A stretch of DNA of 47,967 bases from Streptomyces bohaiensis (GTDB lineage Bacteria > Actinomycetota > Actinomycetes > Streptomycetales > Streptomycetaceae). Position numbers and translations under genes: made by a program. Positions 1 through 47,967 of the stretch are shown here, one piece after another. The notes under the pieces were generated by a model, which saw only the letters and a program-made list of their open reading frames with translations, searched no databases and was not told where the DNA came from. Every line of letters begins with the position of its first letter. The stretch's first letter is position 1. Where the stretch lies: positions 1 to 47,967 of the forward strand of contig NZ_JAAVJC010000011.1 of the NCBI RefSeq assembly GCF_012033785.1, in the 5' to 3' direction.

Positions 1-221
1 GACCCGCAGCGTGTCGCCGCGCTCCGAGACCGGTTGACACCGCCGCAGTTCGCCGAGGCCGCAGCGGCGCTGATGCTGAACCTGCTGCCCGGGGTGGAGC
101 GCCCGGTCGCCACCCGCCACGCACCGCACCCGGCCCGCGTCGCCCGAGGGCGTCGCGGAACCGGGTGCGGTTCCGTTCACGGTCCGGTCAGGGCGGGTCG
201 GCCCTCACCGTGTCGTGCGTG
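1..221. other. Left edge, no confident gene
   Basis: The plus strand is open from base 1 and reads DPQRVAALRDRLTPPQFAEA, which could be the tail of a gene entering from the left. However, the frame has no stop until about position 504, so it would overlap the oppositely oriented surface-protein gene by about 280 nt. I therefore do not call it. A 7-bp hairpin (156-162 with 169-175) could end transcription of that minus-strand gene, but it has no clear T tract. Confidence 0.3.
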
Positions 222-1634
222 TCAGGCCTTGGCCTTCTTGCGGAAGAAGAAGACCGCTGCACCGCCGGCCACCAGCAGGGCGATGGCGACACCGGCGATC
301 ATGCCGACGTTGTTGCTGCTGCCGGTCTCGGCGAGGTTGGGCTCCTCGCTGTCACCGTCGGGGGTCGGCTCGTTCGTGCCGGGCTCCTCCTCGTCGGTGA
401 CCTCTTCCGGGCCCTCGCCCTCGGAGTCGCTCTGGCAGTCCAGGACGCCCTCGAAGCGCTCGATCTCGGTGGTGCCGTCCTCGTCGAAGACCACGATCTC
501 GTAGGCCTGCTTGTTCTCGACCGGGACGGTGATGGTGCCGGACTCACCCGGGGCGACGACCAGCTCCTGGCCGTCGAGCTCGAAGCTGTAGTCCTGGCCG
601 CCGTTGTTGGTGACGGTCACGGCGACGCCGCCGGCGACGCAGTCCTCCGAGGCGGTGACGCTCGGGAGGGGCTCCTCGGTCTCGGCCTCGGCCCAGTTGG
701 CGGAGGCGTCAGCGGTCACCGAGGACTCGGTGGAGCCCGCCAGGATCATGGTCTGGGTCTTGGTGTTGATGCCGGTGAAGACGCGACCGACGGACACCGG
801 GGTGCTGACGCTGGCGGTCAGGGAGGCCGAACCGGGGGCGGCGTCGGCCGGGATGTCGAAGAAGAGCTCGGTGCCGTCGGCGACGGCGGTGCCGTCGACG
901 ATGTTGCCCGCGCCGTCGACGACGCTCACGCCCTGCGAGGCGGCGTCGGGAGCAGTCGTCACCGTGGCACCGGAGGCGCTGGTGCGGACGGTGACCGGGC
1001 CGGCCTTCTGGCCTGCCGGCGCGCCGACCTGGTTGGGCTCCAGCGAGAGGGAGGGAACCTCGGGCTCACCGACGACCTCGGCCGCGTCGCGCAGCCAGTC
1101 GGCCAGCTTCCGGGCGTCCTCGTTGGTGGGGGTCGCCTTGACGTCGTCGGAGAAGTGCCAGATCGCGGCCTGGGTGCCGGCGGCGGCCTGCTCGGCGGTC
1201 AGCGAGTTCGCGCCGGCCTTCTGGGCGAGCCCGGCCAGGTCGTCGACCTGGGGGTACGAGTTCTGCAGGATCCAGTGGATCTTGCCGGCCTGCTCGGGCT
1301 TACCGGCGAGCGAGGAGTTGCCCCAGCCGGTCTCCTGGTACTTGTGGTTCGTCTTCGCGCTGGTGCCGAAGTCGATGCAGTACGTCTTGATCGTGCCGCC
1401 ACCGTGGACATCCATGGTGAACAGGCCGGCCTTGTAGTGACCTTCCTGGTCGACCTTGACGGTGTCGTACGTCTCCAGCTCCTTGAGGGTGGCGGTGGCA
1501 CCGCCGGACCTCGGGGCATTGTCCTCGTCCGCCGCGGCGGTACCGGCGGTGGCGAGAGCGCCACCGGCGAACAGCGCCGTGGCGACCGCTGTCGCCGCGA
1601 GGCGGGCAACCAGCCGCCTGCGTACAGAAATCAT
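222..1634 (-). CDS. Sortase-anchored thioester-domain (TED) surface protein
   Basis: This is a 470-aa secreted, cell-wall-anchored protein. Residues 1-35 form a signal peptide (basic MISVRRR, Ala-rich core, AAA-DE cleavage region). Residues ~65-165 match the Cys-Gln thioester-forming surface domain: Cys86 in TYCIDF and Gln155 in AAGTQAAIWHF are the predicted partners of an internal thioester, which in the family reacts covalently with host or surface nucleophiles. Beta-rich Ig-like repeats and an acidic Glu/Pro stalk follow. The C-terminus has LAETG (434-438), a hydrophobic segment and a KKAKA tail, which is the class E sortase pattern. The ATG at 1634 has GGAGGGG 6 nt upstream; in-frame codons further upstream lack this. 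No sortase gene is in the window. Family assignment is firm; the ligand is unknown. Confidence 0.9.
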   Translation of the reverse strand: MISVRRRLVARLAATAVATALFAGGALATAGTAAADEDNAPRSGGATATLKELETYDTVKVDQEGHYKAGLFTMDVHGGGTIKTYCIDFGTSAKTNHKYQETGWGNSSLAGKPEQAGKIHWILQNSYPQVDDLAGLAQKAGANSLTAEQAAAGTQAAIWHFSDDVKATPTNEDARKLADWLRDAAEVVGEPEVPSLSLEPNQVGAPAGQKAGPVTVRTSASGATVTTAPDAASQGVSVVDGAGNIVDGTAVADGTELFFDIPADAAPGSASLTASVSTPVSVGRVFTGINTKTQTMILAGSTESSVTADASANWAEAETEEPLPSVTASEDCVAGGVAVTVTNNGGQDYSFELDGQELVVAPGESGTITVPVENKQAYEIVVFDEDGTTEIERFEGVLDCQSDSEGEGPEEVTDEEEPGTNEPTPDGDSEEPNLAETGSSNNVGMIAGVAIALLVAGGAAVFFFRKKAKA

Positions 1635-1784
1635 GTATGTCCCCTCCACGACAGGGCACGGAGTCACGGCCGCAACTCTTTGGGCAGGCCGGTCAGTACA
1701 CCCGTGCGTACGCCGGGATCGTAGAGAGCCGATCTTTTGATGTCCCCCCGGTGCCGGGTGATCACGCGCACCGAGGTCCAATCG

Positions 1785-2282
1785 TTACCTACGCCCGGTC
1801 AGATAAGCGCATATATCTGGCTCCTGCGTACGCAGGCCACTCCTGTCAGCGCTGCCACGCGCCGGCCGCGGGCGGCGGGCCCTGCCGGCCCGACGGAAGA
1901 CGGCGATCCCGTGGGCGAGGTTGTGCCCCACAGCAACCGCTTCGAGGTGTGCGCACGTTGCCCGTGCCGCCACCGCGCCGGAGTTCCTGTCCGTACCTCT
2001 ACCCGCTGCGGCGACGCACAGTCCCGGCGGCAACCGCAGCCGACCGTGAACCACCAGCGGCTCCCCGCACACCACGGACTCCAGCACGTTGACCGCCAGC
2101 TCGCGGCGCGCCCAGACGGTGTAGCCGCTGACCCAACGGTCGCGCCAGGCGCCGAGTTCCGTGTCGAACCGGCGTTCCGCCACGTCCAACCGGAAGCACA
2201 CCACCCGGGCGCCGCGTGGTGTCGTCCGCCGCTCCACCGCCGAGGCGGCATGCCCTGTGAGGGTCGTCCACGTCTCGTTCAT
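1785..2282 (-). CDS. ssbB: SsbB-like single-stranded DNA-binding protein
   Basis: This 165-aa OB-fold protein binds single-stranded DNA. Its N-terminal ~120 residues follow the SSB pattern: MNETWTTLTG start, SGYTVWARRELA core, GEPLVVHGRLRL strand and EAVAVGHNL end. The C-terminus is basic (GSADRSGLRTQEPD then AYLTGRR) and lacks the acidic DDDIPF-type tip that recruits repair partners. That makes it the SsbB-like second SSB of streptomycetes, which has been linked to chromosome segregation in sporulation, rather than the replicative SsbA. It lies downstream of the two dynamin-like GTPase genes, about 300 nt past the second one. Two DnaA boxes lie 41-67 nt before the ATG. An extra Arg/Ala stretch near residues 90-110 (CVAAAGRGTDRNSG) lengthens a loop. 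The paralogue assignment is inferred from context and the tail. Confidence 0.82.
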   Translation of the reverse strand: MNETWTTLTGHAASAVERRTTPRGARVVCFRLDVAERRFDTELGAWRDRWVSGYTVWARRELAVNVLESVVCGEPLVVHGRLRLPPGLCVAAAGRGTDRNSGAVAARATCAHLEAVAVGHNLAHGIAVFRRAGRARRPRPARGSADRSGLRTQEPDICAYLTGRR

Positions 2283-2322
2283 GACCGCACCGTGCCGCAG
2301 GACGCGAATCCCCGCTCCGCCC

Positions 2323-2331
2323 TGTGGACAA
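2323..2331 (-). promoter_or_regulatory. DnaA box 1 upstream of ssb
   Basis: The plus strand reads TGTGGACAA, i.e. TTGTCCACA on the coding strand of ssb. This is a perfect match to the streptomycete DnaA-box consensus. It lies 41 nt before the ssb start. Confidence 0.65.
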
Positions 2332-2340
2332 CTCCGCCCC

Positions 2341-2349
2341 TGTGGACAA
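2341..2349 (-). promoter_or_regulatory. DnaA box 2 upstream of ssb
   Basis: A second perfect TTGTCCACA on the minus strand, in the same orientation and exactly 18 bp from box 1. The repeated block is CCTGTGGACAAC. Confidence 0.65.
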
Positions 2350-2581
2350 CTTCCTCACCCTCGCGAGTGACGGGCCGGTGCCGCCCTTCCGCCGACGCCG
2401 CCGAGCCCCTAGCGTCGTGACCGCACGGCGGAAGGACCGCCGCACGGCCACCCCGAGACCGACCCGGGGGTGCCGCAGAACCGCTCCCCGTGACGGCGGG
2501 CAGCGCAGGGGCCCGACGGGGCCCGCCCGGGAAGACCCGGGCCGTCAGGAGCATGAGCCCCGCCGCCACGGCCGGGGCCGG

Positions 2582-4441
2582 TCAGCGGGGTTCGCCGCCC
2601 GCGGCCGCGACGAACTGCTCCCTCACCTCGCGGTACCGCAGCAACTCGGCCGCGACGGGCTCCAGGACGAGTGACCGGCCGCAGCCGGCAGCGACCCTCC
2701 GCAGCCGCTCCTCCTCCCGCTGCCCCCACGCCCGTGCCGGTCCGCGCGATGCCACCCGGCAGGCCCAGGCCAGCAGCGGCGCACCGAGTGACCCGCCGAT
2801 CAGCAGACCGGCGGGGAGCCACCCCGCGGCCACGGGGTAGCCGAAGGCTGCCGTCAGCAACCAGCACATGCCGAGCAGCTGAGCGGTCATCAACAGCGCC
2901 TGGCCCACGATGGCCACGGTCCACCAGGCCGGGCGGGCCGGGCCGGGGCGGACCGCCGCCTCCGGACCGAACCCCGGCCGCGCGGCGAGGGCTGTCTCCA
3001 GCGCGCCCGGCAACCGTTCGGCGCCCTTCCAGGCGGCGTCCCGTACCGCCTTGGCCCAGGGGGGCGGCAGTTCGGTGGCCGCGGTGGCGGCGACGGTGCG
3101 CACGGCTTCCGCGATCACCGGGCGGGAGACGACCGGGGGCTCCCCGAGGCGGCCGGCGCGGGCGCTGAGCGCGGGCGGCTCGCCCCGCCGGCTGGCCCTG
3201 CGGTCCGCGATCCGCTTGGTCAGCTGCGCCCAGGGTGTTCCGCAGGCCCGCTCGGAGCGTCGCAGCCAGCCGCGCTCGGCGGCTCGGCCGGCGGCGGGCG
3301 CCCCGACCGCGTGGGCCAGCCGCTCCTCGAACTCCTCCCGCGCCTGCGGCGTCAGCCCGGTGGGCGCCTGCACGCTGTCGGCGACGCAGACCGGGCGCAG
3401 CCGGCGCGTGACTCCGTCGAGGTCGGCTCCGAGGCGGCGTGCCGCGGCGGTGCGTGTCCGGACGAGGTCTCCGATGGTCTGGCGGAGGTCCCCCACTCCC
3501 TCTCCGGTGAGCGCGGAGACGGCGAGTACCGCGGCGCCGGGCTCGCCGTGCTCGCCGAGGGCGATCCCGCGGTCGTCGAGGAGGCCGCGGAGGTCGTCCA
3601 TGATCGCCTCGCTCGCGTCGGCGGGCAGCCGGTCGATCTGGTTGAGCACCATGACCGTGACCTCGGCGTGCCCGGCGAAGGCACGAAGGTAGCGCTCGTG
3701 CAGCACCGCGTCGGCGTACTTCTCGGGGTCGACCACCCAGATCACCGCGTCGACCAGCGCGAGCAACCGGTCGACCTGCTCGCGGTGCTCCGCGGCGACC
3801 GAGTCGTAGTCGGGCAGGTCCAGCAGGACGAGTCCGTGGAGGCCCGGATCGACCAGGTGGGCCCGGCGGCGGGAGCGCGCGGGTACTCCGAGCCGGTCGA
3901 GCAGCCCCTCCGCCCTGCTGGAACGGCCGGCTTCCCAGGTGCAGGACACGGCGGCGGCGGTGGTCGGGCGCCGCACCCCGGCCTCCGAGAGCTGGGCCCC
4001 GGCAAGCGCGTTGAAGAGGGTGGACTTGCCGCTGCCCGTGGCTCCGGCGACGGCGACGGTGGTGCACGCCCGAGGCAGGCGGGTGCGGCTCTCCGCCTCG
4101 TCGAGCAGCCGGCCGGCCTCGGCCAGGGCGGATGCCTCCAGCCGGGTCCGGGAGAGGCCGACGAGTTCCTTGAGCGCAGCGAGGCGCGCGGCGAGTTCGT
4201 GGTCGGCCGGGGTGGGCGGGGTGTCCTCGGTCGGAACGGGGCCGGGGCGGGTGGGGGCGGGGACCGAGATGACGGGCTCGGGCTCGGGGACGAACTCCTC
4301 GCCGTACGCGTCCACGCGTGAGGACGTCCGCTGCTCGGGGGGCGGGGGTGCCTCCACGACGCGCGCCCTCCTGGCGATCACTCCGTCGTCCCAGTTGGCG
4401 GTCGGCCGCGGGGCGGGAGCCTCGGGGGTGTCCTCGTGCAC
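2582..4441 (-). CDS. dynB: Dynamin-like GTPase, membrane partner (DynB type)
   Basis: This 619-aa GTPase has an N-terminal acidic/Pro-rich region, then G1/Walker A GATGSGKST (133-141), a G3-like DLPDYDS (208-214) and the G4-like NQID (267-270). Two hydrophobic segments at ~507-531 and ~536-562 indicate membrane anchoring. Streptomyces DynA/DynB form a two-gene set that stabilises FtsZ rings during sporulation septation. The pairing with a second GTPase and ssbB fits this set, so the symbol is by context and architecture. The chosen GTG start (VHEDTPEAP) follows GAGGAGG at 6-nt spacing. The frame is open up to 4702, but that extension is low-complexity Arg/His/Pro and looks non-coding. 525 nt separate it from dynA, unusual for such a pair. 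Confidence 0.75.
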   Translation of the reverse strand: MHEDTPEAPAPRPTANWDDGVIARRARVVEAPPPPEQRTSSRVDAYGEEFVPEPEPVISVPAPTRPGPVPTEDTPPTPADHELAARLAALKELVGLSRTRLEASALAEAGRLLDEAESRTRLPRACTTVAVAGATGSGKSTLFNALAGAQLSEAGVRRPTTAAAVSCTWEAGRSSRAEGLLDRLGVPARSRRRAHLVDPGLHGLVLLDLPDYDSVAAEHREQVDRLLALVDAVIWVVDPEKYADAVLHERYLRAFAGHAEVTVMVLNQIDRLPADASEAIMDDLRGLLDDRGIALGEHGEPGAAVLAVSALTGEGVGDLRQTIGDLVRTRTAAARRLGADLDGVTRRLRPVCVADSVQAPTGLTPQAREEFEERLAHAVGAPAAGRAAERGWLRRSERACGTPWAQLTKRIADRRASRRGEPPALSARAGRLGEPPVVSRPVIAEAVRTVAATAATELPPPWAKAVRDAAWKGAERLPGALETALAARPGFGPEAAVRPGPARPAWWTVAIVGQALLMTAQLLGMCWLLTAAFGYPVAAGWLPAGLLIGGSLGAPLLAWACRVASRGPARAWGQREEERLRRVAAGCGRSLVLEPVAAELLRYREVREQFVAAAGGEPR

Positions 4442-4966
4442 GGTGTCCTCCTCGTGCTGCCGGTGGTCGTCGGGCATGTGGTGGGCCGGCCGGCCTGCGC
4501 GGGTGACGGTGCGGGCCGGTGGTGTCGGAGTGAGGGGCCGGGGCCGGGGCGGAGCCGCGATGCCGCCGGGCCGTGCCGGGTGTCGCCTGTCGTGGTGTCG
4601 CCGGGCTGCGTGCTTGTCGGGGTGCGTCGTCGTGATGGGTCGTCGAGAGGTCTCGTCGCTGCGTGGTGCTGAGCGCGGGGCGGCGGCTCCCCGGGGGTGC
4701 ACCCTGGGGCCGCTGCGCAGCCCGGTGCGTGTGCTGCCTCCCGTCCCCGCCGGTGGCAGGCGCCGACGCGTCGCGGCCGTACCGGGGCGGGTGGAGGCGG
4801 GTTGCTCGGGCTGGCCGGGTGGTGCTCCCCTGGGACGGGCCGGTCCGCCGGGGCCGAGCCGGTCTCAGCCGGGTCGGGTCGAGGGGCGGGGTGGTCGGTG
4901 CGGCGCGGTCGACTCGTCGTGGGTCCGGCGCTGCGTGCTGCTCGCCGGTCTCGCGCGGGCGGGCCG
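4442..4966. other. Unexplained 525-nt gap inside the dynA-dynB pair
   Basis: All frames here give Arg/Pro/Gly-rich low-complexity translations. I see no RNA gene, strong hairpin or mobile-element remnant. The 5' end of the dynB frame is open but lacks normal protein composition. Confidence 0.4.
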
Positions 4967-6670
4967 CTATGCCGGGGTGTGCCGTTTCAGGACCGACAGG
5001 GCCGCGATCAGCTGGACCTGGTGGTCGACGCTCACCTCCAGCCGGTGCAGCGGGGCTCCCCTGCGGTCGCGTTCGGAGGTGATGACGCGTTGCACGAAGT
5101 CGGCGATCATTCCCTCGGCCTTGCTGCGGAGGCGGCCGGAGGCCGACGAGCCGAGCAGGGCGCTCAGGGCCTCGGTCGCGGGGGTCGCGTCCCTGGCACC
5201 GAGGAGTCCCGCCAGCAGGAGGGCGGAGGTCTCGCCGCCGTCCCCGGGCGGTGCCGGCCGGTCCTTCCGGGCGTCCGCCTCTCCCGAGCGGGACGGGCCG
5301 GCGTCCAGTGCGATGCGGACCTCCTCCTCGGCGAGCTCCTCGAGGCAGCGCCGCAACCGGCGGACGAGGATCCCGGCCCGCTCCCGGGCGCCTTCGAGGT
5401 CGTCGCCGTCCGGTGTCGGCGCCCCGGGTTGGGTGAGCCAGTGGTCGGTGGTCTCCTCGTCGGCCGCCATGACGGCCTCGGCGAGCATGCTGGTCATGCC
5501 GTCGGTGAAGGCGTCGAGCAGTTCGTCGCTGCTGGAGTCGTCGGGGAAGGCCAGCCACTGGGTGCGTGCCTGTCCGGTCAGCAGCCCTCCGTCGGTCAGC
5601 GTGTCCTGGACCCGCCGCCCCGCTGTCTCGTACGCGGTCCTCAGGTGCTGGTCCAGGCGGGAGGCGGCGGCCGTCTGCGCTGCGGCGGCGTTGGCCAGCG
5701 CGGTGACCCTGGCCCGCAGCTCCCCGAGAGCCCCGATGGCGGTGCGGGAGGCGGCGACCGCCCGGACGGCGGGGTCCTGCGCGTGCTGGGAGAACCACTT
5801 GCGCAAACCGGCGACAGCGGTGGAGGGGAGGACCCCGGTGCCGCCCCGGACGGACTCCGGCAGCTCGGGCACGGTGAAGCAGGGCACGTCGCCGAGGCCC
5901 GCACGGTCGAGCAGGGTCTCGTAGTGGTGGGACACCTCGGTGGCGACCTGGTGCGGCACGCGGTCCAGCACCGTGACGAGGGTGACCTGGCGGTCGCGGG
6001 CGCTGCGCAGCAGGTTCCAGGGCATGGCGTCGGCGTAGCGCGCCGCGGTGGTGACCAGGACCCAGATGTCGGCCGAGCAGATCAGGTCGGCCGCGAGGTC
6101 GCGGTTGTGGGCGATGAGCGAGTCGATGTCGGGTGCGTCGAGGAGCGCGATGCCGCAGGGGACGGAGCGTGAGGTCTCGACGAGGAGGGTGGGTTGACCG
6201 TCCGCGCTTTCGTGCGGGGGTGCGGCGGGGGCGAGTTCGTCGTCGTCCTGGCGCGGCATCCAGACGCGGTCGAGTTGTGGCAGTACCCGGCGGCCGGCGA
6301 ACCAGTGGTGGTCGTCGGGGTGGCAGACGAGGACGGGTGTCCGGGTGGTGGGCCGCAGCACACCGGCTTCGGACACCCGTCTGCCGACAAGTGAGTTGAT
6401 CAGCGTGGACTTGCCCGCGCCGGTCGAGCCGCCGATGACGGCGAGCAGGGGAGCGTCGGGTTCGCGCACACGCGGAATGAGGTAGCCGTCGAGCTGCGCG
6501 AGCAGTTCGGCGCGGGACCGGCGTGCGCGTTCCGCTCCGGGCAGCGCCAGTGGAAAGCGCGCGGCGGCGACACGCTCCCGCAGTGCGGTGAGCGTGTCCA
6601 GCAGTTCGGACTGAGCCTCCAAGATCGCCACATGCGAAGAATGCCCAATTTCTGCGGTTTTCTGAAGCAT
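4967..6670 (-). CDS. dynA: Dynamin-like GTPase (DynA type)
   Basis: This 567-aa protein has a GTP-binding N-terminal half and a helical C-terminal half. G1/Walker A is [10 protein letters not shown] (80-89). The G3-like motif is DAPDIDS (178-184). A canonical NKxD is not obvious; VTVLDRVPH occupies its place. The C-terminal half (~300-560) is Ala/Leu/Glu-rich and helical, as in bacterial dynamin-like proteins, and I see no transmembrane segment, so membrane attachment is probably through the DynB partner. It is the first gene of the dynA-dynB-ssb series. The ATG at 6670 has only a weak ribosome site (GGCGGGAA). A GTG 13 codons later ([12 protein letters not shown]) aligns better with the usual start of the family and is a serious alternative. 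The function in sporulation septation is inferred from the family. Confidence 0.75.
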
Positions 6671-6904
6671 TTCCCGCCGAACGCGCCGATCGCGTGCGGC
6701 GGCCCGCTCTCGCAGCCATAACGACTGCGCAACACCACCCGCGTGAGCCGCCCAAATCGCTGCGCCGATCCGAACCGCCTGCGATTATCGGGGCTGCTTC
6801 ACCGGATCTCCACACCTGGGAGCCCCGGCGAAGCGCCCGGCGCGATCTCCCCGACGCCCTATCCTGTGCCCTGGCACGGCGCGGCAACGGGGCTGACGTC
6901 CCAT

Positions 6905-6980
6905 GCCCCCGTAGCTCAGCGGATAGAGCAGGTGCCTTCTAAGCACTTGGTCGCAGGTTCGAGTCCTGCCGGGGGCGCCA
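6905..6980 (+). tRNA. tRNA-Arg (anticodon TCT)
   Basis: A full cloverleaf can be drawn. The acceptor stem pairs GCCCCCG with CGGGGGC, the D arm is GCTC/GAGC, the anticodon stem pairs GGTGC with GCACT around loop CTTCTAA (anticodon TCT at 6938-6940), and the T arm is GCAGG-TTCGAGT-CCTGC. CCA is encoded at 6978-6980. It reads AGA, a very rare codon in high-GC actinomycetes. No integrated element is visible at its 3' end. Confidence 0.95.
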
Positions 6981-7742
6981 TCACTCCGCCGTCACTGGCC
7001 CCGTCCGCGCAGGTCGGTGCGGATCATTCGGACGCCGACCCGGAACCGCCACCGGCGCGCAGCCGCGGCCGACCACGTTCGGGCGATCGGCACGGGGGCC
7101 GGCCCGCGCGCCGCCTCCGGAGAACACCCGAACGGCCACCCGACACGGCCGGGGCCCGGCGGGCCGAGCAGCGCGGCGACCCCCCTGGAACGAGGCCGGT
7201 CGCGCGCCCCCGGCGCGCGCGAGGTCGACGCGACAGCGTCACCCGTTCGGCTGTTACTCCAGACGCGCCGACGACCGCGCGCACCGGACCACCCGACCCC
7301 GCCCAGCGGCCCGCCGGACCGCGCGGTCACCCTCGCACCACCTGGCGGAGCCGCGGCCCGGACGGAAGCCCGGGGCGGGCGGCGACGACGGGACGTACCC
7401 CTGGCCGTCGTCGCGGCGCCGGCCGACCTCTCCGCGCGTCACCCCTGACCCCCTGCCCCCACGAGCCCACGAGCCCGCGCGCACGCACGGCGGCCGGTGG
7501 CCCCGGCACGTCGCGACCCGGCGGGTGACCCGCCCCGGCGCCCCCGTCGAGCCCACTGACCCCGCCGGCCGACGCCCCACGACGCTCCCCCGCCCCGGAG
7601 TTCTTTTCCGGCAACCCTGCATAGGTGGGCTATCCCCGGGCATGCGATACGACGAACGGGTGATACGCGAACTAGGCCGGAAAGATGATGAATCCTTCCC
7701 CTGTCGCTTCGTCACCGCAATGTCCCGATCCTGGAGGCACAG
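6981..7742. other. Intergenic region between tRNA-Arg and csbD-like gene
   Basis: About 760 nt of GC-rich sequence. Every frame gives Arg/Pro/Gly-rich products without recognisable domains. The 150 nt before the csbD-like gene are less GC-rich (around 7600-7730) and probably hold its promoter, but I could not fix the boxes. No integrase or attachment-site duplication of the tRNA 3' end is visible here. Confidence 0.4.
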
Positions 7743-7889
7743 ATGAGCGCCGAAGGCAGCACCGACAGCGTCAAGGGCAAGGTCAAGGAGGCCGTGGGCA
7801 AGGTCACCGGCAACGACCGGCTGAAGGCCTCCGGCAAGACCGACCAGGCCAAGGGCACCGCCAAGGACGCCATCTCGGGCGACAAGTAG
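7743..7889 (+). CDS. CsbD-like small stress-response protein
   Basis: This 48-aa hydrophilic protein starts MSAEGSTDSVKGKVKEAVGK and continues with the typical CsbD pattern of KGK-KEA-GK-TGND-LKA-GK-DQAKG-AKDA. CsbD proteins are abundant general-stress proteins, sigma-B dependent in Bacillus, with no known biochemical activity. The start is fixed by GGAGG at 7732-7736. The gene stands alone and is followed by a very strong terminator hairpin. It is shorter than many CsbD proteins (~60-70 aa) but the whole motif is present. Confidence 0.88.
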   Translation: MSAEGSTDSVKGKVKEAVGKVTGNDRLKASGKTDQAKGTAKDAISGDK

Positions 7890-7959
7890 CCCCCGAGGGC
7901 CGGATCGACGGCCCTCGCTCCGGCAGCACCGCAGCGGAACGCCGGAGCAGCACATCCCC

Positions 7960-7998
7960 GACAGCGGGCGCTCCACGTCGAGTGGAGCGCCCGCTGTC
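7960..7998 (+). terminator. Hairpin terminator after csbD-like gene
   Basis: A perfect 17-bp stem (7960-7976 with 7982-7998) and a 5-nt loop lie 70 nt after the stop codon. There is no T tract, as is common in actinomycete terminators. Confidence 0.75.
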
Positions 7999-8459
7999 GT
8001 GCGCCCGGTCCGCTGCCGGCCGTCCCGCCACCGCCGCGTCGACCCGTGCGACCGGCGGCACGTGGTGGACAGGTGCGCGTGGAGAGCTCCGGGCACCGGC
8101 CGGTCTCGGGCGTGCAACCGCGCAACCGCGCAACCCGCCGCATCTCCCGACCGCCTCCGTGGGGCGCCCCCCGGGCCCCGCCACGCTGTGGCCGGTGCCC
8201 CCGTCAACGATCCGGACGGGCCCGACCGTACGGGCGGCGGCGCCTCCCGGACGTCCGACCCGGGCAGGCTGTGTGCCTCACCCACCGCCACTCCCCCCTG
8301 CTGCGCACGGCGGTCGACCGCAGCGCGCCGGGCGGTCGACCCGGGCGGCGCAACGCACGCGTCACGGCTCGCCCCCGCGCCACCCCCGTGGGGTGCGCCG
8401 CCGCCCCGTCACACAGGGCCGGGGCGTCCGACAGCCGTGCGGCCTGCCGACGAAAGAAA
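7999..8459. other. Non-coding stretch between convergent units
   Basis: About 460 nt between the csbD terminator and a second large hairpin. I find no gene: the open frames on both strands are Arg/Pro/Ala-rich without domains. Confidence 0.4.
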
Positions 8460-8517
8460 CCCCCGGCCGTGTGGGTCACCACCTCGGGAAGGAGGTGGTG
8501 CCCCACACGGCCGGGGG
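8460..8517 (-). terminator. Long hairpin ending the gas vesicle operon
   Basis: A 26-bp stem with one mismatch (8460-8485 with 8492-8517) and a 6-nt loop. Read on the minus strand, it is followed by GTTTCTTTCG, so it is best oriented as an intrinsic terminator for the minus-strand operon. That operon's last stop codon lies about 255 nt before it. The sequence between has no recognisable gene. Confidence 0.7.
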
Positions 8518-8771
8518 CGGTGCGGCGCGGGCGAGCCCCGCGGACCGGTCGGCTGTCGAACGGTCCAGGAGCAGTGACGCAGCCGGCGGAACGGCGGGGC
8601 TTCCGGCGACGCGGCGAGTCGGTGTCCACCGCGGGCGCCACCCGGACGGACGCCGCCGGACGACACCGGTGCGCCTGGGGGTCGCCCCTACCGCGGTTGG
8701 TCCGCGGCGGTTTCCCCGCCACGGGCGAACAACGGCCGGGCCATGGGCGGCACGTCGGGCGGGACGGACGG

Positions 8772-9230
8772 TCAGAAACGACCGCGGGTGATGCGGGTGA
8801 GCGGCCCGTGGCGCTGGATGACCGTCGCGCGTCCGACGGCGAACGCCCCTCCGACCAGCCCGGCCAGCCCGGCGGCCGCGCCGGCGGCGACGGTCTTGCG
8901 GTGCTTGAGCAGGGTCCAGCCGGTCGCGGCCTGCGACGCGATGTCCCCGACGGTCTCCTTCGCGGCGGCGGGTGCGGCCGCTGCCTTGCCGGCGACACCC
9001 GACACGGCGTCCTTGGCTGCGGCGGGCGCGGCGCTCGCCTTGTCCGCCAGGCCGGAGGCCTTGTCGGTCACGGCGGACGTCTTGGAGGCGGCGCTGCCGG
9101 TCGTCTTCTTCGCGGTGGACGAGGCCTTGGTGTTGGCGCGGCGCGTGGTGCTCGACGCAGTCTTCTTGGCGTTCTGCGCCTTGCTGCGGCCACCGTTCTT
9201 GCTGGCGTCGTCGCTCTTCTCCTGAGCCAT
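8772..9230 (-). CDS. Ala/Lys-rich membrane-tethered protein after gvpK
   Basis: I do not recognise this 152-aa protein. Residues 1-60 are Lys/Ser/Thr/Asn-rich (MAQEKSDDASKNGGRSK). Residues ~45-110 are alanine-rich with repeated AAPAAAK-(D/E) segments (SAAPAAAKDAVSG, AAAPAAAKETVGD), predicted helical and reminiscent of histone-H1-like or apolipoprotein-like repeats. A hydrophobic Gly/Ala segment follows (VAAGAAAGLAGLVGGAF, ~120-138), then a basic tail. The second of two adjacent ATG codons is chosen because AGGAGG lies 5 nt before it. The gene lies 72 nt after gvpK on the same strand and before the operon terminator, so it is probably co-transcribed. A gas vesicle role is inferred from position only. 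Confidence 0.65.
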   Translation of the reverse strand: MAQEKSDDASKNGGRSKAQNAKKTASSTTRRANTKASSTAKKTTGSAASKTSAVTDKASGLADKASAAPAAAKDAVSGVAGKAAAAPAAAKETVGDIASQAATGWTLLKHRKTVAAGAAAGLAGLVGGAFAVGRATVIQRHGPLTRITRGRF

Positions 9231-9302
9231 CATTCCTCCTGCTCCTATTGCTACTTGCCTACAGGTTCTGCTTTCCGGCGATGTCGAGCGCAAACAATTC
9301 CG

Positions 9303-9752
9303 CTATTGGTCGCGGCGCGGCAGCAGGGTGCCGAACGGCCCGAGATCGAGATTCAGGTCGTCCATCGTGAGGCCGTGGCGCTCCGAGAGTTCCTCGATGC
9401 GTTCTTCGAGCAGCATGAGTGTGATTCCGACGCGTTCTTCCTGGTCCTCGCTGAGGTCCCCGTGGTCGACGCGGCGCAGCGCGGATCGCTCCATCAGCTG
9501 TCGCAGCAGTTCGACGACGGTGAGGACGAGTTTGATGAGGTCGCGGTCGACCGTGTCCGGTCCGGTCTCCCAGCGGGTCGCCTCGGCGCCGGGTGCACGG
9601 TGGTGGTCGGCCGGGGTGACCGGAGCGAGCGAGAGGGCGCGCACCGACTCGCGCAGCACCTCGTCGACCGGGTCCCGACTCCCGACCGGGTGCTGGCTCC
9701 CGACCGGGTCCGGGCGCCCGACCGGGTCCGGGCCGCCGTCCGGGGTCACCAC
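9303..9752 (-). CDS. gvpK: Gas vesicle protein GvpK
   Basis: This 149-aa protein carries the GvpK core from about residue 67: DTVDRDLIKLVLTVVELLRQ, LMERSALRRVD, then LSEDQEERVGITLMLLEERI and a C-terminal DDLNLDLGPFGTLLP. GvpK is an accessory protein of gas vesicle assembly. The first ~30 residues are four tandem PVG-containing hexapeptides encoded by an exact 18-nt repeat, absent from the usual family core. The start is one of two adjacent GTG codons (9752 or 9749), overlapping the gvpS stop. Confidence 0.88.
   Translation of the reverse strand: MVTPDGGPDPVGRPDPVGSQHPVGSRDPVDEVLRESVRALSLAPVTPADHHRAPGAEATRWETGPDTVDRDLIKLVLTVVELLRQLMERSALRRVDHGDLSEDQEERVGITLMLLEERIEELSERHGLTMDDLNLDLGPFGTLLPRRDQ
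9665..9736. repeat. Four-copy 18-bp minisatellite in gvpK 5' end
   Basis: CGACCGGGT recurs at 9665, 9683, 9701 and 9719, exactly every 18 bp, with diverged spacers. It encodes hexapeptides of the form (D/H)PVG(R/S)x and keeps the frame. Confidence 0.8.
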
Positions 9753-9940
9753 GGCGCGGGGTGGTCGGGTTCGATGGAACGGATCACCGCGCGCAGGTCG
9801 ATGTGGACGAGGTCGACGTCGGCGATGGAGAGGACCAGGTCGCCGGTGAGGACGGCACCGTCGGCCAGCAGCCGGTCGAGCAGGTCGATGAGGGCGACCT
9901 GGCGGGGTGCGACGTCGTCCGGCAGGAGCTCATCCGGCAT
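9746..9940 (-). CDS. gvpS: GvpA-like gas vesicle protein GvpS
   Basis: A 64-aa minimal GvpA-fold protein: VALIDLLDRLLADGAVLTGD, then VLSIADVDLVHIDLRAVIRSIE. It has the helix-strand-strand core of the shell protein family but no C-terminal tail, as in GvpS/GvpM-type minor components. The ATG at 9940 overlaps the gvpL 3' end by 11 nt and the stop overlaps the gvpK start, so translation is probably coupled. Confidence 0.85.
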   Translation of the reverse strand: MPDELLPDDVAPRQVALIDLLDRLLADGAVLTGDLVLSIADVDLVHIDLRAVIRSIEPDHPAPW

Positions 9941-10787
9941 CGGCGGTCACCGGTCGCACGAAGGAGTAGGGGGCCCAGGGGCCGGTGACCTCGACGTGGC
10001 GGCCGGCGGCGGGGTCCGCGAGGACGGTGACGGCCGCGTGGAGTTCGAGGAGCGCGGCGCGGGGCACCAGCCAGGCGTCGTTGGCGATGTTCTCGCCGGG
10101 GCCCGCGGCGAGTTCACCGGTCTGGAGCCGGTGGGCCCGCTGGTCGACGGCGTGGGGGGCCGCGGCCTCACGGACGCTCCGGACGAGGGCGGCGGCGTCC
10201 CGGTCGGCGTCCGCGCGGGCCCGGCGGCGGGCGCGGCGGGCCTCCAGGTAGGCGCGGCCCGGGCTGTCGGGGCGGGGTGCGGCAGCGGGCGGGTTCCCGG
10301 ACGGTTCGGCGTCCGTACCGGCGGCCGCGGCCGGCGCGGTCCGGTAGGCCTTGACGCCCACCTCGACGAGTCCGTCGAGACGCGCCAGTTCCGCGTGGAT
10401 CGCGTCCGCTGATTCCCGCAGGAATGCGCGGACACTCTCCTCCGCGGGGTGGACGGTGGCGATTCTCATGGGAAGTACGGTTGTTTCACGGAATGCCGAC
10501 TCGACCACGGCATTGTGCGTGCGTGCGACATGTTCGAGCCAGGCGAGTTCGGCTTCCTGGGGGCGCTGTCCGACCATTTCGAGATGGCGCGGGTCGACGG
10601 GGCTGACCAGTGCCGCGATGCGGTCCGACGCGACGACGCGGACCGCGGCGTCGGCGACACCGGCGAGCGGCTCGCCGGTCTCGTCGCGGGGTGCGCGGGC
10701 CGGGGCGCGGGTGACGGCGTAGAGGTACACCGGTCCGCCGGTGTCCGGCGTGTCGAGGTCGTCGTCGGGGAGGGGTGCTGTGGTCAT
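9930..10787 (-). CDS. gvpL: GvpL/GvpF-family gas vesicle protein (GvpL)
   Basis: This 285-aa protein shows the GvpL/F hallmarks: VYLYAVTRA near residue 20, RIAALVSPVD, WLEHVARTHNAVVE, VLPMRIATV, the VEVGVKAYRT strand, a basic helical middle (~170-200) and the terminal VTGPWAPYSFV. These accessory proteins contact GvpA during nucleation. It overlaps the upstream gvpJ stop by ATGA and the downstream gvpS. It is the longer of the two GvpF/L proteins in the operon, with an Ala/Pro insertion around 155-180. Confidence 0.9.
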   Translation of the reverse strand: MTTAPLPDDDLDTPDTGGPVYLYAVTRAPARAPRDETGEPLAGVADAAVRVVASDRIAALVSPVDPRHLEMVGQRPQEAELAWLEHVARTHNAVVESAFRETTVLPMRIATVHPAEESVRAFLRESADAIHAELARLDGLVEVGVKAYRTAPAAAAGTDAEPSGNPPAAAPRPDSPGRAYLEARRARRRARADADRDAAALVRSVREAAAPHAVDQRAHRLQTGELAAGPGENIANDAWLVPRAALLELHAAVTVLADPAAGRHVEVTGPWAPYSFVRPVTADAG

Positions 10788-11191
10788 GGAGCCTGGTCGT
10801 CCTTCGGGGTCTTCGCGCCGGAGGGGCTCTGGTCGAGCTCCCTCGCGCGCAGCTCACCGCGCAGCTGCCGGAGCTCCTCGCGCAGTTGCTGGTTCTCCGC
10901 CTCCAGGGCGGGGGTGGCGGCGCCGTCCACGGCGTCAGCCTGCGGTCGGGCCCGTGAGGACAGCGAGGGGTCGTGCTCCCACCAGTCGATGCCCATCTCC
11001 TTGGCCTTGTCGACCGAGGCGACGAGCAGGCGCAGCTTGATGGTGAGCAGCTCGATGTCGAGCAGGTTGATCTGGATGTCCCCGGCGATGACGACGCCCT
11101 TGTCCAGGACGCGTTCGAGGATGTCGGCCAGGTTGGCCGAGGATCCCTGCCCGGAGGCGGCCGGGCCGGGTCCGTCACCGAAGAGCGACAC
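10784..11191 (-). CDS. gvpJ: GvpA-like gas vesicle protein GvpJ
   Basis: A 135-aa GvpA-fold protein. The core is residues ~18-75: NLADILERVLDKGVVIAGDI, QINLLDIELLTIKLRLLVAS and VDKAKEMGIDWW. A predicted coiled coil (ALEAENQQLREELRQLRGEL) extends the C-terminus. That coiled-coil tail and its position before gvpL match GvpJ, a tip or minor shell protein, rather than the main GvpA. The GTG start follows GAGGAGG at 8-9 nt. Confidence 0.87.
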   Translation of the reverse strand: MSLFGDGPGPAASGQGSSANLADILERVLDKGVVIAGDIQINLLDIELLTIKLRLLVASVDKAKEMGIDWWEHDPSLSSRARPQADAVDGAATPALEAENQQLREELRQLRGELRARELDQSPSGAKTPKDDQAP

Positions 11192-11238
11192 GGTCGGTCA
11201 CCTCCTCGGCGGTGCGGGGGCGGGTGGGGCGGTCGTTC

Positions 11239-11628
11239 TCAGGCATCGGTGGTGGTCTTCCGGTCGCGCGGTGCGGGCTCGTCCTCGGGTTCGTCATCGA
11301 GGAGTTCGGCCTCCTCGTCCCATTCCTCGTCCCACTCCTCCTCGGGCTCGGGGGCGTTGCGGCGTGCGGTGAGGGAGTCGGAGAACCGCTCGACGCGCTG
11401 GGCCACGGCCTGGCGTGCGACGTCGCGGACGGCCGGGAGCAGTTCGTCCCGCACCTGACCGCCGAGGTCGGCGAGGGCCGGGGGCAGGGCGATGCCGCCC
11501 TGGCCGCCGTTGGCGGCGCGTCGCCCGACGAGGTAGAGCCCCACCCCGAGCGCCACCTTCGCCTTCTTGGTCCGTCCCAGCAGGTAGCCGCAGGCCACTG
11601 CCGCGCCGATACCGGCGGAGTTGTTCAC
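11239..11628 (-). CDS. GvpY-like protein of the gas vesicle cluster
   Basis: This 129-aa protein sits in the slot of gvpY in the streptomycete order (O-A-F-G-Y-Z-J-L-S-K). The N-terminus is hydrophobic and Gly-rich (GIGAAVACGYLLGRTKKAKV, then ALGVGLYLVG). A helical middle (LADLGGQVRDELLPAVRDVA) and a very acidic tail (repeated EEEWDEEW/DDEPEDE) follow. The GTG start has GAGGAGA upstream. No enzymatic motif is visible. Its assignment as GvpY rests on position and general character. Confidence 0.65.
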   Translation of the reverse strand: MNNSAGIGAAVACGYLLGRTKKAKVALGVGLYLVGRRAANGGQGGIALPPALADLGGQVRDELLPAVRDVARQAVAQRVERFSDSLTARRNAPEPEEEWDEEWDEEAELLDDEPEDEPAPRDRKTTTDA

Positions 11629-11670
11629 GGCCGTCTCCTCATCGTCCGGTCGGGGCGCCCCTGGCGCCCG

Positions 11671-11925
11671 TCAGCCCCGTCTGCGTGCACGTCGGATCTC
11701 CTCCAGCTGCTCGAGGCGGTCGAGCAGCAGGTCCTCCTGCTCCTCGAACTCCTCCTCGGTCATGCGGCCGGCCACCAGCTCCGCTTCCAGGCGCCGCAGT
11801 TCGGCGCGCACCGGTGCCGGGTCGTAGTACTCGTCCTCCGCGACGCGGACGACCTGGTCCAGCACCCAGACCGATCCCCGGAGCGGGGCGAGGGGGAGCA
11901 GGAGCACTTCCGACAGCAGTCCCAT
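11671..11925 (-). CDS. gvpG: Gas vesicle protein GvpG
   Basis: An 84-aa GvpG: the N-terminal PLAPLRGSVWVLDQVVRVAE is the family signature, followed by a charged coiled coil (RAELRRLEAELVAGRMTEEE). It is an accessory assembly factor that accompanies GvpF. The ATG is preceded by GGGAGG at 4-5 nt. Gaps of 100 nt to gvpF and 42 nt to the next gene keep it within the operon. Confidence 0.9.
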   Translation of the reverse strand: MGLLSEVLLLPLAPLRGSVWVLDQVVRVAEDEYYDPAPVRAELRRLEAELVAGRMTEEEFEEQEDLLLDRLEQLEEIRRARRRG

Positions 11926-12025
11926 GTCGCCTCCCGTCGTTGGTGGCCGGCGGGCGGCCGCCCGCCCGGGGGCTGCTCGCCCCCGGGCTGCACGGCTGCG
12001 GTCGTCGGCGTCGGACGCGTCGGCG

Positions 12026-12748
12026 TCAGACGAAGCTGTAGGGCGGCAGCGGCCCGAAGAGCCGCACCTCCCAGCCTTCGCCGAGCCGGTTCTGCTCGGT
12101 GGTGACCAGTCGTCCGAACTCCTCGGCGCCGGAGGCCGGCACCAGGTAGGAGGCGGCGAGGCTCTCCTCGGCGGCCGGGTCGGCCGAGCGGCTGTCGCCG
12201 GCGGCGGGTGCCAGTCGCTTGTGGAGGTCGGCGCCGTCGGCGGCCCTCCGGTCGGCGACGGCCCGGGAGACCGCTTCGCCGAGGGCGACCTGGTCCTCGT
12301 GGGAGGCGCCGGGGCGCTGGGCTCGCTGTCGCAGCTGCCGGATCTCGTCGGAGTTCTCGGCGACCTCGCGGATGAGGTCGGCCTCCGCTCGGGTGGCCTT
12401 CACGTGGAACTCGACGCAGTCGCCGACGCGCTGCAGCTGCTCCACGAAGTCGGCGGAGCGCTCGCCGAGCACCTCACGGATCTGCGACTCGTCGGGGGCG
12501 ATGTGGCCGAACTGCATCGGCAGCACGGGCCCGTCGGCGAGGAGCGCGTTCAGTACCTCCTGGTGGGCGAGGAGGTGGCGGCGACGCGCCTTGAGGTCCT
12601 CCGGGACGTCGCTGATGTATGCCTTGACCTCCCCGCCCTGCACCACGCGCAGTTCGGCGGGCGGGTCGCCCACCCCGACCAGCGAGTCGGTCTGCGCCGG
12701 GTGGTCGGCGGCGGTGATGGCGTACAGGTAGCACGGCACGGTGTTCAC
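12026..12748 (-). CDS. gvpF: GvpL/GvpF-family gas vesicle protein (GvpF)
   Basis: This 240-aa protein has the complete GvpF pattern: PCYLYAITAADHP, VKAYISDVPEDL, HLLAHQEVLNALL, the VLPMQFGHI strand, VEFHVKATRAEADLIREVAE and the terminal VRLFGPLPPYSFV. Being first after gvpA it is the GvpF copy. The GTG start overlaps the gvpA TGA (GTGA), with GGAG a few bases upstream. A second GTG three codons on is an alternative with more usual spacing. Confidence 0.9.
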   Translation of the reverse strand: MNTVPCYLYAITAADHPAQTDSLVGVGDPPAELRVVQGGEVKAYISDVPEDLKARRRHLLAHQEVLNALLADGPVLPMQFGHIAPDESQIREVLGERSADFVEQLQRVGDCVEFHVKATRAEADLIREVAENSDEIRQLRQRAQRPGASHEDQVALGEAVSRAVADRRAADGADLHKRLAPAAGDSRSADPAAEESLAASYLVPASGAEEFGRLVTTEQNRLGEGWEVRLFGPLPPYSFV

Positions 12749-13179
12749 TGCTCCTTCTGCCTGGCCGGGCGTCGGCCGGAGGACTTGCGGGCGGTGCGCT
12801 TCTCCTCCTGCTTGTCGTCCTCGGAGTCGTCCCCGCCGCCGAGGGTGTCGCTGATCGCTTCGACCGCGCCGCCGAGGACGCCCTTGGACTTGCCGCGGGC
12901 TCCGCTCTCGGTGGCTTCGCCGACGATGTCGGTGAGCTGGCTGGGGGCCTTTCGGCCCGACTCCAGGTCGAGGCGGTTGCACGCCTCGGCGAAGCGCAGG
13001 TAGGTGTCCACGCTGGCGACGACGATCCGGACGTCGACCTTGAGGATCTCGATGCCGACCAGGGAGACGCGGACGAACGCGTCGATCACCAGGCCTCGGT
13101 CGAGGATCAGTTCGAGGACGTCGTAGAGGTTGCCGGAGCCGCCACCGCCGGTGGGGCTCTGCTGCTGTGCCACGGTCAC
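12745..13179 (-). CDS. gvpA: Gas vesicle structural protein GvpA
   Basis: This 144-aa protein is the main shell protein by position and sequence: NLYDVLELILDRGLVIDAFV, VSLVGIEILKVDVRIVVASV, then YLRFAEACNRLDLE (core ~18-80). Compared with the ~70-aa GvpA of cyanobacteria it carries a ~60-residue Ser/Lys/Glu-rich tail, a feature of streptomycete GvpA. The chosen GTG follows GGAG at 6 nt. It lies 49 nt after gvpO. The long tail may hinder normal rib packing; this is inference. Confidence 0.9.
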   Translation of the reverse strand: MTVAQQQSPTGGGGSGNLYDVLELILDRGLVIDAFVRVSLVGIEILKVDVRIVVASVDTYLRFAEACNRLDLESGRKAPSQLTDIVGEATESGARGKSKGVLGGAVEAISDTLGGGDDSEDDKQEEKRTARKSSGRRPARQKEQ

Positions 13180-13228
13180 GTCGTACTCCTTCGTTCGTCG
13201 GGCTGCCTCGCGGGCGGCCGCGGCGCCG

Positions 13229-13516
13229 TCAGCGGCGCCGTTCGACCTCGCCGCGGCTGTAGCGGCGCACCATCTCGTACTCCAGGAGCAGGCCCTGGTG
13301 GTCGAGGTCGACCCGGTAGGTGGCCATGACACTGGTGGTGGGCGGTACGCGTTCCAGCTCCAGGACCTCCACCTGGGCGGTCCAGCCGTCGTCGGTCCGC
13401 CGGACCGAGGAGACCGACTGGGCCTCGCGGTCCAGGAGCATCGCGAGTTCACTCGCCGCCTGCTGCACGATCTGCGACACCGGGAGGCGTCCGCCGCTCT
13501 TCTCGCTCTCGGTCAT
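13229..13516 (-). CDS. gvpO: Gas vesicle protein GvpO
   Basis: A 95-aa GvpO: KSGGRLPVSQIVQQAASELA, then VEVLELERVPPTTSVMATYR and LLLEYEMVRRYSRGEVERR. In haloarchaea and actinomycetes GvpO is the first gene of the cluster and is proposed to control or chaperone GvpA expression. The ATG at 13516 begins a compact family-length protein; upstream codons in the same frame have no domain content. Confidence 0.9.
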   Translation of the reverse strand: MTESEKSGGRLPVSQIVQQAASELAMLLDREAQSVSSVRRTDDGWTAQVEVLELERVPPTTSVMATYRVDLDHQGLLLEYEMVRRYSRGEVERRR

Positions 13517-14038
13517 AGCCCCGTCCACTCGGGCGGCCACTCGGGTCACGTGCTCTTCACGCTCACGGCCGCATCTCCCGGGTGCCCGTGGCCGGTGCGG
13601 ACAGTGCACTGCTTCCGGCCACAGGTCGGTGCGGAGCGAATCCCGGCCACGACCCATCCGGCCTGCTTGGGCCGGGGCGGGACGTGTTGGGGATGCCGGT
13701 GCCGCTGCGACCTGCGGGACTCCTGGTTCGCGCTGCGGGCAGGCCGTGGGAACGGAGGGTCGTCAGACGCCGACGCGGCGCGACGGGTACCGCGTTGACG
13801 TGTGATGACGCACAGCGGTACCCATTACGGACCACCTGGCCGGATATCGGGGTTCTTGACCGGCACGGGGCCGAGATTCGCCGGTACGTTCCCCGGTTTC
13901 CAGCCGTGTGAGGCGATGCTCGCTGACTTGTTCTGTTCTGACGGGGACAGGTGGGCGCATAACGGCGCAAGCGGACCGGGTCCCGGCCGGAGAGGCTGCG
14001 ACCGACCCGCGGGCGGCCCGGACTGGGAGGATGGCGGG
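13517..14038. other. Divergent intergenic region, gvpO / AraC gene
   Basis: About 520 nt separate the two divergent units and must contain the promoters of both. It contains a perfect 9-bp inverted repeat (listed separately). No gene is supported: the open frames are Arg/Pro-rich. Confidence 0.5.
13785..13823. promoter_or_regulatory. Inverted repeat GGGTACCGC ... GCGGTACCC
   Basis: Perfect 9-bp arms (13785-13793 and 13815-13823) are separated by 21 nt. The outer GGGTAC on each strand resembles the -10 element of actinomycete SigB-type promoters, but I do not see a matching GTTT-like -35 at the right distance on either strand. It could equally be an operator. Confidence 0.35.
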
Positions 14039-14860
14039 ATGCCGGACCACCGCCCCCGTTCCGACGACACCGACGCACCGCGGCCCCCGCGCCGGGAGCG
14101 ACGGGAGCTGCCGCTGTGCGCGCCTGGCTCCGACGGGGTCGACTTTGTGATTCGGGGCTACGGGGAGCAGTTGACCCGGGACACCGTCTGGGGCGAGCAC
14201 TCGCACGCCTGGGGCGAACTCCTGTGGAACGAGCGCGGCGCGTCCTCGGCGGTGGTGGGTGCGCGGGTCTGGACCATCACCCCGACGATGGGGCTGTGGA
14301 TGCCGGCCGGGACGGTGCACGCCGGGTCGGCTTCGGCCGGCACCCGGATGCGCGCCGCCTTCTTCGGCTACCGCACCACCCCGTCGATCTCGCAGCGACC
14401 GGTGACGGTGGAGATCACCCCCCTGCTGCGGCTGCTGCTCGACCGGCTCGACGAGCCGGGCCTGGCGAACCGCTCACGCGAGGTGACCGAGGCGATGGTG
14501 CTGGACGTGATGACCCCCGCCGCCCACGGGCTGTCCGTGCACCTGCCGACGGGACCGCTGCTGCGGCGCATAGCGGAGGCAGTGCGGGAGGACCCCGCCG
14601 ACCGGCGCGGCCCCGCGGAGTGGGCGCGGGAGCTGGGGGTCAGTACGCGCACGCTGGCCCGTGCCTTCAGCGCCGAGACGGGGACGAGTTTCGGTCGCTG
14701 GGTGACGGGCGTGCGGGCGCAGCACGCCATCGGGCTGCTGACGGCCGGCTGGGACGTGGAGCGGGTGGCGGCGGAGGTCGGCTACCGGTCGGCCAGCGCC
14801 TTCGGGGTCGCCTTCCGCCGCGCCACCGGCCTGACGCCCGGCCGGTTCCGGGCGGAGTGA
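14039..14860 (+). CDS. AraC-family transcriptional regulator with cupin sensor
   Basis: This 273-aa regulator has an N-terminal AraC-type cupin region (~30-125: EHSHAWGELLWNERGASS, TMGLWMPAGTVHAG) and a C-terminal double helix-turn-helix (~190-272: WARELGVSTRTLARAFSAET, then VERVAAEVGYRSASAFGVAF and TGLTPGRF). The histidines of the cupin (HSHAWGE, TVHAG) are retained. It lies 485 nt upstream of a siderophore-uptake operon on the same strand, so control of iron uptake is likely. The chosen ATG at 14039 is in frame; the ATG at 14031 is not. Confidence 0.88.
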   Translation: MPDHRPRSDDTDAPRPPRRERRELPLCAPGSDGVDFVIRGYGEQLTRDTVWGEHSHAWGELLWNERGASSAVVGARVWTITPTMGLWMPAGTVHAGSASAGTRMRAAFFGYRTTPSISQRPVTVEITPLLRLLLDRLDEPGLANRSREVTEAMVLDVMTPAAHGLSVHLPTGPLLRRIAEAVREDPADRRGPAEWARELGVSTRTLARAFSAETGTSFGRWVTGVRAQHAIGLLTAGWDVERVAAEVGYRSASAFGVAFRRATGLTPGRFRAE

Positions 14861-15345
14861 GGTCCGCACCACACCCGTACTCGGCGGCGCCGCCACGACC
14901 GGACGGGCGATCGCGCCCCGCCTCAGCGGGCGGTGGTGCGAGCGGTCCGCGCCACCGCCGCACGCGGGAGCGGCCGACGGCAGCCCCCGTTCACCGTGGA
15001 CCTCTCCCAACTGCTGGCCGAAGCAGTCCAGTCGAGCAGTCCGAATCCGGAGCGGCGACCCGGCGCCGCGGCGTCCCCGCGGCGGCACCTTCCCCCCGCA
15101 CCGGCCGACCGCGCCCCGCAGGGCGCCGGCGCGAGCCGTCCCGGGCACCCGACCCGCTGTCCGTTTCCCTACAGCGCCTGTCCATCCTGCTCGGTTGCGT
15201 CATCGAACACCCTGCCCATAGATTACCAAGGACAGCCTTACCTAACTTGTTGGGCGGCTCGCGCACGGCTTTCACCACGGCACCCCCGGAACGGAACCAG
15301 CGCGGAGCAGCGCGCCCGACCGGCACACCTGTGGAGCGTGTTCCC
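14861..15345. other. Intergenic region before siderophore uptake operon
   Basis: 485 nt. The first ~320 nt contain no supported gene. The last ~160 nt drop in GC, carry the iron box at 15227-15245 and are the likely promoter region of the operon. Confidence 0.5.
15227..15245 (+). promoter_or_regulatory. Iron box (DmdR/DtxR-type operator)
   Basis: The 19-bp site CAAGGACAGCCTTACCTAA matches TTAGGTTAGGCTAACCTAA at 13 of 19 positions, with an intact ACCTAA half. It lies ~100 nt before the binding-protein start, as expected for repression of siderophore uptake by iron-loaded DmdR. Confidence 0.6.
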
Positions 15346-16398
15346 GTGCGAGCAACTCGCGTTCTGGTCACCGCGGCGACCCTGATGGGCCTCACCGCCG
15401 TCACCGCCTGCGGCAGCGACGACTCCGGGGACGACTCCGGCGGCGGCTCGGCGAACGCCGCCGCCGAGGAGTCGGGACAGTTCCCCGTCACCATCGAGCA
15501 CGCGCTGGGCACCACCGTCGTGGAGTCGGCCCCGGAGCGGGTGGCCACGGTCAACTGGGCCAACGACGAGGTCCCGCTGGCACTGGGGGTCGTGCCGGTC
15601 GGCATGGCCAAGGCCAACTTCGGTGACGACGACGGCGACGGCATCCTCCCCTGGACCAAGGAGCGGCTGGACGAGCTCGACGCCGAGACCCCCGTCCTCT
15701 TCGACGAGACGGACGGCATCGACTTCGAGGCCGTCGCCGACACCTCCCCCGACGTGATCCTCGCCGCCTACTCCGGGCTGACCGAGGACGACTACGCGAC
15801 GCTGAGCGAGATCGCCCCCGTCGTCGCCTACCCGGAGACCGCGTGGGGCACCGCCTGGCGCGACACCATCACCCTCAACAGCACCGCCATGGGCATGGCC
15901 GAGGAAGGCGAGCAGCTGATCGCCGACCTGGAGCGGCAGATCGAGGAGACCGTCGCGGACTACCCCGAACTGGAGGGCAGGTCGGCGATGTTCATGACGC
16001 ACGTCGACCCGGGTGACGTCAGCGAGATCGGCTTCTACACGGCGCACGACACCCGCAGCCAGTTCTTCGAGGACCTCGGGCTGACCGTGCCCGGCTCCAT
16101 CGCGGAACTGTCGGCCGGGACGGACCAGTTCGCGCTCCGGCAGAGCGCGGAGCGCATCGATGTCTTCGACGACGTCGACATCATCACCGGCTACGGCGAC
16201 GAGGAGGGCGAGCTGCTGCAGACCCTGATGGACGACCCGCTGGTCTCCAAGATCCCCGCGATCGGCCGCGGTTCCGCGTACCTGCTGCCCGGCAGCACCC
16301 CGCTGGCCACCGCCGCCAACCCCACCCCGCTCTCGCTCTCCTGGGTGCTGGAGGACTACGTCAAGGCACTCGCCGAGGCGGCGGGCAAGGTCGAGTGA
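15346..16398 (+). CDS. Iron-siderophore ABC transporter substrate-binding lipoprotein
   Basis: This 350-aa FepB/FhuD-like protein captures ferric siderophore outside the membrane. It has a lipoprotein signal (basic start, hydrophobic stretch, VTAC lipobox at ~20-23), an acidic Ser/Gly linker, then the two-lobed binding fold (FPVTIEHALGTTVVESAPER, VNWANDEVPLALGVVPVGMA, DTSPDVILAAYSGLTEDDYA). The GTG at 15346 (VRATRVLVT) has GGAG 10 nt upstream; GTG 15331 is an alternative. Its stop overlaps the permease GTG. The siderophore cannot be told from sequence. Confidence 0.9.
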   Translation: MRATRVLVTAATLMGLTAVTACGSDDSGDDSGGGSANAAAEESGQFPVTIEHALGTTVVESAPERVATVNWANDEVPLALGVVPVGMAKANFGDDDGDGILPWTKERLDELDAETPVLFDETDGIDFEAVADTSPDVILAAYSGLTEDDYATLSEIAPVVAYPETAWGTAWRDTITLNSTAMGMAEEGEQLIADLERQIEETVADYPELEGRSAMFMTHVDPGDVSEIGFYTAHDTRSQFFEDLGLTVPGSIAELSAGTDQFALRQSAERIDVFDDVDIITGYGDEEGELLQTLMDDPLVSKIPAIGRGSAYLLPGSTPLATAANPTPLSLSWVLEDYVKALAEAAGKVE

Positions 16399-17432
16399 CC
16401 ACCACGACCCACGACGGGCCGGACGCCGCCACCCGGCGTCCGGCCCGCGTACGACTGCTGTGGCTGCTGGCCGTCGTGGCGCTTCTCGCCTTCCTGATGA
16501 TCGCCTCCGTCGCGCTGGGCTCCCGGTCCGTCGCCTGGTCGGACGTCTGGGCGGCGCTGGGCGGCGCCGACGGCTCCATGGAGGAAGCCGCCGTCACCAA
16601 GCGGATCCCCCGCACCGTGCTGGCGGTGATCGTGGGCGCCGCCCTCGGCATCTCCGGCGCCGTGATGCAGGGCGTCACCCGCAACCCGCTGGCGGACCCC
16701 GGGATCCTCGGGGTCAACATGGGTGCCTCCCTCGCCATCGTCGTCGGCGTCGCCTTCTTCGGGCTCTCGACCGCGACCGGCTACGTGTGGGTCGCCATGG
16801 CGGGCGCCGGAGTGGCCGCCGTGTTCGTCTACACGGTCGGCTCCCTCGGGCGGGGCGGCGCGACGCCGTTGAAACTGGCGCTCGCCGGGGCGGCGACGTC
16901 GGCGGCGCTGGCGTCGCTGGTCACCGCCGTCATGCTCCCCCGCAACGACATCGCGGGCGGCATCCGGCTGTGGCAGATCGGCGGTGTCGGCGGTGCCTCG
17001 TTCGAACGCATCGGCCATCTGCTGCCGTTCCTCGCCGCGGGCTTCGCCCTCTGCCTGCTCTCCGCACGCGCCCTCAACTCGCTGGCGCTGGGCGACGAGT
17101 TGGCGGCCGGGCTGGGTGAACGTGTGGCCCGGGCCCGGGCGCTGGCCGCGCTGGGCGCCGTCGTCCTCTGCGGCACCTGCACGGCGGCGGCCGGGCCGAT
17201 CGGCTTCGTCGGCCTGGTCGTCCCGCACATGTGCCGCCTGCTCGTGGGGCCGGACCACCGCTGGCTGCTGCCGTTTTCCGCGCTGACCGGCGCCTCGCTG
17301 CTGACCGCCGCGGACGTGGTCGGCCGCATCGTGGCGCGCCCCGCCGAGGTGGACGTCGGGATCATCACCGCGCTGATCGGCGCCCCGTTCTTCCTCTACA
17401 TCGTCCGCCGGCAGAAGGTGCGTGAGCTGTGA
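16395..17432 (+). CDS. FecCD-type siderophore permease, first subunit
   Basis: A 345-aa polytopic membrane protein of the FecCD family. The hydrophobic start (LLWLLAVVALLAFLMIASVA) and RIPRTVLAVIVGAALGISGA, MQGVTRNPLADPGILGVNMG and the C-terminal DVGIITALIGAPFFLYIVRR are family signatures. It should form the channel with the next gene product. The GTG start overlaps the preceding TGA by 4 nt, and its own stop overlaps the next GTG by 4 nt. Confidence 0.93.
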   Translation: MTTTTHDGPDAATRRPARVRLLWLLAVVALLAFLMIASVALGSRSVAWSDVWAALGGADGSMEEAAVTKRIPRTVLAVIVGAALGISGAVMQGVTRNPLADPGILGVNMGASLAIVVGVAFFGLSTATGYVWVAMAGAGVAAVFVYTVGSLGRGGATPLKLALAGAATSAALASLVTAVMLPRNDIAGGIRLWQIGGVGGASFERIGHLLPFLAAGFALCLLSARALNSLALGDELAAGLGERVARARALAALGAVVLCGTCTAAAGPIGFVGLVVPHMCRLLVGPDHRWLLPFSALTGASLLTAADVVGRIVARPAEVDVGIITALIGAPFFLYIVRRQKVREL

Positions 17433-18499
17433 GCGCCGACCTCCTCCTCCGTCCCACCACCGGGAGCCCCGTCACCAGCGCGGCCGACGTGGCGCGCGGC
17501 CGGACCCGCCGCGCCCGGCGCCGCCGCACGGTGACGCTGGTGCTGCTCGTGCTGGTGGTCGCCGGCTTCGCGGTGTCGCTCATGTTCGGCCGCACCTTCT
17601 ACCCGGCCTCCGACGTGCTGCGCGTCGTGCTGGGCGAGCAGGTGCCCGGTGCCTCGTTCACGGTGGGCCGGCTCCGGCTGCCACGCGCGGTGCTGGCCGT
17701 CTTCGCGGGGTTCGCGTTCGGCCTGGCGGGCGTCACCTTCCAGACGATGCTGCGCAACCCGCTGGCCAGCCCCGACGTCATCGGCATCAGTTCCGGCGCG
17801 AGCGCCGCCGCGGCCGTGGGCATCATCGTCCTCGGGCTCAACGGCACCGCCGTCTCCGTCCTCGCGATCGTCGCCGCGCTCGGTGTGGCGCTGCTCGTCT
17901 ACGTCCTGGCGTTCCGTGACGGGGTCGTCGGGACGCGGCTGATCCTCATGGGCATCGGCGTCGCCGCGATGCTCGACAGCGTGACCGCGTACGCGCTGTC
18001 CCGGGCGGCGGAGTGGGACCTCCAGGAGGCGATGCGGTGGCTGACCGGCAGCCTCAACGGCGCCGGGTGGAACCAGGTCGTCCCCACCGTGGTGGCGGTG
18101 CTGGTGCTCGCCCCGGTCCTGCTGTGGCAGTCACGCAACCTGTCCGCCCTGCAGTTGGGCGAGGACACCGCCGCCGCGCTCGGCGTCCGGGTGGAACGCA
18201 CCCGCATCGTCCTCATCGTGGCGGCCGTCGGCCTCATCGCCTTCGCCACCGCCGCCGCCGGGCCCATCGCGTTCGTCGCGTTCCTCTCCGGCCCGATCGC
18301 CGCGCGGATCGTCGGCCCGGGCGGCTCGCTGCTGGTGCCCTCCGCCCTGGTGGGCGCCCTCCTCGTGCTGGTCGCCGACTTCGTCGGCCAGTACGCGCTG
18401 GGCACCCGCTACCCCGTCGGTGTCGTCACCGGCGTGCTGGGCGCGCCCTACCTCGTCTATCTGATCGTCCGGACCCACCGGGCGGGGAGCTCACTGTGA
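17429..18499 (+). CDS. FecCD-type siderophore permease, second subunit
   Basis: A 356-aa permease homologous to its neighbour: RLPRAVLAVFAGFAFGLAGV, FQTMLRNPLASPDVIGISSG, then AAGPIAFVAFLSGPIAARIV and the C-terminal GVVTGVLGAPYLVYLIVRTH. The two subunits make a heterodimeric channel. The basic N-terminal ~40 residues (RGRTRRARRRR) precede the first membrane helix. Starts and stops overlap the neighbours by 4 nt. Confidence 0.93.
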   Translation: MSADLLLRPTTGSPVTSAADVARGRTRRARRRRTVTLVLLVLVVAGFAVSLMFGRTFYPASDVLRVVLGEQVPGASFTVGRLRLPRAVLAVFAGFAFGLAGVTFQTMLRNPLASPDVIGISSGASAAAAVGIIVLGLNGTAVSVLAIVAALGVALLVYVLAFRDGVVGTRLILMGIGVAAMLDSVTAYALSRAAEWDLQEAMRWLTGSLNGAGWNQVVPTVVAVLVLAPVLLWQSRNLSALQLGEDTAAALGVRVERTRIVLIVAAVGLIAFATAAAGPIAFVAFLSGPIAARIVGPGGSLLVPSALVGALLVLVADFVGQYALGTRYPVGVVTGVLGAPYLVYLIVRTHRAGSSL

Positions 18500-19311
18500 C
18501 CACCACCCCCTCTCTCACCGCCGAGGAACTGTGCCTCGGCTACGGGGACCGCACCGTCGTCTCCGACCTGGACCTCGCCGTGGCCCCGGGCGCGATCACC
18601 GTCATCGTGGGAGCCAACGCGTGCGGCAAGTCCACGCTGCTGCGCGCGATGTCCCGGCTGCTGACACCGCGCGCCGGCCGGGTCGTGCTCGACGGCCGGC
18701 AGGTACACCGGATGCCGGCCAAGGAACTCGCCCGCACCCTGGGTCTGCTGCCGCAGTCGCCCATCGCGCCGGAGGGCATCACCGTGGCCGACCTGGTGGG
18801 TCGGGGCCGCCACCCGCACCAGGGGGTGTTCTCGCGCTGGAACGAGCGGGACGACGCGGCCGTGGCCGAGGCGCTGGACGCCACGCAGACCGCCGAGTTG
18901 GCCGACCGCGCCGTCGACGAGCTCTCCGGCGGCCAGCGGCAGCGCGTGTGGATCGCGATGGCGCTGGCGCAGCAGACGGACGTGCTGCTGCTGGACGAGC
19001 CGACGACGTTCCTCGACCCCAGCCACCAGGTCGAGGTGCTCGACCTGCTCACCGACCTGAACCAGGCGCGCGGCACGACGATCGTGATGGTGCTGCACGA
19101 CCTCAACCTGGCCGCGCGGTACGCCGACCGGCTGGTCGCCATGGCGGGCGGGCGGGTGCACGCCCAGGGGGAACCGGCCGAGGTGCTGACCGAGGAGACC
19201 GTCCGGGCGGTCTTCGGGCTGGAGAGCAGGGTCATCACCGACCCCACCTCCGGCCGCCCGCTGATGCTGCCGATCGGGCGGCACCGGGTCTTCGAACCTG
19301 CTGCGGACTGA
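18496..19311 (+). CDS. Siderophore ABC transporter ATPase
   Basis: A 271-aa FepC/FhuC-like ATPase powering import through the FecCD pair. It has Walker A GANACGKST (39-47), Q-loop region LLPQSP (~84-89), signature LSGGQRQR (143-150), Walker B VLLLDE (163-168) and H-loop His201 (VLHDLN). All catalytic residues are present. The GTG start overlaps the permease stop. The Walker A Cys (NACGKS) in place of the usual GxGKS Gly/Ser is common in this subfamily. Confidence 0.95.
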   Translation: MTTTPSLTAEELCLGYGDRTVVSDLDLAVAPGAITVIVGANACGKSTLLRAMSRLLTPRAGRVVLDGRQVHRMPAKELARTLGLLPQSPIAPEGITVADLVGRGRHPHQGVFSRWNERDDAAVAEALDATQTAELADRAVDELSGGQRQRVWIAMALAQQTDVLLLDEPTTFLDPSHQVEVLDLLTDLNQARGTTIVMVLHDLNLAARYADRLVAMAGGRVHAQGEPAEVLTEETVRAVFGLESRVITDPTSGRPLMLPIGRHRVFEPAAD

Positions 19312-19341
19312 CGGCCGGACGCCACGGCCGGCGAGCGGCGA

Positions 19342-19383
19342 GCGACGGGCGACGGGCGACGGGCGACGGGCGACGGGCGACGG
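19342..19383. repeat. Six perfect copies of GCGACGG
   Basis: GCGACGG is repeated head to tail six times without a mismatch, right after the siderophore operon. Confidence 0.9.
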
Positions 19384-19432
19384 ACACCGTGCGGCGGCCT
19401 GCGCCTCCGGGGCGCGGCGCCCGTGGTCGCGG

Positions 19433-19468
19433 GCGTCACGGTGCGCGGGCGCGTCACGGTGCGCGGGC
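19433..19468. repeat. Two tandem copies of an 18-bp unit
   Basis: GCGTCACGGTGCGCGGGC occurs twice in direct tandem. Confidence 0.85.
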
Positions 19469-19655
19469 GACGGCCGGATGCGGCACGCCCGCCCCGCACC
19501 CGGCCCGCCCGTCCGCCTGTCCGTCCGTCCGTCACGGGCGTTCCGCGCGAAGTCCGGGACGGCACCGCACCCGGGTCTCATCGCCTGCCGACCCGCCGAC
19601 CGAGCCAGACGGGTCGGCGGTCGGCGGGGCGGGCCCGCTGGACCGGGTCAGCGGG

Positions 19656-20099
19656 TCAGTTGTCCACCCAGCCGTGGGAGGCGGCGAGGGAGGCGACCTG
19701 GTCGCGGATCCGGCGGATCTGCTGCGCGGTGAGGTCGCCGTCGGCGGCGATCAGCGCCTCGGTCAGCTCGGTGCGGAACTCGGTGCGGGTCAGGATGTCG
19801 CAGACCTCGCCGTCCACCAGTTGGTCGCCGGCGTTGTCGGCCCCGCGCGGCGCGGTGGCGCCGCGCTGCGGGAGCGCCGGTTCGGCGGAGCCCGGCTCCA
19901 CCAGGCGGATGCGGGACGCCTTGGGCCCCTTGTCGCCCATCTCCAGCTCGAACTCGACCTCGCGGCCTGCCTGGTAGAGGTACTTCTCGCCCATGAGGTC
20001 GTTGGCGTGCATGAACACGTCCTCGTGCCCCTCTTCCGGCACGATGAAGCCATAGCCGCGAACCTCGTCGAACCGCAGGATCTTGCCGATCATCCGCAC
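19656..20099 (-). CDS. Cold-shock-domain protein with C-terminal extension
   Basis: This 147-aa protein has a cold-shock domain in residues 1-70. It carries an RNP1-like GYGFIVP and RNP2-like DVFMHAN, the two surfaces that bind single-stranded RNA/DNA. Classical Csp proteins end near residue 67. Here a further ~75 residues contain a helical region (TRTEFRTELTEALIAADGDL then TAQQIRRIRDQVASL). The GTG at 20099 is preferred because GAGGAGG lies 5 nt upstream; the ATG two codons later is the alternative. It is a lone gene. An RNA-chaperone role is inferred from the family. Confidence 0.88.
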   Translation of the reverse strand: MRMIGKILRFDEVRGYGFIVPEEGHEDVFMHANDLMGEKYLYQAGREVEFELEMGDKGPKASRIRLVEPGSAEPALPQRGATAPRGADNAGDQLVDGEVCDILTRTEFRTELTEALIAADGDLTAQQIRRIRDQVASLAASHGWVDN

Positions 20100-20421
20100 T
20101 GCCGCCTCCTCAACAAACCTGCAACCACCGCACGCACGCGTGCCCCGGGCACCCTGCCCGGACATGGTCAGAACCTAACGCGCGACCGACCCCCGCGCGC
20201 CAGGGGCGTCACCGTTCGTCCAGCATCCGTTCGCCTGGCGTTCATCTCGCCGCGGGCCGTCCCGGGGCGCGGCGCGCCCGTGACCCGACGTCCACCGGAA
20301 CGCGACCGGGAATTTACGTACCGGCCGTTGTCATGGACTCTTCTACGCGCGTAGCTTAGGGTGACCCCCGCTTCTCGCTGTGCCACCGGGCGCGGCGCCG
20401 GGTACCTGAGGAGAAGCCACC
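20100..20421. other. Divergent intergenic region, csp / nuclease
   Basis: 322 nt holding the promoters of both genes. The only distinct element is the 12-bp palindrome at 20343-20354, within a relatively AT-rich stretch (20310-20360). Confidence 0.45.
20343..20354. promoter_or_regulatory. Palindrome CTACGCGCGTAG upstream of nuclease
   Basis: A perfect 12-bp palindrome 67 nt before the nuclease start, followed by CTTAGGGT. This is the usual place for an operator or a promoter element. The cognate regulator is unknown to me. Confidence 0.4.
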
Positions 20422-22995
20422 GTGCCGCACGACAGCCGCCGTCGCCGCAGAGCCGCCCTGGTGGCGGCCGGCGCCGCCATCTCGCTGGTCCTGACCCCGC
20501 TGCCGCGGGCGTCGGCCGAGCCCGCTCCCCCGGCCGACGCGCCGGCCGTGACGGCGGGCGCCGTGATCAGCGAGGTGTACGGCGGTGGGGGCAACTCCGG
20601 TGCCACGCTGATCCGTGACTTCGTGGAGCTGGGCAACCCCGGTGCCGACCCGTACGCGTTGACGGGCCACAGCGTGCAGTACCTCCCGGGCGCGCCGGGG
20701 CCCAACAGCCGCTGGCAGGCGACCGAGCTGACCGGTGCCGTGGAGCCGGGCGGGCTGTACCTGGTCGCCCAGGCCGCGGGCAACGGCGGCAGTGTGCAGC
20801 TGCCGACGCCGGACGCCACGGGCTCGATCTCGATGAGCGCGACGACCGGGACCGTGGCGCTGGTGGACGGCACGACCCCGCTGGACTGCCGGACGGCCGC
20901 GGAGTGCGCGGCGGACGCACGCGTCGTCGATCTGGTGGGCTACGGCTCGGCGGTCGTGCGGGAGGGGTCCGGCCCGGCCGCGGGTGCGGGCAACACCACC
21001 TCGGTCTTCCGTGACGCGGCGCTCACCGACACCGACGACAACGCCGCGGACTTCACCTCCGGCGCCCCGACCCCCGTCAACTCCGCCGGTGACGGCGTCG
21101 ACGAGGGCGGCGATGACGGGGGCGACGACGGTGAGGAGCCCGGCGGCCCGCCCGAGGCCGGCGATGTGCGCATCCACGACATCCAGGGGACCACTCGGTG
21201 GTCGCCGCTGGCGGGCCGGCAGGTCACCGGTGTGCCGGGCGTCGTGACCGGTGTCCGCCCGTCGGGGTCGCGCGGTTTCTGGATGCAGGACGCCACCGGC
21301 GACGGCGACCCCCGGACCAGCGAGGGCGTGTTCGTCTACACCGGCTCCGCCGTCCCGACGGTCGCGGTCGGCGACGAGGTGCTGGTCTCCGGCCAGGTGT
21401 CCGAGTACTACCCGGCGACCGGCGCGCAGTCGATCACCCAGATCACGGCGCCGCGCATCACCACCCTCTCGCGCGACAACGCGCTGCCGGCGCCGGTGGT
21501 GCTGGACGCCGACTCCGTGCCGGACCTCTGGGCGCCCGACGCGGGTGGTTCCCTCAACGACCTTCCGCTGGAGCCGGACACGTTCGCGCTGGACCTGCTG
21601 GAGTCGCTGGAGGGCCAGCGGGTCGAGATCAACGACACCCGCATCGTGAGCCGCACCACCGACTACGACGAGCTCTGGGTGACGGTCAAGCCGCAGGAGA
21701 ACCCCTCGGCGCGGGGCGGCGTGGTCTACGGCTCGTACGACGAACCGAACACCGGGCGGCTGAAGGTCATGTCCCTGGCCCCGGAGCCGCTGCCCGCCGC
21801 CAACGCGGGTGATCTGCTGGCCGGTTCCACGGTCGGCCCACTGGACTACGCGCAGTTCGGCGGCTACACGCTGCAGGCGACCGAGCTCGGCTCCCACGTC
21901 GACAACGGGCTGACCCGCCCTGCGACGCGCGCCCAGGCGGAGGACGAACTCGCGCTGGCCACCTACAACGTGGAGAACCTCGCCGCGACCGACCCCGACG
22001 CGAAGTTCGCCGCCCTGGCGGAGGGTGTCGCCGTCAACCTGGCCTCGCCCGACGTGGTCGCGCTGGAGGAGATCCAGGACGACAACGGCCCCGTGAACGA
22101 CGGTACGGTCACCGCCGAGCGGACGCTGGAGAAGTTCACCGACGCCATCGTCACGGCCGGCGGCCCTCGGTACACGTGGCGCTCGATCGACCCGGAGAAC
22201 AACCGCGACGGCGGCCAGCCGGGCGGGAACATCCGCAACGTGTTCCTCTACAACCCGGAGCGGGTGGACTTCACCGACCGCGAGGGTGGCGACGCGACCA
22301 CCGCGGCGCAGGTGGTCGCGGGTGCGGACGGCCCCGAGCTGTCCGTCTCCCCCGGTCGCATCAACCCCGGCTCCGACGCCTGGGCGAGCAGCCGGAAGCC
22401 GCTGGTCGGCGAGTTCGTCTTCAACGGTGAGACCTACTTCCTCATCACCAACCACTTCAACTCCAAGGGTGGCGACCAGTCGCTCCACGGCCGGTTCCAG
22501 CCGCCGAACCGGAGCTCGGAGGTGCAGCGCCACCGCCAGGCCGAGGAGGTCGCCGCCTTCGTCCGCGAACTGCACGCCGCCGACCCGCGGGCGAAGGTGG
22601 TCAACCTCGGCGACTTCAACGACTTCGAGTTCTCCCGGACGCTGGAGATCCTCGCCGACGACGGCGCCATGACCAACCTGCTGCTGACGCTGCCGCCCGA
22701 GAAGCGCTACACGTACATCTTCGACGGCAACTCGCAGTCGCTGGACAACATCCTGATGAGCTCCACCATCGAGGAGTTCGAGTACGAGGTGCTGCACATC
22801 AACACCGAGTTCGCCGACCAGGCGAGCGACCACGACCCGCAGCTGGTCCGGATCGCCACCGGCGGTGGCGACAACGGCGGCGACGACGGCGACGGCGACG
22901 GCGACGGCGGCAGTGCGAAGGACCGTCTGAAGGAGCGGCTGAAGGAGCTGGTGCGCGACCTGCACGACTGGCTGCGCAGGCTGCTCGGCCGATGA
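20422..22995 (+). CDS. Secreted ExeM-type extracellular nuclease
   Basis: This 857-aa secreted protein has a signal peptide with a poly-Arg start (PHDSRRRRR; hydrophobic AALVAAGAAISLVLT; ASAEP cleavage). A lamin-tail-like domain (~45-165, VISEVYGGGGNSGATLIRDF), an OB-like DNA-binding segment (~250-340) and a C-terminal endonuclease/exonuclease/phosphatase domain (~510-810) follow. Catalytic landmarks are the Asn of ATYNVENL (~514), Glu of LEEIQDD (~549), GDFNDFEF (~730) and SDHDP (~802). A DGDGDGDGG linker and a short basic amphipathic helix end the protein. This ExeM/NucH architecture degrades extracellular DNA, possibly for phosphate scavenging. The Arg pair could mean Tat export, but the canonical RRxFL is absent. 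Confidence 0.9.
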   Translation: MPHDSRRRRRAALVAAGAAISLVLTPLPRASAEPAPPADAPAVTAGAVISEVYGGGGNSGATLIRDFVELGNPGADPYALTGHSVQYLPGAPGPNSRWQATELTGAVEPGGLYLVAQAAGNGGSVQLPTPDATGSISMSATTGTVALVDGTTPLDCRTAAECAADARVVDLVGYGSAVVREGSGPAAGAGNTTSVFRDAALTDTDDNAADFTSGAPTPVNSAGDGVDEGGDDGGDDGEEPGGPPEAGDVRIHDIQGTTRWSPLAGRQVTGVPGVVTGVRPSGSRGFWMQDATGDGDPRTSEGVFVYTGSAVPTVAVGDEVLVSGQVSEYYPATGAQSITQITAPRITTLSRDNALPAPVVLDADSVPDLWAPDAGGSLNDLPLEPDTFALDLLESLEGQRVEINDTRIVSRTTDYDELWVTVKPQENPSARGGVVYGSYDEPNTGRLKVMSLAPEPLPAANAGDLLAGSTVGPLDYAQFGGYTLQATELGSHVDNGLTRPATRAQAEDELALATYNVENLAATDPDAKFAALAEGVAVNLASPDVVALEEIQDDNGPVNDGTVTAERTLEKFTDAIVTAGGPRYTWRSIDPENNRDGGQPGGNIRNVFLYNPERVDFTDREGGDATTAAQVVAGADGPELSVSPGRINPGSDAWASSRKPLVGEFVFNGETYFLITNHFNSKGGDQSLHGRFQPPNRSSEVQRHRQAEEVAAFVRELHAADPRAKVVNLGDFNDFEFSRTLEILADDGAMTNLLLTLPPEKRYTYIFDGNSQSLDNILMSSTIEEFEYEVLHINTEFADQASDHDPQLVRIATGGGDNGGDDGDGDGDGGSAKDRLKERLKELVRDLHDWLRRLLGR

Positions 22996-23033
22996 CCCGG
23001 CCGGACTGACGGGGTCGACGGACCCCGCCGCCA

Positions 23034-23076
23034 GGCGCCGGTGCCGGAGGGACGTCGTCCCTCCGGCACCGGCGCC
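23034..23076 (+). terminator. Perfect 20-bp hairpin terminator
   Basis: Arms 23034-23053 and 23057-23076 are fully complementary with a 3-nt loop. It lies 38 nt after the nuclease stop. Confidence 0.8.
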
Positions 23077-23166
23077 TCGTCATGGCGGGCCGCACCGAGG
23101 CTGCCCGTCGATGTGCCGCCCGTCATGGGCATGGGCGGATCGGCCGGACCGGCCTACGCTGCGGGG

Positions 23167-23991
23167 ATGACCACCCATGCGCCCCCGCCGGTCCGTGCCA
23201 CCGCCCCGCCGGCCCGGACCCGGTCGGAGCCCTGGGAGTTCACCGGCGCGCGGGGGCACCGGCTGTCGGGCCGGTTGGAGCTCCCGGTGGACGCCGAACC
23301 GACCGCTGTCGCCCTGTTCGCGCACTGCTTCACCTGCGGCAAGGACGGACTCGCGGCGGCCCGCACGTCACGGTTCCTCGCCCGGCGGTCGCTCGCCGTG
23401 CTGCGCTTCGACTTCACCGGAGTGGGCGGCTCGGGGGGCGAGTTCGCCGACACCGACTTCTCGGGGAACGTGGCGGACGTCGTCCTCGCGGCGGAAGCGC
23501 TGCGCACCCGCCTGCGGCCGCCGACCCTGCTGGTCGGGCACTCGCTGGGCGGCGCCGCCGTCCTGGCCGCGGCACACCGGGTGCCGGGCGTCCGGGCCGT
23601 GGCGACCATCGGCGCCCCCGCCCACCCCGGCCACGTACGGGCGCAGTTCACCGCCGCCGACCGCGAGCGCATCACCCGCGACGGGGCGGCGGAGGTGATG
23701 CTGGCGGGCCGGCCGTTCCGGGTGGGCGCAGGGCTGTTGCGGGACGTGGCGGAGCAGCCGCAGCAGCAGCGGATCGCCGCGCTGCCCGCCCCGCTGCTGG
23801 TGCTCCACTCCCCCGACGACACCCTGGTCCCGCCGTCGCAGGCCCGGGAGATCCAGCACACCGCCGGGGACGGCGCGTCCCTGGTGTGGTTGCACGGCAC
23901 CGACCACCTGCTGACGGGGCGGGCCGGGGCGGAGCGGGCCGCGGCGCTGATCAGCGCCTGGGCGGCACCCCTGCTGGCCGGCGGGGAGTGA
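23167..23991 (+). CDS. Alpha/beta hydrolase (OsmC-fusion-type hydrolase domain)
   Basis: This 274-aa protein has the alpha/beta-hydrolase fold. The oxyanion region is LFAHCFTCGKD, the nucleophile elbow GHSLGG (Ser at ~130), and the C-terminal acid/His pair LHSPDDTLVP and GTDHLL. The FTCGKD and LRFDFTGVGGSGGEFADTDF motifs are those of the hydrolase half of bifunctional hydrolase-OsmC proteins. Here the OsmC half is missing and the protein ends cleanly at the hydrolase. The substrate is unknown. The start has GGGG 5 nt upstream. Confidence 0.85.
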   Translation: MTTHAPPPVRATAPPARTRSEPWEFTGARGHRLSGRLELPVDAEPTAVALFAHCFTCGKDGLAAARTSRFLARRSLAVLRFDFTGVGGSGGEFADTDFSGNVADVVLAAEALRTRLRPPTLLVGHSLGGAAVLAAAHRVPGVRAVATIGAPAHPGHVRAQFTAADRERITRDGAAEVMLAGRPFRVGAGLLRDVAEQPQQQRIAALPAPLLVLHSPDDTLVPPSQAREIQHTAGDGASLVWLHGTDHLLTGRAGAERAAALISAWAAPLLAGGE

Positions 23992-24137
23992 CCGTTCCCC
24001 GCCGACCGCGCGCCGGTGCGGGCCGGGACGGCTGACCGGCGGCGGTCGAGCCGGACGGGTGGGGCCGGTCCGTCGCCCGACCGCACCCACCGGGTCCCGC
24101 GATGGCGGGCCGCCGCCCCGTCCTCACCCTCGCGGCC

Positions 24138-27100
24138 TCACCCGGCCGCGACCTGCTGCCGCCAGCCGGGCAGCAACTCGTCGAGCAGCGCCTCGGTCTC
24201 GGCCGGCAACGGCCGGTCCGCGCCGAAGAGCTGACCGTGGTGGGCGGCCAGCCACTGGGCCGCGCCGGTGAGCCACTCCGCGCGACCGGTGGCGTGGGCG
24301 GCCCGCAGCAGCTCGTTCCACAGCCGCTCGTCGGCGGGAGCGGCGCCCAGCGCCGTCCGCACTGCCAGGTAGGCGGGCTCCCCCTCCCCCGCCTCGCGGT
24401 GGGCGCCGGAGAGGGCCAGCGCCACCTCGGCCACCAGCAGCGGGTACTGGGCGTCGACGACCTCGTGCCGCAGCCAGTCGAACCGGCCGGACTCCCGCTG
24501 GCCGTCGAGGAGCGGGCCCCGCGCGAGGCTCAGCGCGTCGGTGAGCCGCCGCCGACGGTCCGCGGGGTGCAGCCCGGGCCCGGGCGCGGCGACCGCGCCG
24601 TGGTGCAGGGTGCGCAGCACGTCCCAGTCGGAGACGACCCGCTCGGAGAGGACCAGGCGGCCGTCCGGCGCCGTCGTCAACCGGGGGCGACCGGTGGCGG
24701 TCTCGGTGCCGAGCCACTCCCCGAGCCGGGCGACGAAGGCGTCACGCACGTCGTCGGTCACGCCGCGCGGCCACAGCGCCGCCGCCAGCACGCGGCGATG
24801 GACGCCGGAGCGCCGCAGCAGCAGCACGGCCAGGGCCTCCCGCAGCTGCGCGGCACGCTCGGGGTCGGGGTCGGCGAGCCCGGTGAGGGTGTAGCCGCCC
24901 ATGATCTCCGCGTAGACCTCCGGCTTGCCCCCCGCCCCGAGGTCGACGAGGAACGCCGGCGCGGTGGCAGGAGAGTCCCCGGCGGTGGTGCCCGGTTCGC
25001 CGAGGGAGGCGAACATCGTCACCACGGTGGCGCGTTCGGCGGCCGGAAGCAGCTGGGCTGCCAGCTGGAGACCCATGTCGGGCTCGGTGAGCCGCCCGTC
25101 GGCCGCGATGCGGAACTCCCATGCCAGCCCGGGGAGGTCGGGGCGGTCGGAGGCCACGAGGTAGCCGATGCCGAGGGGGGCCGAGACGGAGGCGAGGGCA
25201 CCGAGCCGCTCGGCCTCCTCCTCGGTCGGGGCGACACCCACCACCACCAGGTGGGGAGCCCACTGGTGGCCTCGGGCAGGGCCGGTGCGACCCCGCAGCA
25301 CCGAGTCCTGGCCGGTGTGGCGGAGGTTGCCGTGCCGCAGTCGGGTCTCGGTCTCCATGACCTCCAGCAACCCCGTGATGTCCTCCAGGTGCCGGACGCG
25401 GGTGGGCGCGAGCGCGGTGAGGTCGGCGGCGAAGCCGACGATGCTGACGGTCATCCGGTCCGCCCAGCCGCTCGTGGCCAGTTCGGCCGCGATGGAGGAG
25501 AGCACCGCCTCCCGGTCCGCCGGGGCGCCGAGGACCGACACCAGGCCGGGTACGGCTTCCAGGTTGAGCAGCAGACGGATGTCGTCCCGAGTGCCGAGGC
25601 TGACCAGCCCGGGGTAGGGCGCCTCGGCGTCGGCGGGGACGTCGCGCACCGCGTCCAGCCGGTACCGCTCCAGGGTCCAGTACGCGTCGCTCTGCCCCAA
25701 CTGCCATGGCGCAGGGGGCACATCGGCGGGTTCGGCCAGTTGGAGGTGGAGGTCGTCGTCGCTGAGCCACGCGGCGTAGACGACGGGAAGCGACCTGCCC
25801 GCCGCGTCGAGATCCGCGGAGAGGCGCCGCAGCGCCCTGTCGAGGAAGGCCACGGCGGATGGGTCGGCGCCCGCCAGCAGCGCGTCCTGGGCGTCACGGC
25901 CCGTGACGTCGCGGGGTTCGAGGTCGTCCCCGGCGCCACGTCGCAGGGCACCTGCGGCGGTCTGCCAGAGGGCGTTGCGGCGCGTCCGGCCGAGGGCACC
26001 GAGCAGCCCCGCGGCAAGCAGCGGTGCGGCCATCAGGGCGTCGGGCAGGCCGGGGCCGTCGTCCTCACCCGAGGGTGCCGGGGCGGCCGGAGCGGCGGGC
26101 GGCAGCGACGCGGGCTCCGCCGACTCCCCGTCGGTGACGGCGGGGGCGGTGGCCGGCGCGTCCCCGGCGGGGTCGGCGGCGGCTGCGTTCCGTGCGGAGT
26201 CGCTGCTGCGCGCGGGGGCGGGGGTGACCTCCATCCCGCCATGGTCGGGGCCGGAGCCGGCGATACCGGCGCCCTCCCCGGGGCCCGGCTGCGGGCCCCG
26301 CGCGGGGCCGTCCGGGGTGACGTCCATCCCGCCGTGGTCCGGGGCGTTCGGGGTGCTTCCGTGCTCCGCGTCGGCGCCGGGGCTGCGCCGTTCGTTCCCG
26401 AGGTCCGGGGTGTCGGGCAGCGCGCCGGCCTCGCCGTCCGGTGTCGCGCCGGGCCCCCCGGCGGTGTCGGGGGCGACCTCCATCCCTCCGTGGTCGGGGG
26501 CAGCGTCGCGCCCCGGGCCGGTGGGGTCGTTGCCGTAGTCGGTGAACTCCTCGACCTCGTCCGGTGACAGCTCCGCCGCGTCGTGCGGCAGTTCGACCAG
26601 GTCGCCGCCCTCCGCGTCGGCCGGCATCTCCAGGATCCATCCCGGTCGGATGAGGGAGGCCTCGGTGAGGCGGGAGCCGTCGGGCTGCACCCGGTCCTTG
26701 TTGAGCTCGTAGATCTCCTTGTACCGCAGCCCGTCGCCGAGATGCCGTTCGGAGATGCCCCACAGGGTGTCGTGGTGCCGGCCGTCGGGGGGCTGGATGC
26801 GGTAGTACTTCGTGGCGTCGGCGTCCTCCCGCTGCTCGGTCCCCGCGCTCTCCTCCGGCAGCGCCACGGCCGGGGCCGCCTGGGTGAGCGCGGCCGGCCC
26901 CGCGGTGCTCTGGCCGGGGGCGTACTCGGCCTCGGCGACGACGCCGTGGTGCGACGGGGAGTCGAAACCGCTGCCGACGGCGCTGAGACCGGGGGTGAAG
27001 CCCGCCGCGGTGGTGCCCAGCAGCAGCAGCGCACCGACGAGTTGCCGCGCGAGGGCCTGGCTGGCACCGGCCGCGGGGACGCGGGCGGGCATGCCGACGC

Positions 27101-27407
27101 CGGAGACGGCAGCCTTGACCTCCACCAGCACACAGGCGGTGAACTGCGCCCAGGCCACCCACACCAGCACGGTGAGGATCTTCAGGAAGACCGTGGTGGA
27201 GATCGGCCGGCGGAGCATCTCCAGGTCGGGGGCGCTGCTGGGCAGCGGCCAGCCGACGAACCAGGCGAGCGCCAGCGGCACGCCGACGACGAGGCAGGCG
27301 AGGGCGAGGAAGGCGGCGAACGCCTTGAGCACGTCGCCGAGGGAACGCCCGACCTTCACCGGTACGGGCGAGCGGTTGCCGCTGCCGGAGTGAGTGGTGC
27401 GCGCCAT
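24138..27407 (-). CDS. Membrane LysM-BTAD regulator-like protein of the Tad locus
   Basis: This 1089-aa protein has N-terminal transmembrane segments (~27-53, ~72-96 and ~122-138). A LysM-like peptidoglycan-binding domain follows (~198-262: YYRIQPPDGRHHDTLWGISE, ending PGWILEMP). A long Pro/Asp/Gly linker carries three PDHGGM(E/D)V repeats. A further hydrophobic segment lies near 460, then a large unassigned domain. The C-terminus holds a winged-helix/BTAD module (~855-1085: LLLRRSGVHRRVLAAALWPR, then WNELLRAAHATGRAEWLTGA). BTAD domains are known from SARP regulators. The ATG at 27407 has AGGAG 8 nt upstream; the longer open frame is not credible. Last gene of the Tad operon, 80 nt after the TadG-like gene. 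An envelope-sensing role is inference. Confidence 0.85.
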   Translation of the reverse strand: MARTTHSGSGNRSPVPVKVGRSLGDVLKAFAAFLALACLVVGVPLALAWFVGWPLPSSAPDLEMLRRPISTTVFLKILTVLVWVAWAQFTACVLVEVKAAVSGVGMPARVPAAGASQALARQLVGALLLLGTTAAGFTPGLSAVGSGFDSPSHHGVVAEAEYAPGQSTAGPAALTQAAPAVALPEESAGTEQREDADATKYYRIQPPDGRHHDTLWGISERHLGDGLRYKEIYELNKDRVQPDGSRLTEASLIRPGWILEMPADAEGGDLVELPHDAAELSPDEVEEFTDYGNDPTGPGRDAAPDHGGMEVAPDTAGGPGATPDGEAGALPDTPDLGNERRSPGADAEHGSTPNAPDHGGMDVTPDGPARGPQPGPGEGAGIAGSGPDHGGMEVTPAPARSSDSARNAAAADPAGDAPATAPAVTDGESAEPASLPPAAPAAPAPSGEDDGPGLPDALMAAPLLAAGLLGALGRTRRNALWQTAAGALRRGAGDDLEPRDVTGRDAQDALLAGADPSAVAFLDRALRRLSADLDAAGRSLPVVYAAWLSDDDLHLQLAEPADVPPAPWQLGQSDAYWTLERYRLDAVRDVPADAEAPYPGLVSLGTRDDIRLLLNLEAVPGLVSVLGAPADREAVLSSIAAELATSGWADRMTVSIVGFAADLTALAPTRVRHLEDITGLLEVMETETRLRHGNLRHTGQDSVLRGRTGPARGHQWAPHLVVVGVAPTEEEAERLGALASVSAPLGIGYLVASDRPDLPGLAWEFRIAADGRLTEPDMGLQLAAQLLPAAERATVVTMFASLGEPGTTAGDSPATAPAFLVDLGAGGKPEVYAEIMGGYTLTGLADPDPERAAQLREALAVLLLRRSGVHRRVLAAALWPRGVTDDVRDAFVARLGEWLGTETATGRPRLTTAPDGRLVLSERVVSDWDVLRTLHHGAVAAPGPGLHPADRRRRLTDALSLARGPLLDGQRESGRFDWLRHEVVDAQYPLLVAEVALALSGAHREAGEGEPAYLAVRTALGAAPADERLWNELLRAAHATGRAEWLTGAAQWLAAHHGQLFGADRPLPAETEALLDELLPGWRQQVAAG
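26219..26501. repeat. Three PDHGGM repeats in linker
   Basis: Three copies of an in-frame segment encoding PDHGGM(E/D)V(A/T)P lie near 26221-26250, 26318-26345 and 26470-26500. The DNA of the copies is nearly identical over ~24 nt while the linker between them is not. Confidence 0.75.
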
Positions 27408-27486
27408 GGCGTCTGCTCCTGTTCGGATGGTCGTGACGGCGGTGGTCGTGGTGGGGCCCGCGTAGCCGGTAGGCCGGGCGGTGCTC

Positions 27487-28062
27487 TCAGCCGGCCTCGG
27501 CGACGGCCGTGGCCTCGCCGGTGACCCGCACGCTGGAGGTGAAGACGGAGGAGAACAGCGGCCGGTAGTCGACCAGGACCTGCACGACGACCTGGGTCTC
27601 GCTGGTGCGGGCACGGACGCAGTGGGCGCCGGAGACCTCGGCGCTGGTGAGGTCGTAGTGGCGGACGAACTCCCGGACCCGGGCGTCGCAGTTGGCGGTG
27701 TTGATCGGGGCTCCGCCGGCGCCGGCGCGGATCGCGTCCTCGTCGAGGTCCTGCGCGGCGTACCGGGCGGCCTGCTCCGCGATGTCGGCGGCGCGTTCCC
27801 GGTTGGAGATCGCAAGACCGCCGTCGACGACGAACGCGGCGAGAGCAATGACGGTCAGCGCGAAGACCACGACCAGGATGGCCGCCGAGCCGCGGTCGCC
27901 GCCGCCTCCGCGGTCGTGCCGGCCGCGCGCACGGGCGCCGGGGGACGCCCCCCGGTCTCCGGCCGGCGCGGCGGCGGGGGCAGGAGCCGTGGCGAGAGGA
28001 GACGTGGTGGCGAGAGGAGACGCGGTGGCGCGGGGCGGCGCGGGGCGCGCGGGGGCGGTCAT
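27487..28062 (-). CDS. TadG-like pilus assembly protein
   Basis: This 191-aa protein has a disordered Ala/Pro/Arg N-terminus, then a class III-like prepilin segment RGSAAILVVVFALTVIALAA (~59-78), and an extracellular domain. It lacks the Glu at +5 typical of Flp and TadE, as in TadG-like proteins. ANCDARVREFVRHYDLT and SGAHCVRART supply two cysteines that may bridge. The ATG overlaps the stop of the TadE-like gene by 4 nt. Repeated SPLATx units in the N-terminus come from short direct DNA repeats near 27990-28030. Confidence 0.78.
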   Translation of the reverse strand: MTAPARPAPPRATASPLATTSPLATAPAPAAAPAGDRGASPGARARGRHDRGGGGDRGSAAILVVVFALTVIALAAFVVDGGLAISNRERAADIAEQAARYAAQDLDEDAIRAGAGGAPINTANCDARVREFVRHYDLTSAEVSGAHCVRARTSETQVVVQVLVDYRPLFSSVFTSSVRVTGEATAVAEAG

Positions 28063-28502
28063 CCGACCCGCCGATAGGGGTCGATGGGTGCGACGGAGGT
28101 GCCACTGACGCGGTTGACGGTCGGCAGGCCCACGAGGTGCATGCCCTGCACCTCGCACTCCACGCGGACGACGAACAGGCCGCCCTCGCTGAAGTCCGTT
28201 CCGCCGAGGAACGGCCCGCTCCACGAGGAGCAGACGTCCTTGAGCTGGTCCGCCAGCACCGCGGCGGCCTGCGCCCGGCCCGTGGCCTGGTCGCGGGCGA
28301 GCGAGCCGGCGCGTGCGGCGTCACGGGCGGCGCCGTCGACGGCGGCGCGCGCGGAGACCTGGTTGCCGAGGACGAACAGCACCAGGATGAACAGGATCAT
28401 GAGCGGTGCGAGCAGCACGACCTCGACCGCGCTGATGCCCCGGTCGCGGTCCTGCCGCTGCCAAAGGCGCGTCGGGCGCACCGCTGCTCCTGTGTCACGC
28501 AC
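28059..28502 (-). CDS. TadE-like pseudopilin
   Basis: A 147-aa pilin-like protein. DRGISAVEVVLLAPLMILFI is a class III prepilin motif with Glu at +5 after the predicted Gly cleavage site, followed by a hydrophobic helix and the ARAAVDGAARDAARAGSLAR segment usual for TadE/TadF proteins. The C-terminal domain has two Cys (KDVCSSW, RVECEVQ). Its GTG lies 6 nt after the previous stop, and its own stop overlaps the next gene by 4 nt. Confidence 0.82.
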   Translation of the reverse strand: MRDTGAAVRPTRLWQRQDRDRGISAVEVVLLAPLMILFILVLFVLGNQVSARAAVDGAARDAARAGSLARDQATGRAQAAAVLADQLKDVCSSWSGPFLGGTDFSEGGLFVVRVECEVQGMHLVGLPTVNRVSGTSVAPIDPYRRVG

Positions 28503-28508
28503 GGTGTG

Positions 28509-29063
28509 TCACCCCCCGTCCGGTACGAACCGTTCGACCGGCCCCTCGGAGACCGCGGTGACCCGCAGCGACATCCCCGGCAGGATCGCCGGCGCGTCCC
28601 CGGTGACGGTGACGCTGACCATGTCGCCGTTGCGGCCGACCGGTACCGAGACGTTGGAGAGCAGCCCGGGGCCCGCCAACTGGCGCACGTAGTCGCGGGC
28701 CTTGCCGCGGGCGCTGTCCTGCCAGCCCGCGGAGACGTCCGCCTCGCGGCGGGCCTCGCGGGCGCCGGCCTGGGCCGCCGCCTTGGCGACATCGGCCGCG
28801 AACGAGTACAGCGCGAACTGCACCGCGCCGAAGATCAGGAAGAACATGATCGGCGTCAGCATCACGAACTCGACGGCGGAGGCCCCGGAGTCGTCGCGCA
28901 GCGCGGCACGGAACCGTGCCGCCCGGCCGTCGCGGTCCGATGCCGGACGGTCGGCCGCCCCCGGGCGCACCGGTCCGCGGGGCCGGGCGCGGTGCTCGCC
29001 GGTCCCGGGCGGACGGTGGGCCGAGCCGCGGGCGCGGCGCGGGGCGGTGACCGGTGACGGCAC
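28509..29063 (-). CDS. TadE-like pseudopilin
   Basis: This 184-aa protein has DSGASAVEFVMLTPIMFFLI, i.e. a Gly cleavage site, Glu at +5 and a hydrophobic helix, followed by AADVAKAAAQAGAREARREA and a small beta domain. The ~60-residue N-terminal part is Arg/Pro-rich and would be removed on maturation. No ATG is present. The GTG overlapping the flp stop (TAGTG) gives VPSPVTAPRR and is the only sensible start. Confidence 0.8.
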   Translation of the reverse strand: MPSPVTAPRRARGSAHRPPGTGEHRARPRGPVRPGAADRPASDRDGRAARFRAALRDDSGASAVEFVMLTPIMFFLIFGAVQFALYSFAADVAKAAAQAGAREARREADVSAGWQDSARGKARDYVRQLAGPGLLSNVSVPVGRNGDMVSVTVTGDAPAILPGMSLRVTAVSEGPVERFVPDGG

Positions 29064-29311
29064 TAGCAGTTGCCGCTCTGGTTGCTGGCGCCGGCGATGC
29101 AGTCCTGCACGTCGTTGGCCTTGGAGGTGAGGGCGTTGGAGATCACGAAGCCGACGGCGAGCACGATGCCGACGACCACGGCGGCGATGACGACCCATTC
29201 GATGGCCGACGCCCCGCGGTCCTCGGCCGCCCGTGCGCGCTGGAGCCGGGTGCGCAGTGCCGCCTGTAGATAGCCGATCGCGGGGTGCGAGAACCCCATG
29301 GAGTGACGCAT
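29063..29311 (-). CDS. flp: Flp/Fap-type pilin (major Tad pilin)
   Basis: This 82-aa pilin has a leader of ~33 residues ending RG, then ASAIEWVVIAAVVVGIVLAV with Glu at +5 and Trp at +6 (Tyr or Phe in most Flp proteins). The short mature C-terminus has two Cys (DCIAGA and final GNC), which could form a disulfide. It is the structural subunit of the Tad pilus. The start follows AAAGGAAA. A second ATG five codons on would shorten the leader. Confidence 0.88.
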   Translation of the reverse strand: MRHSMGFSHPAIGYLQAALRTRLQRARAAEDRGASAIEWVVIAAVVVGIVLAVGFVISNALTSKANDVQDCIAGASNQSGNC

Positions 29312-29340
29312 GTCGTTTCCTTTCCCGTTCCGGGCCGGCG

Positions 29341-30288
29341 TCAGAAGCCGCCGAAGACCCGCATGCCTGCCGGATAGATGAGGAACACCAGGAATCCCGC
29401 GCAGAGCAGGAGCTGGGCGATGAGCATGGACTGGGACTTCTCCCCCGCGCCGCCCTCGATCTCCGCCATCTCCCTGCCGCGCATGGTCTCGGCACGTGCT
29501 CCGAGGCTGTCGCGGACCTTGGCGCCGTCGTCGGCGACCAGGGCGAGGGAGTTGGACAGGTCGCGCAGTTCCTCGACCCCCACCTCGTCCCCGAGCTTAC
29601 CGAGGGCCTGCCACTGGGTGATGCCGGTGATCCGGGCGTCCGCCAGGGCGGTGCGGATCCGCATCAGCGCCCAGCCGTCGCTGACCTCGGACGCGGCCTT
29701 CAGCGCCTCGGGGAGCCCCCGGCCGCCCGCCAGGCTCATGGCGACCAGGTCGAGGTAGGCGGCGACCACCCGCCGGAAGTCGCGGCGCTTGGCGGCGGCG
29801 TCGCGGCGCACCTCCAGGTCGGGGAGGAAGAAGAACAGCGCCGCGAAGGCGAGCGAGAGCCAGACGGGGACGAAGGGGCTGCTGCCGACGCCGAGGAGGT
29901 GGATGCCGGTGAAGACGGCGGGGCCGAAGATCAGACCCGCGGCGGCGAGCCCGAGCTTGGTCGCGAGGAAGTTCTCCCAGCTGCGGTCCAGCAACGCCAG
30001 GTCGGCGCGGAGCGACCGCTGCACCCAGCCGCGCCGCAGGTACGCCTCGGCCAGCCACTCGCCCGACCGGTCGCGCAGCGCGTCGAGCCGGGAGCGCCGC
30101 TGCTCGCCGGCGGCGGAGCGGGCCGCGGGAACGGCGAAGGCGTGGCCGCCGCGGGCGCGGACCGCGTCCACCCGGTGGATGGTGAGTACGGCGCCGCGGC
30201 GGGTGGGCACCAGCGCCCTGACCAGGGCGTAGACACCGAGGCCGAGCACGGCGCCGACGATGACGGCGGAGGTGACCGTGGAGTTCAT
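29341..30288 (-). CDS. tadC: Tad secretion platform protein TadC
   Basis: A 315-aa type II secretion F-family inner-membrane protein. It has an N-terminal membrane helix, a helix pair around 110-160 (LGLAAAGLIFGPAVFTGIHL, SLAFAALFFFLPDLEV), the cytoplasmic F domain (YLDLVAMSLAGGRGLPEALK, LSNSLALVADDGAKVRDSLG) and a C-terminal helix (LIAQLLLCAGFLVFLIYPAG). It forms the platform with TadB, onto which CpaF docks. It lies directly before flp. Confidence 0.9.
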   Translation of the reverse strand: MNSTVTSAVIVGAVLGLGVYALVRALVPTRRGAVLTIHRVDAVRARGGHAFAVPAARSAAGEQRRSRLDALRDRSGEWLAEAYLRRGWVQRSLRADLALLDRSWENFLATKLGLAAAGLIFGPAVFTGIHLLGVGSSPFVPVWLSLAFAALFFFLPDLEVRRDAAAKRRDFRRVVAAYLDLVAMSLAGGRGLPEALKAASEVSDGWALMRIRTALADARITGITQWQALGKLGDEVGVEELRDLSNSLALVADDGAKVRDSLGARAETMRGREMAEIEGGAGEKSQSMLIAQLLLCAGFLVFLIYPAGMRVFGGF

Positions 30289-31241
30289 CGCCGCACCACC
30301 GGGCCCTGCTCACGTGCGGGTGCCGCGTCCGCACCGGACCGCTGGGCGTCGCGCGCCTGGGTCGCCGGGGCCGGGCGGACCATGAACCGGTCGGGGACCT
30401 CGATGCGGGAGAGGCTGCGCATCCACCAGAAGCCGAGGCCGAACAGGACGCAGACCAGGCCGAGTACGAGCTGGCCGAGGGCGTCGCCGTAGGGCTCGAC
30501 GTAGGCGGAGTTGAAGAGCGAGAGCCCCACGGGGAACGCGAGGCTGACCGCGACGACGATCTGGACGCTGCGCCGGGTGGAGGCGCGTTGCGCTGAGACC
30601 CGCTGCCGCATCTCGACCTCCTCGCGCGCCGACTTGGCCAGCGCGCCCAGCACCTCGCGCAGGCCGGGGCCGCGCAGCCGCGCGTTGAGGATGAGCGAGG
30701 CGATGATGATGTCGGCGGAGGAGTCGTCGAGTTCCTCGGCGAACTCCTGGAGGGCGTCGGGGAGGGTGGTCCGCGAACGCAGCCGGTCCACCAGGTTGTT
30801 GAGCGGCTCGCGGAGCGCGGGGGCCGCGGCGCGGGCCGAGGCCGGGATGGCCTGCTCCAGTCCGACGGCGCCGGCGATGGTGTCGCGCAGCGACTCGGTC
30901 CAGGAGGCGAGCGCCTCGACACGCGCCATCGAGGCCCGTTCCTCGGCGGCGCCGCCGAAGAGCCTGTCCCAGACGAAGGTCAGCAGCGCCGCGGCCAGTG
31001 CCGCCACCGGCCAGCCGGTGAGGACGAGGACGACCACCGCGAGGAGCACAGCGATCATGGAGCGCTGGCCGAGGAACCGGGCGATCTCCGCGCGACGGCG
31101 TTCGTCGCGGGCGATCTCGTCGGCGGTCCGGGGCGGCAGCCCGCGGAGGGCGACGACCAGCAGGGCGACGCCCCCGCCGGCGGCGAGGCCGCAGGCCAGC
31201 GCAAGCAGGGTCTGCGGCGCGAGGATCCCGGTGGTGGGCAC
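30285..31241 (-). CDS. tadB: Tad secretion platform protein TadB
   Basis: A 318-aa type II secretion F-family protein paralogous to TadC. It has two N-terminal hydrophobic stretches (LALACGLAAGGGVALLVVAL, MIAVLLAVVVLVLTGWPVAA), the cytoplasmic F domain (SWTESLRDTIAGAVGLEQAI, DIIIASLILNARLRGPGLRE) and C-terminal helices (QIVVAVSLAFPVGLSLFNSA, LGQLVLGLVCVLFGLGFWW). The stop overlaps the tadC start by ATGA. Confidence 0.9.
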   Translation of the reverse strand: MPTTGILAPQTLLALACGLAAGGGVALLVVALRGLPPRTADEIARDERRRAEIARFLGQRSMIAVLLAVVVLVLTGWPVAALAAALLTFVWDRLFGGAAEERASMARVEALASWTESLRDTIAGAVGLEQAIPASARAAAPALREPLNNLVDRLRSRTTLPDALQEFAEELDDSSADIIIASLILNARLRGPGLREVLGALAKSAREEVEMRQRVSAQRASTRRSVQIVVAVSLAFPVGLSLFNSAYVEPYGDALGQLVLGLVCVLFGLGFWWMRSLSRIEVPDRFMVRPAPATQARDAQRSGADAAPAREQGPVVRR

Positions 31242-31248
31242 GGTCGTC

Positions 31249-32550
31249 TCACCCCCACCCTGGCTGGTAGCCGAAGGCAGCGAGTTCGTCGGCGCAGGAG
31301 ATGGCGGCGTGCGCCCGCGGCACGCCGTCGGGGCCCTCGGCGAAGATCTCGCTGGACAGCACGCGGCCGTCGACGCCGTTGACCTCGCGTACGGAGGTCA
31401 CCAACCGCTGCAACCGGCCGCCGGTGGCGTAGTTGTTGCGGCGGTGGATGAAGACCACGAAGTTCACGGCACCGGCGATCAGCATCTGACTCGCCTCGAT
31501 CGGCAGCCGCTCGCTGGCCTGGAGGGCGTAGGTGGAGATGCGGTTGAACACCTCGGCCGAGCTGTTGGCGTGGATGGTGGAGAGCGAGCCGTCGTTCCCC
31601 TGCGACATGGCGTTGAGCATGGTGACGATCTCGTCGCCGAGGACCTCGCCGACGATGACGCGGGAGGGGTTCATGCGCAGGGAGCGGCGGACGAGTTCCG
31701 CCATGGAGATGTAGCCCTGGCCCTCGGAGTTGGGGAGCCGTTCCTCGAACGCCACCACGTTGGGGTGGAGTTCGGGGAACTGGTCCAGTCCGAGCTCCAG
31801 AGCCCGTTCCACCGTGATGAGGCGCTCGTCGGAGGGGATCTCGTTGGCCAGGGCGCGCAGCAGCGTGGTCTTGCCCGCGTTGGTGGAGCCGGCGATCATG
31901 ATGTTCTTGCGGGCGCGGACCGCCGCGACCAGGAAGCGGCCCATCTCCGGGGTGACGGTGCCGTTGCCGACGAGGTCGGCGAGGAAGACCTTGCCGAGGC
32001 GGGCGCGGCGGATGGACAGCGCCGGCCTGCGGGTGACGTCCATGACGGCGGAGAGTCGGGAGCCGTCGGGCAGCCGCAGGTCGAGCTGGGGGTTGGCGGC
32101 GTCGAAGGGCCGCGAGGAGAGGCCGGAGTAGGCGCCGAGCACCTGGATGAGTTCGACGAGTTCCTCGTCGGTCTCGGCGACGGGCTCACCGCGCTCCTCC
32201 CGGCCGTCGGCGTAGCCCACGAAGACCTGGTCGCACCCGTTGATGTCGATGTTCTCGATGTCGGGGTTGTCCAGGAGCGGTTGCAGCCGGCCGACGCCGA
32301 AGAGCGCCGCGTGCACCGCGGCGGCGTAGTCCTCCTCGGACTGCGCGTCCAGTGGCGCCCTGCCCTGCGAGATCTCCTCGCGGACGTACTCCTCCAGGAC
32401 CTGCGCGATGACGGCGCGCGCGTAGTGGCGCTCGTCCTCGGGGGTCATGGCGCGGATGCCGCCGGCCTGGTCGATGCGCCGCTGCTCGGCGATGCGGTCG
32501 CCGGCGTCCTGCCGGAACCGCTTGACCAGTTGGTGGTTGACGTCGGTCAC
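31249..32550 (-). CDS. cpaF: Tad pilus assembly ATPase CpaF/TadA
   Basis: This 433-aa secretion ATPase of the VirB11/GspE family energises pilus assembly. The N-terminal domain (~75-190) includes NIDINGCDQVFVGY and PQLDLRLPDGSRLSAVMDVT. The ATPase domain has Walker A AGSTNAGKTT (~221-230), an Asp-box-like segment, Walker B region VIVGEVLGDE and the His-box STIHANS. All motifs look intact. The GTG start overlaps the preceding stop by 4 nt. Confidence 0.93.
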   Translation of the reverse strand: MTDVNHQLVKRFRQDAGDRIAEQRRIDQAGGIRAMTPEDERHYARAVIAQVLEEYVREEISQGRAPLDAQSEEDYAAAVHAALFGVGRLQPLLDNPDIENIDINGCDQVFVGYADGREERGEPVAETDEELVELIQVLGAYSGLSSRPFDAANPQLDLRLPDGSRLSAVMDVTRRPALSIRRARLGKVFLADLVGNGTVTPEMGRFLVAAVRARKNIMIAGSTNAGKTTLLRALANEIPSDERLITVERALELGLDQFPELHPNVVAFEERLPNSEGQGYISMAELVRRSLRMNPSRVIVGEVLGDEIVTMLNAMSQGNDGSLSTIHANSSAEVFNRISTYALQASERLPIEASQMLIAGAVNFVVFIHRRNNYATGGRLQRLVTSVREVNGVDGRVLSSEIFAEGPDGVPRAHAAISCADELAAFGYQPGWG

Positions 32551-33605
32551 CGGTGGCCTCCGTGCGGGCCGTGGCCGGGAGCCGGGTAGCCGTACCCGTT
32601 GCCCGGTGCCGGGTAGCCGTACCCGCCGCTCGCCGGCGGTGCGGTGGGCGGGGGCCACGGCCCTCCGGGCGGCACGGGCGCGGGGGTGCGGGGACCCTGC
32701 GCGCCGTACTGCGGCGGCACCGGGGCGCGGCCGTGGGACGGCGGCGCGGCGCCGGCGGGCGGTTGCGGCGGCAGCGTCCCGACCGCGCCGGTGACGGCGG
32801 GGGCGAGCTCGCGGTAGGTCTGGTGGAGGTCGGAGACCACCTTGCGGACGGAGCGCACCAGCAGGGACTTGTCGACGCGGCCGCGGCGGCGGCCGGCCAA
32901 CTGGTCGGCGCCCGCGGCGTCCTCGGCCAGCAGTCCGGCGACGCGGGCGCCGCTGCCGGCGGCGGTCAGCATCTCGTTGACCTGGCTCGCGATCCGGCCG
33001 CCCTGGGAGGGCTCGGTGACCAGGAGCAGCCCGATCGGCGGGCGGCCGTGCTGGGCCGCGCCCCGGTGCTGCCCGTGGAGCTTGGCGCTGAGCGCGAGGG
33101 CGCGTTCGCGGGTGTGGGCGAGGTTCTCGGGCTGGGTGCGGGTGACGAGCAGCACGACGGCGGCGTGCGGCAGCAGCGCCAGCGCGGGCGAGTCCGGGCC
33201 GAGGCGGCCGCAGTCGGCGACGACGTCGGCCGCTGCCTCCTCGTGCGGGGAGCGGGCCAGCTCGGCGAACGCCTTGCCCAGGGCCCCGTACTGGCCGGAG
33301 ACGCCGGTGCCCTGGTCGGAGGAGGTGAGCCCGACGATCAGGTCGAGGCCGCCGGAGACACGCTGCGAGTGGTCCCACAGCTGCTCGGCGGCGATACCGC
33401 GGCGAGCGGTGGCGGCGAGCGACAGCAGCCCGGTGCCGGGGTCGAGCGGCCGCCCGTCCTCGCGGGCCGAGCGGTAGACGAGGTCGCCGCCGGCGGGGTC
33501 CACCTCGGCGAGCAGCGCGCGGCGCGGCCACAGCGCGGCGAGAGCCACGGCGGTGGTGGTGGCTCCGGGCGATCCCTTGTCGGCCGCCACTGCGATGAGC
33601 GCCAT
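32547..33605 (-). CDS. TadZ/CpaE-like atypical ParA-type ATPase
   Basis: This 352-aa protein of the ParA/MinD superfamily localises the Tad machine in other bacteria. The N-terminus MALIAVAADKGSPGATTTAV corresponds to the deviant Walker A KGGxGKTT, but the second Lys is replaced by Ala (GATTT), as reported for atypical TadZ proteins. VLLVTRTQPENLAHTRERAL and GRPPIGLLLVTEP follow the fold. Residues ~265-352 are a Pro/Gly/Tyr tail with repeated YGYPAPG, probably disordered. It sits between CpaB and CpaF, the normal place. Confidence 0.82.
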   Translation of the reverse strand: MALIAVAADKGSPGATTTAVALAALWPRRALLAEVDPAGGDLVYRSAREDGRPLDPGTGLLSLAATARRGIAAEQLWDHSQRVSGGLDLIVGLTSSDQGTGVSGQYGALGKAFAELARSPHEEAAADVVADCGRLGPDSPALALLPHAAVVLLVTRTQPENLAHTRERALALSAKLHGQHRGAAQHGRPPIGLLLVTEPSQGGRIASQVNEMLTAAGSGARVAGLLAEDAAGADQLAGRRRGRVDKSLLVRSVRKVVSDLHQTYRELAPAVTGAVGTLPPQPPAGAAPPSHGRAPVPPQYGAQGPRTPAPVPPGGPWPPPTAPPASGGYGYPAPGNGYGYPAPGHGPHGGHR

Positions 33606-33742
33606 CTCTCTGCTTCAGCCCCTCGACCGGGTGCTCGCCCGGCCCGTCGTCGGTGGTGTGGTGCGCGGTCGGTACGGGCACCGGCGGGTGTCCGCCGTCC
33701 CGTCGCTGGTCGCGTTCGGCTCGGCCGGGGGCCGGCCGTGGT

Positions 33743-34435
33743 TCAGTCGGCGCTGCCGGGAACGACGACGAGAGTGACGTCCCCGGTTGCAGCGGCCCGC
33801 GCGAGATCCGCCGCGTCGGAGGCGGAGACCCGCAGGGTCACGAGCCGGTCCCCGCCGCCGGCGCCGCTCTCCACCATGTGGACCTTGGCGGCGTCGACGA
33901 GGGTTCCCGACGTGCCGGTGACGGCCTCGTCCTCGCCGCTGTCCCGGCCCACCCGGTAGGCGGTCACCGTCTCGCCGGCGCTCAGCCCGGAGGGGTAGCG
34001 GCCCTGGGAGAGGCTGAGGCCGACCAGCACCTGGTCGCGGTCGAGGGTCTCCTCCGCGGTCAGCATCTCCCCCACCATGACGGTCCCCGGTACGAGGTCG
34101 ACGCTGGGGATGAGGTCCTGCTGGAGGCGTGAACGGTTGCGCCACTCGAAGTAGTTGACGGCGGAGTCCTCCGCCACGAGCACGGCGGTGATCGCGCTCT
34201 CGGGTACCGGCTGCCCCGCGGGGACGCGCTCGGTGATCTTCACGGCCTCGACCCGGTCGCCGGCCTGGATCACCAGCGTGGTGGCGCCGAGGGCACCGGC
34301 GAGGATCAGCAGCACGGCGAGCGCGGCGAGCGCGGGCTTCCGCTCCCGCGGCGGCACCGGCAGCCGATCACCCATCGCCGGTCCGGCCGCGACCGACTTC
34401 TTGGCGATCGCAGACGAACGGTCCTGGGTCTTCAC
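33743..34435 (-). CDS. CpaB/RcpC-like SAF-domain pilus protein
   Basis: This 230-aa protein has one transmembrane helix (34-57, ALAALAVLLILAGALGATTL) and a SAF domain (~62-130: VKITERVPAGQPVPESAITA, LVPGTVMVGEMLTAE). This is the topology of CpaB/RcpC, which helps stabilise the pilus channel; in monoderm bacteria there is no outer-membrane secretin. The GTG start (VKTQDRSSA) has GGGGGTGG upstream and gives a family-like length. It is the first gene of the Tad operon; 137 nt separate it from the TadZ-like gene. Confidence 0.82.
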   Translation of the reverse strand: MKTQDRSSAIAKKSVAAGPAMGDRLPVPPRERKPALAALAVLLILAGALGATTLVIQAGDRVEAVKITERVPAGQPVPESAITAVLVAEDSAVNYFEWRNRSRLQQDLIPSVDLVPGTVMVGEMLTAEETLDRDQVLVGLSLSQGRYPSGLSAGETVTAYRVGRDSGEDEAVTGTSGTLVDAAKVHMVESGAGGGDRLVTLRVSASDAADLARAAATGDVTLVVVPGSAD

Positions 34436-35221
34436 GCCACCACCCCCGTGGAAATCACAGCACTCGACGGTCGAGCGGGGAATCCGATCTCGCGAACCGC
34501 CGACCGCGCTGAACAGAATTACTCGCAAGTCGCCATGACGCTACCAGGCGCTGAAACGGGGGAACAACGGCCAGGGGGAGTTCGACCGCGGTGGCCGAGC
34601 ACCCCTCGGACTCCCAACCGACCGCGCGTGCGCGCGGCTTCTGCACCACCCCTCCCCCGGGGGACGCTGCCATTGTAGTATTGGCGCCGCTACCCGGTGT
34701 TCAGGACCGACACCGAAGCGAGGCCGGGGGGCCAATCACGTTGACGACTTCGGGTGATCTGTGATGCCGGGCGAACCAACTCCGCCTGCGTGCGTCTCAT
34801 GTGGAGAACCTCCTGGGATCCGCCCGCAGCTACGCCGGTGAAACGATGACTTCCTGACGGAGTCCGCATGCCGTCCAGGTGCGGGGCGAGCTCACCTTCT
34901 GGCAACGCACCTGCGAGACCGTGGCGGCGCCCTTCGCGCCGAGGCGGAGGCGCGGCTCCGGGAGGCGGAGAGCAGAGGCACCGCCCAATGAACGTCTGCC
35001 GTGTCCACTCTTCGCCAGAACGACGACTGTGGAGTATGCGGTGCCTTCGTACGACCTCACGAGGGCGGTTCCGCCTGTCAGAACTCCGCGTGACAGCACT
35101 TCTGGCTTCACTGAGCTAGTGCGGTTGGGCCGGCAACGTGGTGAAGCTTCCGGTAGACGGGTTCACGACCTCCCTCGCCCCGCCAGAGGCTTCACGTGCT
35201 TGTCTGCCGGCCCGGGCTGAC
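34436..35221. other. Non-coding, partly degenerate region upstream of Tad operon
   Basis: 786 nt, less GC-rich than its surroundings. It must contain the Tad operon promoter. TACAAT on the minus strand (34672-34677) is a perfect -10-like hexamer but lacks a good -35. The remaining open frames on both strands lack domains. Given the transposase remnant that follows, this may be eroded insertion-sequence DNA. Confidence 0.4.
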
Positions 35222-35350
35222 GTGTACAGCTCTGCCCTGCACCTGCTGTCGACCGAGCTCCGCCGATGCCGGGAGGTGATCGGAACCCGCTGGCGACGCC
35301 TGAACACGGGGCGCCAGGCCCTGCTCACCCTCGCCTCCCTGCTTGTCGGT
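35222..35350 (+). pseudogene. N-terminal remnant of an IS5-type transposase
   Basis: The translation VYSSALHLLSTELRRCREVI continuing GTRWRRLNTGRQALLTLASL matches, from memory, the N-terminus of the short streptomycete IS5-family transposases (pattern ...RTHRRxxGSRWRRLxxGRQALLVLAHLRxG). After about 43 codons the similarity ends, and the sequence becomes the leader of the first VFGKKK gene. The HTH and DDE parts are missing, so it is a dead fragment. I see no terminal inverted repeats. Confidence 0.5.
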
Positions 35351-35419
35351 CCGATTCGCCTATTGTCCAGGCGGAAGAGACAGGGACTCCTGGGGGAGTC
35401 GCTGCGGGAGGGGATGGGC

Positions 35420-36169
35420 GTGTTCGGCAAGAAGAAGCACGATGAGTGGCCACTGACGGCGACTCTCGACTGGCGAGACATCAGGAAGTTCTCCGCCGCA
35501 CCGTACGGCGGATCAAGTGGCATCACTCCAGAGATGCGCGATCGATGCGCCGGTCTCACACCGGTCTGGGCCACGGCCGCAGAGGGATTCGTGCAGAGAT
35601 GGGGCCTGGTCGCCTACGTGGACCAGCAGGTGGAAGGAGGCACGATGGACGGCGCGTTCGGTCTGTTCACCGATCCCGAACACCTCCGCCCGATCTGTCG
35701 GCTCCTCGAGCCCGAGACGGGTGACGAGGGCAGACTCACCTACACTGCCGCCGATGAACACGGCGCCACTATCGGCACGATCACCAAAGAGCCACCCAGC
35801 CGCCGCCCCTTCAAGCACACGTGGCGTATCGGCACCCCGGGCGGCCGGATCATCCACGGCAGGAACTCGATCGCCACGAAGCAGGCACACCTTCAGGCAG
35901 CCCGCGAGACGCTGAATCCGTTCAACTTCGTTTCCACTGCGTTGGACGAAGGTGGCGGCAGCGAGATCGGCCCCAGGGGTCGTAGGCTGCTGTGGGTCGA
36001 CCCCGCCGGAGAGAACAAGCCAGTCCGCCGGTCCTACCTGATGTCCTCGCGCAGCGCCGACTTCGCCGCCATCACCGAACTGGGGGCCGCAACCATCGAC
36101 CGCCGACTCGCGCTGCTCGCCGCCGTCGCGGAGGCCCGCTCTCTGAACCTCAGCCCCTTCACGGCCTGA
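35420..36169 (+). CDS. VFGKKK-family protein, copy 1 of 5
   Basis: I do not recognise this 249-aa soluble protein family. It has no signal peptide or membrane segment. Family landmarks: VFGKKK N-terminus; LDWRDIRKFSAAP (~17-29); variable segment (~30-75); DGAFGLFTDPEHLRPICRLL (~75-95); TAADEHGATIGTITK; FKHTWRI-TPGG-IIHGRN; ATKQAHLQAARETLNPFNF; and the C-terminal SADFAAITELGAATIDRRLA then LLAAVAEARSL. The beta-rich middle and the final 'aD...lD.r.alLA' helix recall tubby/scramblase-like (LOR) folds; this is inference. GTG is chosen since all copies start there and GGGAGGGG lies 6-7 nt upstream. The most diverged C-terminal segment (NKPVRRSYLMSSR) groups with copy 2. Confidence 0.85.
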   Translation: MFGKKKHDEWPLTATLDWRDIRKFSAAPYGGSSGITPEMRDRCAGLTPVWATAAEGFVQRWGLVAYVDQQVEGGTMDGAFGLFTDPEHLRPICRLLEPETGDEGRLTYTAADEHGATIGTITKEPPSRRPFKHTWRIGTPGGRIIHGRNSIATKQAHLQAARETLNPFNFVSTALDEGGGSEIGPRGRRLLWVDPAGENKPVRRSYLMSSRSADFAAITELGAATIDRRLALLAAVAEARSLNLSPFTA

Positions 36170-36297
36170 GCTGCGCGCTGACCAACCGAAGCCGTCGCCG
36201 AATCCCCCGCCACACGCTCTGCTTCGGTGGCATGACCCCGTCGACTCGGCATACGGCAAGGTCTCCGTGCCGTTGAGCGAGGTGTCGAGCGCCTCCC

Positions 36298-37095
36298 TCA
36301 ACGGCTCGGGACTCCCTCCGTTGCCGGCCATTCCCCTCTCCGTGACAGCCTTGGGCGAGACGCCTCACTCCCGACCGAAGCGCTCTGCACGGGCGCCAGG
36401 CTGCCGTCGAGCACCATGATGCCGCTACCCACCGGCCCGGCGCCGGCGTTGGAAGGCATCCGCACGCCGGACATCTCGCCGTCAGTCGGCGCCGACGGTC
36501 GCAGCACGAGCCCGTGCGGGAACTTTCGTGCCGTGGCCACGAAGCCCCGGTACTGCGAGGAGAGCGGGTCCGTCGTACCGGCAACGAGAAGCCCGTGCCC
36601 TCCGTCCATTCCCGACCGGATCAGTGTTTCCGGAGGCTTGTCGATCCCCGTTTCGCAGACGAGTTGGGCATCGTCCGCGACCACAACGAACGGGTCGCCC
36701 GCCACAGGCGCCGGCGCCTCGGCCGGCTGACCCGCCGTTGCCTCACCCTCGATAGGGGCCGCCATTCGGCTCTCCCGTGCAGCCCCCGCAAGAGGGAACG
36801 CCTCGGGTGTGATCACCACGAGCGGTGTTCCGATCTCCCACAGACTGTCCGCCGCGCAGAGCAGCACACCGGACCGTCAGGATCTCGGTGGGCCCGCGAC
36901 CACGAAGCCCGGCCCCGAGAGCGCCAGGTTCACACCCAGCGAGCGAAGAGTCTCGCCGCCGACCCCGAGCATCGCCCGGAGCGCACCGCGCTCCTCGTCA
37001 CGGGTGTCGAGAGCGCGGGCCGCTACGTGGGGTCCTCGATGACAACAGTGCAGGAGCCCGCGGAACCCACTGCCGCCTGCCCCAAGGCGAGCCGT
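36298..37095 (-). pseudogene. FtsK/SpoIIIE-type ATPase C-terminal fragment with in-frame stop
   Basis: One minus-strand frame reads LDTRDEERGALRAMLGVGGE, TLRSLGVNLALSGPGFVVAG, then PPRS-stop-RSGVLLCAADSL and LWEIGTPLVVITPEAFPLA, PFVVVADDAQLVCETG, SGMDGGHGLLVAGTTD, GEMSGVRMPSNAGAGPVGSG. This is the last ATPase domain of actinobacterial FtsK/SpoIIIE (EccC-like) proteins. The Walker A should be GPPRSGRS; its Gly codon is TGA (36877-36879), and the following ST is changed. The frame is otherwise continuous. The N-terminal >1000 residues are absent and the 5' limit is ragged. The fragment lies antisense between copies 1 and 2 of the VFGKKK genes. Confidence 0.72.
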
Positions 37096-37195
37096 GCCAC
37101 CCTGCCGCTCCCAGGGCCGCCGCTGACGCGGAGCTGGACACTAGGCTTGCCTCAGGTGGTGCACGGGGCGCAGCCGCGGCGGGAAGGACCTTCGC

Positions 37196-37951
37196 GTGTT
37201 CGGCAAGAAGAAGCACCAGCAGCAGGGGCCGCTGGTGGCGACGCTCGACTGGCGTGACATACGGATGTTCTCGGCAGCCCCCGGCGGCGGTGATGTCGGC
37301 ATCACCACTGAGCTGCGCCGACGATGCGCCGGCCTCACGCCGGTCTGGGCCGCCCCCGCGAAAGGCATGGTCCCCCGATGGGGTTTGGCGGCCTTCGTGG
37401 ATGCGCCCGTGGAGGGGCCCAAGGCCGACGGGGCGTTCGGCCTGTTCACCGACCCCGAGTACCAACGCCCGATCTGTCGGCTGCTCGAACCCGAATCTGA
37501 CGGCGACAGCGGTCTTCGGTACACCGCCACCGACGAGCGAGGCGAGACCATCGGCACCATCACCAAGGTGGCGCCCACGCGACGGCCGTTCAAGCACACG
37601 TGGCGAATCACCACCCCGGACGGACTCAGTGTCCAGGGCAGAAACGCCTGGGCCACGAAGCAACGGCACGTCCGCGAAGCGCGTGGCTACCTGAATCCCC
37701 TCAACTACGTTGTCGGTGCGGCCGACGACAGCAGCTGGGCCACGGGCAACCGGGGCCGGGAGCTCTTCTGGGTCGATCCGGCCGACGACAGCAGACGTGC
37801 GAACACCACGTACCTGATGTCCTCGACCAGCGCTGACTTCGCCCGTCTCACAGACCAGGGGGCCGGGCTGCTCGACCGCCGACTCGCGCTGCTCGCCGTC
37901 ATCGGCGAGGCCCGGTCCCTCGACCTCAAGCCACCGACGCCTCCGGTGTGA
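37196..37951 (+). CDS. VFGKKK-family protein, copy 2 of 5
   Basis: A 251-aa member of the family: VFGKKKHQQQ start, LDWRDIRMFSAAPGGG, DGAFGLFTDPEYQRPICRLL, FKHTWRITTPDG, VQGRNAWATKQRHVREARGY and SADFARLTDQGAGLLDRRLA. It is clearly diverged from copies 3 and 4 over its whole length, especially in the segment after NPLNYVVGAADD. The GTG follows GGGAAGGAC. It is the first gene of a same-strand run (copies 2-5, ~100-130-nt spacers). Its promoter region is shared with the antisense FtsK fragment. Function unknown; family features as for copy 1. Confidence 0.85.
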   Translation: MFGKKKHQQQGPLVATLDWRDIRMFSAAPGGGDVGITTELRRRCAGLTPVWAAPAKGMVPRWGLAAFVDAPVEGPKADGAFGLFTDPEYQRPICRLLEPESDGDSGLRYTATDERGETIGTITKVAPTRRPFKHTWRITTPDGLSVQGRNAWATKQRHVREARGYLNPLNYVVGAADDSSWATGNRGRELFWVDPADDSRRANTTYLMSSTSADFARLTDQGAGLLDRRLALLAVIGEARSLDLKPPTPPV

Positions 37952-38077
37952 GCACCTCCCTGGGCGGCCACCGGTGGCGGCGCGACCCGGGGTATGTTCG
38001 CCGAGCCGATTCGCCCTCCGGTCGGAGGGCGGCGAGAGGCAGGGCTCCCCGGAGAGTCGCTGCGGGGAGGGGACGCG

Positions 38078-38821
38078 GTGTTCGGCAAGAAGAAGCAGGA
38101 CGAGGGGCCGCTGACGGCCACTCTGGACTGGCGCGACATCCGGAGGTTCACCGCGGCCCCTTTCGGCGCCTCGTACGGCATCAGCCCGGATATGTACCAT
38201 CGCTGCGCGGGCCTGAATCCGGTCTGGGCAAAGACCCCCAAGGGCCACACGCTGAAATGGGCGTTGGTGGCTTTCGTTGACCAGGAGGTGGAGGGAGAAA
38301 AGGCTGACGGGGCATTCGGGCTGTTCACCGACCCGGAGCACCTCCGGCCGATCTGCCGGCTTCTCGAGCCCGACGCCGGTAAGGACGGGAGCCTTGTCTA
38401 CACCGCTACGGACGACCGGGGCAAGACGATAGGCACCCTGACCAAGGTGCCGCCCAGTAGCCGTCTCTTCAAGCACACATGGCGTATCGACACCCCGGCA
38501 GGCCAGGTCATTCACGGCAGGAACTCTCGCGCCACCAAGCAGGCGCACCATCTGGCGGCTCGCGAGATCCTGAATCCACTCAACCACCTTTTCGGCGCCT
38601 TGGACGAGGGCACTGGCAGCGACGGTGGGCCGCGAGGCCGAAGGCTGTTCTGGATCGATCCCACCGACGAGAGCAGGCGAGCCAACAGAACATTCGTCAT
38701 GCAATCGTGCAGCGCGGACTTCGCCAGCGTCACGGACCAGGGTCCGGCGACGCTCGACCGGCGCCTCGCGCTGCTGGCTGTCATCGCGGAGGGGCGGTCA
38801 CTGCACCTGGTCGCGAGGTGA
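38078..38821 (+). CDS. VFGKKK-family protein, copy 3 of 5
   Basis: A 247-aa member starting at a GTG with GGGGAGGGG 5-6 nt upstream. It is very similar to copy 4 from about residue 75 to the end (RPICRLLEPDAGKDGSLVYT, HHLAAREILNPLNHLFGALD, GPRGRRLFWIDP, SCSADFASVTDQGPATLDRR) but differs at many positions between residues 25 and 70 (FGASYGISPDMYHRCAGLNP). Its leader, including CCGATTCGCC and GAGAGTCGCTGCGGG, resembles that of copy 1, so both may carry related control sequences. Function unknown. Confidence 0.87.
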   Translation: MFGKKKQDEGPLTATLDWRDIRRFTAAPFGASYGISPDMYHRCAGLNPVWAKTPKGHTLKWALVAFVDQEVEGEKADGAFGLFTDPEHLRPICRLLEPDAGKDGSLVYTATDDRGKTIGTLTKVPPSSRLFKHTWRIDTPAGQVIHGRNSRATKQAHHLAAREILNPLNHLFGALDEGTGSDGGPRGRRLFWIDPTDESRRANRTFVMQSCSADFASVTDQGPATLDRRLALLAVIAEGRSLHLVAR

Positions 38822-38822
38822 T

Positions 38823-38941
38823 GCGGACGCCGGGATCACCACCCGGCGGGTCCACCGCACAACACGGCCGCCGGAGGCGGAAGGGCGCCGGCGGCGCTCC
38901 TGTCCCGGCCGCCAGAGGCAGAGGCACACCACCGGAGGGGG
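38823..38941 (+). repeat. Intergenic repeat, copy A
   Basis: The spacer between family copies 3 and 4 is nearly identical to 39695-39813 (about a dozen differences or fewer over ~118 nt), including CCGCCGGAGGCGGAAGGGCG and GGCAGAGGCACACCACCGGA. It supplies the ribosome site of copy 4. Confidence 0.85.
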
Positions 38942-38947
38942 ATGAGG

Positions 38948-39694
38948 GTGTTCGGCAAGAAGAAGAAGCAGGACGAGGGGCCAGTGACGGCCACTCTGGA
39001 CTGGCGTGACATCCGGAGGTTCTCAGCGGCTCCGTACGCGGGCTCGACGGCGATCAGCCCCGAGATGCGTCAGCGATGCGCGGGGCTCACACCGATCTGG
39101 GCAATTCTTCCGAAAGGTTATCTCCAGAAGTGGGGGCTGGTGGGTTTTGTGGACCAGCCCGTGGAAGGCGACAAGGTGGACGGCGCGTTCGGGGTCTTCA
39201 CCGACCCGGAGCACCTCCGGCCGATCTGCCGGCTTCTCGAGCCCGACGCCGGTAAGGACGGCAGCCTTGTCTACACCGCCACGGACGACCAGGGCAGGAC
39301 CATAGGCACCCTGACCAAGGTGCCGCCAAGTCACCGCCCCTTCAAGCACACATGGCGTATCGAGACTCCTGCGGGTCAGATCATCCATGGCAGGAACTAT
39401 GCCGCCACCAAGCAGGCGCATCACATTGCGGCTCGCGAGATCTTGAACCCTCTCAACCACCTCTTCGGCGCTTTGGACGACGGCGGGGGCACCGAAGGCG
39501 GGCCACGAGGCCGAAGGCTCTTCTGGATCGATCCGGCGGACAACAGCAAGCGCGCCCGCAAGACGTTCGTCATGGAGTCGTGCAGCGCGGACTTCGCCAG
39601 CGTCACGGACCAGGGTCCGGCGACACTCGACCGGCGCCTCGCGCTGCTGGCTGTCATCGCGGAGGGACGGTCACTGCACCTGGGCTCGAGCTGA
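38948..39694 (+). CDS. VFGKKK-family protein, copy 4 of 5
   Basis: A 248-aa member, closest to copy 3. The GTG at 38948 is preferred to the ATG at 38942, because GGAGGGG sits 7 nt before the GTG but only 1 nt before the ATG, and every copy begins VFGKK. The variable segment reads YAGSTAISPEMRQRCAGLTP then IWAILPKGYLQKWGLVGFVD. The remainder nearly equals copy 3. The block of spacer plus gene (~870 nt) is the visible duplication unit. Function unknown. Confidence 0.87.
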   Translation: MFGKKKKQDEGPVTATLDWRDIRRFSAAPYAGSTAISPEMRQRCAGLTPIWAILPKGYLQKWGLVGFVDQPVEGDKVDGAFGVFTDPEHLRPICRLLEPDAGKDGSLVYTATDDQGRTIGTLTKVPPSHRPFKHTWRIETPAGQIIHGRNYAATKQAHHIAAREILNPLNHLFGALDDGGGTEGGPRGRRLFWIDPADNSKRARKTFVMESCSADFASVTDQGPATLDRRLALLAVIAEGRSLHLGSS

Positions 39695-39813
39695 CGCGGA
39701 CTCCGGGATCACCACCCGGCGGGTCCATCGCACGACACGGCCGCCGGAGGCGGAAGGGCGCGGGCGCCGCTCCTGCCCCGGCCGCCAGAGGCAGAGGCAC
39801 ACCACCGGAGGGA
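39695..39813 (+). repeat. Intergenic repeat, copy B
   Basis: The spacer between copies 4 and 5, the near-identical partner of 38823-38941. Confidence 0.85.
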
Positions 39814-39820
39814 GATCAGG

Positions 39821-40555
39821 GTGTTCGGCAAGAAGAGAAGGCCTTCGAAGGGACCGGCCCCGGCCACCCTGGACTGGCGGGAGATCAGAAAGTTCTGCGC
39901 GGCCGGGGACCGTGGCGGGTTCATGGTGGAGCCGGGGGTGTCTCGGACCTGTCCGGGGTCGACCGTGGTCTTCGCGACGACCGACCGGGGGACCCTGCCG
40001 AAGTGGGAAGTCACCGCGTTCGTCGATCAGCAGGTCGAGGGGGAGCCCGCTGAGGGCGCCTTCGGCCTGTTCACCGATCCCGACCATCTGCGTCCGATCT
40101 GCCGTGCCCTCGAACCCGAAGCGGCCGACGACGGCAGCCTGTCGTACACCGCGGTCGACGACCGCGGCAGCACCCTCGGCACCGTCACCAGGGTTCCGGC
40201 GTCGCACCGGCGCCTGAAGCACACCTGGCGCATCGACGCACCGGACGGCGCGGTCGTGGAGGGCAGGAACGTATGGGCCGCCCGCGGGCTGCTCACCCGG
40301 GGCCCGGGCGACCGCTTTCCCCTCGGGCATCTTGTCGGCGCCTCGGTCCCGGGCCAGGACAGCTGGACCAGAGGTCGCAGCCTCGACTGGACAACCGCCC
40401 CCGAGGACACCGGCAGGCGGGCCGACACCTCGCTGCTGATGTCGTCCACCGGCGCCGACCTTGCGTATCTCACGGAACGCGGGGCCGAGGTGCTCGATCG
40501 GCGGCTCGCGCTGCTCGCCGTGATCGCCGAGGGCCGGTCCCTGCGCCACCGGTAG
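39821..40555 (+). CDS. VFGKKK-family protein, copy 5 of 5
   Basis: A 244-aa, most divergent member: VFGKKRRPSKGPAPATLDWR, then DRGGFMVEPGVSRTCPGSTV in the variable segment, EGAFGLFTDPDHLRPICRAL, LKHTWRIDAPDG, VEGRNVWAARGLL (ATKQAH lost) and GADLAYLTERGAEVLDRRLA. Its spacer is nearly identical to that before copy 4 although the gene itself is not, so the coding parts have diverged or been exchanged faster than the spacers. The GTG follows GGAGGGAG. An 11-bp hairpin lies downstream. Function unknown. Confidence 0.85.
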   Translation: MFGKKRRPSKGPAPATLDWREIRKFCAAGDRGGFMVEPGVSRTCPGSTVVFATTDRGTLPKWEVTAFVDQQVEGEPAEGAFGLFTDPDHLRPICRALEPEAADDGSLSYTAVDDRGSTLGTVTRVPASHRRLKHTWRIDAPDGAVVEGRNVWAARGLLTRGPGDRFPLGHLVGASVPGQDSWTRGRSLDWTTAPEDTGRRADTSLLMSSTGADLAYLTERGAEVLDRRLALLAVIAEGRSLRHR

Positions 40556-40851
40556 CCGCTGGCGGGTGGTCGACGGCGGCGCCGCGCCGACGGGCGCCGG
40601 CGGTCGGTGAGAACGTCGGCCGGTGAGGCCCCGCAGCGGGGCGGCCGCGCCGAGGCCGCCCCGCGCGGCCGTCGGGCTGCGCCGAGGTCGTGGATCAGTA
40701 ACGGCTCCGGAACAGCCTGGGGGCTGCCGGGGGCGAACGGTCGGTCTCGTGGCAGTCTGAATTCAGCCACGCGCCGGGGGGCGTCCCGAGGGACGACGGT
40801 GTCTCCACCGCCGGCCGTCGACCACGCAGCCAGCCGGCGAGAGGAACACCT
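40556..40851. other. Intergenic region after the array
   Basis: About 296 nt with a terminator-like hairpin and then the presumed promoter region of the next gene. Nothing else is recognisable. Confidence 0.4.
40636..40664 (+). terminator. GC-rich 11-bp hairpin after the array
   Basis: Arms 40636-40646 and 40654-40664 are perfectly complementary with a 7-nt loop and no T tract. It lies 80 nt after the stop of copy 5. Confidence 0.5.
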
Positions 40852-41886
40852 GTGAGCCACGGACCGCAGCCACCCGCGGGGGACGGACCGCCCCACGGCC
40901 AGGGCCCGGACGCACCCGGCCCCGTCTCCGGGTCGCCCTACGGCGCCGCGGAGGCCGGCCGCTGGGACGGACCCGGCGAGCACACCGCGCAGCTGAGCGC
41001 GGCGAAGGACGGCGGCTCGACGTCGCACCGCACCAGGATGTCGCTGGCGATCGCCGCGGCGACGCTGATGGTCGCGGGGACCACCGTCGGCGGTGTCCTG
41101 CTGACCCGGGACGACGGTGGGGACCCGCCACCGCCGGTGGCCGCCGGCCCGGGGGCGGACGACGCGGACGCCGACGGGTCGGAGCCCGCCGGCGAGGACG
41201 ACGGCGCGGCGGACGACGCGGACGAGGACGAGCCCGACGAGGAGCGTCCCGCCGACCCGCGCGGCCCGACGGGCGGCGGCCCCGAGCCGGTCTCCGGCGA
41301 CGGCTGGCAGGTGCAGTTCCTGGCCGACCGGGACGTGGTCTACGACGTGCCCGACTCCGACGAGTGGGACGTCCCCTCCCCCGACACGATCCTGGGATGG
41401 GGCTCGAAGGAGCCCGAGGACGAGGACGGCTTCTCGACCCCGGAGTTCGTCGGACGGGGCACGGCGCTGTTCAACGACAAGGCCTGCGGGCGCTACAACA
41501 GCCGCGCGGTGACGGCCGTGACGGGCGCCCGGGGCGCCACCTCGACCGCGCAGGCGGCCGAGCACGTCGCCCACATCTACGTCAACGGTATCTTCGACCC
41601 CGACACCACCGGTGAGTACACGTTCGTCGACGCCGAGCCCTTCAGCAACGAGCAGGGCTTCGAGGGGCACATCGCCACCGGTCTCGTCACCGGCTTCGAG
41701 CCGTCCGAGGACGCCGACCCCGAGTGCGCCGCGACCAGCGGTGCCGTGGTCGCCGTGGCCTACCTCGACGGATCGGCCGACGCGCAGGTGTGGTTCGCGG
41801 TGGTGGAGCAGGAGGTGGAGGACGCGCTCGACGACGACACCCTCGCCGCCATCACCGACAGCCTCCGGCACTTCCGCACGAACTGA
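40852..41886 (+). CDS. Single-pass membrane protein, acidic linker, first of pair
   Basis: I cannot name this 344-aa protein. It has a Pro/Gly-rich cytoplasmic N-terminus (~60 aa), one membrane helix (~62-86: MSLAIAAATLMVAGTTVGGV), a ~60-residue Asp/Glu-rich linker and an ectodomain (~150-340). The ectodomain shares with its neighbour GWQVQFLADRDVVYDVPDSD, ACGRYNSRAVTAVTGARGAT, EPFSNEQGFEGHIATGLVTG, DPECAATSGAVVAVAYLDGS and a QVWFAVVEQEVEDALDDDTL helix. Two cysteines (CGRYN, PECAA) are conserved and probably bonded. The GTG start follows GAGAGGA. Such exported domains are common, uncharacterised Streptomyces proteins; no function is claimed. Confidence 0.82.
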   Translation: MSHGPQPPAGDGPPHGQGPDAPGPVSGSPYGAAEAGRWDGPGEHTAQLSAAKDGGSTSHRTRMSLAIAAATLMVAGTTVGGVLLTRDDGGDPPPPVAAGPGADDADADGSEPAGEDDGAADDADEDEPDEERPADPRGPTGGGPEPVSGDGWQVQFLADRDVVYDVPDSDEWDVPSPDTILGWGSKEPEDEDGFSTPEFVGRGTALFNDKACGRYNSRAVTAVTGARGATSTAQAAEHVAHIYVNGIFDPDTTGEYTFVDAEPFSNEQGFEGHIATGLVTGFEPSEDADPECAATSGAVVAVAYLDGSADAQVWFAVVEQEVEDALDDDTLAAITDSLRHFRTN

Positions 41887-41940
41887 CGACTCACGCGCCC
41901 GGTACGGCACCGGTCGCGCCATCCCCAGGGGGAGCAGGAC

Positions 41941-42933
41941 ATGACCGACGGCCCGAACCAGACACCGCCGCCGGCCGGCCAGTACGGCAGGCCGGAGCAC
42001 CCCGGGCGTCCGGAGCCGGACGCGACGCTGGTGCCCGGGGGGTCCCCCGGGAAGGGCCGTGGCGGGCTGTCGCACGGCACGAGGATGGCGTTGGCCGTGG
42101 TGGCGGCGGTGGCGATGGTGGCGGGGACGACCGTCGCCGGTGTGCTGCTGACCGGTGGTGACGGCGGCGAGCCCGCCGTCGCCGCCCCCGGCGGGGACGA
42201 CGAGGAGAACGGGGGTGCCGAGGGCGACGGGGAGGACGTGCTCGGCGGGGGCGAGGAACCGGAGGAGACCGACGAGGAGGACGCGGAGGACCGCGGCAGC
42301 GACCCCCGCGGCTCGACCGGGCCGCCGGCCGACCCCGTCGTCGACGACTGGCAGGTGCAGGCGCTCCCCGCCCGCGACCTCGCCTACGACGTGCCGCCCG
42401 GCGAGGAGTGGGAGGTGGTCAACGCGGAGAGCTACGTCGAGTGGCGCCCGGTGATCATCAACGATGACGGCGAGGAGGAGGAGCTGCTGTACGTCGTCCG
42501 CGGCGGCGCCGTGTTCGAGGGCGGCGTCTGCGGGGCGAACTCCTCCCGGGGCGTCATCGGGATCACCGGGTCCAGGGGTTCCAGCGGCACGGAGGAGGCC
42601 GCCCGGAGCAATGCGCTGGAGTACGCGCGCGCGGTCTACGACCCCACGTTCACAGGCGAGTTGGTGATCAGCGACCCCGAGCCGTTCACCAACGACCACG
42701 GGTTCGAGGGCCACATCTCGGTGGGCGAGCTGACCGGCTTCGATCTCAAGGAGGGTCAGGACCCGGAGTGCTACGCCACCGACGCCACGGTCGTCTCCGT
42801 CGCGTACCTCGACAGCTCGCACGACGTCCAGGTGTGGCTGGCGATCCTGGACGCGGACGTGGAGGGCGAGCTGGACGAGGAGACACTCGACACGATCACT
42901 GGCAGCCTGCGCCTGCTGAGCCGGGCCGACTGA
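41941..42933 (+). CDS. Single-pass membrane protein, acidic linker, second of pair
   Basis: A 330-aa paralogue of the preceding gene, 54 nt downstream on the same strand. It has a Pro-rich N-terminus, a membrane helix (~48-72: MALAVVAAVAMVAGTTVAGV), a very acidic linker (EEPEETDEEDAED) and an ectodomain with matching motifs (DWQVQALPARDLAYDVPPGE, VCGANSSRGVIGITGSRGSS, EPFTNDHGFEGHISVGELTG, DPECYATDATVVSVAYLDSS, VWLAILDADVEGELDEETL). The ATG is preceded by GGGGGAGCAGG. The pair probably arose by tandem duplication and may be co-transcribed. The function is unknown. Confidence 0.83.
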   Translation: MTDGPNQTPPPAGQYGRPEHPGRPEPDATLVPGGSPGKGRGGLSHGTRMALAVVAAVAMVAGTTVAGVLLTGGDGGEPAVAAPGGDDEENGGAEGDGEDVLGGGEEPEETDEEDAEDRGSDPRGSTGPPADPVVDDWQVQALPARDLAYDVPPGEEWEVVNAESYVEWRPVIINDDGEEEELLYVVRGGAVFEGGVCGANSSRGVIGITGSRGSSGTEEAARSNALEYARAVYDPTFTGELVISDPEPFTNDHGFEGHISVGELTGFDLKEGQDPECYATDATVVSVAYLDSSHDVQVWLAILDADVEGELDEETLDTITGSLRLLSRAD

Positions 42934-42959
42934 GCCGAACAGCAGCCGCTGCCCGGGGA

Positions 42960-43005
42960 GGCCCCGGCGGGACGGTGAGCCCCTCGGGCCACCACCGCCG
43001 GGGCC
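42960..43005 (+). terminator. Hairpin terminator after the membrane-protein pair
   Basis: An 11-bp stem (42960-42970 with 42995-43005) and a 24-nt loop, followed by TTCCTGT, 27 nt after the stop codon. Confidence 0.55.
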
Positions 43006-43034
43006 TTCCTGTGTCGCGTCGGGCCGGAGCCCGG

Positions 43035-43054
43035 CCCCCCCCCCCCCCCCCCCC
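43035..43054. other. 20-nt poly-C run
   Basis: Twenty consecutive C on the plus strand lie between the convergent genes, 17 nt past the ATPase stop. Such a run is very unlikely in native sequence and resembles the poly-G run 845 nt away. Confidence 0.85.
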
Positions 43055-43071
43055 GACACAGGATCAGCCTG

Positions 43072-47888
<4,817 letters not shown>

Positions 47889-47967
47889 GGGTCTCCTGGG
47901 GCTGGGCGCACGGCCGGGTCGGCTCCGGTCGGTGCGCCGGGGGTGTCCGGGCGGCGCGGCGCCGTGC
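47889..47967. other. Right edge, 5' region of the ATPase gene
   Basis: Only 79 nt upstream of the ATPase start are visible. No further gene or promoter box can be supported. Confidence 0.4.

Follow-up and report, generated by a model that had tools for sequence, protein, structure and literature searches.

A tandem array of five paralogous genes beside a type VII secretion relic in Streptomyces bohaiensis: a possible orphan bank of immunity proteins

The window analysed here, a stretch of 47,967 nucleotides from Streptomyces bohaiensis, contains at positions 35420-40555 a tandem array of five intact, plus-strand paralogous open reading frames (ORFs), g1 to g5 (Table 1). Tentatively, and with some reserve, we read the family as a soluble partner, probably an immunity protein, of effectors of a type called p480 in the following, and the array as an orphan, recombining bank of such proteins.

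A sequence-only reading of the same DNA had described five same-strand soluble paralogues sharing several motifs, and the description stands. The ORFs encode proteins of 244-251 aa. Identity to g1 is 63% for g2, 66% for g3, 68% for g4 and 48% for g5, while g3 and g4 are 83% identical to each other. The mean hydropathy of the best 19-residue window is at most 1.03 in all five proteins, and therefore no membrane segment is evident. The motifs are present with small exceptions (GAFGVFTDP in g4, EGAFG in g5 and EYQRPICR in g2), and each of the five genes has a purine-rich, GGAGG- or GAAGGA-like stretch 5' of its GTG start. A search of the source genome with the family returned exactly the five array matches at E 1, and no more.

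Table 1. Features of the array and of its surroundings in the window.
Feature	Position	Strand	Remarks
Tad-type pilus operon	27487-34435	-	divergent from the array
TadB	30285-31241	- (within Tad operon)	T2SSF match
TadA ATPase	31249-32550	- (within Tad operon)	T2SSE match
g1, paralogue 1	35420-36169	+	249 aa; GTG start, alternative ATG 2 codons upstream; missing in S. lonarensis
Relic of EccC, the T7SS ATPase (C-terminal ATPase region)	36376-37020	-	one internal TGA; most of gene gone
Possible N-terminal EccC fragment, other frame	36969-37226	-	weak tblastn match; overlaps g2 start
g2, paralogue 2	37196-37951	+	251 aa; 91% identity to S. lonarensis orthologue
g3, paralogue 3	38078-38821	+	247 aa; about residues 24-78 anciently different from g4, remainder homogenised
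g3-g4 intergenic repeat	38822-38941		93% identity to g4-g5 spacer
g4, paralogue 4	38948-39694	+	248 aa; alternative ATG at 38942
g4-g5 intergenic repeat	39695-39820		93% identity to g3-g4 repeat
g5, most divergent paralogue	39821-40555	+	244 aa
c27, membrane-anchored-looking protein	40852-41886	+	homologue in L107 next to EccC, p480 and family gene
c28, DUF3686 ATPase	43245-47888	-	homologue also in L107

The array locus is syntenic in the sister species S. lonarensis, which has four copies, g1 being the absent one. All nine copies across the two species have open reading frames, and the array orthologues are under purifying selection (dN/dS 0.13-0.33 between the source genome and S. lonarensis). 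In S. lonarensis, copies 3 and 4 share an identical run of 473 bp. The dS between copies 3 and 4 is 1.5 and 2.1 over codons 26-80, as opposed to 0.31 and 0.008 afterwards; the two copies have been gene-converted over their C-terminal two thirds, and have retained an old N-terminal difference. Recombination between paralogues was seen for copies 3 and 4 only, and in none of the other four pairs examined. No positive selection on the N-terminal segment was found between orthologues, the highest dN/dS being 0.88 (g2, 55 codons). Copy number, on which the sequence-only reading had suggested pressure, does differ between the sister species, together with gene conversion, and the family is neither an always single-copy housekeeping one nor an array that never varies. 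The same reading had placed the array in accessory DNA, which agrees with the patchy distribution of the family but not with the synteny of the locus in S. lonarensis.

Between g1 and g2 lies what had been noted as an FtsK/EccC-type fragment. It is real but degraded, with 47% identity to residues 1277-1491 of the full EccC of locus L098, and it is the only type VII secretion system (T7SS) machinery at the array locus in the window. The possible N-terminal fragment was matched by tblastn at E 4e-5 in a search against about 4 kb. Besides TadA and TadB, the genes of the neighbouring operon are presumably Tad genes, being named by recognition. On the other side of the array, the c28 homologue in L107 anchors the synteny of the window with a T7SS locus.

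Other Streptomyces mostly carry a single family copy per locus. EccC and WXG100 genes occur at 7 of 24 relatives' loci (L100 and L114, on one contig, counted as one locus) and at none of the 20 stretches that made up the controls for locus context, which together with the relic supports the former secretion context suggested earlier. No match was found among viral contigs searched with the family alignment (A2), nor among plasmids searched by tblastn with one family protein and one p480. A subgroup of second-circle relatives shows apparent membrane segments.

A search for toxins or WXG100 proteins beside homologues had been recommended, and a candidate beside the family gene in other Streptomyces is p480, a conserved gene of about 480 aa whose product has a hydrophobic, Gly/Ala-rich C-terminal part. 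A p480 match lies within 200 bp of the family match (64-186 bp) in 10 of the 24 loci, and p480 was absent from the control set, which is small at 20 stretches. For four of these ten pairs (L099, L101, L102 and L108), the 20-kb stretch holds no EccC, WXG100 or Tad marker, so that family gene and p480 apparently move together. Among 24 p480-type genes or gene pieces, the neighbour within 200 bp was a family gene in 10 cases, c56 (a gene of about 200 aa) in 11, both in none and neither in 3. No homology between c56 and the family was seen (profile probability at most 0.3).

On sequence grounds, p480 is a candidate type VII effector. In L138-L140 and L142, a WXG-like N-terminus, recognized by eye, precedes the p480 C-terminal part; Pfam found neither WXG100 nor LXG at the N-terminus of the L139 protein (best match DUF6033, E 0.018), and nothing for p480. 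An EspG-like gene lies near these L138-L140 and L142 genes, its L107 homologue matching in Pfam at E 6e-4, under the cut-off. In 17 of 18 p480 sequences, glycine-zipper motifs did not exceed the number expected from composition at p 0.05 (p 0.048 in the remaining one, 0.060 and 0.072 in two others). The correlation between family and p480 distances was examined leaving out the second p480 of L098 and the p480 of L096, which has one stop and was excluded from alignment A6 as well. The correlation is weak (r 0.50, p 0.03, 9 pairs) and not specific, as in the five loci with c16 it was 0.19 for family and p480 versus 0.86 for p480 and c16. That no toxin gene is visible agrees with the earlier observation: p480 is absent from the window, and at E 0.01 it had no match in the source genome or in G113, the two array-bearing genomes, while the same query matched in 11 of 199 genomes.

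The esaG arrays of Staphylococcus aureus and the tipC arrays of Streptococcus are tandem T7SSb immunity arrays (PMC9484751), and such arrays of Firmicutes may serve as a precedent for an orphan recombining bank. As described there, they resemble the present array in consisting of tandem, non-identical paralogues, here beside an EccC relic, and in recombination through conserved blocks, similar spacers, gain and loss of copies and retention of variable segments. They differ in phylum and protein family, and in that the window retains the machinery gene only as a relic and lacks the candidate effector; the first esaG of S. aureus comes after its toxin gene. An effector beside a copy, as in those arrays, is thus lacking in the window and present, as p480, at the ten relatives' loci.

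A second comparison is offered by EsxX (PMC12744356), a T7SS effector whose C-terminus is hydrophobic and rich in glycine, ExiAB being its soluble cytosolic partner, and orphan immunity genes occurring in EsxX non-producers. The system proposed here would likewise have a soluble partner of a Gly-rich effector and orphan immunity genes. However, ExiAB are GyrI-like DUF5085 proteins and the orphan genes described there encode membrane proteins, ExiCD, whereas p480 is only a candidate toxin whose zipper motif is not above composition. AaEAS (PMC12691689) is similarly an actinomycete WXG/LXG-led type VII effector with a small partner gene, a putative immunity gene, adjacent, but it is an enzymatic toxin.

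In the mechanism that we propose, the family protein would be the partner of p480 in other Streptomyces, perhaps acting as a pre-secretion chaperone too. It would bind the C-terminal part of the effector in the cytosol and hold the effector inactive, until T7SS export strips it off, by analogy with EsxX/ExiAB. In the array lineage, the local T7SS ATPase gene has decayed, p480 is not found, and the family gene has been duplicated into a five-copy orphan array. There, conversion homogenises copies 3 and 4 while their own N-terminal segments are kept, a pattern that may spare specificity, and the array might protect against effectors from related strains. The array, the secretion context and the variation in copy number support the earlier interpretation in part; the toxin partner and the neutralisation remain proposals.

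It should be noted that the family, described as unrecognised, is so for Pfam and NCBIfam, which gave no named family for the five window proteins, but not for remote homology. By hhalign, A2 matched an intermediate family, A5, with a probability of 98.7 and a score of 107.7 (60 column shuffles, at most 17.9), and A5 matched A4, composed of 12 of the 15 proteins matching the Pfam LURP-one-related (LOR) family with the other 3 left out, with a probability of 97.1 and a score of 72.9 (shuffles at most 16.8). The A4 profile retrieved the LOR structure 1zxu from the PDB at 1.4e-14. In the LOR fold, a closed beta-barrel encloses a hydrophobic helix at the C-terminus, and the link to LOR (PF04525; 1zxu/2q4m) spans 159-170 columns, including the region of that helix. 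In contrast, the direct comparison of A2 with A4 was weak (14% probability, score 28), Pfam LOR matched neither the five window proteins nor 11 A2 relatives, and the family has an N-terminal part of its own. The distant intermediate L056 matched Pfam LOR at E 0.0057, under the cut-off; TruB_C matches of one A2 member (1.5e-4) and of L056 (7e-4) were taken as chance. Against the PDB, A2 gave one match only, at 0.84, A5 antibody chains only (best E 0.065), and A7 no LOR structure. An AlphaFold model from nine sequences (window and L021) was unusable (mean pLDDT 42). Profile comparison therefore suggests that the family is remotely LOR/Tubby-like, detectably so through A5 only. The fuller version of our proposal, that a LOR/Tubby-like fold came to serve as a family of soluble immunity proteins for Streptomyces T7SS effectors, with c56 as an interchangeable alternative, and that this family then expanded into the orphan array, where conversion leaves a specificity segment untouched, appears doubtful.

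Gene order argues, by analogy, against the immunity reading. In 8 of the 10 pairs p480 is preceded by the family gene, both having the same orientation, and EsxX has its Lap targeting factors upstream and its immunity genes downstream (PMC12744356). This position would suit a targeting factor or chaperone bringing p480 to the T7SS, with the array as the leftover of a substrate module, as would the EspG-like (c16) and WXG100 (c18) genes of 6 of the 24 loci and c56, which in 11 of 11 cases follows p480 in the same orientation and could be the immunity gene. Yet 7 of the 10 family-p480 loci (L114 counted with L100) have no c56 in their stretches, and a chaperone deprived of its substrate should decay, whereas the array genes are whole, have multiplied and evolve under purifying selection in a genome where no p480 was found. 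Such a role is unlikely. The family gene has no p480 alongside in 14 of the 24 loci, which counts against a chaperone and against the preferred immunity reading as well; the latter is also opposed by the unrooted tree (fragmentary family pieces of L092, L100 and L114 excluded), in which a long branch parts the array clade from all 24 other family members.

Of those 14 loci, 5 have the family gene on the 3' side of a Tad operon (last gene, same strand, in 4; two intervening genes in the fifth), 1 has it near EccC only and 8 are free of markers. Eukaryotic LOR/Tubby-like relatives have been described as membrane-tethered, and in the window a Tad operon adjoins the array, so that a general LOR-type, membrane- or lipid-linked regulator or scaffold of envelope machines (Tad, T7SS), with the array providing dosage, was also considered. 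It appears quite unlikely, because the array in the window faces away from the Tad operon, and thus is not its last same-strand gene, and falls outside the Tad-linked group of the tree, the four marker-free family-p480 pairs lie in stretches with no marker of either machine, and copy-specific N-terminal segments are unexpected under pure dosage.

If the array had arisen by neutral tandem duplication at a decaying site and did nothing today, this would explain the wrecked EccC, the copy absent from S. lonarensis and an array GC3 (0.81-0.88) below that of many neighbouring genes, but such an origin is highly improbable given nine open copies out of nine and the low orthologue dN/dS. A specificity bank made up of intracellular sensors or of antiphage components is barely credible: a homogenised body with an old copy-specific segment in tandem paralogues would fit, but the neighbours point to secretion, no Pfam effector domain was found, and the sole PADLOC match (E 0.031, on one relative) is not credible.

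Antagonism by T7SS is best worked out in Firmicutes, and to our knowledge little is known of effector-immunity pairs of Streptomyces T7SS loci. Within literature lying mostly outside the subscription journals, searches returned only plant papers for LURP-one in Streptomyces and none on Tubby-type immunity proteins of polymorphic toxins; no T7SS effector-immunity pair of this kind in Streptomyces appeared among the titles listed. The present analysis supplies a testable pair, the family protein and p480, with c56 as an alternative partner, and an orphan array undergoing conversion. It also suggests a possible job for bacterial LOR/Tubby-like proteins and, if the fuller version of our proposal is true, the array would bank immunity proteins for a T7SS of Actinobacteria.

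The array comprises five ORFs on one strand (copies 1–5), of 244–251 codons each, copies 2, 3, 4 and 5 being 63, 66, 68 and 48% identical to copy 1, respectively. As the sequence-only reading had claimed, the five paralogues are soluble-looking, and no membrane-segment-like hydrophobic stretch was seen in any of them in hydropathy windows. A Pfam and NCBIfam search of the five proteins returned no fitting family (one weak Pfam match, E 0.15), and a search of the organism's own genome at E 1 returned the five copies and nothing further.

Profile comparison places the family as a remote homologue of the LURP-one-related (LOR) proteins, through an intermediate second circle of actinobacterial proteins. 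The family profile (16 rows: the five window proteins and 11 relatives) matched the second-circle profile (nine rows) with a probability of 98.7% across 170 columns (score 107.7), and the second circle matched a profile of 12 of the 15 proteins above the Pfam LOR cut-off with 97.1% across 159 columns (score 72.9); in 60 column-shuffle controls per pair the maximum score was 17.9. The LOR profile recovered the Arabidopsis LOR structure 1zxu at 1.4e-14. Because the direct comparison of family and LOR profiles was weak (14%, score 28.0; shuffle maximum 16.7) and the joined family and second-circle profile found no LOR structure in the PDB, the link is transitive. Structure prediction gave no usable model (pLDDT 42). 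Some second-circle relatives (L037–L044, L046–L049, L051; family-profile matches of about 3e-13 to 9e-10) have, by eye, an apparent mid-protein membrane segment.

With copy 3 as query, matches at 1e-5 were found in 12 of 199 Streptomyces genomes, own genome counted; the family profile matched 41 of the 199 at 1e-5 and 21 of 392 genomes at 1e-20. A phylum-wide search gave matches in 7 of 296 genomes at 1e-5, three of them Streptomyces. Whole-copy tandem arrays occurred in two of the 392 genomes (family profile, 1e-20), namely the own genome and G113, taken to be the sister species S. lonarensis. Among the 392, four genomes (G153, G192, G545, G644) carry two or three copies each at separate loci, and a single contig of G495 holds three family pieces, of which two are partial. 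In an extra sample of 120 relatives at 1e-30, the own genome alone had a family match.

In the tree, all nine array copies from both species cluster together (100/100), set apart by a long branch. Orthologue dN/dS between the window and S. lonarensis was 0.33, 0.13, 0.24 and 0.24 for copies 2–5, showing that the array copies are under purifying selection. Copies 3 and 4 have undergone gene conversion that spared an old N-terminal difference: of 46 sites uniting orthologues, 45 lie before alignment position 300, while five of the six sites uniting paralogues within species lie after it. Copy 3 versus copy 4 dS was 1.5 (window) and 2.1 (S. lonarensis) over codons 26–80, and 0.31 and 0.008, respectively, after codon 80; the two S. 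lonarensis copies are identical across 473 bp. In the window, the spacer that follows copy 3 shares 93% identity with the one that follows copy 4; the figure for S. lonarensis is 92%. The conversion-type site signal was absent from the other four pairs examined. S. lonarensis copy 2 starts with a leucine codon (LFGKK; L021:6254-6256), the others with GTG. The recombination pattern resembles that described by Garrett et al. for esaG and tipC (PMC9484751).

Features of the window, with remarks
Feature	Coordinates	Strand	Remarks
Gene run	9303-13516	-	Resembles a gas-vesicle (gvp) cluster, by eye
Probable secreted nuclease	20422-22995	+	Lamin-tail-like stretch and Exo_endo_phos domains
1089-aa protein	24138-27407	-	BTAD regulatory domain; adjoins Tad pilus operon; homologues near Tad in L110, L111
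Five-copy array	35420-40555	+	
EccC relic	36376-37020	-	Between copies 1 and 2; 47% identity to last ATPase part of full EccC; one TGA
c27	40852-41886	+	Membrane-anchored-looking, tandem with next; homologue in type VII secretion locus L107
Second tandem gene	41941-42933		Membrane-anchored-looking; weak NCBIfam CU044_5270 match (3.3e-4, below cut-off)

Four further genes like EccC, the type VII secretion ATPase, retain long reading frames in the own genome (contigs C528, C88, C535 and C13); the window copy has thus decayed while others persist. A single 20-kb stretch (L107, from G631) contains homologues of two window genes, c27 and the DUF3686 gene, together with a 1504-aa EccC, WXG100 genes, one family gene and p480, a conserved gene of about 480 aa and candidate type VII effector. 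From this gene content we infer that the window locus derives from an L107-like secretion locus. Copy 1 and the EccC relic are absent from S. lonarensis, whose flanks are about 89–90% alike to the window's; since copy 1 falls within the array clade, grouped with copies 3 and 4 (support 96/94), its absence from S. lonarensis is more simply read as a loss.

All 1e-20 matches of the 392-genome search outside the two array genomes were surveyed for neighbours (24 loci, L090–L113; a further stretch, L114, is on the same contig as L100). EccC and WXG100 genes occurred in 7 of the 24 and Tad genes in 7, two loci having both; p480 occurred in 10, and eight had none of these markers. Twenty control stretches of 20 kb, cut at round coordinates out of eleven genomes that also supplied loci, had none of them. 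In all ten p480 pairs the gap between the matches was 64–186 bp, the family gene lying upstream on the same strand in eight, downstream in one (L100) and convergent in one (L108); four pair loci (L099, L101, L102, L108) had no EccC, WXG100 or Tad marker.

The p480 profile (10 rows) found no relative in Pfam or the PDB. As query, p480 matched 11 of 199 genomes at 1e-20 and neither array genome even at E 0.01. Four of the 11 (G153, G192, G196, G131) had copies spanning the model: six in all, five of them near full-length and one, the second in G196, shorter. A family gene adjoins four of the six, while the remaining two (that of G131, L135, and the second of G196, L098) adjoin c56, an unrelated gene of about 200 aa. 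Matches in the remaining seven genomes were mostly to the last ~110–190 residues, some with scattered weaker matches before. In L138–L140 and L142 the p480 C-terminal part stands, by eye, behind a WXG-like N-terminus (Pfam made no WXG call on the L139 N-terminus; best DUF6033, E 0.018); c56 comes next, and after it a gene resembling EspG (the L107 homologue matched Pfam EspG below cut-off, E 6e-4; that of L139 had no match). A module of this kind recurs across L135–L143: a p480-type gene, in some cases behind a WXG-like N-terminus, is followed by c56 and mostly also by an EspG-like gene. Pfam gave no name to the pieces tested. The loci read gave 24 genes or pieces of p480 type, in 25 rows since a stop causes L096 to be entered twice; of the 24, 10 had a family gene within 200 bp, 11 had c56, none had both and three had neither (two in L100, one in L107), in sets that are not independent, one having been collected via the family and the other via p480. 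A c56-like gene lies on the far side of the L091 family gene; profile comparison showed no homology between c56 and the family. L100 and L114 (G495, contig C83, 21.9 kb) hold a number of p480 and family copies that are broken or incomplete, like a shuffling cassette region. At L107:6564-8168 a second p480 piece precedes a small membrane-looking gene, c22, which recurs in four stretches, two on one contig, and could be a membrane partner.

The analysis shows soluble-looking paralogues with remote LOR homology, decay of EccC, purifying selection and conversion, with no p480 match in either array genome. We tentatively read the array as an immunity bank, the family possibly supplying soluble immunity-type partners of p480-type effectors. 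The p480 product would be a secreted toxin, which the family protein would bind and neutralize, and the array would guard against foreign effectors. Against such a partnership count the 14 of 24 family loci without a p480 neighbour, the distance in the tree between the array clade and p480-paired members, and the weak family–p480 distance correlation. The usual position of the family gene upstream of p480 would suit a targeting factor or chaperone as well, a role that we consider rather unlikely. Of the systems that have been worked out, EsxX is the closest analogue of the proposed immunity pairing: soluble ExiAB sequesters the glycine zipper at its C-terminus (PMC12744356). Hydrophobic segments rich in Gly/Ala are conserved in p480, but in 17 of 18 sequences zipper motifs were no more frequent than composition predicts. 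Firmicutes are already known to carry orphan and tandem immunity arrays; if the immunity reading holds, what would be new is a family of LOR-like proteins in this role and its setting in an actinobacterium.
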